A stretch of DNA of 64,000 nt from Conexibacter woesei Iso977N (GCF_000424625.1 NZ_AUKG01000002.1:1178001-1242000); one strand, 5' to 3'. Counted from the first letter of the stretch, positions 1-64,000 are shown. The notes: generated by a model from the sequence alone, not told the origin. A program made the numbers and translations.

Positions 1-1
1 C

Positions 2-229
2 ATCTTGCTCGAGGGCGGGCCGCACCTGGCGGGCGCGTTCCTCGACGCGGGGGAGATCGACGAGGTCCGGCTGTTCCTGGCGCCGTTGCTGCTCGGCGGA
101 TCGAAGGCGCGCGATCCGCTGGAGGGCGAGGGCGTGGAGAAGATCAGCGAGGCGCTGCGCGCGCTGACGCTGGACTGCGAGCGCGTCGCCGACGACGTCC
201 TGATCAGCGCCCGTCTGCGGGAGTGGTAG
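2..229 (+). CDS. ribD: RibD C-terminal end (reductase domain), partial
   Basis: This is the last 75 codons of a gene that begins before the window. The LLEGGPHLAGAFLDAGEIDEV and FLAPLLLGG segments are typical of the C-terminal reductase half of bifunctional RibD, which reduces the ribosyl group of the deaminated pyrimidine intermediate with NADPH in riboflavin synthesis. The deaminase half would lie upstream and cannot be seen. The stop lies three bases before the ribE start, so it is the upstream member of the rib operon. A stand-alone reductase without a deaminase domain cannot be excluded from this fragment. Confidence 0.85.
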   Translation: MLLEGGPHLAGAFLDAGEIDEVRLFLAPLLLGGSKARDPLEGEGVEKISEALRALTLDCERVADDVLISARLREW

Positions 230-232
230 TCG

Positions 233-826
233 ATGTTCACGGGACTTGTTGAGGATCTTGGAGAAGTCGTCGCGGTCGACGCGGGCGCCGAGGGCTCGGT
301 CCTGACGGTCGCCTCGAGGCTGACCGACGAAGTCGGGCTGGGCGACTCGGTCGCGGTCAACGGCGTCTGCCTGACCGCGACGCGGATCGAGGACGGCCGC
401 ATGTCCTTCGACGTCATGCTGGAGTCGCTGCGGCGCTCGTCGCTCGGCGGCGTCGAGGTCGGCTCGGGCGTGAACCTCGAGCTGGCGATGAAGGCCGGCG
501 CGCGCCTGGGCGGTCACATCATGCAGGGGCATGTCGATGGCATTGGGTCGGTCTCCGGCATTGCCGAGGACGGCTTCTCGCGCGTCGTGACGATCGACGC
601 GCCCGCAGACTTGTTGAAGTACGTGGTGGAGAAGGGCTCGATCGCCGTGGACGGGATCAGCCTGACCGTGTCGCGGGTCGATGACACGTCGTTCGACGTG
701 TCGTTGATCCCGGAGACGCTCGAACGCACCAACCTGGGCGGCACCGCTGTGGGCCGCACCGTGAACCTGGAGGTCGACGTCGTGGCCAAGTACGTGGAGA
801 AGCTCGTCGGGGTGCATGCCCGATGA
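233..826 (+). CDS. ribE: Riboflavin synthase, alpha subunit
   Basis: It catalyses dismutation of two 6,7-dimethyl-8-ribityllumazine molecules to riboflavin. The 197-residue protein starts MFTGLVEDLGEV, the usual family start, and shows the internal duplication of the family: two lumazine-binding barrels, each with a GHIMQGHVDG or SVAVNGVCLT type segment (residues about 1-95 and 96-190). Length is normal. ATG 233 follows the ribD stop by three bases, and its TGA overlaps the ribBA start (ATGA), so the genes are cotranscribed and probably translationally coupled. Confidence 0.96.
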   Translation: MFTGLVEDLGEVVAVDAGAEGSVLTVASRLTDEVGLGDSVAVNGVCLTATRIEDGRMSFDVMLESLRRSSLGGVEVGSGVNLELAMKAGARLGGHIMQGHVDGIGSVSGIAEDGFSRVVTIDAPADLLKYVVEKGSIAVDGISLTVSRVDDTSFDVSLIPETLERTNLGGTAVGRTVNLEVDVVAKYVEKLVGVHAR

Positions 827-2121
827 AGCCGACCGGTGAGGTCGCGCGCGAGGACGTGAGGTTCTCGACGATCGAGGAGGCGCTGGAGGACATCGCCGCC
901 GGCAAGATGATCGTGGTCGTCGACGACGAGGACCGCGAGAACGAGGGCGACGTCGTCATGGCGGCGGAGTTCGTCACCGCCGACGACATCAACTTCATGA
1001 CGCGCCAGGCGGGCGGCTGGATCTGTCTCACGCTGACGCCGGACCGCTGCGACGAGCTCGGCCTCGAGCTGATGTCCTTGAAGAACGAGTCCGCGCACGA
1101 GACGCCGTTCACGGTCACGATCGAGGCGCGCGAGGGCGTCACCACCGGCATCTCGACCGCCGACCAGGCGACGACGATCCGGACCGCGGTCGCGCCGGAC
1201 AAGGGCAAGGCCGACATCGTGGTCCCGGGCCACGTGCATCCTTTGAAGGCGCGCGAGGGCGGCGTGCTGGAGCGCACGGGGCACACCGAGGCGTCGGTCG
1301 ACCTCGCGCGGCTGGCGGGCGTCATGCCCGCGGGCGTGATCTGCGAGGTGCAGAACGAGGACGGCTCGATGGCGCGCGTCGGCGACCTCGCCGCGTACTG
1401 CCACAAGCACGGCTTCAAGATGATCACGATCGCCGACCTGATCGCCTACCGGCGGCGGCACGACAAGCTCGTGGAGCGCGTGGTCTCGACGTCGATGCCG
1501 ACCGGCTTCGGCGACTTCACCGTGTACGGGTACCGGTCGCTGGTCGACGACAAGCACCACGTCGCGATGGTCAAGGGTGACGTCGAGGGCAAGGAGGACG
1601 TGCTGGTGCGCGTACACTCCGAGTGCCTGACCGGTGACGTCTTCCATTCGCTGCGCTGCGACTGCGGCGAGCAGCTGGAGAGCGCGCTGTCGATGATCGA
1701 GGCCGAGGGCGAGGGCGTCCTGCTGTACCTCGCCCAGGAGGGGCGCGGCATCGGCCTGCTCAACAAGCTCAAGGCCTACAAGTTGCAGGAGGAGGGCTAC
1801 GACACCGTCGACGCCAACCTCAAGCTGGGGCTCCCGGCGGACCTGCGCGACTACGGCATCGGCGCACAGATCCTGGCCGACCTCGGGCTGTCGTCGCTGC
1901 GGATCCTGACCAACAACCCCAAGAAGATCCGCGGGTTGGAGGGCTACGGGCTGCGGGTGACCGACCAGGTCCCGATCGCGCACGCGCCGAACCCGCACAA
2001 CGAGCGGTACCTGCGCACGAAGGCCGAGCGGATGGGGCACACGCTGCACCACCAGGGGCTGGCGCTCGACGAGGAGATGCTCCACGACGAGCACGTGCGC
2101 GACGAGGAGAAGGGCGCGTGA
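823..2121 (+). CDS. ribBA: Bifunctional DHBP synthase / GTP cyclohydrolase II
   Basis: It supplies both precursors of riboflavin: 3,4-dihydroxy-2-butanone 4-phosphate from ribulose 5-phosphate, and the pyrimidine from GTP. The N-terminal domain (about 1-205) has the DDEDRENEGD acidic loop and the HTEASVDLARLAG region of RibB. The C-terminal domain (about 210-410) has HSECLTGDVFHSLRCDCGEQ, where three cysteines bind zinc, and EGRGIGL of RibA. Length of 432 residues is normal for the fusion. The ATG overlaps the ribE stop and the TGA overlaps the ribH GTG. Confidence 0.97.
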   Translation: MKPTGEVAREDVRFSTIEEALEDIAAGKMIVVVDDEDRENEGDVVMAAEFVTADDINFMTRQAGGWICLTLTPDRCDELGLELMSLKNESAHETPFTVTIEAREGVTTGISTADQATTIRTAVAPDKGKADIVVPGHVHPLKAREGGVLERTGHTEASVDLARLAGVMPAGVICEVQNEDGSMARVGDLAAYCHKHGFKMITIADLIAYRRRHDKLVERVVSTSMPTGFGDFTVYGYRSLVDDKHHVAMVKGDVEGKEDVLVRVHSECLTGDVFHSLRCDCGEQLESALSMIEAEGEGVLLYLAQEGRGIGLLNKLKAYKLQEEGYDTVDANLKLGLPADLRDYGIGAQILADLGLSSLRILTNNPKKIRGLEGYGLRVTDQVPIAHAPNPHNERYLRTKAERMGHTLHHQGLALDEEMLHDEHVRDEEKGA

Positions 2122-2558
2122 GGTTCGCCATCTGCGTTGCGCGGTTCTACGAGGACCTGGCGGAGCGGCTGATCGACGGGGCGGAGGACGTTCTCGCCGA
2201 GAAGTGCGTCATCGAGACGGACGTCGACATTTTTGATGTTCCCGGCGCCTACGAGCTGCCGCTGGCCGCGCAGTTCGCCGCGGAGTCGGGGAAGTACGAC
2301 GGGGTCGTGTGCCTCGGCGCCGTGATCAGGGGCGAGACGACGCACTACGACTACGTCTGCGGCGAGAGCGCCCGCGGGATCCAGGACGTCCAGCTGAGGA
2401 CCGGCGTGCCGTGCTCGTTTGGCGTGTTGACGGTCAACAACAAGGACCAGGCGCTGGCCCGGTCCGGCGGGGACAAGCGCAACTCGGGCGCGCACGCCGC
2501 GGAGGCCGTGCTGGCGCTGCTTGAGATCAAGAGACAACTGGCGCCCACCACCTCCTGA
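2118..2558 (+). CDS. ribH: Lumazine synthase (beta subunit)
   Basis: It condenses the butanone phosphate from RibB with the ribitylamino-pyrimidine to give 6,7-dimethyl-8-ribityllumazine, the substrate of RibE. The 146-residue protein shows the family segments IFDVPGAYELP, GVVCLGAVIRGETTHYDYVC (with the catalytic-region histidine) and FGVLTVNN. The GTG start overlaps the ribBA stop, and the protein starts directly with the first strand (RFAICVARF), so there is no N-terminal tail. These proteins usually form icosahedral or pentameric shells. It is the last clear riboflavin gene of the operon. Confidence 0.96.
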   Translation: MRFAICVARFYEDLAERLIDGAEDVLAEKCVIETDVDIFDVPGAYELPLAAQFAAESGKYDGVVCLGAVIRGETTHYDYVCGESARGIQDVQLRTGVPCSFGVLTVNNKDQALARSGGDKRNSGAHAAEAVLALLEIKRQLAPTTS

Positions 2559-2581
2559 CTCGCGGTACGCTCGGTCCTGCT

Positions 2582-2902
2582 GTGAGCCTCGAAGTCGTCG
2601 CGATCCTCCTGACGCTCCTCGTCCACATCCTGGGCGCGGCCGTCCTCGTGAAGGTCCTCCTGGACGGCGAGCAGATCGACTGGCGCGGAACCCTGTTCCC
2701 CCGCGACGACGACGGCGGCCCACCGAAGTGGGACCCACCGGAGCCAGAGCCGGACCCGTCGGGCGGCAGCCTGCCGCTGCCGGAGTCGTCCCCCTCGCGC
2801 TTCCGCCTCCGCCGCAAGGGCACCCCTTCCTACCCGAAGCCCCCTCGCCGCCCGGCCCATACGCCCGAGCGCACCCCGGACCGCGAACCCGCGTCCCACT
2901 GA
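2582..2902 (+). CDS. Small membrane-anchored proline-rich protein, function unknown
   Basis: This 106-residue protein starts at GTG 2582, 23 bases after ribH, so it may be the tail of the rib operon. Residues about 3-26 (SLEVVAILLTLLVHILGAAVLVKVLL) form one hydrophobic segment, probably a membrane anchor or uncleaved signal. The rest is hydrophilic, rich in proline and in aspartate/glutamate and then in arginine, and looks disordered. I do not recognise a family. Coding is supported by the hydrophobic start and by placement right after ribH. The proline-rich tail is composition-biased, so the exact gene end is less certain. Confidence 0.6.
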   Translation: MSLEVVAILLTLLVHILGAAVLVKVLLDGEQIDWRGTLFPRDDDGGPPKWDPPEPEPDPSGGSLPLPESSPSRFRLRRKGTPSYPKPPRRPAHTPERTPDREPASH

Positions 2903-3071
2903 CCGCCTCCGGCGCATCGATCGACGCGCCTCCTCGCCTGCTGCAGCGCGACCGCTTCTGGCCGCGCTCGGCCGCAGCGTCTCTGCCGACCTGCCGCTAC
3001 CAATCGTGAGTTCCTGCAGCGTGGCGACCGCTCTGCGGTCCTCCGCCGGCGCCGCACATCGCTAGACGCGC

Positions 3072-3827
3072 CTACTCGCTGCGGGTCGCGCCACCGGCCC
3101 TGGCCGCGACCGGCGGCAGCGCCTCCGGCGCGGCGGAGAACATGCGCGCCAGCGTCTCGCCGACGCGTTCGCGGACGACGAGGGCGCTGCGTTGGACGTG
3201 GGCGCGCATGAAGGCGGCGGAGGCGTCGGCGTCGCCGGCCAGGACGAGGTCGATGATCTCGAGGTGCTCGGCGATCGTTGCGCCGATGCGCTCGTCCTCG
3301 GTGAAGTCGTGGATGCGCAGGACGCGGATGCGCTCGTTGGTCGCGCGCAGCATCCGGGTCGCCGTCGCGTTGCCGGAGGCGCCGGCGATGCGCTCGTGGA
3401 AGGACTCGTCGCGGTGGACGAAGTCGGGCGTCCGGAGCGTCTCGGGCGCGGTCCTCCACTGCGCCCGCAAGGCAAGCCAATCATGTTGGACCGCCTCCAG
3501 CAGCTCGCGGTCGCCGCCGGTCGACGCGCGGCGCGCGGTCAGCTCCTCCAGCGCCAGCCGGACGTCGTAGACCTCCTGCATCGTCCGGACGTCCGGCAGC
3601 CGCGGCCGCAGCCCGCCGGCCGGATCCCGGACGAGATGCCCGTCGCCCTCCAGGCGCCGCAGCGCCTCCCGGACCGGTGTGCGCGACGTCGCGTACTCGG
3701 CGGCCAGCTGGACCTCGACCAGCCGCTCGCCCGCGGGCAGCTCGCCGGCCAGCAGGCGATCGCGGATCTCCGTGTAGACCCGCTCGGCCTGCGAGACCGA
3801 CCCGGCCGCGGCGGCGCCGCCGCTCAA
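3072..3827 (-). CDS. GntR-family (FCD subfamily) transcriptional regulator
   Basis: The 251-residue protein has a winged helix-turn-helix at about 12-80 (RDRLLAGELPAGERL and SRTPVREALRRLEGDGHL are GntR signatures). An all-helical FCD ligand-binding domain follows at about 90-235, with FHERIAGASGN and the HLEIIDLVLAGDADASAAFMRAH segment that carries metal/ligand-binding histidines. FCD regulators usually sense small organic acids. I chose TTG 3827 because it overlaps the stop of the upstream DUF1116 gene (TTGA) and no ATG or GTG lies nearby in frame. It probably controls the DUF1116 gene and perhaps the divergent hydrolase-permease pair. Confidence 0.88.
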   Translation of the reverse strand: MSGGAAAAGSVSQAERVYTEIRDRLLAGELPAGERLVEVQLAAEYATSRTPVREALRRLEGDGHLVRDPAGGLRPRLPDVRTMQEVYDVRLALEELTARRASTGGDRELLEAVQHDWLALRAQWRTAPETLRTPDFVHRDESFHERIAGASGNATATRMLRATNERIRVLRIHDFTEDERIGATIAEHLEIIDLVLAGDADASAAFMRAHVQRSALVVRERVGETLARMFSAAPEALPPVAARAGGATRSE

Positions 3828-5056
3828 GCCGGCACCGCCGCCACCCGCGCGTCCAGCTCCTCGATCGCGGCCTCGAACGCCTCGAACGGCGGGTGCGTCA
3901 CGCCGCCGCCGATCTGCCCGACGCCCGGTTCGCGGTGCGCGATCCCGGTGTGGACCGGCGGGCGGATCCCGGTGTCGACGACCAGCCGCGCGTCCACGCC
4001 GAGGATCGCGGGCACGGGCGCGGGCTCGTACAGCCGCAGGTCCGGGTGGTCGGCGGCCGCGATCGTCCGGAAGCGCTGCATCAGCCCGGGCGCGTCGTCG
4101 AAGCTCAGCCCGACCGACGGGGCCGCCAGCGGCGACGCGCTCAGCGCCAGCGCGCCCAACCCGTACACCTCGACGATCGCGCTGTCGCCCAGGTCGGGGT
4201 TCATGTCCTCCAAGGTGTAGGGGTCGATCAGGCGCGCCGGATCCGGGAGCGCGGCGGGACCCACGAACCACTGCGAGCCGGTCCCGCTGAGCTGGATCCC
4301 GACCTCGACGCCGTTGCGCGCGATCACGGTCAGCAGCGACGACCCCGGCACGTCGGCCGCGCACACCATCGCGAGCTTCGCGCTGACCATCGCCAGGTTG
4401 AGGAAGAACTGGCCGTTGTTGAGGATGAACGCCCGGACGTCCTCCGGCAGCCACGGCGCGAGCGCGTCGTGGGCCAGCCTCGACCCCGCTTCGGTGCGGT
4501 GGTGGCACTCGTCGCCGAGCTCCAGCGCGCGGCCCTGGACCTCCAGCAGGTCCAGCGGCCCGTGCTCGCGCAGCGCGCCGGCCAGCGCGGGGCCGAGCAC
4601 GTCGCGCATCCACTCCAGCCGCGCGACGACCTCCGGCCCGTCGGCGCCGTAGCGCAGGACCTTCCCGGAGCCCTCGTTGAGCGGGCACCACGCCTCGCGG
4701 CCGGTCGCCGCGTCGCGCGCGACGAGCACCGGCATCGACGCGGTCACGGCGCCGGACATCGGCCCGACGCCGCCCATGTCGTGGTTGGGCCGGACGTCGA
4801 TCGCGCCCGCGTCGAGCAGGTCCAGCGCCGCAGCCGCGTCGGGGGCGCGGCCCTCGATCGCCAGCGCGACGGCCAGCGCGGTGCGCATCGGCGCGCACAT
4901 CGCGCGCGGGTGGATCGGCGGCCCGGCGTGGCCGACCGCGCCCGCGGCCAGCGCGGGCACGACGTCGCCCGCCGGGCGCACGTCCACCAACAACGGCCGG
5001 GCCGCGGCGAGGGCGGCGACGGCGGGATCGCCTGCGGCATGCAGCTCTGTGTGCAT
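3824..5056 (-). CDS. DUF1116 protein, YlbE/AllG-like
   Basis: The 410-residue protein resembles the DUF1116 family throughout: RPNHDMGGVGPMSGAVTASMPV near the N-terminus, CPLNEGSGKVLRYG, an RAFILNNGQFFLNLAMVSAK segment and a GTGSQWFVGPA segment. Escherichia coli YlbE belongs to this family and acts with FdrA and YlbF in oxamate carbamoyl transfer during anaerobic allantoin use (recalled from the literature). No FdrA- or YlbF-like gene is present here, so the reaction may differ. It is followed by its probable regulator and faces an isochorismatase-type hydrolase and a nucleobase-type permease, which supports a role with carbamoyl or ureide nitrogen compounds (inference). Confidence 0.82.
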   Translation of the reverse strand: MHTELHAAGDPAVAALAAARPLLVDVRPAGDVVPALAAGAVGHAGPPIHPRAMCAPMRTALAVALAIEGRAPDAAAALDLLDAGAIDVRPNHDMGGVGPMSGAVTASMPVLVARDAATGREAWCPLNEGSGKVLRYGADGPEVVARLEWMRDVLGPALAGALREHGPLDLLEVQGRALELGDECHHRTEAGSRLAHDALAPWLPEDVRAFILNNGQFFLNLAMVSAKLAMVCAADVPGSSLLTVIARNGVEVGIQLSGTGSQWFVGPAALPDPARLIDPYTLEDMNPDLGDSAIVEVYGLGALALSASPLAAPSVGLSFDDAPGLMQRFRTIAAADHPDLRLYEPAPVPAILGVDARLVVDTGIRPPVHTGIAHREPGVGQIGGGVTHPPFEAFEAAIEELDARVAAVPA

Positions 5057-5124
5057 GGGGGCAACCTACGGGCGACCGCCGGTCCTGCCCTTGGACACGC
5101 GGGCCAGGATCGCGCCGCCCCGTT

Positions 5125-5147
5125 TGGACCGCTGGCCTTGCGGTCCA
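5125..5147. promoter_or_regulatory. Inverted repeat in divergent intergenic region
   Basis: Eight-base perfect arms (TGGACCGC and GCGGTCCA) flank a seven-base spacer, between the DUF1116 gene and the divergent hydrolase gene. Position and symmetry suit an operator for the GntR regulator, but the spacing is not that of the classic FadR site. A transcript hairpin is the alternative. Confidence 0.4.
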
Positions 5148-5242
5148 TGGGGTTTCCGCCTCGCTGTCCGATGAGCCGGCCACACCGGCCGCGTTAGCTT
5201 CGCGCCGCCGTCGACACCACTGCATACAGCCCCGGAGAGGCC

Positions 5243-5929
5243 ATGACCATCAGCGTTCCCGCTGCGCCCTACGACTTCGAGCTGGACCCCGCGAGCACCG
5301 CGCTCGTCATCATCGACATGCAGCGCGACTTCCTCTACCCAGGCGGCTTCGGCTCGCTCCTGGGCAATGACGTTGCCTTGCTCCAGACCACGATCGCGCC
5401 GCTGCAGCGCGTCCTGGCCGCCGCCCGCGCCGCCGGGATGGCGGTGATCCACACCCGCGAGGGCCATCGCCCGGACCTGACCGACGCGCCGCCGGCCAAG
5501 CTCGCCCGCGGCCGACTGGCGTGCGGGATCGGCGACCCCGGCCCGTTCGGCCGGATCCTCGTCCGCGGCGAGGAGGGCCACGACATCATCGACGAGCTCG
5601 CGCCCGCCGAGGGCGAGCCGGTCCTCGACAAGCCCGGCAAGGGCGCGTTCTACGCCACCGACCTGGAGCTGCTGCTGCGCAACCGCGGGATCACGCGGCT
5701 GGTCGTGACCGGCGTGACGACCGAGGTCTGCGTCCACACGACCGTCCGCGAGGCCAACGACCGCGGGTTCGAGTGCCTCGTCCTGGCCGACTGCGTCGGC
5801 TCGTACTTCCCGGAGTTCCACGAGGTCGGCCTGAAGATGATCGCCGCGCAGGGCGGGATCTTCGGCTGGGTCGCCCCGTCGGCAGCGCTGCTGGAGCAGC
5901 TGCCCGTGCCCACCACCACCATCGCCTAG
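5243..5929 (+). CDS. Isochorismatase-family cysteine hydrolase, biuret amidohydrolase-like
   Basis: The 228-residue protein has the family catalytic triad in the expected spacing: D25 in VIIDMQRDF, K130 in VLDKPGKGAF and C163 in TGVTTEVCVHTT. The order and the GDPGPFGRILVRGEEGHDIIDEL segment resemble biuret amidohydrolases more than true isochorismatases. Such enzymes attack amide bonds of biuret, ureidoacrylate or related compounds through a thioester on the cysteine. A GGAGAGG ribosome-binding site precedes ATG 5243, and the permease gene starts 15 bases after the stop, so substrate uptake and hydrolysis are probably linked. Exact substrate is inference. Confidence 0.85.
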   Translation: MTISVPAAPYDFELDPASTALVIIDMQRDFLYPGGFGSLLGNDVALLQTTIAPLQRVLAAARAAGMAVIHTREGHRPDLTDAPPAKLARGRLACGIGDPGPFGRILVRGEEGHDIIDELAPAEGEPVLDKPGKGAFYATDLELLLRNRGITRLVVTGVTTEVCVHTTVREANDRGFECLVLADCVGSYFPEFHEVGLKMIAAQGGIFGWVAPSAALLEQLPVPTTTIA

Positions 5930-5944
5930 AGCAAGGACTACATC

Positions 5945-7612
5945 ATGAGTAGCGACACCTACGTGTTGCCCGCCTCCGGGGGCAGCGCGTCGCCGCGCCT
6001 GCCCTTCTGGACGCGCGGCGACCTGAACGCCTTCTTCGGCCTCGGCATCAACATGTTGGTCAACGTCCTGGTGCTGGCGGGCCTGGCCGCCGGCGTCGTC
6101 AACATCCCGGCCCACGACGTCTACCGCGTGATCCTCCCGGCGCTCGGCGTCGAGCTGCTGGTCGGCAACGTCTTCTACTTCTACCTCGCGCGCCGCCTGG
6201 CGGCGAAGGAGAACCGGACCGACGTCGCCGCGATGCCCTACGGGCCCAGCGTCCCGCACATGTTCATCGTCACGTTCGTGATCATGTTGCCGACCTACCT
6301 GCAGACCAGGGACGCGGTCAAGGCGTGGGAGGCGGGGCTGGCCTGGGCGTTCATCATCGGCTTGATCATCCTGGTGGGCGCGTTCGTCGGGCCCTACCTG
6401 CGCAAGTACACGCCGCGGGCGGCGTTGTTGGGGACCTTGGCCGGCATCTCCATCACCTTCATCTCGATGCGGCCGGCGTCCCAGATGTGGGAGGCCGCGT
6501 GGATCGCGCTGCCGGTGCTGACGCTCATCCTGATCGGCTTCGTCTCGGGCGTGCGCCTTCCGGGCAACGTGCCGATGGGGATCGTGGCGCTCGGCGCCGG
6601 CACCGCGATCGCCTGGATCGGTGGCTACATGGACGGGGATGCCGTGTCGCACGGGGTCGATCAGATCGCGGTCGGCCTGCCGTCGCTGGACATCGGGCGG
6701 TTGAGCGACGGGCTGTCGTCGATCTCGCCGCTGCTGGCCACGGCGATCCCGTTGGGCATCTACAACTTCATGGAGGCGATGTCGAACGTGGAGAGCGCGG
6801 CGGCCGCGGGCGACAGGTACAACCTGCGCGCGGTGCTGCTGGCCGACGGCACGGGCGCGATCGTCGGCGCGATCGCCGGTTGCCCGTTCCCGCCCGCGGT
6901 GTACATCGGGCAGCCGGGGTGGAAGGAGGCCGGTGGGCGGATCTCGTACTCGCTCGCGACCGGCGTCGTGATCTTCCTGCTGTGCGCGCTCGGGTTCTTC
7001 CCGCTGCTGGCGGCGGTCCTGCCGATCCCGGCGATCGTCCCGATCCTGTTGTTCATCGGGTTGGTCATCGGCGCGCAGTCCTTCCGAGCGGTTCCGAAGG
7101 CCTACTACCCGGCGGTCGTGATCGCGATGGTCCCGAACGTGGCGTCGTGGGGCGTCGGGCAGGTCGACAACGCGTTGGCCGCGGCGGGGACGAGCGCGTC
7201 GCAGGTCGGGTTCGACAAGCTGTCGGCGGCGGGGACGATCTACGGCGGGATGAACACGCTCGGGCAGGGCGCGGTCCTGGTCGGGATGGTCCTGGCGGCG
7301 ATCACGGTGTTCATCGTCGACCGGAAGTTCCTGTGGGCCGCGGCGTTCAGCGCGTTCGGCGGCGTGCTCACGTTGGTGGGGTTGATCCACTCGCCGAAGG
7401 TCCACGTGTTCAGCGGCGAGAGGGTCGCGCTCGGCTACGGGTTCGCGGCGGTCGTCTGCCTGGCGTTCGCGTGGCTGAAGCCGCCGCTGCGTGAGCTGGA
7501 TCCGAACGACCCGGAGGACGTGGCCGGCGCCGCGTTCGAGGGTGGGGCGGAGGAGTACGAGACGGCGCCGGCGGTCAACGGCGCGCGGGCGCCGGAGCCG
7601 GTGGGCGTCTAG
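5945..7612 (+). CDS. NCS2-family (xanthine/uracil type) permease
   Basis: The 555-residue protein has about a dozen hydrophobic segments, starting with FWTRGDLNAFFGLGINMLVN and ending with a soluble acidic tail after about residue 510. The layout matches the AzgA-like branch of nucleobase permeases, and PFPPAVYIGQPGWKE resembles the substrate-site loop between transmembrane segments 9 and 10. It probably imports a purine, pyrimidine or ureide by cation or proton symport. It lies 15 bases downstream of the hydrolase gene, so they form one operon. Its stop overlaps that of the convergent TetR gene. Confidence 0.87.
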   Translation: MSSDTYVLPASGGSASPRLPFWTRGDLNAFFGLGINMLVNVLVLAGLAAGVVNIPAHDVYRVILPALGVELLVGNVFYFYLARRLAAKENRTDVAAMPYGPSVPHMFIVTFVIMLPTYLQTRDAVKAWEAGLAWAFIIGLIILVGAFVGPYLRKYTPRAALLGTLAGISITFISMRPASQMWEAAWIALPVLTLILIGFVSGVRLPGNVPMGIVALGAGTAIAWIGGYMDGDAVSHGVDQIAVGLPSLDIGRLSDGLSSISPLLATAIPLGIYNFMEAMSNVESAAAAGDRYNLRAVLLADGTGAIVGAIAGCPFPPAVYIGQPGWKEAGGRISYSLATGVVIFLLCALGFFPLLAAVLPIPAIVPILLFIGLVIGAQSFRAVPKAYYPAVVIAMVPNVASWGVGQVDNALAAAGTSASQVGFDKLSAAGTIYGGMNTLGQGAVLVGMVLAAITVFIVDRKFLWAAAFSAFGGVLTLVGLIHSPKVHVFSGERVALGYGFAAVVCLAFAWLKPPLRELDPNDPEDVAGAAFEGGAEEYETAPAVNGARAPEPVGV

Positions 7613-8196
7613 CGCGGTCGCTGCGCCGCCACCGCGGCCCAGGCACCGTCGGCGATCAGGCCGGCGGTGCCGGGGTCGGTGAGGTCGATCGCGCCGGCGC
7701 GCGCGTGCTGGGCGGTGATGACCGGCCAGTTCAGGCACCCGAGGACGAGGGCTGAGAGGACGCGGACGGGGCCGTCGACGACGGTCCCGTCCCGTTGTCC
7801 CTCCTGGAGGAGGGCGTCGAGGATCCGGATGGGGTAGGGGAAGTCGGCGGGCAGGGCGGAGAGGAAGCGATGCTGGTGGCCCAGCACGAAGGCATGGGCA
7901 TTGGGTTGCTCGTTGCGCTCGGTGAGGTTCTGGCGGGCGAGCGCCTTCACGCGCTCCTCGACGCTCAGCGTGGTGTCGCCGGCGATCGTTGCGAACGCCT
8001 CGGCGGTCCGCCGCATGTGGGTCGCGAAGAGGTCGGCGGCGACCGCCTCCTTGGATGGGTAGTGGCGGTACAGCGCTGCGTCGCTGACCCCGGCGCGCGC
8101 CGCGATCTGCCTGACGCGCGCGGCGTCGTAGCCGTGCTCGGCGAAGACCGCGAGCGCGGCGTCGAGGATCTCGCCCTGGCGTGACGGGCGCGGCAC
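7609..8196 (-). CDS. TetR-family transcriptional regulator
   Basis: The 195-residue protein has the TetR DNA-binding region at about 8-55 (ILDAALAVFAEHGYDAARVRQIAARAGVSDAALYRHYPSKEAV), followed by a helical ligand-binding domain. GTG 8196 abuts the stop of the hydrolase gene, so the two are cotranscribed from the promoter near 8990. An 18-base palindrome at that promoter is the likely operator, which would make this an autoregulated repressor of the hydrolase-regulator pair. The inducer is unknown. The gene converges on the permease gene and overlaps it at the stop codons. Confidence 0.92.
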   Translation of the reverse strand: MPRPSRQGEILDAALAVFAEHGYDAARVRQIAARAGVSDAALYRHYPSKEAVAADLFATHMRRTAEAFATIAGDTTLSVEERVKALARQNLTERNEQPNAHAFVLGHQHRFLSALPADFPYPIRILDALLQEGQRDGTVVDGPVRVLSALVLGCLNWPVITAQHARAGAIDLTDPGTAGLIADGAWAAVAAQRPR

Positions 8197-8979
8197 TTAG
8201 AGCGTCACCGTCGCTTCCAGCCGCGCCGCGGACTCGCGGTCGTGGCTGGGGAGGAACACCGTCGGATGCCTCGCCGCGTGACCCAGCACCATGTTCATGG
8301 TGTTGCGCGCGACGCCCGCCTTCGGGCTCACGCCGTCGACCTGGACCGCGCGCAGCTGCGCCTCGTCGTAGGCGACGTCGCCCGCGAGTAGGACGTGGTG
8401 GTCGCCCTGGTCGACCAGGACCGACACGTGCCCGGCGGTGTGGCCCGGCGTCGCGACGACGTGCACGCCGCCGGCGATCGCCTTGCTGCGCGCGAAGCCG
8501 CCGACCGGCCCGTCGTCGAGGTCGATCGCCTCGGGCGCGAAGCCGTCGGGCAGCGGCTGGCCCGTGATCCGCCGCGCGAGCCGCGCCTCCGCCGACCGGA
8601 TCACCTTCGCCTCCTCGCGCGAGATCACGACCCGCGCGTCGCCCAGCCGCGGGACGCCGTCGGCGTGATCGCCATGGACATGGGTCAACACCACCATGTC
8701 GAGGTCGCCGACCGCGAAGCCGGCGGCCTCGACCTGCTTGTCGATCTCATCCGCCGCCGTCACCCGGAACCGCGCGAACGGCGCGTCCCTCACACCCGCG
8801 GTCTCGCCGCTGTCGACGAGGATCAACCGGTCGCCCGCCTCGACCAGCCACGCGTGGATCGGCAGTGGCCCGAGCATCGGCCCCTTCCTCATCACCTTGG
8901 CCCGCCGTGTCAGACCTGTCCCCGTCGTCAACGCCTCGGAGACCTCGACGACACCCGTGCGCAACGCGTGGATCCGCAT
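8197..8979 (-). CDS. Metallo-beta-lactamase-fold hydrolase (lactonase-like)
   Basis: The 260-residue protein has the metal-binding motif HVHGDHADG (H100, H102, D104, H105), then TPGHTAGHVSVLV with a further metal histidine, LLAGDVAYD, and a final histidine in PSHDRES. The arrangement resembles N-acyl homoserine lactonases of the AiiA/AttM kind, but the subfamily also includes other hydrolases. Hydrolysis of a lactone or ester is likely; quorum quenching is only a possibility. It is the first gene of a two-gene operon with the TetR regulator. The predicted promoter places transcription start at or next to the ATG. Confidence 0.86.
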   Translation of the reverse strand: MRIHALRTGVVEVSEALTTGTGLTRRAKVMRKGPMLGPLPIHAWLVEAGDRLILVDSGETAGVRDAPFARFRVTAADEIDKQVEAAGFAVGDLDMVVLTHVHGDHADGVPRLGDARVVISREEAKVIRSAEARLARRITGQPLPDGFAPEAIDLDDGPVGGFARSKAIAGGVHVVATPGHTAGHVSVLVDQGDHHVLLAGDVAYDEAQLRAVQVDGVSPKAGVARNTMNMVLGHAARHPTVFLPSHDRESAARLEATVTL

Positions 8980-8986
8980 GCCAACG

Positions 8987-9016
8987 AGTCTAAGTGAACG
9001 TTCGCTTACTTTGCAA
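8987..9016 (-). promoter_or_regulatory. Promoter with TetR-type operator (leaderless)
   Basis: On the minus strand a TTGCAA box (9016-9011) and a TAGACT box (8992-8987) are 18 bases apart. The spacer holds the palindrome TAAGTGAACGTTCGCTTA (8991-9008, one mismatch between ten-base arms). The -10 box ends seven bases before the ATG at 8979, so the mRNA is predicted to be leaderless. The TetR protein of the same operon is the obvious candidate to bind here. Confidence 0.75.
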
Positions 9017-9049
9017 GCGACGGCGTGACGACGCGCGGCGGAGCGAGGC

Positions 9050-10762
9050 TCAGCCGTTGCCGGGGAAGCCGCCGGGACCGGCGGCGTTGTGCTTCGGGTG
9101 CGGCTTCTTCGCCGGGCCGTGCTGCTTGGCGGGCGTCTGGCCGGCGGCGGCCTGCGCGGTCTTGAGCTCCTGCTCGACGATCCCGCGCTTGTAGCTGGAG
9201 AGCTTCAGGCGCTCCTGCAGATACGGGATCGCGTCCGCGGGGCGGCCGGCGAGGCGGAGGGCCCAGCCCAGGTTGTAGAGGGAGTAGACGTAGTCGGTGG
9301 ACTTGGTCTGGCCCTCGGACCGGAACGTGTCGACGGCCTTCCGGATCAGCGGGACCGCGGCGGCCGGGTTGCCGGGCAGCATCGCGTAGCCGGTGTTGTT
9401 GAGCTCGGCGGGGGAGCGGGAGTCCGACGAGGCGGGCGACGCGGTGGTCGTCGTCGGCGCGGGCGTCGCGGAGCTCGGCGTGGCGGCGGGCGCCGAAGAC
9501 GACGGCTCGCTGGCCGCCGCGCGCTGCACGGCGTCGCCGCTCGGCGCGCCCTGCGACTTCGACGCGGTCGCGTGCGGCGCCGCCTGCGCCCTGCCGCCGT
9601 CGTTGCCGTTGTCGCCGATCAGCGCGGCACCGGCGCCCACGACGATGCAGCCGACGGTCAGCGCCGCCAACATGAAGGCCTTGCGATGCGGGTTGCGCGG
9701 CCTCGCGACCGGCTCCCTGCGGAACCCGGCCTCGGCGCCCGCCGCAGCCGGCACCGGGACGGCGACCGGCGTGCGGTCGCGCGCGAAGCGTCCGTTCTCG
9801 CGGTCGTTCCACTCCGGTCCGGAGACGCGGCGCGTCGGCGCGTCGTCGCGCCCGGAGGAGCCGCGCGCCACGCGCGTCGGCGCGGACTCCGCTCCGGAGG
9901 CGCGGCGCGTCGTGGCCATCTGGCCCGTCGGCGCGGCCGCCGGGCCGAGCGCGTCCTCCAGCGCGTCGACGAACGCGCTCGCCGACTCCGGCCGGTCCTC
10001 GGGCGCGCGCGACAGGCCCCAGCGCAGGGCGTCGGCGGCCGCGGGCGAGTGGCCGGTCAAGGTGATGGGGTCGCTCTCGACCCGCGCGCGGGCCTGGGCG
10101 ATCGCGGTGTCGCCGACGAACGGGCGCCTCCCGCACAGCAGCTCGTAGGCGACGACGGCCAGCGAGAACCGGTCCGACGCCGGCGTCGCGGCGCGGCCGC
10201 GCGCCTGCTCGGGCGACAGGTACGCGGCGGTCCCGAGCACCTGGCCCGCGATCGTCACCTGCGTCTCGCCCGCGAGCGAGGCGATCCCGAAGTCCCCGAC
10301 GCCGAGCTTGCCGTTCTCGTCCAGCAGCAGGTTGCCCGGCTTGACGTCGCGGTGGACGATGTCCGCCGCGTGCGCGGCATCCAGCGCACCCGCGGTCTCG
10401 CGCAGCCAGCGCAGCGCCAGCGGGACCGGGATCACGCCGTCCCCACGCAGACGATCGGCGACCGTCCCGCCCGCGAAGTGCTCCATGACGATGAACGCCG
10501 TGCCGTCGTGCTCGCCGATGTCGAAGATCGTCACGACGTTGGCGTGGTCGCTGACCCGCGCGGCCGCGCGGGCCTCGCGCGTGAACCGGCGGCGCGCCGC
10601 GTCGTCCTCGGCGTAACCGGCTGCCAGCACCTTCACCGCGACCAGGCGCTCCAGCAGGGAGTCCTCGGCCGCCCAGACCGTGGCCATGCCGCCGTTGGCG
10701 ATGTGGCGCACGACCCGGTAGCGCGGAGGCAGGTCGACCTGCTGCTGCGAGAGGGCGGGCAT
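9050..10762 (-). CDS. Membrane Ser/Thr protein kinase (PknB-like) with TPR-like outer region
   Basis: The 570-residue protein has a Hanks-type kinase domain at about 15-275: the glycine loop with ANGGMATVW, the lysine in VAVKVL, HRDVKPGNLLL in the catalytic loop, VGDFGIA and GTAAYLSPEQ. A low-complexity, charged juxtamembrane region follows to about 360, then one membrane segment (FMLAALTVGCIVVGAGAALIG). The extracytoplasmic part has an Ala/Ser/Thr-rich linker, then a repeat-like region (NTGYAMLPGNPAAAVPLI, YSLYNLGWALRLAGRPADAIPYL) resembling TPR motifs. There are no PASTA domains. The last 30 residues are rich in lysine and histidine. It diverges from rpmB. Confidence 0.92.
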   Translation of the reverse strand: MPALSQQQVDLPPRYRVVRHIANGGMATVWAAEDSLLERLVAVKVLAAGYAEDDAARRRFTREARAAARVSDHANVVTIFDIGEHDGTAFIVMEHFAGGTVADRLRGDGVIPVPLALRWLRETAGALDAAHAADIVHRDVKPGNLLLDENGKLGVGDFGIASLAGETQVTIAGQVLGTAAYLSPEQARGRAATPASDRFSLAVVAYELLCGRRPFVGDTAIAQARARVESDPITLTGHSPAAADALRWGLSRAPEDRPESASAFVDALEDALGPAAAPTGQMATTRRASGAESAPTRVARGSSGRDDAPTRRVSGPEWNDRENGRFARDRTPVAVPVPAAAGAEAGFRREPVARPRNPHRKAFMLAALTVGCIVVGAGAALIGDNGNDGGRAQAAPHATASKSQGAPSGDAVQRAAASEPSSSAPAATPSSATPAPTTTTASPASSDSRSPAELNNTGYAMLPGNPAAAVPLIRKAVDTFRSEGQTKSTDYVYSLYNLGWALRLAGRPADAIPYLQERLKLSSYKRGIVEQELKTAQAAAGQTPAKQHGPAKKPHPKHNAAGPGGFPGNG

Positions 10763-10951
10763 CGGGTGCCGATTACCCTAGCCACCGAGAGGTCACACCA
10801 GACCCGACCATCGCCACAAGATCCCACCAACCCTGTGTCGGAAATGCACGGTTGCATGCGGGGTCGAACCCGATGGTCCGAGCACGGCAAAAGGGGCGGC
10901 CGAGGGGCGGCCGACGGTCCGCCAGCGCAAGCCGCTAGACTGCGCCGTCGA
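10763..10951. other. Intergenic region between the kinase gene and rpmB
   Basis: This divergent 189-base region holds two near-tandem copies of GGGGCGGCCGA (about 10893-10914) and a small CGGGGTCGAACCCG hairpin. A TAGACT box at 10936-10941 is a possible -10 element for rpmB, ten bases before its ATG, but no convincing -35 box is seen. No small gene is supported. Confidence 0.4.
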
Positions 10952-11143
10952 ATGTCGAAGGTTTGCCACAGCTGCGGGCGCGGTCCCGCTTTCGGACAGA
11001 GCCGCAGCCACTCGATGCGCGCCACCAAGCGGCGCTTCGATCCGAACCTCCAGAAGGTCCGGATCCTCGTTGGCGCCGCCCCGCGTCGCGTGTACGTCTG
11101 CACGCGCTGCCTCAGGGCCGGCAAGGTCACCAAGGCCGTCTAG
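10952..11143 (+). CDS. rpmB: 50S ribosomal protein L28, zinc-ribbon type
   Basis: The 63-residue protein (MSKVCHSCGRGPAFGQSRSH at its start, KVRILVGAAPRRVYVCTRCL later) is a full-length L28. Two CxxC pairs (C5/C8 and the VCTRC pair) mark the zinc-binding form, which in many actinobacteria coexists with a cysteine-free paralogue used under zinc limitation (family knowledge). ATG 10952 gives the usual N-terminus. The gene heads the rpmB-DAK-recG-rsmD-coaD series; rpmB next to a YloV gene and recG is also the order in Bacillus, without the Asp23 protein. Confidence 0.96.
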   Translation: MSKVCHSCGRGPAFGQSRSHSMRATKRRFDPNLQKVRILVGAAPRRVYVCTRCLRAGKVTKAV

Positions 11144-11188
11144 TTCGTCGGCCGCCTGTCGGCCGACGGACCCGCTACGGTCGCTGAC

Positions 11189-12871
11189 GTGTCCGACCCG
11201 AGTCTCGTCCGTTTCCGCGTGGCGGTCCAGGGTGCGCTTGCGCACCTGGAGTCCCGCCGCCAGGAGATCAACGACCTCAACGTCTTCCCGGTCGCCGACG
11301 GCGACACCGGCGACAACATGGCGCTCACGCTGCGCGCCGTGCTCGCCGAGCTGGACCGCCTCGAGGCCGAGGCCGGCGACCGCACGGTCGACGAGATCGG
11401 CCGCGACGAGATCGTCCAGACCGTCGCCCGCGCCGCCCTGCTGGGCGCACGCGGCAACTCCGGCGTCATCCTCTCCCAGCTGATCCGCGGCGCCGCCGAG
11501 GAGCTGGTCTCGCGCCCCGGCGAGCTGGTCGATCCTGTCCTGCTCGGCGCCGCGTTCGCGAACGCCGCCCAGCGCGCCTACGCGTCGGTCCGCGCGCCCG
11601 CCGAGGGCACGATGCTGACCGTCATGCGCGACATGGCGACCTCGATCGCCCACGACCTCGCGCACCTGCCCGAGGACCAGCGCCGGCTCGCGTCCGCCGA
11701 TCCCGAGGCCCAGAACGCGATGATCGGCGCCGCCCTGGAGCGCGCGATCGTCGCCGGCGAGGCGTCGGTCAAGCGCGGCCCCGAGCTGCTGCCCGCGCTG
11801 CGCGAGGCGGGCGTCGTCGACGCCGGCGGCTACGGCGTCATCATCATCTTCGCGGGGATCGTCGCCGCCCTGAAGGGCGAGGCGCCCGAGCTCGACCACT
11901 ACGCGGCCGCGCGCGTCTCGCACCCCGAGCACGACTCCGAGACCTACCGCTACTGCACGAACTTCGCGGTCACCGGCAACGGCCTGGACGCGCAGAACTT
12001 CGTCGGCAAGCTCGAGGACATCGGCGACTCGGTGCTCGTCGTCGGCGACGACGCGACGCTGAAGGTCCACGTCCACACCGACGACCCCGAGCAGGCGACG
12101 CTCGTCTTCGACGGCGCCGGCGAGGTCAGCCGCCTCGACGTCGCCGACATGCACGCGCAGGTCGTCGAGCGCGCCGAGCGCCTGGAGTCGGCCAACGGCA
12201 ACGGCCACGGTGCTGCAGCGCACGGCGAGGCGGGGCCGGAGACGAGATGTGGCGTCCTCGCGGTCGTCCGCGGCGACGGCCTGACCGCGCTGTTCGAGTC
12301 CCTCGGCGCGCGCGTCCTCGACGGCGGCCCGACGCTCAACCCCTCCACGATGGAGATCCTCGCGGGCATCCACGACGTCCCCGCCGAGGAGGTCGTCGTC
12401 CTGCCCAACAGCCCCAACGTCTTCATGGCCGCCGAGCGTGCCGCCGAGCTGAGCGACAAGAAGGTCCGGGTCGTCGCGTCGCGCTCGCAGCAGGCCGGCC
12501 TGGCCGCCGCGTTCGCGCTCAACGCCGACCGCTCCGCCGACGACAACGCCGCCGCGATGCAGGAGGCGCTCGACGCGGTCCGGACCGGCGGCGTCGCGCC
12601 CGCCGCGCGCCAGGATCCCGAAGGCCGCTTCACGATCGGCGACGCCGTCGGCTACGTCGGCGACGACCTCGTCGCGTGGGGCGAGCCCGACAAGACGCTG
12701 CAGATCGTCCTCGGGCAGTTGAGCGCCGACGCCGAGCTGGTCACCTGCATCGAGGGCGAGGGCGCGCCGCTGGACGGGAACGCCGTCGCGGCGCTCGCGC
12801 CCGCCGGTGTCGAGCTCGAGCTCGAGGACGGCGGTCAGCCGTCCTGGTGGTGGCTGCTCGCCGCTGAGTAG
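11189..12871 (+). CDS. DAK2-domain protein, YloV/FakA-like kinase subunit
   Basis: The 560-residue protein has an N-terminal DAK2 domain (about 5-205) with the metal/phosphate-binding signature NVFPVADGDTGDNMALTLRA and GARGNSGVILSQL. Middle and C-terminal DegV-like parts follow, with HVHTDDPEQATLVF and the VLPNSPNVFMAAERAAEL segment. FakA of Staphylococcus phosphorylates exogenous fatty acids bound to FakB; YloV proteins are its broad homologues. A FakB gene is not seen nearby. The GTG 11189 start gives a normal N-terminus. The stop directly abuts the recG start. Confidence 0.9.
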   Translation: MSDPSLVRFRVAVQGALAHLESRRQEINDLNVFPVADGDTGDNMALTLRAVLAELDRLEAEAGDRTVDEIGRDEIVQTVARAALLGARGNSGVILSQLIRGAAEELVSRPGELVDPVLLGAAFANAAQRAYASVRAPAEGTMLTVMRDMATSIAHDLAHLPEDQRRLASADPEAQNAMIGAALERAIVAGEASVKRGPELLPALREAGVVDAGGYGVIIIFAGIVAALKGEAPELDHYAAARVSHPEHDSETYRYCTNFAVTGNGLDAQNFVGKLEDIGDSVLVVGDDATLKVHVHTDDPEQATLVFDGAGEVSRLDVADMHAQVVERAERLESANGNGHGAAAHGEAGPETRCGVLAVVRGDGLTALFESLGARVLDGGPTLNPSTMEILAGIHDVPAEEVVVLPNSPNVFMAAERAAELSDKKVRVVASRSQQAGLAAAFALNADRSADDNAAAMQEALDAVRTGGVAPAARQDPEGRFTIGDAVGYVGDDLVAWGEPDKTLQIVLGQLSADAELVTCIEGEGAPLDGNAVAALAPAGVELELEDGGQPSWWWLLAAE

Positions 12872-15007
12872 GTGGCTGTGAGCGAGGCGCCCGCGTTCGG
12901 ACCCGGCCTCACCCCGCCGCTGGGCTTCGCGGAAGCGCGCGAGCTCACCGCCGAGGAGCTCTGGCGTGCGCCCGTCCGGACGCCGAAGCCCTCGCGTCTG
13001 GCCCAGGAGCTGGACATCAAGAACCCGACCGCCGCGGGCGGCGCCGAGGCGCTGGGCCTGCTGACCGTCGGCGACCTGCTCCAGCACCTGCCGCGCGCGA
13101 CCGGCGAGGCGCGGACGATCGCCCAGCTTCAGGTCGACGAGGTCGCCACCGTGCTCGTCGAGGTCAAATCGATCACCTCGCGCCCGGTCCGCCGCCGTGG
13201 GATGAAGCCGCTCGTCGAGGCGACGGTCTCCGACGGCACCGGGATCATGAGGGCCACGTTCTTCAACCAGCCGTGGCTGTCGGCCCAGTACGCGCCGCCG
13301 ACGCGGCTGATGCTGTCCGGCAAGTACCAGGACCGCAACCGCTTCCGCGTCAACGCCCACGCCAAGACCGACGCGGTCGCGGCGGTCGGCTCGGAGGCCG
13401 CGCAGTACCCGGCGACCAAGGGCATCAACTCGACCCAGATCCTTGCGCTGGTGCAGGAGCACCGACACAAGGTGCATGACTTCACCGACCCGCTGCCGCT
13501 GAGGCTGCGCCTCGCCAACGGGCTGCCCGACCGGGCGACCGCGCTGGCCGCCGCGCACTTCGGGCCGGACATGGAGGGCGGCCGCCGGCGCCTGGCGTTC
13601 GACGAGCTGCTGATCGACCAGATCGTCCAGCTGCGCCTGCGCCAGGAGCGGCGCGCCGACATCCACGCGGCGCCGCTCGCGGACGCGCCGTCGCTCTCCG
13701 CCGAGTGGCGCGCGACCGCGCTGCCGTTCACGCCGACCGGCGACCAGGTCAACGCGATGGACGAGGTCGACGAGGATCTCGCCCGCGAGCGCCCGATGCA
13801 GCGGCTGCTGATGGGGGAGGTCGGGTCCGGCAAGACCGTCGTGGCGTTGCACACCATGTTGCGCGCGGTCGAGCACGGCGGCCAGGCCGCGCTGATGGCG
13901 CCGACCGAGACGCTCGCCGAGCAGCACTTCGCGACGCTCCAGTCGCTGATGCCGGGCTCGATGATCTCCGCCGCGCTGCTGACGGGATCGACGACCACCG
14001 CGCGCCGCCGCGAGACGCTGGCGCGACTCGCATCCGGCGAGCTGAAGCTCGTCGTCGGCACCCACGCGCTGATCGAGGACGACGTCGCGTTCGCCAACCT
14101 GATGGTCGCCGTCGTCGACGAGCAGCACCGCTTCGGCGTCCGCCAGCGCGCGGCGCTCGACGCGAAGGCGCCGAAGGGCCTCGTCCCGCACCTCCTGCAC
14201 ATGACCGCGACGCCGATCCCGCGCACGCTGCGCCTGGCGAACTTCGGCGCGCTCGACGTCACCGCGCTGCGCGAGCTGCCGCGCGGGCGCCAGCCGATCA
14301 CCACGCACGTGTGCTCCACCGAGGCCGAGCGCCACCGCGCCTACGAGCGGATCCGCGAGGAGCTGCGCGCCGGGCGCCAGGCGTTCGTCGTCTGCCCGCT
14401 GGTGAGCGAGTCCGAGGCCCTCAACGCCCGCGCCGCCACCGCCGAGTACGAGCGGCTGAAGACCGGCGAGCTCAGGGACTACGAGGTCGTCCTCCTCCAC
14501 GGCCAGATGCGCCCCGCCGAGAAGCAGGCGGCGATGGAGCGCTTCGCGGCCGGCGCGGCGCACGTCCTGGTCGCGACGACGGTCATCGAGGTCGGGATCG
14601 ACGTCCCCAACGCCACGATCATGCTCGTCGAGGACGCCGACCGCTACGGGATCTCCCAGCTGCACCAGCTGCGCGGGCGCGTCGGCCGCGGCGAGCACGC
14701 GTCGCTGTGCCTGCTCTTCGGCCCGCGCGAGTCCAAGCGCCTGCAGGCGCTGGCGATGAACGGCGACGGCTTCCGGCTGGCCGAGATCGACCTCGAGCTG
14801 CGCGGCGAGGGCGAGCTGACCGGCACGCGCCAGTCCGGCATGGCGCGCTTCCGCTTCGCCCGGCTGCCCGACGACGCCGCGGTCCTGGAGCGCGCGTTCG
14901 CGGTCGCCGAGGACCTCCTGCGCGCCGATCCGGAGCTGCAAGAACCCCAACATGAGCTTCTGCGCGCCGAGCTGGCGCGCGCCGAGGCCGCACCGGTCGC
15001 CGCATGA
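12872..15007 (+). CDS. recG: ATP-dependent DNA helicase RecG
   Basis: RecG remodels stalled replication forks and branch-migrates Holliday junctions. The 711-residue protein has the wedge/OB domain at about 60-180 (VLVEVKSITSRPVRR, GIMRATFFNQPWL), then a helicase core with Walker A GEVGSGKTVV near 315, DEQH box VVDEQHRFGVRQR, TATPIPRT, and a second RecA domain with QLRGRVGRG and VATTVIEVGIDVPNAT. GTG 12872 abuts the previous stop; GTG 12878 would be an almost equal start. It overlaps rsmD by four bases. Confidence 0.96.
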   Translation: MAVSEAPAFGPGLTPPLGFAEARELTAEELWRAPVRTPKPSRLAQELDIKNPTAAGGAEALGLLTVGDLLQHLPRATGEARTIAQLQVDEVATVLVEVKSITSRPVRRRGMKPLVEATVSDGTGIMRATFFNQPWLSAQYAPPTRLMLSGKYQDRNRFRVNAHAKTDAVAAVGSEAAQYPATKGINSTQILALVQEHRHKVHDFTDPLPLRLRLANGLPDRATALAAAHFGPDMEGGRRRLAFDELLIDQIVQLRLRQERRADIHAAPLADAPSLSAEWRATALPFTPTGDQVNAMDEVDEDLARERPMQRLLMGEVGSGKTVVALHTMLRAVEHGGQAALMAPTETLAEQHFATLQSLMPGSMISAALLTGSTTTARRRETLARLASGELKLVVGTHALIEDDVAFANLMVAVVDEQHRFGVRQRAALDAKAPKGLVPHLLHMTATPIPRTLRLANFGALDVTALRELPRGRQPITTHVCSTEAERHRAYERIREELRAGRQAFVVCPLVSESEALNARAATAEYERLKTGELRDYEVVLLHGQMRPAEKQAAMERFAAGAAHVLVATTVIEVGIDVPNATIMLVEDADRYGISQLHQLRGRVGRGEHASLCLLFGPRESKRLQALAMNGDGFRLAEIDLELRGEGELTGTRQSGMARFRFARLPDDAAVLERAFAVAEDLLRADPELQEPQHELLRAELARAEAAPVAA

Positions 15008-15546
15008 GAGTCGTCGCCGGCACCCTCGGCGGTCGCCGTTTCGACGCGCCGCCCGGCCAGGACACGCGTCCGACGTCGGACCGCGTGCGCGAGGCGCTCT
15101 TCTCCGCGCTCGGCGACATCCACGACGCGCGCGTCCTCGACCTCTTCGCCGGCTCCGGCGCGCTGGCGATCGAGGCGCTCTCGCGCGGTGCGGCACAGGC
15201 GGTCCTGGTGGAGAACGACGCCCGCGCGGCCGCCGTCATCCAAGGCAATTTGAAGGCCTTGGACCTCCCGCAGGAACGCGCCCAGGTGCGTCGCCGCGAC
15301 GCCCTCCGGGTACTGCGCGACGCATCCGACGTGGGCGAGTCATACGATCTCGTCTTCCTTGACCCTCCGTACCGGCTCGCGACCGGGCTCGGACCGGAGC
15401 TGGCGCCCGCGCTCACTCCGCTTCTGGCCCCCGGCGCGCGCGTGATCGGGGAGAGCGACCGGCGCACGCCGCTCGACCTTCCCGGCTACAGCACGACGTT
15501 CGAACGCCGTTACGGCGACACCCTCCTTCGCATCCACACCGCATGA
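15004..15546 (+). CDS. rsmD: 16S rRNA (guanine966-N2)-methyltransferase RsmD
   Basis: The 180-residue protein has the family start RVVAGTLGGRRFDAP, the RPTSDRVREALFSAL segment, the SAM-binding loop DLFAGSGALAIEALSRGA and the catalytic DPPY motif in LVFLDPPYRLATG. It methylates G966 of 16S rRNA in the small subunit head. Its ATG overlaps the recG stop and its TGA overlaps the coaD ATG. Length is normal and nothing unusual was seen. Confidence 0.95.
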   Translation: MRVVAGTLGGRRFDAPPGQDTRPTSDRVREALFSALGDIHDARVLDLFAGSGALAIEALSRGAAQAVLVENDARAAAVIQGNLKALDLPQERAQVRRRDALRVLRDASDVGESYDLVFLDPPYRLATGLGPELAPALTPLLAPGARVIGESDRRTPLDLPGYSTTFERRYGDTLLRIHTA

Positions 15547-16040
15547 CCGACGAGAAGCGCATCGCCGTCTGCCCCGGCAGCTACGACCCGATCACCAACG
15601 GGCACCTGGACATCATCACGCGCACCGCCGCGCAGTTCGACGAGGTCGTCGTGGCCGTCGTGAACGTCTCGGTGCGCAAGAACCAGCCGATCTTCGGGAT
15701 CGAGGAGCGGCTGTCGTTCATCAACGAGGCGACCGGGCACCTCGGCAACGTCCGGGCCGAGCCGTTCAGCGTGCTCGTGGTCGACTTCGCGAGGACGATC
15801 GGGGCCCGGACGATCGTCAAGGGCCTGCGCGCGATCTCCGACTTCGAGTACGAGCTGGAGATGGGTCAGCTCAACCGGATGCAGGCTCCCGACGTGGACA
15901 CGCTCTACCTCATGGCCAGCCCGCAGTACAGTTTCCTCAGCTCCTCAGGAGTCAAGGAGCTCGCCACGTTCGGCGGTGACATCGACAGCCTCGTGCCGGA
16001 GCGCGTCGCACGCCGCCTGAAGGAAGAGCTCACCCGATGA
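15543..16040 (+). CDS. coaD: Phosphopantetheine adenylyltransferase
   Basis: It transfers AMP from ATP to 4'-phosphopantetheine, the penultimate step of coenzyme A synthesis. The 165-residue protein has the nucleotidyltransferase motif GSYDPITNGHLDII, KGLRAISDFEYELEMGQLNR and the SPQYSFLSSSGVKELATFGGD segment that closes the ATP site (the ISSS/LSSS motif). The rsmD-coaD pairing is common across bacteria. The ATG overlaps the rsmD stop. Confidence 0.97.
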   Translation: MTDEKRIAVCPGSYDPITNGHLDIITRTAAQFDEVVVAVVNVSVRKNQPIFGIEERLSFINEATGHLGNVRAEPFSVLVVDFARTIGARTIVKGLRAISDFEYELEMGQLNRMQAPDVDTLYLMASPQYSFLSSSGVKELATFGGDIDSLVPERVARRLKEELTR

Positions 16041-16056
16041 AGAAAGACGCTTAGCC

Positions 16057-16527
16057 ATGGACGTCCTGGTCCTCATTGACAAGCTCGACGACCTTGTCCA
16101 CAACGCCAAGAAGGTCCCTCTCACCGACGAGGTGCGGGTGGATCGCGAGCAGATCTACGACATTCTGGATCAGATGCGCGCGACCATCCCTGAGGAGATC
16201 AAGCAGGCGCGGTGGATCGTCAAGGAGCGTCAGGAGATGCTCGCCGAGGCCAAGCGCGAGGCGGAGCGGATCGTCAAGGACGCCGTGCGCAAGCAGGAGG
16301 AGCTCGTCTCCGATCAGGAGGTGACGCGTGAAGCCGAGCGCGCCGCCGAGGAGATCGTCGAGGACGCGCGTGCCCGTGAGCGGGAGATCCGCCTGGGCGC
16401 CGAGGACTACGCCGACGAGATCCTGAACACGCTCGAGGTGAACCTGTCCAAGTTCATCGCCGCGGTCCGCCGCGGGCGCGAGCGGCTGCAGGGCAAGGAA
16501 GAAGAGGACTCGGTCGAGGCCGCGTGA
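16057..16527 (+). CDS. SepIVA/DivIVA-like coiled-coil protein
   Basis: The 156-residue protein is mostly charged helix. It resembles mycobacterial SepIVA at both ends: a start with LIDKLDDLVHNAKKVPLTDEVRVDRE and LDQMRATIPEEIKQAR, a coiled coil rich in Ala/Glu/Arg (about 50-125, with MLAEAKREAERIVKDA), and an end with DEILNTLEVNLSKFIAAVRRGRERL. SepIVA is an essential DivIVA-domain protein of septation and polar growth in mycobacteria. The coiled coil here is much shorter. Such genes are often misnamed ATP synthase subunit b. It follows coaD by 16 bases. Assignment is by residue pattern, so fold is likely and function less certain. Confidence 0.75.
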   Translation: MDVLVLIDKLDDLVHNAKKVPLTDEVRVDREQIYDILDQMRATIPEEIKQARWIVKERQEMLAEAKREAERIVKDAVRKQEELVSDQEVTREAERAAEEIVEDARAREREIRLGAEDYADEILNTLEVNLSKFIAAVRRGRERLQGKEEEDSVEAA

Positions 16528-16584
16528 TCACGGCCCTGGGGGCCGCGATCACGTAGCGGGTGTCGGCCCTGGGGGCCGAACCCG
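16524..16584. repeat. Two tandem hairpins sharing a 15-base core
   Basis: Hairpin 1 (16524-16552) has a six-base outer stem GTGATC/GATCAC, one mismatch, and a five-base inner stem. Hairpin 2 (16557-16584) has a CGGGT/ACCCG outer stem and the same inner stem. The core CGGCCCTGGGGGCCG is identical at 16531-16545 and 16564-16578. The first hairpin overlaps the stop codon of the SepIVA-like gene. They may end transcription or protect the mRNA; there is no T-run. Confidence 0.65.
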
Positions 16585-16607
16585 CGGTTCCGGGTAAGTC
16601 GGCGTCA

Positions 16608-17108
16608 ATGGACATCGAGGTCCTCGACACCGACATCACGACGCTGGCGGTCGACGCGATCGCCAACGCGGCGAACACGCGGCTGCTGCACGGCGGCGGC
16701 GTGGCTGGGGCGATCGCGCGGGCCGCTGGGCCTGCGCTGGATGCCGAGTCGCGCGACGCCGCTCCGATCTCGCTCGGCTCCGCGGTGGCGACCACCGCGG
16801 GGGACATGCCGTCGCGCTGGGTCATCCACGCGGCGACGATGGAGCTGGGTGGGCCGACGAGCGCCGCGATCATCCGCGACTGCACGGCGGCGACCCTGGC
16901 GTGCGCCGAGTCGCTCGGCGCGTCGTCGTTGGCGCTCGTCGCCTTCGGGACCGGTGTCGGCGGCTTCCCGCTGGCCGAGGCGGCGCGCATCGAGGCCGAG
17001 GAGGTCCGGCGCCACCTCGCGTCCGGAACGTCGTCGCTTCAGCGCGTCGTGTTCGCGGTGCGCGGGCCCGACGCGGTCGCCGCGTTCACCGACGCGCTCG
17101 CCGCATGA
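16608..17108 (+). CDS. Macro-domain protein (ADP-ribose binding/hydrolase type)
   Basis: The 166-residue protein is a single macro domain. It starts MDIEVLDTDITTLAVDAIANAANTRLLHGGGVAGAI, with the conserved N-A-A-N and GGGVAGAI loops that bind ADP-ribose, and later has FGTGVGGFPLAEAARI, the second phosphate-binding loop. MacroD-type members hydrolyse O-acetyl-ADP-ribose or remove mono-ADP-ribose. I chose ATG 16608 because the fold starts there; an upstream in-frame TTG at 16560 would add sequence that overlaps the second hairpin. The stop overlaps the acylphosphatase start. Confidence 0.92.
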   Translation: MDIEVLDTDITTLAVDAIANAANTRLLHGGGVAGAIARAAGPALDAESRDAAPISLGSAVATTAGDMPSRWVIHAATMELGGPTSAAIIRDCTAATLACAESLGASSLALVAFGTGVGGFPLAEAARIEAEEVRRHLASGTSSLQRVVFAVRGPDAVAAFTDALAA

Positions 17109-17377
17109 CCGTCGCCCGCCGTCTCATCGTGACCGGCCGCGTCCAGGGCGTCAACTTCCGTGGCTGGGCCCAATCGCACGCGGGCGCGCGCCAGGTCGAC
17201 GGCTGGGCCGAGAACCGCAACGACGGCTCCGTCGAGGTCTTCCTCCAGGGCGACGCCGACGCGGTCGCCGCCGTCGAGCGCGCGGTCGGCGAGGGCCCAT
17301 CCCACGCGCGCGTCGACGCGCTGGCCGGCGAGGACGCCGCGGTGCGCGACGACCTCGCCGGCTTCGCCCGGCGGTGA
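17105..17377 (+). CDS. acyP: Acylphosphatase
   Basis: The 90-residue protein has the signature RLIVTGRVQGVNFRGWAQ, in which the arginine of the NFR motif binds the phosphate, and GWAENRNDGSVEVFLQG, with the catalytic asparagine. It hydrolyses acyl phosphates such as acetyl phosphate or 1,3-bisphosphoglycerate. Length is typical. It overlaps the macro-domain gene (ATGA). The pair may be cotranscribed with the upstream coaD series despite the hairpins. Confidence 0.95.
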   Translation: MTVARRLIVTGRVQGVNFRGWAQSHAGARQVDGWAENRNDGSVEVFLQGDADAVAAVERAVGEGPSHARVDALAGEDAAVRDDLAGFARR

Positions 17378-17468
17378 CCGGCGCGCGAGCACGCGCAGCG
17401 TAGAACTTCTTTTCGGTAACGCTTTTGCATCGGTTTGCAGCTCAGTGCTGTGCGGTTCTTCAGCCGTG

Positions 17469-17480
17469 CTCGCCGGCGAC
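17469..17480. promoter_or_regulatory. LmbU-type palindrome upstream of the LmbU-family gene
   Basis: CTCGCCGGCGAC differs at one base from CTCGCCGGCGAG, the site I recall being reported for lincomycin regulator LmbU. It lies 58 bases before the start of an LmbU-family gene, in a 160-base intergenic region whose first half (17400-17450) is clearly more AT-rich than its surroundings. GC-rich cores like CGCCGGCG occur often in this DNA, so chance is a real alternative. Confidence 0.45.
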
Positions 17481-17537
17481 GGCGCGCCGGATATCGTCGG
17501 CGTCGGCAATACCGTGCGACTGTGAGGCCGGAACCCG

Positions 17538-18203
17538 ATGGCATCCACCGACGGGTTGCAGGTCACCCGGGACGAGCGGCAGACGGACGGTGACGGAGGG
17601 GCGTCGTGCCTCCCGAAGCGGCGGCCGATCAGGCCGACCAACACCGGCATGCGCTTCGACCCGTTGCTGCCGTTCGAGTCGTGGAGCGCGATCGGGGCGA
17701 AGATCGGGGCGCACGCGAACGCCAGCGCCTGGTGGCTCGGCGACTGGATCGCCTTCGGTCGCGTGAAGTACGGGCGGCGCTACAAGGAGGCGCTCAGCGT
17801 GACCGGGCTGGACTACCAGACCCTGCGCAACTACGCGGCCGTCGCCCGGCGCTTCGAGCCGTCTCGCCGCCGAGCGGACCTCAGCTTCCAGCACCATGCC
17901 GAGCTCTCGGCGCTGCCCGACGAGCTCCAGGACCGCTGGCTCGCCGCGGCGGTCGCCGGCGGCTGGTCGAAGGCCGAGCTCCGCCGTCGCGTGCGTGAGG
18001 CCGTCGCGCCCACGGCCCGATGCGACGCGCCACGGACGATCCGCCTCTCCGTCCCCGCGAGCCGGGAACAGCGGTGGCGCGACGCGGCCGAGCAGACGCG
18101 CAGCGACTTCGCCGCCTGGGCGGCGAAGATCCTCGACGACGCGGCAGGCGCCGTCCTCGACGAGAGCGGGCCCGGCGAGGAGCCCGGTCGCGTCGTGCTC
18201 TGA
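17538..18203 (+). CDS. LmbU-family transcriptional regulator
   Basis: The 221-residue protein matches the LmbU pattern: LPFESWSAIGAKIGAHANASAWWLGDWIAFG, then the LDYQTLRNYAAVARRFEPSRRR segment, LSFQHHAELSALP and GWSKAELRRRVREA. LmbU activates lincomycin synthesis in Streptomyces and homologues sit in many actinobacterial biosynthetic clusters. A second domain follows at about 155-205 (TIRLSVPASREQRWRDAAEQT). ATG 17538 is the first start; the family core begins near residue 37, so ATG 17649 is a shorter option. It stands just before a seven-gene redox cluster on the same strand and is its likely regulator. Confidence 0.86.
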   Translation: MASTDGLQVTRDERQTDGDGGASCLPKRRPIRPTNTGMRFDPLLPFESWSAIGAKIGAHANASAWWLGDWIAFGRVKYGRRYKEALSVTGLDYQTLRNYAAVARRFEPSRRRADLSFQHHAELSALPDELQDRWLAAAVAGGWSKAELRRRVREAVAPTARCDAPRTIRLSVPASREQRWRDAAEQTRSDFAAWAAKILDDAAGAVLDESGPGEEPGRVVL

Positions 18204-18216
18204 GGGGTCGCTCGAC

Positions 18217-18232
18217 GTCCCGCCGGCGGGAC
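18217..18232. promoter_or_regulatory. Perfect 16-base palindrome before the redox operon
   Basis: GTCCCGCCGGCGGGAC is perfectly symmetric and lies between the LmbU-family gene and the operon. Its centre CGCCGGCG is the same as in the palindrome upstream of the LmbU-family gene. It could be a second operator or a terminator stem without a T-run. Confidence 0.5.
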
Positions 18233-18299
18233 ACGCGATGGCTCCGGAGGCGCTGCGCGCCAACGTTGCGGCCTTCGACGCGTGACCCGCGCAGAATCC

Positions 18300-18329
18300 T
18301 TGACCGTCCGAATCGGCCCGGTCTAGCTT
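18300..18329 (+). promoter_or_regulatory. Promoter of the redox operon
   Basis: TTGACC (18300-18305) and TAGCTT (18324-18329) are 18 bases apart. The -10 box ends eight bases before GTG 18338, and there is no ribosome-binding site between them, so translation of the first gene is predicted to be leaderless. Confidence 0.55.
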
Positions 18330-18337
18330 GATCCGCC

Positions 18338-18949
18338 GTGCCGGCCCAGCTCCGTCCCACCGGGATCCCCGCCTCTGGCGTCTCAGACGACCGCAACGTC
18401 GCGGGCGACGCCGTCGCCCTGACCGTGTTCAGCACCGTCCGGCGCTGGGGCCTGCTCGAGCTCCCGCTGTTCTTCCTCGTCCTGCGCAAGGCCCCCAGGT
18501 CGCTGACGACGCTCAGGCGGCTGTCGTTCATCCAGTCCGCGCGGTGGTCGCTGCTGCGCGAGATCCCCTACAACGGGCCCCCGCAGCCGCGCGTCACGCT
18601 CCGCCATCCGCACCTGTACTTCGAGAGCAACTTCAACGGTGGCTGGGAGGAGTACATCGACGCGTTCTCGTTCCTGCTCACCACGGGGATGTTCGGCTTC
18701 TGGGGGAGCTCCTACGGCTTCCCATGGGCGCTGCCCTCGGCGCCGTTCAAGGCCTACATCCGCGAGCACGCGTACACCGCCAGCCACTACTACTCCGCCT
18801 ATCCGGAGGCCACGGCCACCATCGTCCAGCAGGCCCTGGAGCTCGAACCCAAGGTCAGGGCGCTGTGCGACCAGGCACCCGACCTGTCGCCCGCGGAGTT
18901 CGCGGTCGCGTGGCGCCGGACCCTCAACGAGGTCCAGCAGTGCCTCTGA
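18338..18949 (+). CDS. Protein of unknown function, paralogue of the next gene
   Basis: I do not recognise this 203-residue protein. A hydrophobic stretch at about 40-50 (LLELPLFFLVLRK) is short for a membrane anchor. The part at about 85-175 (LYFESNFNGGWEEYIDAFSF, FWGSSYGFP, FKAYIREHAYTASHYYSAYPEA) runs parallel to the next gene's LLFSATLDGELDSYLDALC, VWGACIGAPG, LKAYLKHNQIDTGLFFCAYPDA. The two are therefore probably paralogues with an alpha/beta fold. The GTG 18338 start suits the promoter. It is the first gene of the operon and overlaps the next gene by ten bases. Confidence 0.75.
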   Translation: MPAQLRPTGIPASGVSDDRNVAGDAVALTVFSTVRRWGLLELPLFFLVLRKAPRSLTTLRRLSFIQSARWSLLREIPYNGPPQPRVTLRHPHLYFESNFNGGWEEYIDAFSFLLTTGMFGFWGSSYGFPWALPSAPFKAYIREHAYTASHYYSAYPEATATIVQQALELEPKVRALCDQAPDLSPAEFAVAWRRTLNEVQQCL

Positions 18950-19482
18950 CGGCCAACACCCTCGGTCAGGTCTACGCGCTCACGGTCCTGACGCCGATCG
19001 CGCCGCACGCCGAGGACGCCCTCCGCGCCACGCTCGCGCGGTTCGAGCACGAGGGCAGCCCGTTCGGCGACCTCGGCCGCACGCATTTCGCACGCTGGGT
19101 CGTGATCGAGGACTTCGTCAACGACCCGTCGCAGCCGACCGAGGACCATCTCGCCTGCCACTACCTCCTGTTCAGCGCAACGCTGGACGGCGAGCTCGAC
19201 TCCTACCTCGACGCGCTCTGCGCCAAGGACTGGGCGGCGGAGGTGTGGGGCGCGTGCATCGGCGCGCCCGGTCCGTCCCAGAGGGCAGCGCTCAAGGCCT
19301 ACCTGAAGCACAACCAGATCGACACCGGGCTCTTCTTCTGCGCCTATCCCGACGCGCGGGTCGAGCATGTCCTGCGGGCACTGGAGCTGCGCCGGTCGTT
19401 CGTCGACTTCGTCGTGGACGCGCAGGCGCTCGAGCCGGAGGCCTTGGCCGCGGCGTTCCGCACGAGGTTCTGCGGGTCATGA
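18940..19482 (+). CDS. Protein of unknown function, possibly ferredoxin-like fold
   Basis: The 180-residue protein starts at GTG 18940 inside the end of the previous gene. It begins VYALTVLTPIAPHAEDALRATLARF, which reads as a beta-alpha unit of a ferredoxin-like domain, followed by THFARWVVIEDF. The second half matches the previous gene (see there). DyP peroxidases also consist of ferredoxin-like domains, so a distant relation to the next gene is conceivable, but no haem ligand motif is seen. Its stop overlaps the DyP start (ATGA), which implies tight coupling of expression. Confidence 0.75.
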   Translation: MPLTANTLGQVYALTVLTPIAPHAEDALRATLARFEHEGSPFGDLGRTHFARWVVIEDFVNDPSQPTEDHLACHYLLFSATLDGELDSYLDALCAKDWAAEVWGACIGAPGPSQRAALKAYLKHNQIDTGLFFCAYPDARVEHVLRALELRRSFVDFVVDAQALEPEALAAAFRTRFCGS

Positions 19483-20882
19483 CGTCGCGCCTCGACTACG
19501 CCGATCTCCAGGGCGACATCCTGCGCGCGCACGGGAACTCGTACGACCGCACGTCCTACGTCTTCGTGGAGCTCCCCGACCCGGGCGCCGGCCGTGCGTG
19601 GCTCAGCCACCTGATCCCGAGGGTGACGAGCGCGGCATGGCGCGGGGCCGAGGGGCCGGACACCGCGCTCAACGTGGCGTTCACCGCCGCGGGACTCACG
19701 GCCCTCGGGGTCCCCGAGCGGGTGCTCGAGACGTGCTCGGAGGAGTTCCTCCAGGGCATGGCGGCCAGAGCCCGCGAGCTGGGCGACGCCGGGCCGAGCG
19801 CCCCGGAGAGGTGGGAGCAGGGCCTCGGCACCGGGGAGGCCCACGTCCTGGTGACCGTCAACGCCAAGGGCGAGCAGGCGCTCACGGCAGCGCTCGAGGA
19901 GCTGATGGCGGGGATCGCCGACCACGGGCTCGCGATCGGCCACCAGCACGACGCGCAGCTGCTCGCAGGCGCCCGCGAGCACTTCGGCTTCGCCGACGGT
20001 GGCGCTCAGCCGGCGATCGAGGACGTCAACGAGGACCAGAAGAACGGCGGCGGCACGCCCGACAGGAAGGGCGGATGGCGCGCGCTGGCGCTCGGCGAGT
20101 TCGTCCTCGGCTTCGAGGACGAGGAGTCGCGCTCGGCGCCCAGGTGGCGCCCGCGACCGATGCCGAGCGCGCCGGCGGATCCGCTCGGCCGCCACGGCAC
20201 GTACATGGTCTGGCGCAAGCTCTACCAGGACGTCGCGCTGTTCCGGCGCACGCTGCGCGATGCCGCCGAGCGCTACCACGCCGGCGACGAGGAGCTGCTG
20301 GCGGCCAAGGTCGTCGGGCGCTGGCGGGACGGCAGCCCGCTGGTCACCGCGCCGGCACGGCCCCAGCCCGGCTTCGATCCCGCGGCTCCCGGCGCCAACG
20401 ACTTCCGCTACGGCGATGACCCTCTAGGCCTTGCGTGCCCGCTCGGCGCGCACATCCGGCGCTCCAACCCACGCGATGCGCTCGACCCGGAGCCCGGGCC
20501 GGACGGCGGCGACGGCAAGCTCACGTTCCGCCATCGGATCATCCGCCGCGGGATGCCCTACGGGGCGCCGCTGCCGCCGGGCGTCCTGGAGGACGACGAG
20601 CAGGACCGCGGCCTCGTCTTCGTCTGCTTCAACGCGAGCATCTCGCGCCAGTTCGAGAGCATCCAGCGGCAGTGGCTGAACGACGGCAACGTGTTCCACG
20701 TCGGTCACGACTCCGACTTCCTGCTCGGGGCCAACGAACGGCTCGGCAAGATGACGGTCCAGGGCGATCCGCCCTTCCTGCTCGAGCCGCAGGCGCCGTT
20801 CGTCGTCACGCGTGGCGGCGAGTACCTCTTCGTGCCGGGGATCACGGGACTGGCGGCGATCGCCGATGGCGTCACCGGCTAG
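19479..20882 (+). CDS. DyP-type haem peroxidase
   Basis: The 467-residue protein has the family start LDYADLQGDILRAHG, the GxxDG motif as G170-F-A-D173-G174 (the aspartate assists peroxide cleavage), and a CPLGAHIRRSNPRD segment with the proximal haem histidine H325 followed by the distal-side arginine region. No twin-arginine signal is seen, so it is likely cytoplasmic, unlike secreted dye-decolouring members. It has an insertion of about 30 charged residues around 185-230. The ATG overlaps the previous stop, and the following P450 gene starts 17 bases before this stop. A partner of the P450 in oxidising a hydrophobic compound is inference. Confidence 0.93.
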   Translation: MTSRLDYADLQGDILRAHGNSYDRTSYVFVELPDPGAGRAWLSHLIPRVTSAAWRGAEGPDTALNVAFTAAGLTALGVPERVLETCSEEFLQGMAARARELGDAGPSAPERWEQGLGTGEAHVLVTVNAKGEQALTAALEELMAGIADHGLAIGHQHDAQLLAGAREHFGFADGGAQPAIEDVNEDQKNGGGTPDRKGGWRALALGEFVLGFEDEESRSAPRWRPRPMPSAPADPLGRHGTYMVWRKLYQDVALFRRTLRDAAERYHAGDEELLAAKVVGRWRDGSPLVTAPARPQPGFDPAAPGANDFRYGDDPLGLACPLGAHIRRSNPRDALDPEPGPDGGDGKLTFRHRIIRRGMPYGAPLPPGVLEDDEQDRGLVFVCFNASISRQFESIQRQWLNDGNVFHVGHDSDFLLGANERLGKMTVQGDPPFLLEPQAPFVVTRGGEYLFVPGITGLAAIADGVTG

Positions 20883-22074
20883 CGGCATCCTCCAGACGGT
20901 CACCGATCACCTGCGCCCGGTGCTCACCGTGCTGCGCCGGGTGCGCCCGATCGTCGTCGTCGGCAACAACGCGATGGTCACGCGCGCCGATGACGTGCGC
21001 GCCGTCCTGGGCGACCACGAGCACTTCACGGTCTCGCACTACGCGCCGAAGATGGCGGCGGCCAGCGGCCCGTTCATCCTCGGGCTCGACGACACCGAGC
21101 TCTACCGCCGCGACCACGCGGCCCTGCGCGCCGCCATCCGCGCCGAGGACGTGCCCGCGCTCGCCGACGCGACGCTTGCTGCCGCCCGGGAGCGCGTTGC
21201 CGCAGCCGGCTCCCGCATCGACGTCGTCTCGCAGCTCGCCGATCCCGTGATCGACGGCGTGATCGCGGCCTACTTCGGGACGCCGGGGCCCGACACGCCG
21301 ACGCAGCTGCGCTGGGCGCGCGACATCTTCCAGGACGTCTTCCTCAACGTCGGCAACGGCGCGGTCGTCCACGACCGCGCGCTCGCGGCGGCGAGCGAGA
21401 TGCGCGAGCACCTCGACCGGCTGATCGCCGAGCGGCGGGCGCAGATCGAGGCGGGCGAGGACGTCGCCGACGACGTGCTGACCCGGCTGCTGCGGACGCC
21501 GCCCGAGGACGGCGGTTTGCACGACATCGCCATCCGCCACAACTTCCTCGGGTTGATCGCCGGCTGGATCCCGACCGTCTCCAAGGCCTTCGCCATGGTC
21601 GTCGAGGAGCTGCTGCGCCGTCCGCGTGAGCTGGCCGGGGCGCAGCGCGCCGCGCGCGACGGCGACCACGAGCTCGTCGCCGCCTACGTGTTCGAGGCGC
21701 TGCGCTTCCGCCCCCAGACGTGGGCGCTGCTGCGGATCTGCGGGACCGAGCAGGTCATCGCGCCGGGGACCCGCCGGGCGACCAGGATCCGCGCGGGCGC
21801 GCGCGTGCTCGTCGCGACGCAGTCGGCGATGTTCGACCCGCGTGCGGTCGAGGCGCCGGGGCAGTTCCGCGTCGACCGCCCCTGGAGCACCTACCTGCAT
21901 TTCGGCGACGGCCTCCACACCTGCTTCGGCCTGCAGATCAACCGTGTCCATCTGCCCGCCCTCGCGACCGCGCTCCTCGAGGGCGCGCCGATCGCGCGGC
22001 TGCCCGGGGCCTCCGGGCGCCTGCGCACCGAGGGTCCCTACCCAACCGCCCTGGGCGTCGCCCTGAGGCCCTGA
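20866..22074 (+). CDS. Cytochrome P450-like protein with atypical I-helix
   Basis: The 402-residue protein has the cysteine haem loop HFGDGLHTCFGLQINR (C353) and ExxR as E277-A-L-R280. The I-helix reads GLIAGWIPTVSKA (229-241): where monooxygenases have an acid before the conserved threonine, it has P236-T237. This weakens the case for ordinary O2 activation and suggests peroxide or hydroperoxide chemistry, as in peroxygenase or CYP74-like enzymes. No ferredoxin or reductase gene lies nearby, which fits. ATG 20866 overlaps the DyP gene by 17 bases. Confidence 0.9.
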   Translation: MASPASGILQTVTDHLRPVLTVLRRVRPIVVVGNNAMVTRADDVRAVLGDHEHFTVSHYAPKMAAASGPFILGLDDTELYRRDHAALRAAIRAEDVPALADATLAAARERVAAAGSRIDVVSQLADPVIDGVIAAYFGTPGPDTPTQLRWARDIFQDVFLNVGNGAVVHDRALAAASEMREHLDRLIAERRAQIEAGEDVADDVLTRLLRTPPEDGGLHDIAIRHNFLGLIAGWIPTVSKAFAMVVEELLRRPRELAGAQRAARDGDHELVAAYVFEALRFRPQTWALLRICGTEQVIAPGTRRATRIRAGARVLVATQSAMFDPRAVEAPGQFRVDRPWSTYLHFGDGLHTCFGLQINRVHLPALATALLEGAPIARLPGASGRLRTEGPYPTALGVALRP

Positions 22075-22102
22075 CCGTCCGCCGTACGGAGAAGAGACGC
22101 CC

Positions 22103-22915
22103 ATGCCGGTCCCGACCCTGATCACGTTCCCGCCGAGTCTCGACAGCGAGTTCAGCCGCTTCCTGCTGACCCACTACGGCATCGAGCGCCACGAGGAGCG
22201 CCACGTGATCTTCATCTCTTCGGCCATCACGCTGGTGCGCGCCCGGACCGTTCGCTTCCCCGTGCTGTTCGACCACACGCTGCGCTTGAACACGGTCCAC
22301 AAGCTGATCGACCACTTCGAGCCGCTCGCGGTCCCCGAGCGGCGGCTCGTGCCGCCCGGCACCGACCTCACGGCGCTGCGCGCGGACTGGAAGCTCTTCC
22401 ACAGCGACCTCAACACCGCGACGACGGTGCTCGCGTACTACCACCTGCTCCCGCACCGGCAGATCATGGTCGAGCCCCTGAGCCAGGGCGCCCCGCCCAT
22501 GGAGGTCCGAGCCGTCGAGCGCGGCTACCCGGTGTTCAAGCTGCTGCTCAGCGCGCTGCTGCGCCTCAGCCCGTCGCGCGCGGAGACGATGCTGACGACG
22601 ATCCGCTCCTGCCTGCAGCGGGTCGACGATCGCCTCGCCGACGGGCGCCGGTACCTGCTCGGCGACCGCTTCACGCTCTCGGACATGGCGTTCGCGATCG
22701 CCTCCGCCCCGATCGTGTGGCCCGACCAGTACGGCGGCGCGGTCCCGGCGCTGGCCGACACGCCGCCGGGGCTGCAAGCGGTGGTCCGCGAGTGCCGTGC
22801 ACGCCCGGCGGGCGAGCTGGCGCTGCGGATCTACCGCGACCACCGGAACGCCGCCCCGGCCGCCTCACCCCAACCAGCCGCGAGCACGGAATCGAGGTCC
22901 CATGGCCTTCACTGA
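22103..22915 (+). CDS. Glutathione S-transferase-like protein
   Basis: The 270-residue protein starts with a thioredoxin-like half: LITFPPSLDSEFSRFLLTHYGIERHEERHVI and the cis-proline region RFPVLFD. A helical half ends with DDRLADGRRYLLGDRFTLSDMAFAIASAPIVWP, the usual GST C-terminal motif. The first-half catalytic Ser/Cys/Tyr is not certain; S13 or S18 is possible. It lies 28 bases after the P450 gene with a GGAGAAGAG ribosome-binding site. It could conjugate or isomerise the product of the upstream oxidations (inference). Its last codons overlap the next gene. Confidence 0.82.
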   Translation: MPVPTLITFPPSLDSEFSRFLLTHYGIERHEERHVIFISSAITLVRARTVRFPVLFDHTLRLNTVHKLIDHFEPLAVPERRLVPPGTDLTALRADWKLFHSDLNTATTVLAYYHLLPHRQIMVEPLSQGAPPMEVRAVERGYPVFKLLLSALLRLSPSRAETMLTTIRSCLQRVDDRLADGRRYLLGDRFTLSDMAFAIASAPIVWPDQYGGAVPALADTPPGLQAVVRECRARPAGELALRIYRDHRNAAPAASPQPAASTESRSHGLH

Positions 22916-24746
22916 CAGCTGCGACGTCTTCCTCGACGTGCACGAGGCGGCGCTCAACCGCGTCGTCCGGCATCTCCGGCGCCAGCGCCCGTCCACGTTC
23001 AACATCGGCAGCCCGGCCCTCGTCGCGAACCCGGGCCGGGCCTGCGCGAAGATCGACGCCCATCCCGTCGTGCTCGCGCGCGGCAACCCGCTGATCGGCC
23101 TCGGCCCCGACCTTCCGGTCGCCGGCACGAGCTTCCTGGTGGAGTACGTCATCCAGCTCGCCGCGCTGGAGGTCGACGTGAGCCAGGGCAACGTCTTCGC
23201 CCTGCCGCCCGAGCTCACGCCGCTCGCCGACCAGAGCATCGGCGCGCACGCTCGGATCTGCGCCGGGCTCGGCTGCCCGCCGAAGGAGCTCCTGGGCATC
23301 GTCAACGAACGCGGCGCCGCGGTGCGCGACCAGATGATGGCGGCGCAGGCGCGCGAGGTGCGGCGTCCGCCGCGTCCGCCGCGCAGGGTGGAGCTGCCCT
23401 TCCGCGAGCTCGAGTGCTTCTGCCTCGACTTCTTCCTGACCGGCGGGGCGCAGTTCGCGGGGCCGTCGGGCGACGAGCACCTGGTCGGGCAGCTGCACGG
23501 CATCGAGATCGTCGACCTGACGCCCACCGGGCTCGAGGACGCCATCGAGTGCTACGCGAGCCTCGTCGTCCGCCTCGGGCTGCTGCCGAGGCTGCGCGTC
23601 CCGCTCATCCGCGCGGTGGCCGGGATCGCGAGGGTCGGGACGCTCACCGTCGAGCCGACGCCGGCGCCGAAGGTGCCGCACAACCCCGCGCTCGAGGACG
23701 ACCAGATCAAGGTGTTCCTCGACGTCGCCGTCACGCCGCCGCCACCGCCGTCGGGCGGTGGGGGAGGCGGTGGTGGTGGAAGCGCGCCGCCGCCCGCGCC
23801 CGGCGTGCCGCGCCCGCGGACGCGGACGGGCCCGCTCGACGCCGTCGCGGCGCTGTCCGAGCGCACCGCGACGGCGCTGTTCGCCGGCGTGCGCGACAAC
23901 TTCGGCTTCGACGAGAACGGCAGCAAGAGCTTCGGGCCGTTCGTCCTGAGCTACGGCGCCGCCGGGCACCTCGAGAACGGCACGCTCGACTTCCGCCCCG
24001 ACGGGTCGATCTCGATCAGCGAGCTGGACCTCAAGTTCACCAAGTTGCGGGCGTGCTTCGGCATCGACATCCCGGAGATCTGCGTCGGCGGGTTCTGCCT
24101 GATCCCGATCCCGTTCGACGGCTGCCTCGTGCGTGCCCCGAAGATCTGCCTGTTCGACGACGACCCGGACCTCGAGTTCTGCCTCGACATCGCGCCGTTC
24201 GTCCGGCTCGAGCTCTCGGCAGCGGTCCGCCCGGTCGTGAAGTACAGCGTCAACCCGAGGCGGACGGCCGGGATGGACGACTGGGACGCGCACGACGCCG
24301 GCGTCCCCAACCACTGGCAGATCTACATCGACCCGCTCACGATCGACGTCGATCTGTTCGACATCGCGGACATCGTCGGCGACCTGCTCGACGACGCGAT
24401 CGACGCGGCGCTCGACACCATCCTGGGCCCCCTGCCCGATTGGGCGAAGGACCTCATCAAGGCGATCCTTGGACCACTCGTCGACCTGGTCCGCGACATC
24501 CTCGACTTCGGCGACGACTTCAGCGAGTGGCTCGCGGATCAGCTCGGCTTCAGCCTCGGCTTCCTCAACACGATCCTGACGCTGCTCAGCGACTACCTGG
24601 CCTCGAGGGCCCCGTTCGAGCTCGCCGACCCGGTCGAGGCGCTGCCCGCGAGCGGCGGGCTCATCCCCGTGCTCATCCCGATCGAGTTCCTCGGCGTCCG
24701 CGTGACCGGCGACGAGCTCGTCGTCGAAGCCGACCTAGGAGACTGA
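22902..24746 (+). CDS. Large two-lobed protein of unknown function with glycine linker
   Basis: I do not recognise this 614-residue protein. There is no signal peptide. An N-terminal lobe (about 1-280; DVFLDVHEAALNRVVRHLRRQRP) and a C-terminal lobe (about 305-614; LSERTATALFAGVRDNFGF) both start with an amphipathic helix followed by alternating, beta-like sequence. A Pro-rich stretch and nine consecutive glycines join them (about 280-300). The C-terminal lobe holds several cysteines and long amphipathic helices (DIVGDLLDDAIDAALDTIL, LIKAILGPLVDLVRDIL). A lipid- or hydrophobe-binding role is conceivable but unproven. ATG 22902 is preceded by GAGGTCC and overlaps the GST-like gene. Confidence 0.75.
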   Translation: MAFTDSCDVFLDVHEAALNRVVRHLRRQRPSTFNIGSPALVANPGRACAKIDAHPVVLARGNPLIGLGPDLPVAGTSFLVEYVIQLAALEVDVSQGNVFALPPELTPLADQSIGAHARICAGLGCPPKELLGIVNERGAAVRDQMMAAQAREVRRPPRPPRRVELPFRELECFCLDFFLTGGAQFAGPSGDEHLVGQLHGIEIVDLTPTGLEDAIECYASLVVRLGLLPRLRVPLIRAVAGIARVGTLTVEPTPAPKVPHNPALEDDQIKVFLDVAVTPPPPPSGGGGGGGGGSAPPPAPGVPRPRTRTGPLDAVAALSERTATALFAGVRDNFGFDENGSKSFGPFVLSYGAAGHLENGTLDFRPDGSISISELDLKFTKLRACFGIDIPEICVGGFCLIPIPFDGCLVRAPKICLFDDDPDLEFCLDIAPFVRLELSAAVRPVVKYSVNPRRTAGMDDWDAHDAGVPNHWQIYIDPLTIDVDLFDIADIVGDLLDDAIDAALDTILGPLPDWAKDLIKAILGPLVDLVRDILDFGDDFSEWLADQLGFSLGFLNTILTLLSDYLASRAPFELADPVEALPASGGLIPVLIPIEFLGVRVTGDELVVEADLGD

Positions 24747-24747
24747 C

Positions 24748-25485
24748 ATGACGCCGATCCTGGACCCGCGGTTCCTGCGCCAGACGCAGTTCGACAGCGC
24801 GGCGCCCGCGGGCACCGCCGTGGTCGTGCACCGGTTCGAGCGCGAGGGTGAGCTCCAGCTGCTGGTGCACCGCGGGAAGACGCCGCTGCGGCGGGCGCGG
24901 ATCAACGTCCGTCCGGAAGCCGGCGACGACCGGCCGGCGGCGTCCGCGCCGGACCTCGGCGGGCCCCGGGCCGCGCCGCCTGCTGCCGCCGCCTTGGACC
25001 TCGCGACGCTGCTGCGACCGGGGGTCCAGGCGCCCGATCCGACCGACCTCGCGCGCGGCGGCTACCTGTCGATCACCTCGTCGGAACCGCTCCCCGAGCA
25101 CCACGTCGTCGTGACCGCAGGCGATGAGGTGGTGCTCGACACCCGCCGGCTCGGGCCGCAATCGGTGTTCGCGGTGACGCTCGTCCGGCCGGGGCGCTAC
25201 CGCCTCGCCAATGCTGTCACGGGCCACGAGGCGGCCGTCGTCGTCACCTACCCCGAGGTCGGCAGGGCGCGCTACCGGCCGCCCGACCCGGTGGAGATCG
25301 AGTGCGGTGCCAAGGGCTTCGGCGCGACCTCCTTCAAGATCTCGCCCGCACAGGGCATCATCTTCCGGCTGGCCACCGAGTCGCGGATCCAGCTCGAGCT
25401 CGTCGAACCCGACGACGGTCCGGCCGCTCGCCGGCCACGGCCGAAGGCCTCGTTCCGGCGCCCCGCGCCGCCGCCGGCGAGCTGA
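24748..25485 (+). CDS. Protein of unknown function, cupredoxin- or beta-sandwich-like
   Basis: This 245-residue protein lies one base after the previous stop, with an AGGAG ribosome-binding site. Residues about 95-175 (EHHVVVTAGDEVVLDTRRLGPQSVFAVTLVRPGRYRLANAVTGHEAAVVVTYP) read like a cupredoxin-type beta-sandwich, though no copper-ligand set is evident. A second small domain (FGATSFKISPAQGIIFRLATESRIQLELVEP) follows and the tail is basic. It is the last gene of the operon, since an ABC transporter gene converges 12 bases later. I cannot assign a function. Confidence 0.72.
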   Translation: MTPILDPRFLRQTQFDSAAPAGTAVVVHRFEREGELQLLVHRGKTPLRRARINVRPEAGDDRPAASAPDLGGPRAAPPAAAALDLATLLRPGVQAPDPTDLARGGYLSITSSEPLPEHHVVVTAGDEVVLDTRRLGPQSVFAVTLVRPGRYRLANAVTGHEAAVVVTYPEVGRARYRPPDPVEIECGAKGFGATSFKISPAQGIIFRLATESRIQLELVEPDDGPAARRPRPKASFRRPAPPPAS

Positions 25486-25497
25486 AGGCGCTCGCGC

Positions 25498-26267
25498 CTA
25501 GCGGATCTCGCCGCGCAGGAACCGGTAGGCGCCGATCCCGACCGGAAGCGCCACCCAGAGCAGCGAGGTCGTCGCGACCTGCGCCCACTCGTGGCCTGAG
25601 AGCGTGTGCGCAGTCAGATCACTGAACGTCTCGCTCTGGTCGGTCCACCTGGCGAGGCCGTGGAGCCCGCCGATCACGTGCGTGACCGCCGAGTAGGCGA
25701 TCGGCAGGACGTAGAGCGCGACGATCGCCGGGGCGGAGATGAGGATCGCCGCGCCCAGGCCGACGCCGGTCAGCATCGAGAGCACCGTGTACAGCACGGT
25801 CTGCAGGACGAGGCCGGTGTCGAGGTGGAACGCGTCGGTGGCCGCCGGGTTGATCGCGGTGCAGAGCGCGGTCAGGACCAGCGCGGCGACGAGCGCCAGG
25901 ATCGACAGGACGATGCTCGCCGCGATCTTGGTGACCAGGACGCGCCCGCGGTGGGGGACGAGCGTGAACGTCTGCAGCGCGGTGCGCTGCGACCACTCGG
26001 AGGTGACGAGCAGGATCCCGACGACCGGCAGCAGGAAGTTGAGGGCCTGCGAGCTGTTGTTGAGGAGGTTGCCCCAGGTGTGATCGCCGTCCGAGCCGCT
26101 GAGCACGGTGATCAGCGCGGTCGCGAGCATCAGCAGGACGACGGAGATCAGCAGCCAGAAGCCGGCGCGCGTGTCGTAGGTCTTGCGCAGCTCGACGCGG
26201 GTGAGCGTCAGCAGGCCGGGCCGTGTGTCGCGGCCAGGGGCGACGGTGGCGGTGGCGGTGGCGGCAC

Positions 26268-26271
<4 letters not shown>
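25498..26271 (-). CDS. ABC-2 type transporter permease
   Basis: The 257-residue protein starts with a soluble stretch (LTLTRVELRKTYDTRAGFWLL), then about six hydrophobic segments, including LLISVVLLMLATALITVL, ALNFLLPVVGILLVTSEW and ILALVAALVLTALC. SEWSQRTALQTFTLVPHRGRVLVTKI is the typical coupling loop of NosY/DrrB-like permeases. ATG 26271 overlaps the stop of the ATPase gene, so the pair forms one exporter. The divergent histidine kinase and response regulator probably regulate it. Confidence 0.9.
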
Positions 26272-27191
<920 letters not shown>

Positions 27192-27281
27192 GGTGGAGAG
27201 GATCTGGGTTTGGGGGTGGCGGCGCGACGGCCGGGGGTCGGTTCTGGGATCGACTTCGGTAGGGGGTCGGAGTGTCCTGCG

Positions 27282-28817
27282 GTGAGTACGGTGCTTGATG
27301 TCATGACTGACGGTGTTGCGCAATGGCAGCGGTTGTTGCTGCCCGCGGCGGTGCTCGCCGAGTCCGACGGCAGACGTACGCCGCGGGACTGGGTGGTCGA
27401 CGCGTTGATGTACGCCTTCGCGGTCGTGTTCGGCGTGGCGATCCTCGGGTCGACGATGTCGTACCGCTCGGACCTGACGATCGGGCTCGACATCGCGTTG
27501 GGGGTCGTGGCGCTCGCCGCGCTGTGGTTCCGGCGGACGCGGCCGATCGAGGTCGCGGTGGTGGCGATCGCGCTGTCGGCGTTCAGCGCGCTGGCCGCGG
27601 CGGCGGCGCTGGCCGCCTGCTTCAACGCGTCGCTGCGGATGAGCAACGGCCGCCGCGTGGCGGCGGTCGGGCTGTTCGGCTGCGTGGGCGCCGCGGTGTC
27701 GGCGTTCTCCTACGGTGCCGCGCACGGCTACGACTGGTCCGGGCTGTTCGTCGGGTTGTTGCTGACGACCGTCGCGATCGGCTGGGGGTTGTTCGCCCGC
27801 GCCCAACGCGAGCTCGTCGCCTCGCTGCACGAACGCGCCGCACGGCTGGAGAACGAACACCGGCTCTACGCCGAGCAGGCCCGCGACGCCGAACGCCGCC
27901 GCATCGCGCGGGAGATGCACGACGTCCTGGCGCACCGCCTGTCGCTGCTGAGCGTGCACGCCGGCGCACTGGAGTTCCGCCCGGACGCGCCGCCAGAGGA
28001 CATCGCGACCGCGGCCTCCATCGTCCGCGCCTCAGCGCACAGCGCGCTGCAGGAGCTTCGCGAGGTCATCGGCGTGCTGCGCGAACCGGACCTCGAAGAG
28101 CCACCCACCGCGTCCCCGCCCGCCGTCACTCCGCCGGCCGCCGCCGCTCCGCCGGCCGCCGCCGCTCCGCCGGCCGCCGCCGCTCCGCCGGCCGCCGCCG
28201 CTCCGCCGGCCGCCGCCGCTCCGCCCGGAACGCCCGCCGCCCCTCCGCCGGCCGCCGCCTCAGCGTCGCCCGCCGCCGCCTCGTCGGCCACCACGCGACT
28301 CGCGGGCGGAGCAGCTCCATCAGCCATCCCCGCTGCGAGGCGGGGTCGTGGGGCGGATGGGACGCGGGCGTGGGCCGGGCCGGGGGAGCGGGCGACGGAT
28401 CCGCCGCAGCCGACGCTTGCCGAGATTCCGGCGTTGGTCGACGAGTCGCGGGCGGCGGGCACGAAGGTGGGGTTGCGGGTCGAGGTCGCCGAGGCTGTAG
28501 AGCTCCCGGCGGCGCTCGGGCGGACCGTCTACCGGATCGTCCAGGAGGGGCTGACCAACGCGCGCAAGCACGCCCCTGCGTCGGCGGTCGAAGTTGTCGT
28601 CGAAGGCGAGCAAGGCAAGGTGGTTGTGTCGGTCGTGAGTCGTCGACCTGTAGGGGTCGTCGCGGCGCCGGGCGGCGCGGCGCTGCCCGGCGCGGGCGCG
28701 GGGCTGATCGGGCTGCGGGAGCGGGTCGCGATCGCGGGTGGCGCGCTGGAGTGCGGGCCGGACGCGACGGGCGACTTCGTCCTGCGCGCGGTCCTGCCGT
28801 GGGAGCCGGCGGCGTGA
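27282..28817 (+). CDS. Sensor histidine kinase (NarL/DesK type) with Pro-Ala repeat linker
   Basis: The 511-residue protein has about five membrane segments in residues 30-165, then a dimerisation domain with the phosphoacceptor in REMHDVLAHRLSLLSVH. The ATP-binding domain near the C-terminus has QEGLTNARKHAP (N box) and GAGLIGLRERVAIAGG (G box). Between them lies a long linker of Ala and Pro encoded by an 18-base tandem repeat, which is unusual inside a kinase. GTG 27282 is the chosen start; ATG 27303 is possible. The stop overlaps the response regulator start. Confidence 0.93.
   Translation: MSTVLDVMTDGVAQWQRLLLPAAVLAESDGRRTPRDWVVDALMYAFAVVFGVAILGSTMSYRSDLTIGLDIALGVVALAALWFRRTRPIEVAVVAIALSAFSALAAAAALAACFNASLRMSNGRRVAAVGLFGCVGAAVSAFSYGAAHGYDWSGLFVGLLLTTVAIGWGLFARAQRELVASLHERAARLENEHRLYAEQARDAERRRIAREMHDVLAHRLSLLSVHAGALEFRPDAPPEDIATAASIVRASAHSALQELREVIGVLREPDLEEPPTASPPAVTPPAAAAPPAAAAPPAAAAPPAAAAPPAAAAPPGTPAAPPPAAASASPAAASSATTRLAGGAAPSAIPAARRGRGADGTRAWAGPGERATDPPQPTLAEIPALVDESRAAGTKVGLRVEVAEAVELPAALGRTVYRIVQEGLTNARKHAPASAVEVVVEGEQGKVVVSVVSRRPVGVVAAPGGAALPGAGAGLIGLRERVAIAGGALECGPDATGDFVLRAVLPWEPAA
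28131..28220. repeat. 18-base tandem repeat inside the kinase gene
   Basis: Five consecutive perfect copies of CCGCCGGCCGCCGCCGCT encode repeated Pro-Pro-Ala-Ala-Ala-Ala. Degenerate copies continue to about 28260. Such a repeat could gain or lose units without shifting the frame. Confidence 0.9.
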
Positions 28818-29476
28818 GCATCCGCGTGGTGTTGGTCGACGACGACGCGCTCGTCCGGTCCGGCCTCAAGATGATGTTGTCGGGTGCGGAGGGCATCGAG
28901 GTCGTCGGCGAGGCCGACGACGGCCGCGGCGTGCTGGCAGCGCTGGACCGCCACCGGCCCGACGTCGTGTTGATGGACATCCGGATGCCGCAAGTCGATG
29001 GCATCGAGGCCACCAGGTTGGTGCGCGAGCAGCCCGACGCGCCCGCGGTCGTCGTGCTGACGACGTTCGACGCCGACGAGCTGGTCCTGCGCGCGCTGCA
29101 GGCGGGCGCCGCCGGGTTCCTGCTGAAGGACACGCCGCCGGCCGAGATCGTCCGGGCGATCGAGACCGTCCACGCCGGCGACGCGATGCTCTCGCCGACC
29201 GTCGCGCGCCGGCTGATCTCGCTGGTCGCGGGCGACGGCGAGGCCGCGGCGCGCGCCGACCGCGCCCGCACCAGGCTGGAGCTGCTCAGCGCCCGCGAGC
29301 ACGAGGTCGCGCTCGCCGTCGGCGAAGGCCGCGCCAACGCCGAGATCGCGACCGAGCTGCACATGTCGGTCGCGACCGTCAAGGCGCACGTCTCGAAGCT
29401 GCTGTCGAAGCTCGGCGTCGAGAACCGCGTCCAAATCGCGTTGTTGGTGCAGTCGGCGGGCAAGGACTACAACTAG
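28814..29476 (+). CDS. LuxR/NarL-family response regulator
   Basis: The 220-residue protein has a receiver domain with VLVDDDALVR, the phosphoacceptor aspartate in DVVLMDIRMPQVDG, the threonine in VVVLTTF and the lysine in FLLKDTPP. The C-terminal LuxR helix-turn-helix (about 150-215) reads LSAREHEVALAVGEGRANAEIATELHMSVATVKAHVSKLLSKL. The GTG 28814 start overlaps the kinase stop. It is the cognate partner of the kinase and the probable activator of the divergent ABC exporter. Confidence 0.95.
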   Translation: MSIRVVLVDDDALVRSGLKMMLSGAEGIEVVGEADDGRGVLAALDRHRPDVVLMDIRMPQVDGIEATRLVREQPDAPAVVVLTTFDADELVLRALQAGAAGFLLKDTPPAEIVRAIETVHAGDAMLSPTVARRLISLVAGDGEAAARADRARTRLELLSAREHEVALAVGEGRANAEIATELHMSVATVKAHVSKLLSKLGVENRVQIALLVQSAGKDYN

Positions 29477-29526
29477 CTGCATTGCAGCGCCTCGGCGCAT
29501 CGGGCGCGCGAAGTGCCGGCCTTCTG

Positions 29527-30498
29527 TCAGAGGGCGACGCGCAGGAGCCGGCCGGCTTCGGCGACGTAGAGCCGCCGGCCGGCGAGCAGCGGCGTCAGCG
29601 GCGCCGGTCGTGACGCGCTGCGGACCCGTCCGGTGGCGAGCGAACGCACCACGAGCCGCCCGCGCCTGTCGTTCTCGGTCCACGCGACGAAGTCCCTGGT
29701 GATCACCGGGTCGGAGCACTGGACGTGGCGGCAGATCCTCAGCGTTCGCGGCGCCCGGCCGCAGTGTTGGAGCTGGACGACCCCGGGCGGAGCCTCGATG
29801 TCGGCGTAGCGCGTGCCCGCTGCCCACGGACCCGCCCGTGCGAGCTCGTCCGCCAGCACGACGCCGAGGCCTGACGTGTCAGGGACGGTGGGACGCTCGA
29901 CGGGCGAGCACAGCGGCCGCATGAGCGCGGCGCGGTCGAGGTCGGGGACGAACGAGGCGCCGGGATCGTCGCTGACCAGGCGACCGGTGCGGCGGCTGAT
30001 CCACGCCACCGTCGTGGAGTGGTAGCTGAAGAAGCGCACGCGCGCCCAACGTGCACCGATCGCTTCGTAGCGCGACCCGTCCGCGGTCGCCACGTCGTGT
30101 GGCGGTACCGGGAGCGCGGTTCGCGATCCGGTCGCCAGGTCGAGGGTCGCGCCCGTCTCGAAGCCGTCCCGGCCCTCGCATTCCCACAGGAGCGTTGCGG
30201 CGTGTGCATCGGAGAAGAAGCACCCGGCGGGAGAGGCGACCGTCGATCGCTTCCCGGTCCTCGTGTCGAGGACGGTCACCGCCGCGCCAAGCGTCGTACC
30301 GCTGGCGGCGATGTAGCGCTCACCGTCACTGCGCACGTGCGGGCCGATCGGGCCGACGTCATGCAGCAGTAGCCGGCTGCCCGCCGCCGGAGCTGGGCCG
30401 ATCGCGGCCAACAACAGCATCGCGAACAGCGCCGCCGTCGGGTGAGCGACGCGTGCATGAAGCGCGCGACCGGCTCGCTGGATCGGCGTCGGGCCCAT
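29527..30498 (-). CDS. Secreted protein with probable beta-propeller repeats
   Basis: From ATG 30498 the 323-residue protein starts with a basic stretch and a hydrophobic core (AALFAMLLLAAIGPAPAAG), a probable signal peptide. The rest has repeated strand patterns such as ERYIAASGTTLGAAVTVLDTRTG, TLLWECEG, GATLDLATGSRT and FVAWTENDRRGRLVVRSLATG, which suggest a TolB- or WD-like propeller. Cysteine pairs suit an extracytoplasmic location. An in-frame ATG at 30558 would place 20 basic residues before the signal. No specific function can be given. Confidence 0.65.
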   Translation of the reverse strand: MGPTPIQRAGRALHARVAHPTAALFAMLLLAAIGPAPAAGSRLLLHDVGPIGPHVRSDGERYIAASGTTLGAAVTVLDTRTGKRSTVASPAGCFFSDAHAATLLWECEGRDGFETGATLDLATGSRTALPVPPHDVATADGSRYEAIGARWARVRFFSYHSTTVAWISRRTGRLVSDDPGASFVPDLDRAALMRPLCSPVERPTVPDTSGLGVVLADELARAGPWAAGTRYADIEAPPGVVQLQHCGRAPRTLRICRHVQCSDPVITRDFVAWTENDRRGRLVVRSLATGRVRSASRPAPLTPLLAGRRLYVAEAGRLLRVAL

Positions 30499-30595
30499 CG
30501 CAAGTGGGAACGCGTCGCTCCGACGGGAGTTGCGCGCGCGGAGGCGGCGGCGCGCCACGTCAGCGACCGAGGAGTCGCGCGCGGAGACGCCGGGG

Positions 30596-31213
30596 TCAGG
30601 CGGTGCGCGGCTGGAGGCCGAGCATGAGGCGCTGCATGGCGTCGTCGAGGAGGTCGTTGAGGGGTTCTTCGCCGAGGAAGCCGGTGTTGGCGAGGGCGAC
30701 GAGGCCTTGGAGGGCGGCGAAGGCGACGATCGCGACGCGCTCGGGGTCGCCGGGGACGACGGCGCCGGCGGCTTGGCCGGCGGCGACGGCTTCCAGGGCG
30801 GGGGCGAAGGCGCGCTCGCCGGCCTCGGTCAGCTCGGGCGGGCCGCCGGCCTTGTGCTTGGCGGCGAACATCAGCTCGATCAGCGCGGGGTGGGCGGTCG
30901 CGTAGCCGGTGTAGGCGCGGGCGAGCGAGAGCATCTGCGCGTCGAAGCGCGGCTCGGCGTTGTTGATGGCCTTGGCGAGGACCGCGCCGAGCTGCTCGAA
31001 GCCGTTGAGCGCGAGGGCGTCGAGGAGCGCCTGCTTGTCGGGGAAGTGGCGACGGGGCGCGGCGTGGCTGACACCGACCTCGCGAGCGAGCTCGCGCAGC
31101 GACAGATCCTGCGCGCCGGTCGTCTCCAGCGCGCGCTCGGCCGCGGCGAGCAGCGCCTCACGGAGGTTGCCGTGGTGGTAGGGACGGGCGGTCGTGGTCA
31201 ACTCGGTGGACAT
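30596..31213 (-). CDS. TetR-family transcriptional regulator
   Basis: The 205-residue protein has the helix-turn-helix at about 15-62 (ALLAAAERALETTGAQDLSLRELAREVGVSHAAPRRHFPDK) and a C-terminal ligand-binding domain of the WHG-like kind (ALIELMFAAKH, FAALQGLVALANTGF). It diverges from the SDR gene, with 74 bases between starts. The intergenic region carries GACA/TGTC palindromes over the SDR promoter, so this protein very probably represses the SDR gene and perhaps itself. Confidence 0.93.
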   Translation of the reverse strand: MSTELTTTARPYHHGNLREALLAAAERALETTGAQDLSLRELAREVGVSHAAPRRHFPDKQALLDALALNGFEQLGAVLAKAINNAEPRFDAQMLSLARAYTGYATAHPALIELMFAAKHKAGGPPELTEAGERAFAPALEAVAAGQAAGAVVPGDPERVAIVAFAALQGLVALANTGFLGEEPLNDLLDDAMQRLMLGLQPRTA

Positions 31214-31236
31214 GGTAACCGGGATGTGTTGGCGTC

Positions 31237-31281
31237 GACAGCATTGTTGTCATTGACATCTTTGTCGGCGGCGTCTACATT
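31237..31281 (+). promoter_or_regulatory. SDR promoter with interleaved operators (leaderless)
   Basis: TTGACA (31253-31258) and TACATT (31276-31281) are 17 bases apart, a near-consensus promoter. The -10 box ends six bases before ATG 31288, so the mRNA should be leaderless. Three interleaved palindromes cover it: GACA-N7-TGTC (31237-31251), TGTCATTGACA (31248-31258) and GACA-N4-TGTC (31255-31266). The divergent TetR protein is the likely ligand-responsive repressor. Confidence 0.85.
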
Positions 31282-31287
31282 CGCCGC

Positions 31288-32217
31288 ATGCCTTCTTCCT
31301 CCTCCTCGAAGTGGACCGCCGCCGATCTCCCGGATCTGGCCGGGCGGGTGATCGTCGTGACGGGCGCGTCGAGCGGTCTCGGGACGGTGACCGCGCGCGA
31401 GCTGACGCGGGCCGGTGCCCACGTGGTGCTCGCGGTGCGCGATGTGGCGAAGGGCTCGCGGGTCGCGGAGGGGTTCGCGTCGGGTGCCGGGTCGTGGGAG
31501 GTCCGGGCGCTGGACCTCGCGTCGCTGGAGTCGGTCCGGGCGTTCGCGGCGGGGTGGTCCGGGCCGCTGGACATCTTGATCAACAACGCGGGGATCATGG
31601 CGGTGCCGCAGGGCAAGACCGTCGACGGGTTCGAGCTGCAGATCGGGACCAACCACCTCGGCCACTTCGCGCTGACGAACCTGCTGCTGGGCAACGTGAC
31701 CGACCGCGTCGTGACGGTCTCGTCGGGCGCGCACCGGATCGGCAGGGTCGACCTGGAGGACTTGAACTGGGAGCGCCGCCGCTACCGGGCGTGGCCGGCC
31801 TACGGGCAGACCAAGTTGTCCAACTTGCTGTTCACGAGGGAGCTGCAGCGGCGGCTGACCGAGGCGGGCTCGGACGTGCGCGCGGTCGCGGCGCACCCCG
31901 GCTACGCGAGCACGCACCTGCAGGATCACACGGGCTCGAGGGTCCAGGACGTGCTGATGGCCTCGCTCGGCAACCGGCTGTTCGCGCAGAGCGACGAGAT
32001 GGGCGCGCTGCCGACGCTGTTCGCCGCGACCCAGGACATCCCGGGCGACTCGTTCGTCGGGCCGGACGGGTTCATGGAGCAGCGCGGCCACCCGCACCTG
32101 GTCGGCCGGACCCGCGTCGCCCGCGACGCCGACGTCGCGCGCGGCCTGTGGGAGCTGAGCGAGCGCCTGACGGGCGTGAGCAGCGGCGTTGGCGCCGCGC
32201 CGCGTACTGCCGTGTAG
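31288..32217 (+). CDS. Short-chain dehydrogenase/reductase
   Basis: The 309-residue protein has the NAD(P)-binding motif VTGASSGLG, the NNAGIM motif, the catalytic serine region VVTVSSGAH and YGQTK (Y-x-x-x-K). The layout with DLEDLNWERRRYRAWPAYGQTKLSN resembles the retinol dehydrogenase/protochlorophyllide reductase-like group of SDRs. The substrate is unknown. It is under a strong predicted promoter with operators for the divergent TetR protein, which suggests substrate-induced expression. Confidence 0.93.
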   Translation: MPSSSSSKWTAADLPDLAGRVIVVTGASSGLGTVTARELTRAGAHVVLAVRDVAKGSRVAEGFASGAGSWEVRALDLASLESVRAFAAGWSGPLDILINNAGIMAVPQGKTVDGFELQIGTNHLGHFALTNLLLGNVTDRVVTVSSGAHRIGRVDLEDLNWERRRYRAWPAYGQTKLSNLLFTRELQRRLTEAGSDVRAVAAHPGYASTHLQDHTGSRVQDVLMASLGNRLFAQSDEMGALPTLFAATQDIPGDSFVGPDGFMEQRGHPHLVGRTRVARDADVARGLWELSERLTGVSSGVGAAPRTAV

Positions 32218-32219
32218 GA

Positions 32220-35200
32220 CTACAACAAGCTGGTCTGCTCGCCGTAGGGCGACTCGTGGATCGAGGGACCCGTGAGGGCGGCGAGCTCCTCGGCGAGCGT
32301 CGGCGTCGGGGCGTCCTCGGGCTGGTGGTCGGCCGGAGCGTCGTCGTCCTCTGGCGCCGAGGAGACGGGCTCGGGCTCGGGCTCGGCGGTGCGGCCGGAG
32401 TCGTCCGCGTTGGAGTGCTCGGCGTCGGAAGCGATGGGCTCGAAGACGGCCGGCTCGGGCTCGGAGGCGATCGGCTCGGGCTCGGCCTCGGCGGCGGCGA
32501 TGGCGGGAAGCGCGGAGGGGGCGGCCGCCTCGATGGGCTGGCGCTCGGCGAGGGTGATGAGGTCGAGGGATGACGCGGGGATCGTCGAGGCTGCCAGCGA
32601 GATGAGGTGGCGGTGGTGGGTGAGGACGATGACCTGGGTCGACTCGGCGAGGGAGGCGAGGGCGGTGAGGATGCGGCGGGCGCGGTCGTCGTCGGATTCG
32701 AGGAGGACGTCGTCGAAGAGGACGGGGACCGGCTCGGAGGTCGTCACGTGGCGCTCGATCGCGGCGAGGCGGAGGGCGAGGAAGAGCTGCTCGCGGGTGC
32801 CGTCGCTGAGCTCCTCGACGCGGCGGCGGGAGCCGTCGGCGGTGATCGCGATCAGGACGTCCTCGTCGCGGTCGTCGACGTCGGTCTCCAGGCGCGCGAA
32901 GCGCTCGCAGGTGAGCGCGGGGAACAGCTCGTTCGCGCGGCTCAGCAGCGGCCCCTCGTGGGCGCTGCGGTAGCTGGCGATCGCGTCGCGCAGGACCTTC
33001 TGGGCGAGGCGCGCACGGGCGTAGCGCTCGGCGACCGCGCGGATCTCGGCTTCGAGCGTCGCGGACTCCTGGCGCAGCGCTGCCGCCTCGTCGGAGCGCT
33101 CCAGCCGGGCCAGCTCGTCCTGTGCGCGCGTGACTGCGGCTGCGGCTTCGTCGCGCGCGTCGCGCTCGCGGGCGATGCGGGACCTGAGGTCATCGGCCTG
33201 GACGGCGGCGTCGTCGGCGTCGAGGTCGGCGACGGCGGCCGCGACCTGGTCGGCCGGCTGGCCGCCCGCGCGGGCGAGGTCGCCGTCGAGCGAGGCGATC
33301 TCCTCGCGCAGCGCCGCGGCGCGCGCGGCGCGCTGCTCGTGCTCGATCAGCTCGGCGTCGTCGGTCGCGCCGGCGGTCGCGCGGAGCGCGGCCAGCTCCT
33401 GGTCGGCCTCGGCGACGACGGCCTGGTGCTCGGCCTCGTCGCGCTCGAGGTCGGCGATCGCAGTGGCGAGCGCGGCGCGCTCGGCGGCCGCGGCGCGCGC
33501 GGCGGTCGCGCGGCGGTGCAGCTCCTGGGCGGCCGCGAGCGCGGGGCGGTCGGTGAGGTCGGGCGTCAGCTGCGCGACGTGGGTCGCCACGTCGGCCTCG
33601 AACGCCTCGCGAGCCGCGTCGAGCGCGGCGAGCTCTTCGGTCAGCGATGCTGCGCGGTCTTGGTCGCGTGCGGCCTGCTCCAGCGTGCGCAGGGTGGTGA
33701 GCGCGTCGTCGGGCGCGAGGTTCTCGGCCAGGCCGCAGCCGTCGCGCAGCGTCGTCCACTCGGAGGTCCAGGCGGTGAGCGCGGCCTCGGCGCGGGCCGC
33801 GTCGGCCTGCGCGTCCTCCAGGCCGGAGGCGGTGCGCGCGACGGCCTCGGCCGCGCGGGTCGCGCGGTCGGCGTCGGCGCGGAGGGACTCCAGCCGCGTC
33901 TCGGCCAGCTCGATGAGCGTCGCCAGCGGGACGTCGGCGGAAGGCTCGGCGTCGCGTGGCGCGGAGGGCGCGGCGTCGTCGCTCGTCGGCGGCGCGGTGG
34001 CGGCGAGGGCCGTGCGGAGGGAGGTGGTGTGGTCGGTGCGGAGGTGGGTCGCCGTGGTCGCGCGGGTCGCGGCTTCGGTGGCGGTGCGGAGGTGGGTGAG
34101 GGTGGTCTCGCGGCGGGAGAGGAAGGTGCCGGCGGAGGCGGGTGTCGGCGCGGCGTCGCCGGCTGCGGACCAGGCGGAGATCCAGGCGGTGGTCGCGCGT
34201 TCGATCGCGGCGGTGTGGCGCTCGCGACGGGCGGTGAGGTCGGTGGTGTCGCGGGCGAGCTTGGTGAGGTTGCGCTCGATGTCGGCGAGGCGGGTGACGT
34301 CCTCGGCGTGGCGGAGGCGCTCGTCGGCGACGTCGTCGGCCTCGGTCGTCGTCAGCTCGTGCTCGACCGCGAGCTGCTCGACATCGGCGACCGGCGCTTC
34401 GGAGACCAGCGCCTCGCGGACCTTCGACCATGTCGCCTCGCGGGCAACGCGCGCGGCGTCGAGCGCGGAGGCGTCGAGGACCGGCGCCTCGGCGCCGAGG
34501 TCGTCGCGCTGGGCCTCGAGGTGGCGGATCGTCTCGGCGATCGTGTCGGACTCGGTCTCGAGCGCCGTGCGGATGCGCTCGGCCTCGACGACGTCGCCGA
34601 GCAGCCGTTCGATCGTCTCGCGGTCGGGGACCGGGATCGCGGCGAGCGCCTCGGCGTCGCCGCCCGCGGTCCGGTCGGCGGCCGCGCGGGCCGCGCGCTC
34701 GTCGGCGCGGGCGCGGGCGATCTCCTCGTCCACGTCGCCAGCGCGGCGGGCGCCGCGGAGCGCCGCGGTCAACATGGTGTCGTCGGTCGCGGCCGGGGCG
34801 GGCGCGGCGTCGCGCGCGGCGCGTTCGGCTGCGCGCCGCGCGTCCTCGACCGCCGCGCGGGCCGACGTCGCCGCCTGCTGCACGCCGGTCCGTGCCTGGA
34901 GGTGCGCCTCCAGGCGGTCACGTGCGTCGGCGTCGAGCGTGAGCCGCGCGGCGCCGGACGCGGCGAGGTTCGGCGTCAGCGACGCGAGCTGGTCGGCGAG
35001 CGAGGCCTGAAGCGTTGTGAGGGCGGTCGAGAGGGAGGCGCGGCGGACGGTCTCGGACTCGATCGAGGAGGCGGTCGCTGCGAGGGCCTCCAGCGCCGGG
35101 GCGGCGGGGAGGAAGGCGTCGTCGACCGCCAGCTCCGACGTGCGGGCGCGGGCGCGGGCCAGCTCGCGGGTCGTCGCGGCGGCGGCCGCGGCGGCTGTCG

Positions 35201-36041
35201 AGCGGCGGTTGGTCGCGGCGATGCGGCGGTCGGCGGCGTCGGCCGACAGCGCCGGGACGTCGCCGAGCGCGGCCAGCTCGGCGATCCGGGTCGCGCGCTG
35301 GGCGGCCAGCGGCAGCGCGCCGCGCAGGCGCTCCAGCCGCGAGTGGTCGTGCTCGGAGGCGGCGAGCACCGACGAGGCGGAGTTGAGCGCCGCGGTCAGC
35401 TCGGACAGCTCGCGCTGCAGCGCCTCGTAGCGCGGCGGGCGCAGCGAGGCGTCGCGCAGCGCGCGCGTGACCTCGGCGTGGCGGCTCAGGAGCAGGTTCA
35501 GCTCCTTCTTGGACGGGCGGGTCGAGAACAGCGTCTCGGACTCCGACTCCAAGTGCTTCAACAACCGGTGCAGGCGCGCCGTGCCCGCCGCGGCCGCGAA
35601 CAGCGACTCGCCGACCGCGCCGTGACCGGCCAGCAGCTCCTCGCCGCCCTGGACCAGCGACTCGTGCGTGATCTCGAACAGCCCCGAGTGGACCTCGGAC
35701 GTCAGCCCACCCAGCGCGGCGCGCAGCGCGGTCTCGTCCAGCGGATCGCCGTTGTTGTCCAACAACGTGTTCTTGATGCCCTTGCGCCGCGTGACCTCCA
35801 GCGAGCGGTCGCCCAGCTCCAGCAGCGCGCGGATCCGCAGGTCGGCCCCCGGCCGGCCGTAGGTGTCGCGTGTCCGCGCGGGCACGCCGAACAGCAGCGC
35901 GCTGACCGCGCGGCGCGTCGTCGACTTGCCGGCCTCGTTGGGGCCGTAGACGAGATGCAGCGACCCCGACGGCCCGAACGTCAGCGTCCGGTCGTCGAAG
36001 TGGCCCCAGCGCTCCAGGTCCAGGCGGGCGATCCGGATCAT
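32220..36041 (-). CDS. YhaN-type SMC-like AAA ATPase (SbcC-like)
   Basis: The 1273-residue protein starts MIRIARLDLERWGHFDDRTLTFGPS and has Walker A VYGPNEAGKST near residue 33. A very long Ala/Arg/Glu-rich coiled-coil region (about 200-1050) follows, then the signature LSDGTREQLFLALRLAAIE, Walker B VPVLFDDVLLESDDDRA and the switch histidine VIVLTHH. This is the YhaN/SbcC/RecN-like layout, with a variable acidic tail after about 1170. YhaN partners the YhaO nuclease. ATG 36041 overlaps the stop of the nuclease gene. A role in processing DNA ends is inferred from the family. Confidence 0.9.
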   Translation of the reverse strand: MIRIARLDLERWGHFDDRTLTFGPSGSLHLVYGPNEAGKSTTRRAVSALLFGVPARTRDTYGRPGADLRIRALLELGDRSLEVTRRKGIKNTLLDNNGDPLDETALRAALGGLTSEVHSGLFEITHESLVQGGEELLAGHGAVGESLFAAAAGTARLHRLLKHLESESETLFSTRPSKKELNLLLSRHAEVTRALRDASLRPPRYEALQRELSELTAALNSASSVLAASEHDHSRLERLRGALPLAAQRATRIAELAALGDVPALSADAADRRIAATNRRSTAAAAAAATTRELARARARTSELAVDDAFLPAAPALEALAATASSIESETVRRASLSTALTTLQASLADQLASLTPNLAASGAARLTLDADARDRLEAHLQARTGVQQAATSARAAVEDARRAAERAARDAAPAPAATDDTMLTAALRGARRAGDVDEEIARARADERAARAAADRTAGGDAEALAAIPVPDRETIERLLGDVVEAERIRTALETESDTIAETIRHLEAQRDDLGAEAPVLDASALDAARVAREATWSKVREALVSEAPVADVEQLAVEHELTTTEADDVADERLRHAEDVTRLADIERNLTKLARDTTDLTARRERHTAAIERATTAWISAWSAAGDAAPTPASAGTFLSRRETTLTHLRTATEAATRATTATHLRTDHTTSLRTALAATAPPTSDDAAPSAPRDAEPSADVPLATLIELAETRLESLRADADRATRAAEAVARTASGLEDAQADAARAEAALTAWTSEWTTLRDGCGLAENLAPDDALTTLRTLEQAARDQDRAASLTEELAALDAAREAFEADVATHVAQLTPDLTDRPALAAAQELHRRATAARAAAAERAALATAIADLERDEAEHQAVVAEADQELAALRATAGATDDAELIEHEQRAARAAALREEIASLDGDLARAGGQPADQVAAAVADLDADDAAVQADDLRSRIARERDARDEAAAAVTRAQDELARLERSDEAAALRQESATLEAEIRAVAERYARARLAQKVLRDAIASYRSAHEGPLLSRANELFPALTCERFARLETDVDDRDEDVLIAITADGSRRRVEELSDGTREQLFLALRLAAIERHVTTSEPVPVLFDDVLLESDDDRARRILTALASLAESTQVIVLTHHRHLISLAASTIPASSLDLITLAERQPIEAAAPSALPAIAAAEAEPEPIASEPEPAVFEPIASDAEHSNADDSGRTAEPEPEPVSSAPEDDDAPADHQPEDAPTPTLAEELAALTGPSIHESPYGEQTSLL

Positions 36042-37270
36042 GCGGCACCTCCGTCGAGCAGCAGCGCCGGCAGCTCGCGCGCGACGTCGTCGAGCAGCTC
36101 GCGCACGACGCCCTCGTCGGTCGGGTCCCAGGCGATCGCGCCGCGCAGCTTGCCGGCCAGCCCGTCGAGCTCGCCGACCAGGTCGGCGACGTCGGCGTCG
36201 GAGACCGCCGCCGACAGCGCCGAGAAGACGTCGTCGGCCGGGACCTCCGACCGCTCGGCGGCGCCGACGGCAGTGGTGCGGACCTGGACCTTCTCGATCC
36301 ACGCCTCGTCGCCGGCGACCTCGGCCGCCGCGCCGCGCACGTCCCACTCGAAGCGGCGCGCCGCGCGCAGCAGGTCGCCGTGGACGACGGACTCGCCGAC
36401 CACCCGGATCCGCGCCGCGAGCAGGCGGCCGTCCGCAGCGGCGACCGCGTCGCCCAGCGACGACGACACGGCGGTGAGCACCTCGTCGGCGTCGGTCAGC
36501 GTCGAGGCATCCACATCAACAACGGACCACCGCACCACGTCGAGCGTCCGGGCGTCCAGCGCCGGCACGTGGTCGGCGCCGAACGTCACGACCGTCGCGC
36601 CCTTCGGCCCGGTCTCGCGCACCGAGCGCCCTTGCAGGCAGCCCGGGAACAGCACCGGCGGATCGGCGTGCAGCAGCATCCGCTCGTGGACGTGCCCGAG
36701 CCCCCAGAAGTCGTAGCCGTGCGCCGCCAGGCGCTCGACCCGGCACGGCGCGTACGGCGCGTGGTCGAAGCGGCCGTCGGCGCTCGTGTGCAGCAGCCCC
36801 ACGTTGACCAGCCCCGAGCGCGGCGCCGGGTAGGCGGCGCTCAGGTCCTCCAGCACCGCGGCGGTCGCGTAGCCCTGCCCGTGCACGGCCAGCCCGAGCT
36901 CGTCGAAGACGACCGTCTCCGGCGCCTCCACCGACAGCAGCCTCACGTTGTCGGGCACCCGCAGCGCCTTCGTGATCCGCGAGGCCGCGTCGTGGTTGCC
37001 CGTCACGACGACTACCGGGATCCCCGCCTCACGCAGGCGCACCATCTCGCGCACGAAGAACGCGCCGGTCGCGTAGTCGTGCCAGTCGCCGTCGTAGAGG
37101 TCGCCGCCGATCAGCAGCGCGTCCACCGCCTCGTCCAGGCACAGGTCGACGAGCCCCCGGAACGCGTTGCGCGTCGCGAGGCGCAGCTCGGCGACCGGCG
37201 CGGTGTCGTAGGCCGTCAGCCCGTGCATCGGGCTGTCGAGGTGGATGTCTGCAGCGTGGACCAGCTTCAT
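36038..37270 (-). CDS. YhaO-like metallophosphoesterase (SbcD/Mre11-like nuclease)
   Basis: The 410-residue protein starts KLVHAADIHLDSPMHGL and has the phosphoesterase metal motifs: D-x-H near 7-9, GGDLYDGDW, VTGNHD and FWGLGHVHER. These mark the SbcD/Mre11 family, and the length and start match YhaO. A C-terminal region of about 150 residues would form capping domains. It overlaps the ATPase gene by four bases, so nuclease and ATPase are made together and probably act as a complex on DNA double-strand ends. Confidence 0.92.
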   Translation of the reverse strand: MKLVHAADIHLDSPMHGLTAYDTAPVAELRLATRNAFRGLVDLCLDEAVDALLIGGDLYDGDWHDYATGAFFVREMVRLREAGIPVVVVTGNHDAASRITKALRVPDNVRLLSVEAPETVVFDELGLAVHGQGYATAAVLEDLSAAYPAPRSGLVNVGLLHTSADGRFDHAPYAPCRVERLAAHGYDFWGLGHVHERMLLHADPPVLFPGCLQGRSVRETGPKGATVVTFGADHVPALDARTLDVVRWSVVDVDASTLTDADEVLTAVSSSLGDAVAAADGRLLAARIRVVGESVVHGDLLRAARRFEWDVRGAAAEVAGDEAWIEKVQVRTTAVGAAERSEVPADDVFSALSAAVSDADVADLVGELDGLAGKLRGAIAWDPTDEGVVRELLDDVARELPALLLDGGAA

Positions 37271-37308
37271 CAGGGACCGAACAGTCTGGGGACGGCGACG
37301 GACGGACT

Positions 37309-37322
37309 GCACGGATCCGTGC
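37309..37322. promoter_or_regulatory. Perfect 14-base palindrome between divergent genes
   Basis: GCACGGATCCGTGC is perfectly symmetric and lies between the yhaO-like gene and the divergent unknown gene. It could be an operator serving both. A TAGGCT box ten bases before the start of the plus-strand gene may be its -10 element. Confidence 0.4.
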
Positions 37323-37348
37323 GCTTGCCCCATAGGCTCCATCGGACC

Positions 37349-38293
37349 ATGCGGCCGACCCTGACCGGCATCGAGCAGGTCCTGGCCGACGCCGGCGGGA
37401 TCGCAGCGCCCCGCGAGCGCCTTGGCCAGCTGCGCCTGCTCCTGGGACAGGAGCTGCAGCACGGCAAGGGCGAGCTCGCGCTCGCGCGCTCCGGGTACGA
37501 GCACCCGGTCGTCGCCGTCGTGGCGAGCACCGAGCACGGCCTGGTCGCGGTCGCGCCGGTCGCGCTCGGGCTGCGCGCCGACCCCGACGTGGTCGAGGAG
37601 CGCGCGTGGCTGCTGACGGCGGCCCTGGTCGGCGCTTTGGCCGACGCGTCCGAGCAGCCGCAGACGATCGAGGCGGGCACGTTGGACGGGGAGTTCCTGG
37701 CGATCCGGGTCATGTCCCCTCTAGGGCCCGGGGACCCAGAACTCGCCCCCCTGTCGTTCGCCGACGAGCAGACCACCGCGATCGACCGCCTGAAGGCGCT
37801 GCTGCTCGCGGTCCCGCCGGAGCTGATCGACACGGCCACCGACTTCAAGCCCCCGATCGGCTCCGCGCACCCGCTCAACGTCGCGCTGGAGATCGCCAAG
37901 CTCGGCGGCCGCCCCGCCGATCCGGCGTCATCCCAGGAGCTGGAGGACCAGGTCCTCGCCGCGCTCGACGACGGCAGCGGCGACGGCTTCGCACGTCCGC
38001 ACGATGACCCCGACCCGAGCCGCCGCGTCGCCCGCCGCATCCTCCAAAGGCTGGACGGGATGGGTAAGTGGGGCGGCTACCACACGGACTTCACCCACCT
38101 CGCCCGCGGCTTCGCCGGCAACGATCGCGGCCTCGCCGACAGCGTCGGAGAAGCCCTGCTGGCGGCGGGCCTCCTGTCCGAGAAGCCGAGCGTCGGGCAG
38201 CGCCACGTCTTCCTCAACCCCAAGCGGGCCGGCGACATCCGCAACATGATCGAGAAGGGCGACGTCCCGCCTGGCCTGAGGCTTCCGAACTGA
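37349..38293 (+). CDS. Protein of unknown function with winged-helix-like C-terminus
   Basis: I do not recognise this 314-residue protein. There is no signal or membrane segment. The C-terminal part (about 235-305: GKWGGYHTDFTHLARGF, GLADSVGEALLAAGLLSEK, QRHVFLNPKRAGDIRNMIEKG) reads like a winged helix with a final wing and helix. The middle is acidic. It diverges from the DNA-repair pair, and a perfect palindrome lies between them, so a DNA-binding partner or regulator is possible but unproven. ATG 37349 gives a sensible start. Confidence 0.75.
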   Translation: MRPTLTGIEQVLADAGGIAAPRERLGQLRLLLGQELQHGKGELALARSGYEHPVVAVVASTEHGLVAVAPVALGLRADPDVVEERAWLLTAALVGALADASEQPQTIEAGTLDGEFLAIRVMSPLGPGDPELAPLSFADEQTTAIDRLKALLLAVPPELIDTATDFKPPIGSAHPLNVALEIAKLGGRPADPASSQELEDQVLAALDDGSGDGFARPHDDPDPSRRVARRILQRLDGMGKWGGYHTDFTHLARGFAGNDRGLADSVGEALLAAGLLSEKPSVGQRHVFLNPKRAGDIRNMIEKGDVPPGLRLPN

Positions 38294-38353
38294 CCGGACG
38301 GTCAAGTGCGGAACCGCACCAACACTTCTTCACAAGTGCGATAGTCCCCTGCA

Positions 38354-40012
38354 ATGCCCCAGGTGCAGTCTGTCCTCGACCGGGTCGGCAACACAGCGAC
38401 GGCCGTCAAGGTCCTCGCCGACGCCGGCGTCATCCGACCGATGCGGCCGGAGAAGCTCGTCCACATGGCGTCGACGATGCTCAGATGGGGTCCGACCCCT
38501 GCCGCGGGCTACAGCGTCAGCGCGGTACGGCGGCCCGACAAGGTCGGGATCGTCGACGAGCTCGGCACGCTCACGTTCCAGGAGATCCACGATCGCACCA
38601 ACGCGCTCGCCAACGCCTGGAGCGACATGGGGATCGGCGAGGGCGACGGCGTCGCGATCCTGTGCCGCAACCACCGCGGCTTCATCGACGCGACCGTCGC
38701 GTGCTCCAAGCTCGGCGCCAACGCGTTGTACCTCAACACGATGTTCGCGGGGCCGCAGATCACCGACGTCTGCGCGCGCGAGAAGCCGAAGGCGATCGTG
38801 TACGACGAGGAGTTCGCCGACATGGTCAAGGACGCCGGCAAGCGCCGCAAGCGCTTCGTCGCGTGGTTCGACGGCGAGTCCGGCAAGCCGTCCGGCGACC
38901 CGCTCCTGGAAGACCTCATCAAGCAGGGCGACACCGCCGACCTGACGCCGCCGGCCGAGAAGGGCCGCGTCGTGATCCTGACGTCCGGCACGACCGGCAC
39001 GCCGAAGGGCGCGAACCGCTCGCAGCCCAAGTCGCTGCTGCCCGCCGCCGGGCTGCTGTCGAAGATCCCGCTGCGCGCCGAGGAGCCGTGGATGGTCGCG
39101 GCGCCGATGTTCCACTCGTGGGGCTTCGCGCACTTCACGCTCGGGATGGCGCTGGGCGCCCAGCTGGTCCTGCGCCGGAAGTTCGACCCGGAGGGCACGC
39201 TCAGCGCGATCGCCCAGCACGAGTGCACGACGCTCGTCGTCGTCCCGGTGATGTTGTCGCGGATCCTGGAGCTGCCGCCGGAGACGATCGACCGCTATGA
39301 CTTGCGCAGCCTCAGGATCATCGGGGCGAGCGGCAGCGCGCTGCCCGGCCCGCTGGCCACCGAGGTCATGGACCGCTTCGGCGACGTGCTCTACAACCTG
39401 TACGGGTCGACCGAGGTCGCGTGGGCGACGATCGCCCAGCCGACCGACCTGCGCGCCGCGCCCGGGACCGCGGGCAAGCCGCCGTTCGGGACGATCGTCA
39501 AGTTGTACGACGACGACGGCAACGAGGTCGGCGACGGCGAGACCGGCCGGATCTTCGTCGGCAACGAGCTGGTCTTCGACGGCTACACGGGCGGCGGAGG
39601 CAAGGCCATCATCAACGGCCTGATGTCGACCGGCGACGTGGGCCACTTCGACGACGGCGGGCGGCTCTTCGTGGACGGTCGCGACGACGAGATGATCGTC
39701 TCCGGCGGCGAGAACGTGTTCCCGCGCGAGGTCGAGGACCTGCTCAGCCACCACGAGCACGTGGAGGAGGCCGCGGTCGTCGGCGTCGACGACGAGAAGT
39801 TCGGCCAGCGGCTGCGCGCGTTCGTCGTGGTGTCGAGCGAGGGCGCGGCGAGCGAGGACGACCTCAAGGCCTACATCAAGGCGAACCTCGCGTCGTACAA
39901 GGTGCCGCGCGAGATCGTGTTCCTCGAGGAGCTGCCGCGCAACGCGACGGGCAAGGTGCTCAAGCGCGAGCTGGCCAAGGACGACGCGGAGGACACGACG
40001 GCCAAGGCGTAG
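38354..40012 (+). CDS. Acyl-CoA synthetase (AMP-forming, FadD-like)
   Basis: The 552-residue protein has the adenylate-forming signature ILTSGTTGTPKGANRSQP, VAAPMFHSWGFAHF, YNLYGSTEVAWATIAQP, STGDVGHFDDGGRLFVDGRDDEMI and the C-terminal catalytic lysine region NATGKVLKREL. It activates a carboxylic acid, probably a fatty acid, to its CoA thioester. Mycobacterial FadD2/FadD-like enzymes share the long N-terminal part. It is a single gene between the unknown gene and a convergent broken dehydrogenase gene. Confidence 0.93.
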   Translation: MPQVQSVLDRVGNTATAVKVLADAGVIRPMRPEKLVHMASTMLRWGPTPAAGYSVSAVRRPDKVGIVDELGTLTFQEIHDRTNALANAWSDMGIGEGDGVAILCRNHRGFIDATVACSKLGANALYLNTMFAGPQITDVCAREKPKAIVYDEEFADMVKDAGKRRKRFVAWFDGESGKPSGDPLLEDLIKQGDTADLTPPAEKGRVVILTSGTTGTPKGANRSQPKSLLPAAGLLSKIPLRAEEPWMVAAPMFHSWGFAHFTLGMALGAQLVLRRKFDPEGTLSAIAQHECTTLVVVPVMLSRILELPPETIDRYDLRSLRIIGASGSALPGPLATEVMDRFGDVLYNLYGSTEVAWATIAQPTDLRAAPGTAGKPPFGTIVKLYDDDGNEVGDGETGRIFVGNELVFDGYTGGGGKAIINGLMSTGDVGHFDDGGRLFVDGRDDEMIVSGGENVFPREVEDLLSHHEHVEEAAVVGVDDEKFGQRLRAFVVVSSEGAASEDDLKAYIKANLASYKVPREIVFLEELPRNATGKVLKRELAKDDAEDTTAKA

Positions 40013-40017
40013 CGGCG

Positions 40018-40080
40018 TGGAGTCACCGCCTTGCGGGCGCTGACTCCAACGCGAGCAATCGCCCACGGGGCGATTCTCGC
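40018..40080. terminator. Two tandem hairpins between convergent genes
   Basis: Hairpin 1 (40018-40048) pairs TGGAGTCA with TGACTCCA around a CGCC/GGCG inner stem. Hairpin 2 (40051-40080) pairs GCGAG with CTCGC and ATCGCCC with GGGCGAT around an ACG loop. They fill the 71-base gap between the acyl-CoA synthetase stop and the stop of the convergent gene, which fits a bidirectional terminator without T-runs. Confidence 0.75.
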
Positions 40081-40083
40081 GGC

Positions 40084-41044
40084 TCAGGGGACGATCACGG
40101 CGGCGCCTTTGAGCGCGCCTGACCGCAGGTCGTCCAGCGCCTGCTGGGCGTCTTCGAGCGCGTAGGTCGTGACCTGGGGCCTGAGTGGGATCCGGGGTGC
40201 GAGCGCGAGCAGCTCGTGGCCGTCGGCGCGGGTGAGGTTCGCGACCGAGCGGATGACGCGCTCGCCCCAGAGGTCCGCGTAGGGGAACGACGGGATGTCG
40301 CTCATGTGGATGCCGCCGCAGACCACGACGCCGCCGGGCCGGACCGCGCGCAGCGCGAGCGGGACGAGGTCGCCCGCGGGGGCGAAGATCAGCGCGGCGT
40401 CCAGCTCGACGGGCGGCGTCTCGTCGGTCCCGCCGGCCCAGAGCGCGCCCTGGGCGCGGGCGAAGTCCTGGCCGCGCACGTCACCCGGGCGCGTGAAGGC
40501 GTACACCTCGCGGCCCTCGAAGACCGCGACCTGGCAGACCAGGTGGGCCGCGGCGCCGAACCCGTAGAGCCCGACGCGCGCCGGGTCGCCGCCCGCGCGC
40601 AGCGTCCGCAGGCCGATCAGCCCCGCGCACAGCAGCGGCGCGACGTGCACGTCGTCCATGTCGTCTGGCAGCGGGAGGCAGAAGCGCTCGTCGGCGACGG
40701 GCGTACTCGGCGAACCCGCCGTCGAGGTCCTTGCCGGTGAACCGCGCCGCAACGCAGAGGTTCTCCTGGCCCCGCTCGCACGCCGGGCAGGTGCCGTCGG
40801 TCCAGCCCAGCCAGGGCACGCCGACGCGCGCTCCGGTGTCCTCGCGCAGACCGACGATCTGGTGGCCGAGCACGAGCGGCGCGCGGGTCTGCTCGACCTC
40901 GCCGTCGGTCACGTGCAGATCCGTCCGGCAGACCCCGCAGGCTTTGACCTTGAGCAGGACCTGGCCGGGGCCCGGCTCGGGCTTCGGGAGATCGTCGACG
41001 GAACGCAGAGGCGTTCGGGGAGCGTCCAACACCATGGCTCGCAC
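40084..41044 (-). pseudogene. Zinc-dependent alcohol dehydrogenase, one frameshift
   Basis: The first part (from GTG 41044) reads RAMVLDAPRTPLRSVDDLPKP, ACGVCRTDLHV, GHQIVG, GVPWLGWTDGTCPAC and LDGGFAEYA, a typical zinc alcohol dehydrogenase of about 320 residues with catalytic and structural zinc ligands. The frame then breaks and continues one frame over as VADERFCLPLPDDMDD, with the Rossmann part GLYGFGAAAHLVCQVAV to the normal end. Removing one G from the GGG run at 40699-40701 joins the halves as EYAVADERF. It is either a real pseudogene or a one-base sequence error; the rest looks intact. Confidence 0.85.
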
Positions 41045-41072
41045 AGCTGCATCTTCTACCCTCGGACGTGCG

Positions 41073-41594
41073 ATGTTCGCGCGAACCGACACCTTCGACC
41101 TCGCCCCGCTGCACCTCCGTGCCGGGGAGGCCCGCCATCTCGATCTCGAGATCCCGCTCGACCACTTCGACCTGAGCAACGAGCGCTACGACGTCTCGCC
41201 GACGCCGATCCCGGTTGAGCTCGACGCGAGCCGCATGACCGCCGGCGGCTGGTCGCTGCGCCTGCGCTTCAGCGCGACGCTGTCCGGCCCCTGCATGCGC
41301 TGCCTGGAGCCGGCGTCGCCATCGTTCACCGTCGACTCCTACGAGGTCGACGTCCCCGACGAGGGTCCCGAGCTGGACTCGCCCTACGTGACGAACGACC
41401 TCGTGGACGTCGCGGGCTGGACGCGCGACTCGCTCGCGCTGACGCTGCCGGCGAACATCCTCTGCACCCCGCAGTGCCTCGGGCTGTGCCCGGAGTGCGG
41501 CGAGAACCTCAACACCGCCGGCCCCGAGCACCACCACGAGAAGGCGCCCGACGCCCGCTGGGCGGCGCTGTCGGAGCTCAAGTTCGACAACTAG
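41073..41594 (+). CDS. DUF177 (YceD) family protein
   Basis: The 173-residue protein has the family layout: an N-terminal beta-rich part (FDLAPLHLRAGEARHLDLEI), the GPCMRCLEPAS segment and a C-terminal CTPQCLGLCPECGENL zinc-like cysteine cluster. YceD is nearly always next to rpmF and in plants the homologue is needed for 23S rRNA maturation. Here rpmF follows, but three unrelated minus-strand genes are inserted between. ATG 41073 lies 28 bases from the start of the divergent dehydrogenase gene. Confidence 0.93.
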   Translation: MFARTDTFDLAPLHLRAGEARHLDLEIPLDHFDLSNERYDVSPTPIPVELDASRMTAGGWSLRLRFSATLSGPCMRCLEPASPSFTVDSYEVDVPDEGPELDSPYVTNDLVDVAGWTRDSLALTLPANILCTPQCLGLCPECGENLNTAGPEHHHEKAPDARWAALSELKFDN

Positions 41595-41873
41595 CTACTC
41601 GGCGCCGGCTGACGGCGGCGTGAGCGCGGCGCCCTCGACCTCCTCGACGCGGAGGCGGCGGACGGTGAGCTCGTCGATCTCGACTCTGCCGAGCTGCGCC
41701 TGACCGACCCTCAGCCTGCCGATCGCCAGCGCGCCGATCGCGACGGCGCCGACGGCCAGCGCGCCGAACGCGGCCGAGCCGAGCGAGAGTGCGCCGATCG
41801 CGCGCCAACCGGTGATCGCGACGCCGCGAGCCTCTGACGGCGCCTTGACGATGGCCGTGTCTGCATTGCGCAT
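41595..41873 (-). CDS. Small protein with repeated Ala-Ile-Gly units
   Basis: The 92-residue protein has a repetitive middle (WRAIGALSLGSAAFGALAVGAVAIGALAIG, then RLRVGQAQLGRVEIDELTVRRLRVEEVEG) in which roughly every fifth residue is hydrophobic, like pentapeptide-repeat or short beta-helix proteins. Its stop abuts that of the DUF177 gene, and its ATG lies ten bases after the acetyltransferase stop, so it may be the tail of that operon. I do not recognise a family and composition bias makes it a modest call. Confidence 0.55.
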   Translation of the reverse strand: MRNADTAIVKAPSEARGVAITGWRAIGALSLGSAAFGALAVGAVAIGALAIGRLRVGQAQLGRVEIDELTVRRLRVEEVEGAALTPPSAGAE

Positions 41874-41882
41874 GGCGCAGTC

Positions 41883-42389
41883 CTACCGCAGCGGCTTGAC
41901 GTACGCCACCGTCGTCAGGCCCATCGGCGGGAACAGGTCGCGCCGCCCGTCGCGGTGCCAGCCGAGCGCCGTGTACAACTGCTCGGCGGGCGAGCCCTCC
42001 AGCGTCCAGAGCTGGGCGCGGTCGTGGCCGGCGGCGCGCATCGCGTCCTCGGCGGCGCCGAGCATCTGCCGCGCGATCCCGCGGCGCCAGTGGCCGGGAT
42101 CGACGAACACCGCCGAGACGTGGCCGAGGCCCGCGACCGGCGTCCGGTCGTGGCGCGAGACCGTCGCCTGCGCGAAGGCGATCGCGCCGACGAGCGCCTC
42201 GCCGTCGACCGCCACCCGGATCCACGACCCGGACCGGGCGAAGCGCAGGTCCCACTCGAGCTCCTCGGCCTCCGGGTCGGGCATCCGGATGTCCGGGCCC
42301 GCCCACGCGCGCTGGGACTCGTCGCAGCGGCGAACGAGGCGCGCCAGCGCCGGGATGTCGCCGCGGGTCCCCGCGCGAAGCTCGATCAT
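41883..42389 (-). CDS. GNAT-family N-acetyltransferase
   Basis: The 168-residue protein is a single GNAT domain: MIELRAGTRGDIPALARLVRRCD at the start, VSAVFVDPGHWRRGIARQMLGAAEDAM as the acetyl-CoA binding motif (R-R-G-I-A), then LWTLEGSPAEQLYTALGWHRDG. The acceptor is unknown; the final part resembles enzymes that acetylate small amines. It follows the other acetyltransferase gene by three bases and is probably cotranscribed with it. Confidence 0.9.
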   Translation of the reverse strand: MIELRAGTRGDIPALARLVRRCDESQRAWAGPDIRMPDPEAEELEWDLRFARSGSWIRVAVDGEALVGAIAFAQATVSRHDRTPVAGLGHVSAVFVDPGHWRRGIARQMLGAAEDAMRAAGHDRAQLWTLEGSPAEQLYTALGWHRDGRRDLFPPMGLTTVAYVKPLR

Positions 42390-42392
42390 GGC

Positions 42393-43274
42393 CTACAAGT
42401 ACGCTCCGCTCGGGAGGTAGGGCGCCAGCGGGCCGAGGTCGCCGCGCGTGAAGACCGGGCCGTCGGGCGTGAGCGACAGCCCCATGTCGAGCACGACCGC
42501 CGCCGCCCAGTCGTTGCTCTGCGAGATGAAGTCGACGTGCACCGACTCGCCGGGCCTGCCGGCCGCGAAGCAGGACCACAGCAGGTCGGTCGCCGCCTCG
42601 TCGTCGAAGGCCGCGACGATGACCGGCGAGCCGTCGCGGACGACGGCCCAGCCGCGGCCCTCGTAGACGAGCAGCTCGCCGCCGGTCGCGAGCATCGCGG
42701 CGACGTCCGGGCCGTGCTCGGCGGAGCGGACGTGGCGGGAGGCGGCGGCGATCGTGTCGGCGTCGCGGCCGGCGTCACCCGCGCGGGACCTCAGACCGCT
42801 CGGGATCCGCGAGCGGTTGATCGGCCCCGCCGCCGCGAGGCACGGCCGCAGCGCGAAGCCCGCCCGGAAGTAGCGCCGCATCGCACGCGGGTCGGCCGAG
42901 GACAGGATGATCGCCGCGCGCGCGTGCTCGGCGGTCTGCAGCGACGCGTTGAGCAGCGGCCCGCCGATCCCCTGGCCCTGCATCCCGGTCCTGACGCCGA
43001 ACAGCGAGAGCCCCCAGACGCCCTCGCGCACCAGCGCCAGCGCGATCCCGACGACCTCGCCGTCCTCGGTGACCGAGACCCACGCACCGTCCGGATCGGT
43101 CCGCAGGAGGTGCCCGACCCGGCCCTCGGACCGGACCCGGTGCGCCTCGCGCGCGGCATCGTCGGCGGGCTGGAACTCGACGGGGTAGAGCGCGTTCAGC
43201 GCATCGCGGCCGACCTTCGCGGCAGCGGGCACGTCGGCTTCGGTCATCGGGCGGGGAGTGATGGGGAGGGTCAC
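42393..43274 (-). CDS. GNAT-family N-acetyltransferase, two-domain
   Basis: The 293-residue protein has an N-terminal GNAT domain (about 5-135) with the acetyl-CoA motif GVRTGMQGQGIGGPLLNASLQTAE and a C-terminal second GNAT-like domain (about 165-285; GGELLVYEGRGWAVV, FISQSNDWAAAVVLDMGLSL) that lacks a clear acetyl-CoA loop and is probably degenerate. Tandem GNAT proteins of this kind are common in actinobacteria; the substrate cannot be given. It is the first gene of the minus-strand group. Confidence 0.88.
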   Translation of the reverse strand: MTLPITPRPMTEADVPAAAKVGRDALNALYPVEFQPADDAAREAHRVRSEGRVGHLLRTDPDGAWVSVTEDGEVVGIALALVREGVWGLSLFGVRTGMQGQGIGGPLLNASLQTAEHARAAIILSSADPRAMRRYFRAGFALRPCLAAAGPINRSRIPSGLRSRAGDAGRDADTIAAASRHVRSAEHGPDVAAMLATGGELLVYEGRGWAVVRDGSPVIVAAFDDEAATDLLWSCFAAGRPGESVHVDFISQSNDWAAAVVLDMGLSLTPDGPVFTRGDLGPLAPYLPSGAYL

Positions 43275-43395
43275 GCGCCGCAGTCAATCAGGCCGCCCGG
43301 CGCGCTTGCGCGGAGGATCGAACCCTGGGATGGGGCGAACGCGGGGCCCCGGGAAGTCCTATCGGAGTCCCATCCGCTACCCTCCCTCGTCGCTC

Positions 43396-43593
43396 ATGGC
43401 CGTCCCGAAGCAGAAGCAGTCGCACAGCCGCACGACGAAGCGTCGTTCGCAGCACAAGATCTCGTCGCCCGCGATCAACGCGTGCCCGGTCTGCCACAGC
43501 CCGCGGCGTCCGCACCGGGTGTGCCCGTCCTGCGGGACGTACGCCGGTCGTGAGGTGCTCGCGCCCGAGCAGCACGGCCACAGCCACGACTAG
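43396..43593 (+). CDS. rpmF: 50S ribosomal protein L32, zinc type
   Basis: The 65-residue protein starts MAVPKQKQSHSRTTKRRSQHK, the universal L32 start, and has CPVCHSPRRPHRVCPSCGTY with four cysteines for zinc. The C-terminal tail is rich in His (EQHGHSHD), which may bind metal. ATG 43396 is chosen because it gives the conserved N-terminus. plsX starts four bases later, so the rpmF-plsX pairing common in bacteria is kept. Confidence 0.97.
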   Translation: MAVPKQKQSHSRTTKRRSQHKISSPAINACPVCHSPRRPHRVCPSCGTYAGREVLAPEQHGHSHD

Positions 43594-43597
43594 CAGC

Positions 43598-44689
43598 ATG
43601 GCTCCCGAGGGAGCCACGGCGGCCGAACCGGTCGTCGTCGCGGTCGACGCCAACGGCGCCGACCTCGGCCCTGCGGAGGTCGCTGCCGGCGCCGCCATCG
43701 CGGCACGCCAGGGCGTCCGCTCCATCCTCTTCGGCCCCGCCGCTGCGTTCGGCGAGATCGAGGCGCCGCCCGGTCTCGTCGAGATCGTCGATGCGCCCGT
43801 CTCGATCGCCAAGGTCCCGGACCCCGTCGCGGCCGCGCGCTCGACGAAGGACGCCTCGATCGTCCTCGCCGCCAAGGCCGTCGCCGATGGCCGGGCCCAC
43901 GCGCTCGTCTCCGGCGGCTCGACCGGTGCTGCGCTCGCTGCGGGCCTGCTCAACATCCGCCGCTCGCAGGGCATCCACCGCCCGGCGCTCGCGCTGCCGA
44001 TCCCGGTCCCGGGCGGCCGCCCGCCGGTCACGCTGCTCGACGTCGGCGCCAACGCCGAGGTCCGCCCCGAGCACCTCGTGCAGTTCGCGTTCATGGGCGC
44101 CGCGCTGGCCAAGACGATCCTCGGCATCGAGCGCCCGCGCGTCGCGCTGCTGTCCAACGGCAGCGAGGCGATCAAGGGCACGCCGACCGTCCAGGAAGCC
44201 CACAGGCTGCTCGCGGAGCGGGCGGCGCAGAGCCCGCTCGTCGACTTCGTCGGCAACACCGAGGGCAACGTGATCATGGACGGCGAGGCCGACGTCGTCG
44301 TCGCCGACGGCTTCACCGGCAACGTCGCGCTGAAGCTCATCGAGGGCGTCAGCTCCGCGACCCTCAGATCGATCCGCGAAGCCGCGACCTCCTCGACCCA
44401 GGGCAAGCTCGGCGGCCTCCTGCTGCGCAAGGACCTCACCGCGCTGCGCCAGGAGATCGACCCCGAGCAGCAGGGCGGTGCCTACATGCTCGGCCTGCGC
44501 AAGCTGGGCATCGTCCCGCACGGCCGCTTCGGCCGCATCGGCTTCTCCCAGGCGATCCTCCTGGCGGCCCGCGGCGTCCGCAACGACGTCGTCGGCCAGA
44601 CCCACGCCGCGCTCGACGAGGCCGGCGCGCTCAAGGGCGCCCCGCCGCTCGCGTCCGCCTCCTCGACTACCGTTGAGCCAACGCCATGA
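43598..44689 (+). CDS. plsX: Phosphate acyltransferase PlsX
   Basis: PlsX makes acyl-phosphate from acyl-ACP at the membrane, starting phospholipid synthesis. The 363-residue protein has the start VVVAVDANGADLGPAEV (usually DAMGGD), the ALVSGGSTGAALAAGL loop, LDVGANAEVRPEHLVQFAFMGA and the late NEGNV-like NTEGNVIMDGEADVVVADGFTGNVALK. The central motifs are intact. It overlaps acpP by four bases, which links acyl carrier protein supply to acyl transfer. Confidence 0.95.
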   Translation: MAPEGATAAEPVVVAVDANGADLGPAEVAAGAAIAARQGVRSILFGPAAAFGEIEAPPGLVEIVDAPVSIAKVPDPVAAARSTKDASIVLAAKAVADGRAHALVSGGSTGAALAAGLLNIRRSQGIHRPALALPIPVPGGRPPVTLLDVGANAEVRPEHLVQFAFMGAALAKTILGIERPRVALLSNGSEAIKGTPTVQEAHRLLAERAAQSPLVDFVGNTEGNVIMDGEADVVVADGFTGNVALKLIEGVSSATLRSIREAATSSTQGKLGGLLLRKDLTALRQEIDPEQQGGAYMLGLRKLGIVPHGRFGRIGFSQAILLAARGVRNDVVGQTHAALDEAGALKGAPPLASASSTTVEPTP

Positions 44690-44940
44690 CCCGCGAAGAC
44701 GTCTTCACCCTGATCCGCAACCACCTCGCCGACGAGCTCGACATCGACGCGGCGCGGATCGAGGAGGGCACGCGCTTCAAGGAGGACCTGGACGCCGACT
44801 CGCTCGACCTCTACACGCTGGTCCAGGAGCTCGAGGACTCCTACGGCGTGAGGATGTCCGACGAGCAGGCGGCGCAGATCCTGTCGGTGGGTGCGGCGGT
44901 CGACTTCGTCCTCGCCCATGCGCCCAGCGGCGCGGCCTGA
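44686..44940 (+). CDS. acpP: Acyl carrier protein
   Basis: The 84-residue acidic protein has the phosphopantetheine attachment motif DADSLD, with S39 as the modified serine, in the order plsX-acpP-rnc that is common in bacteria. The protein carries growing acyl chains in fatty acid synthesis. DLYTLVQELEDSYGVRMSDEQA matches helices II and III of the family. The final SGAA tail is slightly longer than usual. Confidence 0.96.
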   Translation: MTREDVFTLIRNHLADELDIDAARIEEGTRFKEDLDADSLDLYTLVQELEDSYGVRMSDEQAAQILSVGAAVDFVLAHAPSGAA

Positions 44941-44952
44941 CCTCCCCGCCGC

Positions 44953-45633
44953 TTGCAACAGCTTCGCGATCTGCTCGACGAGGTTCCCGAGGGTCTGGCG
45001 CGCCAGGTCTTCACCCACGCCTCGTGGACCGCGCGCCGGTCGGACTCCTACGCGCGCCTGGCGTTCCTGGGCGACAGCGTGCTCGGTCTCGCGATCACCG
45101 CGCACATCTACCCGCTGCTGGAGGCCGAGCGCTACGGCGCCGGCCGCCTGACGAAGATCCGCGCGCAGACGGTCTCCGGGCCGTCGTGCCGCAACGTCGC
45201 CGAGCGCCTGGGCGTTCCGGAGCGGCTGAAGGCCGCCGCGCCCGAGGGCGCCGAGCAGACCACCGCGCTGATGGAGACCGAGCGCGTGCTCGCGTCGATC
45301 ATCGAGGCCGTGATCGGCGCCTGCTTCCTGCACTCCGGCTACGAGCGCACGGCCGCCGCGGTCGTCGAGGCCTTCCAGCCCGAGCTCGAGCACGCCCTGG
45401 AGCACCCCGTCGACTACAAGTCGACGCTGCAGGAGCGCCTCGCCCAGCGCGGCGAGGTCGTCGCCTACGAGGTCACCGCCGAGCACGGCCCGCCGCACGA
45501 CCGGACGTTCGAGGTCGCCGCGGGCGTCGGCACGGCGGTCCTCGGGACCGGCGCCGGCCGCTCCAAGAAGCACGCCGAGCAGGAAGCCGCGCGCGTGGCC
45601 CTCGAGGGCCTCGAAGCGGACGACGCGGCGTAG
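44953..45633 (+). CDS. rnc: RNase III-like protein with altered catalytic residues
   Basis: The 226-residue protein has the RNase III layout: an endonuclease domain (1-145) and a complete double-stranded RNA-binding domain (about 152-222; DYKSTLQERLAQRG, FEVAAGVG, GAGRSKKHAEQEAA). The catalytic signature reads YARLAFLGDSVLGL instead of YERLEFLGDAVL, so both glutamates are alanine (A34, A37) and only D41 remains. At the second site the usual D-x-x-E-A reads S115-I-I-E118-A. Two of the four classical metal ligands are missing. Order acpP-rnc-smc is standard. Start TTG 44953 is the best visible; an alternative upstream start cannot be excluded. Confidence 0.88.
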   Translation: MQQLRDLLDEVPEGLARQVFTHASWTARRSDSYARLAFLGDSVLGLAITAHIYPLLEAERYGAGRLTKIRAQTVSGPSCRNVAERLGVPERLKAAAPEGAEQTTALMETERVLASIIEAVIGACFLHSGYERTAAAVVEAFQPELEHALEHPVDYKSTLQERLAQRGEVVAYEVTAEHGPPHDRTFEVAAGVGTAVLGTGAGRSKKHAEQEAARVALEGLEADDAA

Positions 45634-45708
45634 CCGACGCCAGAACCGCCTGCAAATCGGGCGGACCCCGAACCTTCGGCAGCGAACGTCCGATCCACCC
45701 GCCACCAT

Positions 45709-48700
45709 GTGGGGGTGCATCTGAAGTCGATGACCCTGAAGGGCTTCAAGTCCTTCCCCGATCGCACCAGGCTGGAGTTCACGCCTGGTGTGTCGGTGAT
45801 CGTCGGTCCCAACGGGTCCGGCAAGTCCAACATCACCGACGCCGTGCTGTGGGCGATGGGCGAGCAGTCGCCGCTCGCGATCCGCGGTCAGTCGATGCAG
45901 GACGTCATCTTCGGCGGCGGCAAGGGCGTGCAGGCGCGCAGCTCGGCCGAGGTCGAGCTGGTCCTCGACAACTCCGACGGCACCGTCGACCTGCCGGTCG
46001 GCGAGATCTCGATCATGCGCCGCCTGGATCGCAACGGCGACGGCGAGTACCGCCTCAACGGCGCGCGCGCACGCATGGTCGACATCCTCGAGGTCCTGTC
46101 CGACACGGGCCTGGGCAAGGAGTCGCACTCGGTCGTCTCGCAGGGCCGTGTCGAGGCGATCGTCACCTCCAAGCCCAAGGACCGGCGCCTGCTGATCGAG
46201 GAGGCCGCCGGCCTCGGCAAGCACCGCAAGCGCCGGCGCCGCGCGCAGCTGAAGCTCGAGCGCACGCAGGACAACCTCGACCGCGCGCTCGACGTCGAGC
46301 GTGAGGCCCGCTCGCGCCTGCGTCCGCTCAAGCGCCAGGCCGAGGCCGCCGAGCTGCACGAGCGCCTGGAGCGCCAGACCGTCGAGGCGCGCTGGGAGCT
46401 GGCGCGCGAGACCGTCCGGGCGCGGCGCACCGAGATGGCCGAGGCCGTCGAGAAGGTCACGTCCACGCGCGCCGAGCGCGAGTCGATCCAGGGCGAGCTG
46501 CGCGAGGTCGCCGCCCGCCGCCAGCTCGCCGAGGAGGCGCTGGCCAAGCGCTCCGAGCAGCGCGAGGCGCTGGCCCGCCGCGTCGAGCGCGCCCGCTCCG
46601 CCGCCGACCGCATCGAGCTGCGCCTGGAGCGCACGCGCGAGACCGCCGAGCAGGTCGCCGAGCGCGCGCAGTCGCGCGAGCGCCAGCTGGAGGCGCTGAA
46701 GCTCCAGGCCGCCGAGGACCAGCCCGACGAGAACGGGCTGGAGCGGATCGAGTCGCTCGAGGCCCAGCTCAAGGAGCTGGACGAGAACCGCCAGGCCGTG
46801 CTGGAGCGCGAGCTGCAGGCGCTCGACGCCCAGCGCGCCGCGGCGTCGGAGCGCGTGATCGAGTTGAAGGCCTTGGTCGACGGCAAGCGCGAGGCGCTGG
46901 CCGAGGCCGACAGGGCCTGCGAGCTGGCCCGCCAGGCCCGCCGCGCCGCCGAGGCGTCGGCCGAGGGCGCGCGCCGCGAGGCCGCGAAGGTCGGCGCCGA
47001 GCTGGCGCGGGCCAACCAGTTCCTGCGCTCGCACTCCGGTCCGGCCGGGGGCGCGCGCTCGCTCAGCGACGACCTCGAGGTCGAGCCGGGCGCCGAGCTG
47101 GCGCTGTCGGCCGCGCTCGGCGCGCGCCTGAGCGCCGCGGTCGCCGAGGACCGCGCGTCCGGCGCCGCGTTGTTGGACAAGTCGAAGCGCGACGGTGGTC
47201 GCGTGCTCGTCGTGGGCGGAGCGCCCGCCGGGGCGCCGACCGCCGCGCCGCAGCCGCCGGTCGACGGCGCGCGCCCGTTCGTCGAGCTGGTCCGCGGCCC
47301 TGAGCCCGCGCTGTCGCTGGCCAAGCGCCTGCTGGCCGACGCGTGGCTGGTCGAGTCGCTCGACGCGATCCCGGACTCGTTCACGGGCGTCGCGGTCACC
47401 GCCGCGGGCCGTGCCTGGCTGGGCGCGACGCGCGAGCTGCAGCAGGCCGCCGAGGGCGGCGCCGAGCGCGTCCTGGCGATGCGCAACCAGCGCGACGCGC
47501 TGATCGCCGAGGCCGACAGGCACGTCAAGTCCGAGCACGAGGCCCAGCAGGGCGTCGAGGCCGCGACCTCCGCGGTCTCCGCCGCCGACACCTCGCGCGA
47601 CGAGGCCGAGCGCGAGCGCCGCGAAGCCGAGCGCTCCTACGCCGAGGCCAAGGAGTCCGAGCGCCAGTCCGCGTGGCTGATGGAGGAGCGCCGCAAGGCG
47701 CCCGAGCAGGGCGAGGCCGCCGTCCGCCGCGCGCAGCTGGAGGGCGAGCTGACGTCCGAGCGGCGCGTCGCCGAGCAGGCGGCCAAGGCGCGCGAGGAGC
47801 GCACCCGCCGGATCGCGTACCTCACCTCGCAGCTGACCCGCGACCGCGAGCTGGGCCCCGCGGCCGGCCGCGTCGCCGACGTCCTGGCCGTCGTGCACGA
47901 GGCGGTCATGGAGCGGATGCGCGAGATGGAGGGCGCGCTGGCCGCCGACCGCGCCGAGGGCGAGGGCGTCGCGCAGGAGCTGCGCGCGTGCGCCGGCGCC
48001 GAGGCCGAGATCCAGCAGAAGCTCGGCAACACGAACGAGCTGGTCACCCGCGCCGAGGTCCGCGCCCAGCAGCTGCGCGACCAGGAGGCCGAGGCCGCGC
48101 TGGAGCTCAACGCGCTCGCCGAGAAGCTGGAGCTGGAGGCCGAGCCGCGCGAGGAGCCGATGGACGTCGAGGAGGCCTCGCAGCTGCGCCAGCGGATCGA
48201 GCGCCTGATCAAGCGCCGCGAGCAGCTCGGCCCCGTCAACCCGCTGGCCAAGCAGGAGTACGACGAGGCCGTCGCGCACGTGGACGAGATGGAGAGGCAG
48301 CGCTCCGACCTCGAGACCGCGCTGCGCGAGCTGAAGGCGTTCATCCGCGACACCGACCGCCAGATCCGCACCACGTTCACCGAGACGTTCGAGGCCGCGG
48401 CCAAGAACTTCGAGGAGCTGTCGCAGACGCTGTTCCCGGGCGGCGGCGGGCGGCTGACGCTCGTCCGCGAGGACAACGCGCCCAAGCCGGTGCTCGGCGG
48501 CGCGAAGGCCGAGGACTCAGGCGACGGGCAGTCCGAGGTCGAGGCCGAGGCCGCAGCGGAGGCCGCCGCCGACGCCGAGGCCGCCGCGGCCGAGGGCGGG
48601 ATCGACCCCGACGACGACCTCGGCGTCGAGATCGAGATCACGCCCGCGGGCAAGTCGATGAAGCGCCTGACGCTGCTGTCCGGCGGCGAGAAGACGATGA

Positions 48701-49047
48701 CCGCGATCGCGTTCCTGTTCTCCGTCTTCCTGGCGAAGCCGTGCCCGTTCTACATCCTGGACGAGGTCGAGGCCGCGCTGGACGACCTCAACATCACGCG
48801 CTACCTCGACCTGCTCCAGGCACACGCCGACCGCGCGCAGTTCATCGTCGTCACCCACCAGAAGCGGACGATGGAGGCCGCCGACACGCTCTACGGCGTC
48901 TCGATGGGCGGCGACGGCGTGTCGAAGATCGTCTCGCGCAAGATGCCCAAGGAGTACGTCGCCGACGCCGAGGCGGCGCACGGCACGAGCAACGGCAACG
49001 GCAACGGCGCGAGCGCGGCCGAGCCGGTGGGCGCGGGCGCGTCCTAG
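45709..49047 (+). CDS. smc: Chromosome segregation ATPase SMC
   Basis: The 1112-residue protein has Walker A VGPNGSGKSNITDAV near residue 32, QGRVEAIVTSKP, two long coiled coils rich in Ala/Glu/Arg (about 170-430 and 610-900), a compact hinge (about 440-580), and at the C-terminus the signature LLSGGEKTMTAIAFLF and Walker B FYILDEVEAALDDLN. SMC organises and segregates the chromosome with ScpAB, which are not in this window. An Ala/Glu/Asp-rich insertion lies near 940-970. GTG 45709 is given; GTG 45715 (MHLKSMTLKGFKSF) matches other SMC starts even better. It converges with and overlaps the next gene by four bases. Confidence 0.96.
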   Translation: MGVHLKSMTLKGFKSFPDRTRLEFTPGVSVIVGPNGSGKSNITDAVLWAMGEQSPLAIRGQSMQDVIFGGGKGVQARSSAEVELVLDNSDGTVDLPVGEISIMRRLDRNGDGEYRLNGARARMVDILEVLSDTGLGKESHSVVSQGRVEAIVTSKPKDRRLLIEEAAGLGKHRKRRRRAQLKLERTQDNLDRALDVEREARSRLRPLKRQAEAAELHERLERQTVEARWELARETVRARRTEMAEAVEKVTSTRAERESIQGELREVAARRQLAEEALAKRSEQREALARRVERARSAADRIELRLERTRETAEQVAERAQSRERQLEALKLQAAEDQPDENGLERIESLEAQLKELDENRQAVLERELQALDAQRAAASERVIELKALVDGKREALAEADRACELARQARRAAEASAEGARREAAKVGAELARANQFLRSHSGPAGGARSLSDDLEVEPGAELALSAALGARLSAAVAEDRASGAALLDKSKRDGGRVLVVGGAPAGAPTAAPQPPVDGARPFVELVRGPEPALSLAKRLLADAWLVESLDAIPDSFTGVAVTAAGRAWLGATRELQQAAEGGAERVLAMRNQRDALIAEADRHVKSEHEAQQGVEAATSAVSAADTSRDEAERERREAERSYAEAKESERQSAWLMEERRKAPEQGEAAVRRAQLEGELTSERRVAEQAAKAREERTRRIAYLTSQLTRDRELGPAAGRVADVLAVVHEAVMERMREMEGALAADRAEGEGVAQELRACAGAEAEIQQKLGNTNELVTRAEVRAQQLRDQEAEAALELNALAEKLELEAEPREEPMDVEEASQLRQRIERLIKRREQLGPVNPLAKQEYDEAVAHVDEMERQRSDLETALRELKAFIRDTDRQIRTTFTETFEAAAKNFEELSQTLFPGGGGRLTLVREDNAPKPVLGGAKAEDSGDGQSEVEAEAAAEAAADAEAAAAEGGIDPDDDLGVEIEITPAGKSMKRLTLLSGGEKTMTAIAFLFSVFLAKPCPFYILDEVEAALDDLNITRYLDLLQAHADRAQFIVVTHQKRTMEAADTLYGVSMGGDGVSKIVSRKMPKEYVADAEAAHGTSNGNGNGASAAEPVGAGAS

Positions 49048-49919
49048 AGCGTCGCGCCGGTGCGGGACCCGGAGTAGCCCCAGCTCCTGAGGTCCTTCTT
49101 CAAGAGCTTGATGTAGGCCTTGCCGCCGGGCCAGGGCTTGACGGTCCTCAGGCGGCCGGCCCTCAGCTCGTGCTGCAGGAACGCGTCGGCCGCCCTCTGC
49201 CTGCCGAGCAGGTGCTCGTCGGCGATGTAGGCCGCCAGGACGCCCAGCGACGAGCGACCCCTGCGGACCTTGGTGTAGGCCTTCTTCCAGCGCGCCGCGT
49301 CGGCCCTGATCTCGGCCACGTGCGAGAACGTCTGGTCGGCGAACGTGCCGTCGTCGCCGAGCTGGAGGATCTGCAGCGGCATCGCGCTGTCGGCGTAGTC
49401 GGTGTACTCGTAGCCGAAGCGCGCGTCGGCGGTGACGAACTGCGCCGGCGTGTCGCCCGCCGCCGCGACGAACCGGTAGCCCGGGTCCGCGAAGTTGTGG
49501 GTGAACGGCTTGTAGGTCGTGCCGTTCCACATCAGGACCAGCGCGATCTCGCAGCAGTGCGCGCCGCCGCTGTAGACGTTGACGATCACGTCGGGCTCGC
49601 CGTCGCCGTTGGCATCGACCACGCTCAGCGCCTGCCTGGCATCGCCGTCCACGGTGTCCGGCGCGCAGTAGGGCTGCTCGCAGCCCTTGACCTTCGGCAT
49701 CCCGGAGTACGCCGGCGCGCCGCCGCGCGTGATCGCGATGTTCAACCCCTTGAACTGGCCGTCGCCCGCGTCCTGGGAGGTGAACGTCGCACTCACGGTC
49801 CCCGACGTCGCCGTCTCGGTCACCGGCGCCTTGGCGTCGGCGGCGAGCGCGCCGGCGGGGAGCAGCGCGAGCGCTGCGGCGGCAGCAGCGAGCAGGGCGG
49901 GGAGCGTCGGGCGGGCCAT
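49044..49919 (-). CDS. Secreted protein with a VCBS/EF-hand-like motif
   Basis: The 291-residue protein has a signal peptide (MARPTLPALLAAAAAALALLPAGALA, cut about residue 26). VVDANGDGEPDVIVNVYSGGAHCCEIALVLMWNG resembles calcium-binding FG-GAP/VCBS repeats (D-x-N-x-D-G-x-x-D). The C-terminal part (about 205-285) is helical and basic. I recognise no specific function; similar secreted proteins are common in soil actinobacteria. The gene converges on smc and overlaps its last four bases. Confidence 0.8.
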   Translation of the reverse strand: MARPTLPALLAAAAAALALLPAGALAADAKAPVTETATSGTVSATFTSQDAGDGQFKGLNIAITRGGAPAYSGMPKVKGCEQPYCAPDTVDGDARQALSVVDANGDGEPDVIVNVYSGGAHCCEIALVLMWNGTTYKPFTHNFADPGYRFVAAAGDTPAQFVTADARFGYEYTDYADSAMPLQILQLGDDGTFADQTFSHVAEIRADAARWKKAYTKVRRGRSSLGVLAAYIADEHLLGRQRAADAFLQHELRAGRLRTVKPWPGGKAYIKLLKKDLRSWGYSGSRTGATL

Positions 49920-49929
49920 GCGAGCGACC

Positions 49930-50391
49930 CTACAACGCCTTCTCGCCCCAGAAGGACGCGAACGGGTTGGCGTTGAAGTTGCCGATCGGCGCGTAGCCCG
50001 CGCGCTCGTACATCGCCTGCGCGGCGGGCTGCTGGGGGCCGGTGTCCAGGCGGACGATCGTGTAGCCGAGCCCCCGCGCGGCGTCCTCCAAGGCCTTCAA
50101 CAACTGCGACGCCAGCCCGCGGCCGCGCGCCTCCGGGACCACGTACATGCGCTTGATCTCGCACGCCGTGTCGTCCAGCCGCTTGACCCCGCCGCCCGCG
50201 ACCGCGACGCCCGTTGCGTCGTCGACCAGCACCACGAACGCGCCGCCCGGCGGCCCGAAGTCGGCCGGCGTCGCGCTCGGCGCGCCCGGGACGTCGATGC
50301 GCCCGTAGAGCGCGGAGACCTCGGCCACCATCGCCTCGACGAGCGACAGAGCCGGTTCGGCATCGGAGGGGACGGTCCGGATCTCGATCAC
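49930..50391 (-). CDS. GNAT-family N-acetyltransferase
   Basis: The 153-residue protein is one GNAT domain, with KRMYVVPEARGRGLASQLLKALEDAARGLGY as the acetyl-CoA site (R-G-R-G-L-A) and QAMYERAGYAPIGNFNANPFASFWGEK at the end, the common ending of this subgroup. The acceptor is unknown. GTG 50391 is chosen because the domain begins right after it. It diverges from ftsY with only 19 bases between the starts, so the promoters must overlap. Confidence 0.9.
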   Translation of the reverse strand: MIEIRTVPSDAEPALSLVEAMVAEVSALYGRIDVPGAPSATPADFGPPGGAFVVLVDDATGVAVAGGGVKRLDDTACEIKRMYVVPEARGRGLASQLLKALEDAARGLGYTIVRLDTGPQQPAAQAMYERAGYAPIGNFNANPFASFWGEKAL

Positions 50392-50410
50392 CCCGCTATC
50401 TTCGCGCGCC

Positions 50411-51424
50411 ATGGCCCGAGACTGGCGCGACCTCTTCATCACCGGCGACGACGCCGCCGACTCCGCGAGCGCCGCGACGGCCGAGCAGCCGGAGAAGCGC
50501 CGCGGGTTCTTCAGGCGCCTGCGCGAGAACATGTCGAAGACTCGCGAGGCGCTGACCTCCGAGATCCAGGCGACGCTGTTCGACACGCTCGACGAAGAGA
50601 CCTGGGAGCGCCTCGAGGAGGCGCTGATCATGGCCGACGTCGGCGCGCGCACGACCGCGGGCGTCGTCGGCCAGCTCGAGCAGGAGGCGACCGCCGGCCA
50701 GGTCGAGGGCGGCCCGGCGCTGCAGGAGCGGCTCGTCGAGCTGCTGGCCGGGATCGCCAAGACCGGGACCGACACGATCGACGTGCGCAAGCGCGACGGC
50801 GGCCCGACGGTGATCATGGCCGTCGGCGTCAACGGCACCGGCAAGACGACCACGATCGGCAAGCTGGCCTGGCACCTGCGCCAGGAGCTGGGCAAGACCG
50901 TCCTGCTCGGCGCGGCCGACACGTTCCGCGCCGCGGCCGTCGAGCAACTGACCGTGTGGGCGCAGCGCGCCGACGTCGAGATCGTCACCGGCCCGCCGAA
51001 CTCCGATCCGGGCGCGGTCGCCTTCGACGCCGTCGCGAAGGGCCGCGAGAGGGGCGTCGACGTCGTGATCATCGACACCGCCGGGCGCCTGCACAACCAG
51101 GACGAGCTCATGAACGAGCTGACCAAGATCCGGCGCGTGATCGACAAGCAGATGGCCGGCGCGCCGCACGAGACGCTGCTGACGATCGACTCGACGACCG
51201 GCCAGAACGGCGTCCGCCAGGCGAAGCTGTTCTCGGAGGCCGTGCCGGTCGACGGGATCGTCCTGACCAAGCTCGACGGCACCGCCAAGGGCGGCATCGC
51301 GCTGGCGATCGCCGGCGAGCTGGGCATCCCGGTCAAGCTGATCGGGATCGGCGAGTCGCTGGAGGACCTCCGGCCGTTCGACGCCGACGACTTCGCCCGC
51401 GCGCTGGTCACGGTCGACGCGTAG
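50411..51424 (+). CDS. ftsY: Signal recognition particle receptor FtsY
   Basis: FtsY receives ribosome-SRP complexes at the membrane. The 337-residue protein has a short acidic N-terminal region (about 1-35), the N domain with DTLDEETWERLEEALIMADV, and the GTPase G domain: GVNGTGKTTTIGKLA, DTFRAAAVEQL, DTAGRLHNQDELMNEL, TKLDGTAKGG and GIGESLEDLRPFD. The acidic region is much shorter than in E. coli, as is common in actinobacteria. Ffh is encoded 3 kb downstream. Confidence 0.97.
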   Translation: MARDWRDLFITGDDAADSASAATAEQPEKRRGFFRRLRENMSKTREALTSEIQATLFDTLDEETWERLEEALIMADVGARTTAGVVGQLEQEATAGQVEGGPALQERLVELLAGIAKTGTDTIDVRKRDGGPTVIMAVGVNGTGKTTTIGKLAWHLRQELGKTVLLGAADTFRAAAVEQLTVWAQRADVEIVTGPPNSDPGAVAFDAVAKGRERGVDVVIIDTAGRLHNQDELMNELTKIRRVIDKQMAGAPHETLLTIDSTTGQNGVRQAKLFSEAVPVDGIVLTKLDGTAKGGIALAIAGELGIPVKLIGIGESLEDLRPFDADDFARALVTVDA

Positions 51425-51472
51425 GCGCGGGCGGGGAGGGGCGCGAGGCGGGCGGGCGTCTCTACCCGGAAA

Positions 51473-51515
51473 GCCGCCCGGCCTTACGCCGGTTGGCCGC
51501 ACGTCTCCGGGCGGC
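51473..51515. terminator. Long-arm inverted repeat downstream of ftsY
   Basis: Nine-base perfect arms (GCCGCCCGG, 51473-51481, and CCGGGCGGC, 51507-51515) are separated by 25 bases, between ftsY and the NfeD gene. It may terminate ftsY transcription. A GATACT box at 51547-51552, ten bases before the NfeD ATG, is a possible -10 element for the next operon. Confidence 0.45.
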
Positions 51516-51562
51516 CTGCACCGTCGCCGGACGCCGCGCGCGGTGGGATACTCGCCAGTGAA

Positions 51563-51994
51563 ATGGACGCTTGGACCATCTGGCTGATCGCTGGAGTCGT
51601 CGCCGCGGTCGGAGAGCTTTCGACCGGCGGGCTGTTCCTGGCGCCGTTCGCCGTCGGCGCCTTCGGCGGCGCGCTGGCCGACGTCGCGGGCGGCAACGCG
51701 GCGATCCAGTTCATCGTCTTCGCGCTGCTGACGCTCGCCTGCTTCGCGCTCGTCCGGCCGATCGCCAAGCGCCACCTGCACACGCCGCCGCGGCTGCGCA
51801 CCGGCACCGCTGCGCTGGTCGGCCAGAACGCGATCGTCGTCGAGCGCATCGAGAACGACCTCCCGAGCGGCTCCGTGCGCATCGGCGGCGAGGTCTGGAC
51901 CGCGCGCGCCTACGACGACGACACCGTCCTCGAGGCCGGCGCGAAGGTCCAGGTCGTCGAGATCCGCGGCGCGACCGCGCTCGTCGCCCCATGA
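51563..51994 (+). CDS. NfeD-family membrane protein
   Basis: The 143-residue protein has hydrophobic segments at about 3-22, 25-45 and 48-68, and a C-terminal OB-like domain (about 75-143; GTAALVGQNAIVVERIENDLPSGSVRIGGEVWTARAYDDDTVLEAGAKVQVVEI), the typical short NfeD layout. NfeD proteins partner SPFH/stomatin proteins in membrane microdomains. The SPFH gene follows 31 bases downstream, which supports both assignments. Confidence 0.93.
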   Translation: MDAWTIWLIAGVVAAVGELSTGGLFLAPFAVGAFGGALADVAGGNAAIQFIVFALLTLACFALVRPIAKRHLHTPPRLRTGTAALVGQNAIVVERIENDLPSGSVRIGGEVWTARAYDDDTVLEAGAKVQVVEIRGATALVAP

Positions 51995-52025
51995 ACTTCG
52001 ATCCCCACCACATGGAGGTGTTGAC

Positions 52026-52949
52026 GTGGCCGCTCTGATCGCCCTCGTCGTCATCCTGGTCTTCGCGCTGATCGTGGCCGCGAAGACCATCCGCATCATC
52101 CCGCAGGCCCGCGCCGGCGTCGTCGAGCGGCTCGGCCGCTACAGCCGCACGCTGGATCCGGGGCTGACGATCGTCCTGCCGTTCATCGACCGCGTGAAGC
52201 CGCTGATCGACCTGCGCGAGCAGGTCGTCTCGTTCCCGCCCAACGGCGTCATCACCGAGGACAACGTCACGGTGAACATCGACACCGTGTTGTACTTCAC
52301 GATCACCGACCCGAAGTCGGCGTCCTACGAGGTCGCCAACCCGTTGCAGGCGATCGAGCAGCTGACGGTCACGACGCTGCGCAACGTCATCGGCGGCCTG
52401 ACGCTGGAGCAGTCGCTGACCAGCCGCGACCAGATCAACACGCAGCTGCGGATCGTCCTCGACGAGGCGACCGGCAAGTGGGGGATCCGCATCAACCGCG
52501 TCGAGTTGAAGGCGGTCGACCCGCCCGGCGGGATCCAGGAGGCGATGGAGAAGCAGATGCGCGCCGAGCGCGACCGCCGCGCGGCGATCCTCACCGCGGA
52601 GGGTTCCAAGCAGTCGCAGATCCTCGATGCCGAGGGCGAGAAGCAGGCGGCCGTGCTGCGCGCGGAGGGCGCCAAGACCGCGGCGATCCTGCGCGCCGAG
52701 GGCGAGGCGTCGGCGATCGCGACCGTGTTCGACGCGATCCACAGGGGCGACCCCGACCCCAAGCTGCTGTCCTACCAGTACCTGCAGATGCTGCCGAGGC
52801 TCGCCGAGGGCAACGCCAACAAGGTGTGGGTGATCCCGACGGAGTTCACGGCCGCGCTGAGCGGGCTGTCCAGCGCGTTCAGGGGCGAGGGCGAGGAGTC
52901 GCAGCAGAGGCCTCAGCAGCCGCCGCAGCCCCCGCGCGCGATCTCATAG
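52026..52949 (+). CDS. SPFH/band 7 (stomatin-like, QmcA-type) protein
   Basis: The 307-residue protein has an N-terminal membrane anchor (ALIALVVILVFALIVAAKTI) followed by the SPFH domain (PQARAGVVERLGRYSRTLDPG, DTVLYFTITDPKSASYEVANP) and a helical region with Ala/Glu-rich heptads (ILTAEGSKQSQILDAEGEKQAAVLRAEG). The last 20 residues are rich in Pro/Gln. The GTG start follows a good GGAGGTG ribosome-binding site. With NfeD it probably organises membrane domains or proteolysis. Confidence 0.95.
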   Translation: MAALIALVVILVFALIVAAKTIRIIPQARAGVVERLGRYSRTLDPGLTIVLPFIDRVKPLIDLREQVVSFPPNGVITEDNVTVNIDTVLYFTITDPKSASYEVANPLQAIEQLTVTTLRNVIGGLTLEQSLTSRDQINTQLRIVLDEATGKWGIRINRVELKAVDPPGGIQEAMEKQMRAERDRRAAILTAEGSKQSQILDAEGEKQAAVLRAEGAKTAAILRAEGEASAIATVFDAIHRGDPDPKLLSYQYLQMLPRLAEGNANKVWVIPTEFTAALSGLSSAFRGEGEESQQRPQQPPQPPRAIS

Positions 52950-52993
52950 AGCTCTCATGTGACCTGGCGCGGAGGGGCTACGTTCAAAGAGCC

Positions 52994-54346
52994 ATGACGA
53001 TGTCCCTCCGCACCTTCTTCCTGGCGGCCGCGCTGAGCACGGCCGCGGTCGTCCCCGCCGCCGCGCAGGCCGACGCGCCCTGGAGCGCGCCCGCTGCGCT
53101 GGAGGGCGCCACGACGCCGTCGACCGGCCCGCTCGGCGCGATCACCGCGCGCGGCACGGCGGCGCTGACCGCTTCCAACCCGTCGACCGAGACGGCGCCC
53201 GCCGATCACCCGACGCAGCTCGTCCGCATGGACGCCGGCGGCAGGGTGCTGGCCTCTGACGGGCTGAGCTTCGTCGCACAGGGCGTGACGACCTACGGCG
53301 CGACCGGCCTCGCCGCGGCGGGCGAGACGCTCGGCACGCAGTACCCGGGCACGCTCGACGACACGAGCAGGTTGGTGGTGTCGGCGATGAGCGGCGCGGG
53401 CGCGATCAGGTCCACCACGATCTCCGGCCTGCACGGGTTCGGCGTCTTCGCGCTGGCGGGCGACCCGCAGGGCAACGTCGCGTTGTTGGTGTTCAACACC
53501 AGGGAGCGGATCGTCTACCTGCGCAAGAAGGGGTCCTCGACCTTCACGAAGGTGCTGACGATCAAGGTCTCCGACCAGGCCCGCGGCGCCACGCTGGCGG
53601 TCGGCGGGAAGAGCGGCGGTGAGTTGTTGGTGGCCTACGAGGACCACCACACGCTCTACGCACGCCACCGCGGGACCAGGTCGTGGGGGTCGGTCCACCA
53701 GCTCGGCGACAGCGTGCAGTCCGACATCAGCGCGGCGTTCGACGGGTCCGGCCGCGAGTCGGTCGCCTGGAAGTCGCAGCGCATCAACGAGGGCGAGAGC
53801 AACACGCCCGCGGTCGTCTCGTTCACGACCGCCGCGCCCGGCAGGGGCTTCGGCGCGCGCAGGCAGATCGAGTCGGTCTCCGGGCCCAGCGGCGCCGGGC
53901 ACTACGTGTCGTCGCCCGCGGTCCTGCTGCGCGTGATCGACGGCGCGCACACGCTGCTGACCTGGACCGGCTCGGACGGCACGAACTTCGTCGTCAAGGC
54001 CGAGACGATCGCCTCCGGCCACACCGCAACGCCCGCGACGCTGTCGCCCGCCGGCAGCGACGCGGTCCTCGGCGACGCCTCGGTCGCGCCGTCCGGCGCA
54101 GCGCTCGTCCTCTGGCGCTCGAACACCGCCGGCGCCGACGCGACGCTCAACGCGCCCGCGCCGCGCGTCACCGCCGCCTACCGCGCGCCCGGCGCCGCGT
54201 CGTTCGGCGCGGCCGAGCCCGTCAGCGCGGCGACCGACCAGCAGCCGGTCCTCACCGGCCTCGTCGATCCCGCGACCGGCCGCGCGATTGCCGCCTGGGC
54301 ACCGGTCTCCAGCGCGGTGCAGTTCGCGACGCGCCCGGGGAACTAG
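52994..54346 (+). CDS. Secreted protein, probable beta-propeller
   Basis: The 450-residue protein has a signal peptide (SLRTFFLAAALSTAAVVPAAAQA, cut about residue 27). The mature part has repeating blocks such as VFALAGDPQGNVALLVFN, LAVGGKSGGELLVAYEDHHTLYARHRG and ISAAFDGSGRESVAWKS, the rhythm of a sialidase-like beta-propeller. No catalytic signature was found. It lies between the SPFH gene and ffh; the ffh start follows its stop by 12 bases. Confidence 0.75.
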   Translation: MTMSLRTFFLAAALSTAAVVPAAAQADAPWSAPAALEGATTPSTGPLGAITARGTAALTASNPSTETAPADHPTQLVRMDAGGRVLASDGLSFVAQGVTTYGATGLAAAGETLGTQYPGTLDDTSRLVVSAMSGAGAIRSTTISGLHGFGVFALAGDPQGNVALLVFNTRERIVYLRKKGSSTFTKVLTIKVSDQARGATLAVGGKSGGELLVAYEDHHTLYARHRGTRSWGSVHQLGDSVQSDISAAFDGSGRESVAWKSQRINEGESNTPAVVSFTTAAPGRGFGARRQIESVSGPSGAGHYVSSPAVLLRVIDGAHTLLTWTGSDGTNFVVKAETIASGHTATPATLSPAGSDAVLGDASVAPSGAALVLWRSNTAGADATLNAPAPRVTAAYRAPGAASFGAAEPVSAATDQQPVLTGLVDPATGRAIAAWAPVSSAVQFATRPGN

Positions 54347-54358
54347 AATCGACCGACA

Positions 54359-55693
54359 GTGTTCGACGCCCTTGCCGAGAAGCTCCAGGAGACCCTGTCC
54401 GACGTCCGCGGCCGCGGCACGCTGACCGAGGACGACGTCAACAAGGCCATGCGCGAGATCCGTCTCGCGCTGCTGGAGGCCGACGTCAACTTCAAGGTCG
54501 TCAAGCAGTTCACGGCCACGGTCAAGGAGCGCTGCCTCGGCAGCGACGTGCTCGGGCAGCTGAACCCCGGCCAGCAGGTCGTCAAGATCGTCAACGAGGA
54601 GCTGACCGCGCTGATGGGCGGCTCCTCGGCCGGCATCACGTTCGCGCCGCGGCCGCCCACGGTGATCCTGATGGCGGGCCTGCAGGGCTCCGGCAAGACG
54701 ACGGCGACCGCCAAGCTCGCGAAGCTCCTGAGGGAGAGGAACGGCTCGTCGGTCGCGGTCGCCGCGTGCGACGTCTACCGCCCGGCGGCGGTCGACCAGC
54801 TGATCAAGGTCGGCGGCCAGGCCGGCGCGACGGTCTACGAGCAGGGGACCGACAAGGACCCCGTCGACATCGCGCGCTGGGCGCTGGACCAGGCCAAGAT
54901 GGACGGCAAGGACGTCCTGATCGTCGACACCTCCGGGCGCCTGCACGTCGACGAGCGCCTGATGCAGGAGCTCAAGGACATCCGCAAGGCGGTCAGGCCG
55001 ACGTCGATCCTGCTCGTCGTCGACGCGATGACCGGCCAGGACGCCGTCAACGTCGCCGAGCAGTTCGCCGAGGCCGTGCAGTTCGACGGCGTCGTGATGT
55101 CCAAGCTCGACGGCGACGCCCGCGGCGGCGCCGCGCTGAGCGTCAAGGCGGTCACCGGCAAGCCGATCCTGTTCGCCTCGATCGGCGAGAAGCTCGACCA
55201 GTTCGAGGCCTTCCACCCCGACCGGATGGCGCAGCGGATCCTCGGCATGGGCGACGTCATGTCGCTGATCGAGAAGGCCGAGAAGCAGTTCGACGAGGAC
55301 GAGGCCAAGGAGCTGGAGCGCAAGCTCCGCAAGGACGAGTTCACGCTCGACGACTTCCTCAAGCAGCTCAAGCAGCTGCGCAGGATGGGCCCGCTGACGT
55401 CGCTGCTGGGCATGATGCCGGGCTTCGCCGGCCAGCAGCTCAAGAACATGAGGGTCGACGAGAAGGAGCTCGATCGCGTCCAGGCGATCATCCTCTCGAT
55501 GACCCCGGAGGAGCGCCGCCGGCCCGAGCTGATCAAGGGCTCGCGCCGCCTGCGGATCGCCAAGGGCAGCGGCACGAACGTGCAGGCCGTCAACGGTCTC
55601 GTCAAGCAGTTCGGCCAGATGCGCAAGGTCATGAAGCAGATCGGGAAGGGCCGGATGCCCGACCTGCAAGCCATGATGCGCCAGGGTCGCTAA
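54359..55693 (+). CDS. ffh: Signal recognition particle protein Ffh
   Basis: The 444-residue protein has the N domain, the GTPase G domain (GLQGSGKTTATAKLA, CDVYRPAAVDQL, DTSGRLHVDERLMQEL, SKLDGDARGGAALS, GEKLDQFEAFHPDR), and the methionine-rich M domain (GMMPGFAGQQLKNM, SMTPEERRRPELIKGSRRLRIAKGSGTNVQAVN). It binds signal sequences on nascent chains with the 4.5S RNA, which is not seen here. GTG 54359 gives the standard MFDALAEKLQ start. It heads the rpsP-khpA-rimM-trmD-rplS series. Confidence 0.97.
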   Translation: MFDALAEKLQETLSDVRGRGTLTEDDVNKAMREIRLALLEADVNFKVVKQFTATVKERCLGSDVLGQLNPGQQVVKIVNEELTALMGGSSAGITFAPRPPTVILMAGLQGSGKTTATAKLAKLLRERNGSSVAVAACDVYRPAAVDQLIKVGGQAGATVYEQGTDKDPVDIARWALDQAKMDGKDVLIVDTSGRLHVDERLMQELKDIRKAVRPTSILLVVDAMTGQDAVNVAEQFAEAVQFDGVVMSKLDGDARGGAALSVKAVTGKPILFASIGEKLDQFEAFHPDRMAQRILGMGDVMSLIEKAEKQFDEDEAKELERKLRKDEFTLDDFLKQLKQLRRMGPLTSLLGMMPGFAGQQLKNMRVDEKELDRVQAIILSMTPEERRRPELIKGSRRLRIAKGSGTNVQAVNGLVKQFGQMRKVMKQIGKGRMPDLQAMMRQGR

Positions 55694-55780
55694 CCTCCAG
55701 CGTCGCTCTGCGCGCGCGATCATCCGCGCGCGCACCTCAAGACTTCCCGAGTTCCAACCCGCACACCTGCAAGGACTTCC

Positions 55781-56032
55781 ATGGCCGTACGACTCCGACT
55801 GACGCGCGTTGGCGCGAAGAAGAACGCGATCTGGCGCATCGTCGCCGCGGATCAGCGCTCCCCGCGCGATGGTCGCAACCTCGAGATCCTGGGGCAGTAC
55901 AACCCCCAGACCGAGCCCTCGACCATCACGGTCAACGAGGACCGCGTCCGCCATTGGGTCGCCACCGGCGCGACCGCGACGCCGCAGGTTCGCAAGCTCC
56001 TGCGCACGCAGGGCATCGAGATCGCGAACTAG
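55781..56032 (+). CDS. rpsP: 30S ribosomal protein S16
   Basis: The 83-residue protein starts AVRLRLTRVGAKKNAIWRIVAADQRSPRDGR, a typical S16 sequence, with LEILGQYNPQTEPSTITVNEDRVRHWVATGA. It binds 16S rRNA early in small-subunit assembly. The ffh-rpsP-khpA-rimM-trmD-rplS order is conserved in many bacteria. Spacing from ffh is 87 bases; no obvious terminator is present. Confidence 0.97.
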   Translation: MAVRLRLTRVGAKKNAIWRIVAADQRSPRDGRNLEILGQYNPQTEPSTITVNEDRVRHWVATGATATPQVRKLLRTQGIEIAN

Positions 56033-56047
56033 GACCGTCCTGGTTCC

Positions 56048-56281
56048 ATGAAGGAGCTGCTCGAGTACCTGGCGAGGCAGCTCGTCGACGACCCCGGCGC
56101 TGTCGCGGTCGAGCAGTTCGACGAGGAGGACGGCACGGTCGTCCTGGAGCTGTCGGTCGGTGACGAGGACTACGGTCGCGTCATCGGCAAGGGCGGCCGG
56201 ACCGCCAACGCCCTGCGGACGGTCGTCAAGGCCGCCGCGGTCAAAGAGCAGCGCCGCGTCCTCGTCGACATCGTCGACTGA
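56048..56281 (+). CDS. khpA: KH-domain RNA-binding protein KhpA
   Basis: The 77-residue protein is one type II KH domain with the G-x-x-G loop as GKGGRTANALRTVVKAAA, and starts ELLEYLARQLVDDPGAVAVE. KhpA binds RNA with KhpB and influences cell division and elongation in other bacteria. It follows rpsP by 15 bases, as in many genomes; rimM follows by one base. Confidence 0.95.
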   Translation: MKELLEYLARQLVDDPGAVAVEQFDEEDGTVVLELSVGDEDYGRVIGKGGRTANALRTVVKAAAVKEQRRVLVDIVD

Positions 56282-56282
56282 C

Positions 56283-56807
56283 GTGGCCGACGCCTCAGCG
56301 TCGCCACCTGAGCTCCTCGCGGTCGGCCGCGTCGGCAGGCCCCACGGCCTCGACGGGTCGTTCTACGTGACGCAGCCGCGCGAGCGGCTGCTCGAGGCGA
56401 CCGACACGCTGATCGTCCGCGAGGGCGAGGCGGTCGCGATCGTCCGCCGCGACGGCACGGCCGCGCGGCCGATCCTGAAGCTGGCCGGCGTCGCGAGCCG
56501 CGAGGCCGTCGAGGCGCTGCGCGGCGCGGACCTGCTGGTCCCGCGCGCCGAGACGCCTGCGCTGGAGGACGACGAGTGGCTGGCGGAGGACCTCGTGGGC
56601 TGCCGCGTGGTCGACGGCGATCTCGCGATCGGCGTCGTCGCCAAGCTGCTGCCGTACCCGTCCTGCGAGCTGCTCGAGGTCCAGCGGCCCGAGGCGGGTA
56701 GCAAGGCGCTGCTGGTGCCGCTGATCGGCGACGCCGTCCGGACCGTCGACGTGGGCGCCAAGATCATCGACATCAACTTGACCTTCCTCGGCGAGGACGC
56801 TTCCTAG
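56283..56807 (+). CDS. rimM: 16S rRNA processing protein RimM
   Basis: The 174-residue protein has the RimM N-terminal barrel (LLAVGRVGRPHGLDGSFYVTQP) and the PRC-barrel (EDDEWLAEDLVGCRVVDGDLAIGVVAKLLPYPSCELLEV, then ALLVPLIGDAVRTVDVGAKII). It helps S19 bind during assembly of the small-subunit head. GTG 56283 lies one base after the khpA stop. It directly precedes trmD, its usual partner, without any gap. Confidence 0.95.
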   Translation: MADASASPPELLAVGRVGRPHGLDGSFYVTQPRERLLEATDTLIVREGEAVAIVRRDGTAARPILKLAGVASREAVEALRGADLLVPRAETPALEDDEWLAEDLVGCRVVDGDLAIGVVAKLLPYPSCELLEVQRPEAGSKALLVPLIGDAVRTVDVGAKIIDINLTFLGEDAS

Positions 56808-57611
56808 ATGCAGCTCGACGTCGTCACGCTCTTCCCGGAGTGGTTCGACTGGTTCCAGACCCAGCGCCACGTGCGCAACGCGACGCAGCGCGGTCACGAG
56901 GTGCGGGCGTTCAACCCGCGCGACACGACGCCGCTCAGCGGCGGCCAGGTCGACGACACGCCGTTCGGCGGCGGCGCGGGGATGGTCCTGCGCGTCGACG
57001 TCATGGACAAGGCGCTGCAGGGGATCTACAACCAGGACCCGGTCGACCTCCGGCGCGAGCGGCGCGTGATCGCGCTGACGCCCGGCGGGCGGATGCTCGA
57101 CGACGCGTTCGTCGACGAGCTCGCGGGGGAGAAGGCCATCACCTTGCTCTGCGGCCGCTACGAGGGCTTCGACGAGCGGATCGTGCAGCACTTCGCGAGC
57201 GATGCGGTGAGCGTCGGGCGCTTCGTGCTGAGCGGCGGCGAGCTGGCGGCGATGGTCGTGATGGACGCGGTCCTGCGCAAGCTGCCGGGGTCACTGGGGC
57301 ACTCGGAGAGCGCGATGGAGGAGTCGTTCTCGCAGGCGCTGGGCGGCGATCCCGAGTACCCGCACTACACGCGGCCGGCGGACTACCGCGGCTGGAAGGT
57401 CCCGCCGGTGCTGCTGAGCGGCCACCACGAGGAGATCGCCAACTGGCGCCGCGCGCGGTCCCAGGAGCGCGGCATCGTCGGCCCGACCGCGCACCCGCCG
57501 GATCCGGAGACTGAGAAGCGCCCGTCCGGTCCCGACCCGTTCGGCCCCATGTCCGACGCGCCACAGCGCGGTTCCGGGCCCGACCCGTTCGGGCCGATGT
57601 CGGGCGACTGA
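56808..57611 (+). CDS. trmD: tRNA (guanine37-N1)-methyltransferase TrmD
   Basis: The 267-residue protein has the family motifs: TLFPEWFDWF, NPRDTTPLSGGQVDDTPFGGGAGMVL, LTPGGRML, LLCGRYEGFDERI, FVLSGGELAAMVVMDAV, YPHYTRP and LLSGHHEEIANWRR. It methylates G37 of tRNAs from S-adenosylmethionine and prevents frameshifts. The usual aspartate before Y-P-H-Y is a glutamate (DPEYPHYTRP), a conservative change. The C-terminal tail (about 232-267) carries a duplicated GPDPFGPMS motif. Confidence 0.95.
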   Translation: MQLDVVTLFPEWFDWFQTQRHVRNATQRGHEVRAFNPRDTTPLSGGQVDDTPFGGGAGMVLRVDVMDKALQGIYNQDPVDLRRERRVIALTPGGRMLDDAFVDELAGEKAITLLCGRYEGFDERIVQHFASDAVSVGRFVLSGGELAAMVVMDAVLRKLPGSLGHSESAMEESFSQALGGDPEYPHYTRPADYRGWKVPPVLLSGHHEEIANWRRARSQERGIVGPTAHPPDPETEKRPSGPDPFGPMSDAPQRGSGPDPFGPMSGD

Positions 57612-57626
57612 GACTCGGGGCCAGAG

Positions 57627-57674
57627 CTCGCCTGGCGGCTCGCCTGGCCTTGCGCGAACTCGCCTGGCGGCTCG
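57627..57674. repeat. 16-base direct repeat in the trmD-rplS gap
   Basis: CTCGCCTGGCGGCTCG is present at 57627-57642 and again at 57659-57674, 32 bases apart, right after the trmD stop. It does not look coding. Local duplication is the simplest explanation. Confidence 0.75.
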
Positions 57675-57752
57675 TTCGCGCGCCGCGGCTGGGCTCGAAC
57701 CCCAGGCGCTCGGCCTCCGGTGTGAAGTCTTCGCTACCATCATTCGGCCGAC

Positions 57753-57782
57753 GCGCGGAGCCGATCTCCGCGCCTTCTCTTT
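57753..57782 (+). promoter_or_regulatory. rplS: Terminator-like hairpin in the rplS leader
   Basis: GCGCGGAG (57753-57760) and CTCCGCGC (57766-57773) form a perfect eight-base stem with loop CCGAT, followed by CTTCTCTTT (57774-57782), and the rplS ATG is four bases later. It looks like an intrinsic terminator or a translation-blocking leader. No ribosome-binding site lies between hairpin and start. An upstream promoter near 57735 is possible (TACCAT). Confidence 0.6.
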
Positions 57783-57785
57783 GCC

Positions 57786-58364
57786 ATGAGCACTGTCATC
57801 GAATCCCTTGAGCGCGCCCAGCTGCGCCGCGTCCCGTCCTTCCAGGCCGGTGACCGCGTCCGTGTCCACTTCCAGGTCATCGAGGGCACGCGTCGCCGTA
57901 CGCAGGTCTTCGAAGGCGTGGTGATCAAGCGCCAGGGCCACGGTGTGCGGGAGACGTTCACCGTCCGCAAGCAGTCGTTCGGCGTCGGCGTGGAGCGCAC
58001 GTTCCCCGTGCACTCGCCGAAGATCGAGAAGATCGAGGTCGCCGCCCGCGGTGACGTCCGTCGCGCGAAGCTGTACTACCTCCGCGACCGCGTCGGCAAG
58101 GCCGCCCGCGTCCGCGAGCGCCGCTACGTCGGCCCCGAGGAAGTCGTCGAGGCCGGTCTGCTGCATGACCCGGCCGCGCAGCTCGAGGCCGAAGCGGCCG
58201 CGAGCGACGGCGCCGTCGACGCCGAGGGCGCGTCGATCGAAGAGGTCGTGCCGGAGGCCGAGGCCGTCGAGGCCGCCGACGCTCCTGCCGCCGAGGCCAC
58301 CGACGACGCAGCGGCCAGCACGGCCGAGGCGGACGCCGCGGCCGACGCCGACGACGCGAAGTAG
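57786..58364 (+). CDS. rplS: 50S ribosomal protein L19 with a long acidic tail
   Basis: Residues 1-115 are a normal L19 ([76 protein letters not shown]). L19 sits at the subunit interface. It then has an extra tail of about 75 residues made of Ala, Glu and Asp ([20 protein letters not shown] onward), while typical L19 ends around 115-125. The tail is probably disordered. The gene starts after a hairpin-rich leader and ends five bases before lepB. Confidence 0.96.
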
Positions 58365-58369
58365 ACCCG

Positions 58370-58996
58370 ATGAGCGCCGCCGCCGGCGGAGCGAAGAAGG
58401 AGAAGTCGGCGGGCGGCTCGTTGATCGAGCTCGTCGTCATCGTGATCGTCGCGCTCGGTCTGGCGCTGGCGATCCAGGCGTTCCTCGTCAAGCCCTACCG
58501 GATCCCGAGCGAGTCGATGGTCCCGACCTTGAAGATCGGGCAGCGCGTGCTCGTCAACCGGTTGGGCAACCGCTTCAACAAGCCGCAGATCGGCGAGGTC
58601 GTCGTGTTCCACCCGCCCAAGGGCTCGGACACGAACACCTGCGGCGACGCGGACAAGAAGCCTGACGAGGCCTGCGACAAGCCGACTAGTCAGAAGTCCT
58701 CCGTGAACTTCATCAAGCGCGTCGTCGCGGGCCCGGGCGACACGGTGTACATCAAGGGCGGCCACGCCTACGTGAACGGCAAGCGCCAGAAGGACTCGTT
58801 CACGAGGCCGTGCGCGGGCGGCAGCGGCTGCGACTTCCCGCGGCCGATCACGATCCCGGCCGACCACTGGTTCATGATGGGCGACAACCGTGGCGAGTCC
58901 GACGACAGCCGCTTCTGGGGACCCGTCCCGCGCAAGTGGATCATCGGCGGGGCCTTCGCAACGTACTGGCCGCCGAAGCGCATCGGCTTCCTCTAG
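58370..58996 (+). CDS. lepB: Signal peptidase I
   Basis: The 208-residue protein has one membrane anchor (about 19-38; LIELVVIVIVALGLALAIQAFLV), then the catalytic serine in PSESMVPTLKIGQRVLV, the catalytic lysine in NFIKRVVAGPGDTV and the GDNRGESDDSRFWGPVP box. It cleaves signal peptides of exported proteins. It follows rplS by five bases. A cysteine pair (TCGDADKKPDEAC) in the extracellular part suggests a disulfide. Confidence 0.96.
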   Translation: MSAAAGGAKKEKSAGGSLIELVVIVIVALGLALAIQAFLVKPYRIPSESMVPTLKIGQRVLVNRLGNRFNKPQIGEVVVFHPPKGSDTNTCGDADKKPDEACDKPTSQKSSVNFIKRVVAGPGDTVYIKGGHAYVNGKRQKDSFTRPCAGGSGCDFPRPITIPADHWFMMGDNRGESDDSRFWGPVPRKWIIGGAFATYWPPKRIGFL

Positions 58997-59006
58997 TTTC
59001 TCCGGC

Positions 59007-59843
59007 GTGAGCCGCGAACGCGACTACCCGACGCTGGCCGCCGAGCTGGCGGCGGCGATGCCCGACGGCGAGTCGCGCGCGCCGCGCGACCTCCCGACTG
59101 CGCCGGTCGCGCCGCGCACGGCGGACGTCGCCGCTGCTGACGCGGACGCTGCGGTTCCGGCTGCCAAGCCGCGGGCCAGGGCGAAGCCGAAGGCCAAGAG
59201 GCGCAAGGGCGGGCGGAGGTTGTTCCAGCACGACCGCGCGCTCGGCGTGCGGTTCGTCGCCGGGGCCGACGAGGCCGGGCGAGGGTGCCTGGCCGGGCCG
59301 CTGGTCGCCGCGGCGGTGCTGTTCGACTACGAGCGCCTCGGGCCGCGCGAGGTCCGCGCGCTGTCGCTGCTCAACGACTCCAAGCAGCACACCGAGGAGG
59401 CGCGCGAGGCGCTGTACCCGGTCGTGATGCGGATCGCGACGCGGGTCGCGGTCGTCTCGCGCAGCGCCGGCGGCATCGACGCGCGCGGGCTGCACAAGAC
59501 CAACCTCGCCGCGCTGCGCGAGTCGCTCCTGAAGGTCGCCCGGCCGGGGACGTTGTGCCTGAGCGACGGCTTCAAGCTCGGCGCGCTCGACGGCCACGAG
59601 AACCGCGCGATCATCGACGGCGACTGCAAGTCCGCGGCGATCGCCGCCGCCTCGATCATCGCCAAGGTCACCCGCGACCGCTTCATGCACCGCGCCGACG
59701 CCCGCCACCCCGGCTGGGAGTTCGCGACCCACGTCGGCTACTCGACGCCCGAGCACCGCGACGCGATCCAGCGTCTCGGCGTCTCGCCCCTGCACCGCAT
59801 GTCGTTCCAGTCCGCGGCCTACGCGAACCTGCAGCAGCGCTGA
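59007..59843 (+). CDS. rnhB: Ribonuclease HII with extended N-terminus
   Basis: The 278-residue protein has the RNase HII core at about 80-275: FVAGADEAGRGCLAGPLVAAAV (catalytic D and E), LLNDSKQHTEEAREALY, CLSDGFKLG, DGDCKSAAIAAASIIAKVTRDR and GYSTPEHRDAI. It removes ribonucleotides from DNA. The first 75 residues are an extra Ala/Pro/Lys/Arg-rich tail that is unusual for the family. GTG 59007 is the likely start, but a start closer to the core cannot be excluded. Confidence 0.95.
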   Translation: MSRERDYPTLAAELAAAMPDGESRAPRDLPTAPVAPRTADVAAADADAAVPAAKPRARAKPKAKRRKGGRRLFQHDRALGVRFVAGADEAGRGCLAGPLVAAAVLFDYERLGPREVRALSLLNDSKQHTEEAREALYPVVMRIATRVAVVSRSAGGIDARGLHKTNLAALRESLLKVARPGTLCLSDGFKLGALDGHENRAIIDGDCKSAAIAAASIIAKVTRDRFMHRADARHPGWEFATHVGYSTPEHRDAIQRLGVSPLHRMSFQSAAYANLQQR

Positions 59844-59851
59844 GCGGCGCA

Positions 59852-60217
59852 TCAGAACGCGTCCTCCAGGTGGTCCAGGCGGGTGAGGTGCCCGTGCGCG
59901 TCGACCACGACGCCGATCGCGTCGAAGCGGATCAGCCGCGCCCGCGGGCGGTCCGGCGCCTCTGACAGGTAGGCGCGCGCCATCCGGCGGACCTGCGCGC
60001 GCTTGGCGTCGTGCAGCGCGTCCCACGGCTGGCCGCGGCCGCGGCGCGACTTGACCTCCACGAAGACGAGCGCCCCGTCGCGCGTGGCGATCAGGTCGAT
60101 CTCGCCGTGGCGCGTCCGGTGGTTGCGCGCGACGATCGTGTAGCCGAGGCGGTCCAGGTGCTCGGCGGCGAGGCGCTCTCCCAGGCGGCCCAGGTGCTGT
60201 CGCGGATCGGCGGTCAT
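59852..60217 (-). CDS. UPF0102 (YraN-like) endonuclease-fold protein
   Basis: The 121-residue protein has the family pattern LGRLGERLAAEHLDRLGYTIVARNHRTRHGEIDLIATRDGALVFVEVKSRRGRGQ, with the E-x-D and E-V-K residues of a PD-(D/E)xK nuclease fold. The function is unsettled, but genes of this family often sit next to rnhB, as here. ATG 60217 gives the normal N-terminus. It converges on rnhB with eight bases between the stops. Confidence 0.93.
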   Translation of the reverse strand: MTADPRQHLGRLGERLAAEHLDRLGYTIVARNHRTRHGEIDLIATRDGALVFVEVKSRRGRGQPWDALHDAKRAQVRRMARAYLSEAPDRPRARLIRFDAIGVVVDAHGHLTRLDHLEDAF

Positions 60218-60299
60218 CAGGCCCTCGAAGCTATGGACCGGCTTGCTGAGAATCAGCACGCGAACGTCACGAAAGCGCGCAGAACCCGTTCCGGAGCCG

Positions 60300-60590
60300 A
60301 TGAGACGCCTGCGTCACGACCGGGACCAGCGCACGGTCCTGGTCCTGCCCGACGTCCCGCCCGGAACCCGGATCCTGCTCGGCCGCTCGCGCGCCGCCGA
60401 CATCCGCTTCACCGAGCCGACGGTCTCGCGCCGGCACGCGGCGCTGCAGCGCGTGGACGGCGGCTGGCTGCTCGTCGACCGCAGCTCGACCCACGGCACC
60501 CACGTCAACGGCCACCGCGTCGACACCGCGATCCTCGCCGACGGCGACCGCGTCGACCTCGGCTCCGCGCACCTGACCGTCCGCCTGTAG
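60300..60590 (+). CDS. Small FHA-domain protein
   Basis: The 96-residue protein is one FHA domain: the GRSRAADIRF and SRRHA segments, and DRSSTHGTHVNGHRV, which bind phosphothreonine peptides. ATG 60300 with GGAG upstream is the best start; a TTG at 60243 is possible. The FHA ligand may be a substrate of a Ser/Thr kinase such as the one encoded at 9050-10762 (inference). It precedes the giant secreted protein by 18 bases. Confidence 0.9.
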   Translation: MRRLRHDRDQRTVLVLPDVPPGTRILLGRSRAADIRFTEPTVSRRHAALQRVDGGWLLVDRSSTHGTHVNGHRVDTAILADGDRVDLGSAHLTVRL

Positions 60591-60608
60591 ACACCCGGAT
60601 CGTCGGTC

Positions 60609-63600
60609 ATGCGTCCAAGCGCCCTGCGGCCCACGCGCGCGCATGCCGTTGCAAGGGACGTGCGGCGCCACACCGCAGCCCTCGTCTGTGCGCTCGCGGC
60701 CCTCGCCGCGCTGCTGGTCCCTGCGCTCGCGCAGGCGGCGCCGGACAGCACCGCGCTGACCGCCTTCACCACCGCGCCGACCACGCGCCTCGCGTCGCTG
60801 ATCTCCGGCCCGCCGGTCAACATCTCGCCCCCGACCGTCGCCGGGCAGCTCGTCGAGGGCCAGACGCTCACCGCCGCCTCCGGCTCCTGGAACCCCTCGG
60901 CGACCAGCGCGACCTACCAGTGGCAGCGCGACACCGGCTCCGGCTTCGCCGACATCTCCGGCGCGACCGCCACGACCTACACCTTGGTCAACGCCGACGT
61001 GGACGCGGACATCCGCGTCCACGTCGTCGCCACCAACGCGTCCGGCTCCGCGACCGCCGACGCCAACGCGCGCGGCCCGGTCATCGCGGGCGACCCGGTC
61101 AACACGATCGCGCCCGTCATCACCGGCAGCACCGTCGGCGGCAGGACGCTCGCCGCGACGATCGGCACGTGGTTCCCGGCGGGCACGTCCTACGGCTACC
61201 AGTGGCAGCGCGACAGGGGCTCGGGCTTCGCCGACATCAGCGGCGCGATCGGCCAGGCCTACACGTCGGTCCCGGCCGACGTCGGCGCGTCGCTGCGCGT
61301 CAAGGTCACCGCGACGAACGCGTTCTCCAGCGCGTCCGCGGTCTCCAACGCGCTCGGCGCGATCACCACCGGCAAGCCGGTCAGCACGGTCGCGCCCGTC
61401 GTCTCCGGCGCCGCCAAGCGCGGCGGCGTCCTGTCGGCCAACGCCGGCGCCTGGAACCCCGCGCCGACGTCCTACGCCTACCAGTGGCAGGCCGACAGCG
61501 GCTCGGGCTTCGCCGACATCAGCGGCGCGACCAACACCTCCTACTCGGTCCTCGGCACCGACATCGGCGCGAAGCTGCGGATCGAGGTGACGGTCACCAA
61601 CGCGTTCGGCTCGACCGTCGTCGACTCCGCGGCGACCGCCACGGTCGTCACCGACCCGCCCGTCAACGTCGGGACGCCGTCGATCTCCGGCACCGCCAAG
61701 CGCACGCTGACCCTGACCGCGACGCCCGGCACCTGGTCGCCGGCCGGCGCGACGTTCACCTACAGGTGGCAGCGCGACACCGGCTCCGGCTTCGCCGACA
61801 TCAGCGGCGCCACCACCGCGGCCTACACCCTGGTCGCCGCGGACGTCGGCGGCACCGTGCGCGTCGTCGTGACCGCCAGGAACGTGGACGGGACCGCGAC
61901 CGCCGCGTCGGCCCAGACCGCGACGGTCGTCGCCGCGACGCCCGCGTCGACCGGCGCGCCGACGATCACGCTGGCCTCGCGCGTGGGGGACACGACGACC
62001 GCCAACGACGGCGCCTGGACGCCCGCGGCCACGTCCTACGCCTACCAGTGGCAGCGCCGCGTGAGCGGCACGTGGGCCGACATCTCCGGCGCCACGAGCA
62101 GGTCCTACAGGTTGGTCGCTGCCGACGCGGGCAACAACGTGCGCGTCGAGGTCACCGCGACCAACGCGGACGGCGACGGCGTCGGCTACTCGGCGCCCGG
62201 CCCGCTGGTCGTCTCGCCGCCGGTCGCGCCGACCACGATCGCCGCGCCGACCGGCACGCTGACCGACACCGGCACGCTGACGATCGACCCGGGCGTCTGG
62301 ACGCCGTCGGGCACGACGCTGACCTACCAGTGGATGCGGTGCCCGTCGGGCGCGACCGCCATCGGCGGCTGCGTCACGATCGGCGCGGGGCAGACCTACA
62401 CCTTGGTCGGCCCGGACGTCGGGCACGCGATCGGCGTGCGCGTGACCGGCCAGGTCGGCGGCGTCTCGACGGTCGTCAACTCGACGCTGACCGCCGACGT
62501 CGCGGGCCGCGCGCTGAGCGTCGTGAGCAAGCCGACGATCAGCGGGACCGTCCAGGTCGCGCAGATCGTGAGGGCCGTCACGGCCGCGTGGAGCGTCCCG
62601 ACGCAGTCCGAGCGCTGGCAGTGGCAGCGCTGCGCGGCCGACGGGACGTCGTGCACCGACATCCCGGGCGCGTCGCGCGCCGAGTACACGGTCGCGCTCG
62701 CCGACAAGGGCTCCGCGCTGGTCGCGCACGAGGCCGCGGGCTCGTGGGGGCAGACGGCGACCGCCGACTCCGACCCGGTCGTCGTCGCCGACCAGCCGCT
62801 CCCGGCCGCGGTGACGCTGCCGCTGGTCAGCGGCGGCGTGAAGCGGCTGAACAACCTGCAGGTCTCGACCGGCGTGTGGACCAACAACCCCAAGAAGTAC
62901 GCCTACCAGTGGCAGCGCTGCGCGGCCGACAGGACCGGGTGCGCCGACATCAACGGCGAGACGCGGCCGAACCACATCCTCAACGCCGCCGACGTCGGCC
63001 ACACGATCCGCGCGACCGTGGCAGCGAGCAACACGGAGGGGTCGGTCACGGCGGCGTCGGTCCCAACCGCGGTGATCGAGGCCGTCCTGCCGGTGATGAG
63101 CGCCATCGCGCCGGTCACCGGGACGATGCAGGTCGGCTTCATGGTCCAGGCGCGCTCGTCGCTGTGGACGACGACGCCCGACACGCACTTCACCTACCAG
63201 TGGCAGCGCTGCGACGCGGCGGGCGCCAACTGCGCCGACATCGTCGGGGCCAGGTTGCAGTCCTACCGCATCCAGACGACCGACGCCCGGATGCGCCTGC
63301 GCGTCAACGAGACCGCGACGAACCCGGACGGCGCGGTCACCGCCGCGACGCCGGTGACGGCGCAGATCCTGCCGGCCGCGCCGGGGATCACGACGACCGG
63401 GCGGCTGACGGTCGTCGGCCGCGCCGACGTCGGCAAGACCGCGACGTTCACGCCCGGCAAGTGGTCGGCGACGACCGAGATCACGAGCCGGGTCATCGAG
63501 TTCTGGCGCTGCTCGCCGCGGTGCGTGTCGCTGCCGACCGGCGGCGCAGGGGCCTACGTGCTGACCGACGACGACGCGGGCGCGCTGATGCGCGCCTCCG

Positions 63601-64000
63601 AGACCGCGACCGGGCCGGGCGGGACGACCGTCGCCTGGGCACCGTCCTGGATCGGGCCGGTGCACTCGGCGAACGTGGCGTCCTCGTCGCTGGCCGCGGG
63701 CGGGAGCGCGTCGCTGATGGCGCACGGCGTGGTGCTGGCGCGGGCGACGGTGTCGGCGGGCGCCTCCGCTGCGAGGGCCTCGGCGTTCACGGCACGGGTG
63801 GCGGCGGCGTCGCTGGCCGCCGCCTCGACTCCGACGCGGTCCCTCCGCGTGAAGCTCCACCGCGCGAAGACCGCCGGCAAGTCCCGCCTGCGCGCCTACG
63901 CCTGCGTGACCTCGCCGGCCAAGTCGTCCGCCGCGCCCTGCACCAAGGCGGTGTGGTTGAGGACCAAGACCACCACCTTGAAGCTGACCGCGCCCAAGGG
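60609..64000 (+). CDS. Giant secreted repeat protein (YQWQR Ig-like repeats), partial
   Basis: The frame stays open from ATG 60609 to the end of the window, more than 1130 codons, so it is partial at the 3' end. Residues about 1-42 form a signal peptide (TAALVCALAALAALLVPALAQA). Nine or so repeats of about 94-97 residues follow, each with a Y-Q-W-Q-R core (first near 60915, then 61197, 61479, 61761, 62043, 62325, 62616, 62904 and 63195), followed by ADISGATxxTY and strand-rich VTATN blocks. Later repeats hold paired cysteines. Such repeats are frequent in surface or exported proteins of these actinobacteria. Adhesion or a cell-wall role is inference. Confidence 0.92.
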   Translation, partial: MRPSALRPTRAHAVARDVRRHTAALVCALAALAALLVPALAQAAPDSTALTAFTTAPTTRLASLISGPPVNISPPTVAGQLVEGQTLTAASGSWNPSATSATYQWQRDTGSGFADISGATATTYTLVNADVDADIRVHVVATNASGSATADANARGPVIAGDPVNTIAPVITGSTVGGRTLAATIGTWFPAGTSYGYQWQRDRGSGFADISGAIGQAYTSVPADVGASLRVKVTATNAFSSASAVSNALGAITTGKPVSTVAPVVSGAAKRGGVLSANAGAWNPAPTSYAYQWQADSGSGFADISGATNTSYSVLGTDIGAKLRIEVTVTNAFGSTVVDSAATATVVTDPPVNVGTPSISGTAKRTLTLTATPGTWSPAGATFTYRWQRDTGSGFADISGATTAAYTLVAADVGGTVRVVVTARNVDGTATAASAQTATVVAATPASTGAPTITLASRVGDTTTANDGAWTPAATSYAYQWQRRVSGTWADISGATSRSYRLVAADAGNNVRVEVTATNADGDGVGYSAPGPLVVSPPVAPTTIAAPTGTLTDTGTLTIDPGVWTPSGTTLTYQWMRCPSGATAIGGCVTIGAGQTYTLVGPDVGHAIGVRVTGQVGGVSTVVNSTLTADVAGRALSVVSKPTISGTVQVAQIVRAVTAAWSVPTQSERWQWQRCAADGTSCTDIPGASRAEYTVALADKGSALVAHEAAGSWGQTATADSDPVVVADQPLPAAVTLPLVSGGVKRLNNLQVSTGVWTNNPKKYAYQWQRCAADRTGCADINGETRPNHILNAADVGHTIRATVAASNTEGSVTAASVPTAVIEAVLPVMSAIAPVTGTMQVGFMVQARSSLWTTTPDTHFTYQWQRCDAAGANCADIVGARLQSYRIQTTDARMRLRVNETATNPDGAVTAATPVTAQILPAAPGITTTGRLTVVGRADVGKTATFTPGKWSATTEITSRVIEFWRCSPRCVSLPTGGAGAYVLTDDDAGALMRASETATGPGGTTVAWAPSWIGPVHSANVASSSLAAGGSASLMAHGVVLARATVSAGASAARASAFTARVAAASLAAASTPTRSLRVKLHRAKTAGKSRLRAYACVTSPAKSSAAPCTKAVWLRTKTTTLKLTAPK

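What the first reader, a model, noticed from the sequence alone, without database searches (positions are those of the whole stretch)
17538..25485. LmbU-regulated seven-gene redox operon with no known pathway
Seven genes packed with overlaps or very short gaps (18338-25485) follow an LmbU-family regulator gene. They encode two small related unknown proteins, a DyP peroxidase, a P450 with an unusual I-helix, a GST-like protein, a 614-residue two-lobed protein and a 245-residue beta-rich protein. Two haem enzymes side by side, no ferredoxin or reductase, and a glutathione-transferase-like partner suggest a peroxide- or hydroperoxide-driven modification of a hydrophobic compound. LmbU proteins usually sit in biosynthetic clusters. 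I know of no described pathway with this set. The system and its product are inference; the gene order and motifs are seen.
Basis: partly seen in the sequence, partly recalled or inferred. Interest (0 to 1): 0.78.

Follow-up and report, generated by a model that had tools for sequence, protein, structure and literature searches.

The report
Bacterial DyP–P450 tandem oxidation system
This operon carries an apparently undescribed enzyme set, a DyP-type haem peroxidase and a cytochrome P450 joined by a pair of small helper domains, that recurs in at least five bacterial phyla (twice as one giant fused protein) and probably makes and rearranges a peroxide of some fatty or otherwise water-shunning molecule.

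Summary
The proposed single LmbU-regulated seven-gene system does not: it is a conserved core plus lineage-specific additions. The core is two small related proteins, a DyP peroxidase and a P450. I found DyP beside this P450 clade in 22 genomes from Actinomycetota, Chloroflexota, Armatimonadota, Bacteroidota and Pseudomonadota. Exactly two small-protein domains accompany them wherever enough upstream DNA is held. In Novosphingobium and Pararhizobium all are one polypeptide: P450–small–small–DyP. The small proteins form a family absent from Pfam, NCBIfam and PHROGs, with a predicted dimeric alpha/beta-barrel (ABM-like) fold. The GST-like gene also follows the P450 in two alphaproteobacteria. 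The 614- and 245-residue genes have no relatives in what I searched, and LmbU is not linked to the core elsewhere. The same P450 clade sits beside cyclooxygenase-like or RoxA-like dioxygenase families in other bacteria, and most DyP-linked members have proline in place of the I-helix acid used for O2 activation. Best reading: a haem peroxidase/oxygenase makes a hydroperoxide that a reductase-free P450 rearranges, working like COX–thromboxane synthase or fungal dioxygenase–P450 fusions. The chemistry and substrate are inferred; the gene association is shown.

The parts
17538..18203 (+). LmbU-family regulator; possible local regulator of the operon, not part of the conserved core
   Evidence: NF038070 E 3.5e-57; no LmbU in other core loci; only 4 of 61 relatives (own genome included) have one, none of the others beside a DyP
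18217..18232 (.). perfect 16-bp palindrome GTCCCGCCGGCGGGAC in the LmbU-smA gap, containing CGCCGGCG, the LmbU site reported in PMC6510168; a second CGCCGGCG at 17471-17478 upstream of LmbU. Candidate LmbU sites only
   Evidence: 42 copies of the 8-mer in the window, chance of at least one about 0.10 and 0.08 for the two gaps
18338..18949 (+). smA: first of two small DABB/ABM-fold proteins (203 aa), core
   Evidence: 32-63% identical relatives upstream of DyP in separate-gene loci; family profile
18940..19482 (+). smB: second small DABB/ABM-fold protein (180 aa), core
   Evidence: fold from AF2 model of the tandem-domain relative L042
19479..20882 (+). DyP-type peroxidase (467 aa), core; catalytic Asp, proximal His and distal Arg intact
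   Evidence: TIGR01413; GxxDG-motif Asp173, His325, Arg390 kept in 26 of 26 sequences
20866..22074 (+). P450 (402 aa), core; I-helix AGWIPT, Pro in place of the acid
   Evidence: PF00067; I-helix, ExxR and Cys motifs
22103..22915 (+). GST-like protein (270 aa), accessory; also follows the P450 in two alphaproteobacteria
   Evidence: PF13410 4e-6; L033 36%, L038 34% identity, directly after P450
22902..24746 (+). 614-aa protein of unknown fold, found only here so far
   Evidence: no match in 232 genomes of the order beyond short, weak hits over the Pro/Gly linker region, none in plasmids, none credible in PDB; AF2 on the single sequence failed, pLDDT 38
24748..25485 (+). 245-aa protein, unknown; last gene
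   Evidence: no family; no match in any other core locus; weak, sub-threshold CarboxypepD_reg resemblance only

Best explanation
The conserved unit is a two-haem oxidation tandem. (1) The DyP oxidises an unsaturated hydrophobic substrate and, with O2 or H2O2, yields a peroxide intermediate. (2) The two small DABB/ABM-fold domains form one pseudo-dimeric barrel that binds or positions this reactive intermediate and ties DyP to P450. (3) The P450, without any reductase, breaks the O-O bond of the intermediate itself and rearranges it (isomerase, dehydratase or intramolecular hydroxylase), as thromboxane synthase, prostacyclin synthase, allene oxide synthase and the fungal dioxygenase-P450 partners do. 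(4) In this genome and in two alphaproteobacteria a GST-like enzyme then conjugates or isomerises the electrophilic product. Shown: the genes, their conserved association, the fusions, the active-site residues, the predicted small-protein fold, the alternative partners. Inferred: each chemical step, the substrate class, and the physical complex in unfused members.
For: P450-centred scan of 85k genomes: 15 of 17 informative hits have DyP adjacent. Order-level survey: 10 of 10 P450 hits sit beside a haem peroxidase, 9 DyP and 1 COX-like. P450-sm-sm-DyP on one polypeptide in L020 and L024, sm-sm fused in L016, L031, L036, L037, L040, L042. Other members of the P450 clade pair with COX-like peroxidases (PGHS E 5e-57; L064) or RoxA-like di-haem proteins, whose characterised relatives include fatty-acid and polyisoprene oxygenases (PMC4496055). 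I-helix acid replaced by Pro in 18 of 22 DyP-linked P450s and in the COX-linked L064. DyP catalytic residues intact. DyP and P450 distances co-vary, r 0.90. A fungal DyP oxidises beta-carotene O2-dependently without added H2O2 (PMC5567573). ABM proteins can act as non-catalytic chaperones (PMC6689052).
Against: No DyP is known to me as a lipid dioxygenase; the usual DyP reaction is one-electron oxidation with H2O2. P450s of the Armatimonadota members keep Asp-Thr, so not all have lost the O2-activating pair, and a reductase elsewhere in the genome could serve. No fatty-acid or terpenoid gene recurs in the neighbourhoods. The distance correlation partly reflects shared species history.
Confidence: 0.45

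Rival explanations
1. H2O2-driven tailoring of an aromatic or polyketide-like compound: DyP does radical oxidation or coupling, the P450 works as a peroxygenase, and the sm pair is a cofactor-free oxygenase or cyclase of the ABM type.
For: The sm tandem model matches WhiE-ORFI, an ABM/SchA-like polyketide protein, best (Z 13.2), then ABM oxygenases and cyclases; LmbU-family proteins can regulate antibiotic clusters.
Against: No PKS, NRPS or other biosynthetic core seen among annotated or scanned neighbours of the core loci; the P450's other partners are COX- and RoxA-like, not polyketide enzymes; the DABB fold is shared by many functions.
Confidence: 0.25
2. Catabolic or attack system: the DyP/COX/RoxA partner cleaves or activates an environmental hydrophobe (terpenoid, carotenoid, rubber, lignin fragments) and the P450 processes the fragments.
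For: RoxA-like partners; DyPs cleave carotenoids; hosts include a strain from oil-contaminated soil.
Against: The window proteins show no obvious export signal on reading; no recurring catabolic genes; the small barrel pair and fusions suit handling one unstable intermediate.
Confidence: 0.15
3. Peroxide or iron/haem stress module: DyP removes peroxide or handles haem iron, with the P450 as an ancillary enzyme.
For: DtxR-like regulator upstream and siderophore-uptake ABC genes downstream in G023; TonB receptor, Fur and KatG near the Granulicella copy.
Against: Iron genes do not recur across the other core loci; it does not explain the P450 fusion or the partner swap with COX- and RoxA-like enzymes.
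Confidence: 0.1

Closest known systems
Fungal DOX-CYP fusions (Ppo, linoleate diol / allene oxide synthases) and the COX-thromboxane/prostacyclin synthase cascade
   Same: A haem peroxidase-type oxygenase paired or fused with a P450 that departs from the acid-alcohol pair and needs no reductase; other members of this P450 clade sit beside COX-like peroxidases
   Different: The first enzyme is a DyP, an unrelated peroxidase superfamily; two extra DABB domains; fusion order P450-sm-sm-DyP; activity untested; prokaryotic
P. aeruginosa oleate-diol synthase (PA2077/PA2078, FadCcp, RoxA-like di-haem proteins)
   Same: Two haem proteins in tandem making and isomerising a fatty-acid hydroperoxide; RoxA-like partners occur with this P450 clade in Bradyrhizobium and Methylobacterium
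   Different: Both P. aeruginosa enzymes are di-haem cytochrome c peroxidase relatives; here the second enzyme is a P450 and the first usually a DyP
CYP152 fatty-acid peroxygenases
   Same: P450 with altered I-helix (Pro at the oxygen-activation site) and a proposed peroxide-driven reaction
   Different: CYP152 has Arg-Pro in place of acid-Thr (own knowledge); here Pro replaces the acid and Thr is kept, with no Arg
DyP-type peroxidases (closest solved chains 8re2/8re3)
   Same: Full-length homology, catalytic Asp, Arg and His
   Different: Described DyPs act alone or in encapsulins (own knowledge); here the gene travels with the sm pair and the P450
ABM / SchA-CurD-like DABB proteins (WhiE-ORFI, 9lmn)
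   Same: Predicted tandem alpha+beta barrel fold, Z 13.2 over both domains
   Different: About 11% identity, no Pfam match; not next to polyketide genes

Membership tests
DyP-type peroxidase | family profile match and GxxDG Asp, distal Arg, proximal His | tested here: met
   TIGR01413 E 9e-32, over cut-off; Asp173, Arg390, His325 kept in 26 sequences
DyP-type peroxidase | peroxidase activity on anthraquinone dyes | not testable with these tools
   needs an assay
Cytochrome P450 | profile match, ExxR and FGxGxHxCxG | tested here: met
   PF00067 E 8e-9; EALR; FGDGLHTCFG
Conventional O2-activating P450 | acid-alcohol pair in the I-helix | tested here: not met
   AGWIPT: Pro for the acid, Thr kept
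CYP152 peroxygenase | Arg-Pro in the I-helix | tested here: not met
   Ile-Pro-Thr, no Arg
DOX-CYP fusion (linoleate diol synthase family) | first domain of the peroxidase-cyclooxygenase superfamily | tested here: not met
   first enzyme is DyP; COX-like only in partner-swapped relatives
DOX-CYP fusion (linoleate diol synthase family) | haem oxygenase and P450 joined or adjacent | tested here: met
   adjacent in the window, fused in relatives L020 and L024
DOX-CYP fusion (linoleate diol synthase family) | hydroperoxide isomerase activity | not testable with these tools
   needs an assay
LmbU-family regulator | NF038070 match over cut-off | tested here: met
   193 bits against 125
LmbU-regulated antibiotic cluster | biosynthetic core genes beside LmbU | tested here: inconclusive
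   no PKS/NRPS-type match among eight large neighbouring ORFs scanned; flanks read as rsmD-, coaD-, ABC-transporter- and two-component-like; not every ORF of the window was scanned
ABM/DABB superfamily (smA, smB) | ferredoxin-like alpha+beta barrel fold | tested here: met
   AF2 of the L042 tandem relative, pLDDT about 80-95 in most of both domains; WhiE-ORFI Z 13.2 over both domains. Predicted, not solved
ABM family PF03992 | Pfam profile match | tested here: not met
   no PF03992 match at E up to 1 for nine sm proteins
Glutathione S-transferase | GST C-terminal domain | tested here: met
   PF13410 27.3 bits, cut-off 24.9
Glutathione S-transferase | N-terminal thioredoxin-like domain with catalytic Ser/Cys/Tyr | tested here: inconclusive
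   no N-terminal profile match

The most novel reading that the evidence does not exclude
A widespread, undescribed bacterial pathway in which a DyP-superfamily enzyme serves as a true oxygenase making a lipid- or isoprenoid-type hydroperoxide that is channelled through a barrel-shaped carrier pair to a reductase-free P450: a prostaglandin-like cascade evolved independently in bacteria from a third peroxidase superfamily, with one P450 clade reused by COX-like, RoxA-like and DyP partners.
Probability: 0.25. Interest if true: 0.88.

Novelty: new variant of a known kind. Interest (0 to 1): 0.72.

Why it matters
Haem oxygenase-P450 pairs make prostaglandins, thromboxanes and fungal oxylipin signals; a bacterial ancestor of the fungal fusion has been proposed (PMC13049297) but, as far as I found, not identified. 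A P450 clade that bacteria pair with COX-like, RoxA-like or DyP partners, with fused forms, offers direct test material for that question. It would also give DyP enzymes, whose physiological substrates are mostly unknown, a defined partner, and it adds a protein family missing from Pfam.

Tried and rejected
Seven genes as one conserved unit: rejected, since p614 has no relatives in 232 genomes of the order or in plasmids, p245 is in no other core locus, and LmbU does not travel with the core. LmbU control shown by sites: two CGCCGGCG sites exist but the chance of each is about 0.1, so suggestive only. Fold of p614: AF2 on the single sequence failed (pLDDT 38); my impression of a two-lobed lipid-binding protein is untested. 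Surveys around other centres were not possible. Literature searches for DyP-P450 fusions or operons found nothing relevant, but the library is open-access only. 'Pro only with DyP' was dropped: Armatimonadota DyP-linked P450s keep Asp-Thr and the COX-linked L064 has Pro.

Full report
Observation. Codon-position GC supports all eight as coding. Profile searches confirm LmbU, DyP, P450 and a GST C-terminal domain; smA, smB, p614 and p245 match nothing trusted in Pfam, NCBIfam or PHROGs.

Conserved core. Starting from smB, plasmid and genome searches found the small proteins beside DyP in Granulicella, Rhizobium and Actinomycetota. G023, a different genus of the same family, has smA-smB-DyP-P450 in the same order at 52-60% identity. 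P450-centred searches then gave the main result: 22 genomes with DyP adjacent to a P450 of this clade. These are 9 Solirubrobacteraceae (the window included), one Ktedonobacter, three Armatimonadota, one Bacteroidota and eight Pseudomonadota. The scan of 85k genomes returned 19 loci by P450 similarity alone; leaving out one remote P450 (L043) and one degenerate gene on a short contig (L041), 15 of 17 have DyP adjacent. The exceptions are L030 (weak di-haem peroxidase match upstream) and L034 (no partner seen). In 232 genomes of the order, 10 carry the P450 at E below 1e-60 and all 10 have a haem peroxidase next to it, 9 DyP and 1 COX-like.

Two small domains, and fusions. A profile built from the small proteins, with tblastn for the later loci, finds exactly two domains in every DyP-P450 locus whose upstream DNA is held (L032 and L035 start inside or near the DyP). 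They come as two genes, as one gene with two domains (L016, L031, L036, L037, L040, L042), or as two domains inside a single chain. Novosphingobium L020 and Pararhizobium L024 encode P450-sm-TM-sm-DyP as one protein of about 1,430 residues. DyP loci without the P450 have one (Rhizobiaceae) or two (Granulicella) small proteins. Such fusions are strong evidence of a shared task. Several tandem sm proteins carry hydrophobic, TM-like segments between the domains, which suits a membrane-near, hydrophobic substrate; that is inference.

Fold of the small proteins. The AF2 model of the L042 tandem has mean pLDDT 73, about 80-95 within most of both domains and a poor linker. Foldseek's only match below 1e-3, and the top VIA match (Z 13.2, 196 residues over both domains, rmsd 3.7), is WhiE-ORFI, an ABM/SchA-like polyketide protein; ABM oxygenases, cyclases and other dimeric ferredoxin-like proteins follow. 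So smA and smB probably form one pseudo-dimeric barrel. ABM proteins include cofactor-free oxygenases and a documented non-catalytic chaperone-like role (PMC6689052); which applies here is open.

The haem enzymes. DyP keeps its Asp, Arg and His in 26 of 26 sequences. The P450 keeps ExxR and the Cys loop, but its I-helix reads AGWIPT. Across the 22 DyP-linked members 18 have Pro at the acid position, 17 of them with the Thr kept; Armatimonadota keep D-T, the Bacteroidota member has E-P, and Skermanella has P-Q. Members beside RoxA-like and rhizobial COX-like partners have E-T, while the solirubrobacterial COX-linked one has Pro. Thromboxane and prostacyclin synthases and the fungal P450 partners also depart from the acid-alcohol pair and are self-sufficient (PMC13049297).

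Partner swapping. The P450 clade sits beside a COX-like peroxidase in R. etli, S. medicae and G436 and beside or near RoxA-like di-haem proteins in Bradyrhizobium and Methylobacterium, the latter with a regulator gene between. Characterised relatives of these partners oxygenate fatty acids or polyisoprene (PMC4496055). That three unrelated haem families accompany one P450 clade is the best argument that the P450 acts on what such oxygenases make. A DyP that oxidises beta-carotene in an O2-dependent way without added H2O2 shows that the first step is chemically possible (PMC5567573).

Accessory genes. A GST-like gene directly follows the P450 in L033 and L038 (34-36% identity), so it is a recurrent optional partner. 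MFS transporters often follow the P450 in other Solirubrobacteraceae and lie nearby in L036. p614 and p245 appear only here. LmbU is a true family member but is not found with other core loci; the two CGCCGGCG sites are suggestive only.

Conclusion. This is a real, widespread and apparently undescribed haem-enzyme tandem. It works most likely like the COX-P450 and DOX-P450 cascades, but it is not a member of those families because its first enzyme is a DyP. Substrate and chemistry remain to be tested.

Noticed in passing
L064:5829-8688 (G436): A COX-like animal haem peroxidase directly followed by a P450 of the same clade in a solirubrobacterium, a candidate bacterial counterpart of the COX-P450 cascade.
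   Followed up: partly
L019:6851-9753 and L023:6857-9774: Rhizobial plasmids carry P450 plus COX-like peroxidase pairs (PGHS match E 5e-57 for L019).
   Followed up: partly
L017:4745-8104: Bradyrhizobium plasmid: RoxA-like di-haem protein then P450, with an oleate hydratase gene about 3 kb upstream.
   Followed up: no
L011:6420-9424 and L013:7998-11041: sm-DyP pairs without P450 are followed by a catalase-family protein (L011, PF00199) or a catalase-like protein without a profile match (L013), another haem enzyme able in principle to act on hydroperoxides.
   Followed up: no
L012:10676-11356 and 1589-6495: In G023 the core lies between a DtxR-like iron regulator and siderophore-uptake ABC genes.
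   Followed up: partly
window 28116-28280: Imperfect 18-bp tandem repeat (8.8 copies) coding a Pro/Ala-rich linker inside a sensor-kinase-like ORF.
   Followed up: no
window 60913-61815: 282-bp tandem repeat, about 3 copies, inside a large ORF near the end of the window.
   Followed up: no
L046:1492-2184: LmbU homologue of a same-genus genome lies between a cation-efflux-like and a metallophosphatase-like gene, not in an evident biosynthetic cluster.
   Followed up: partly
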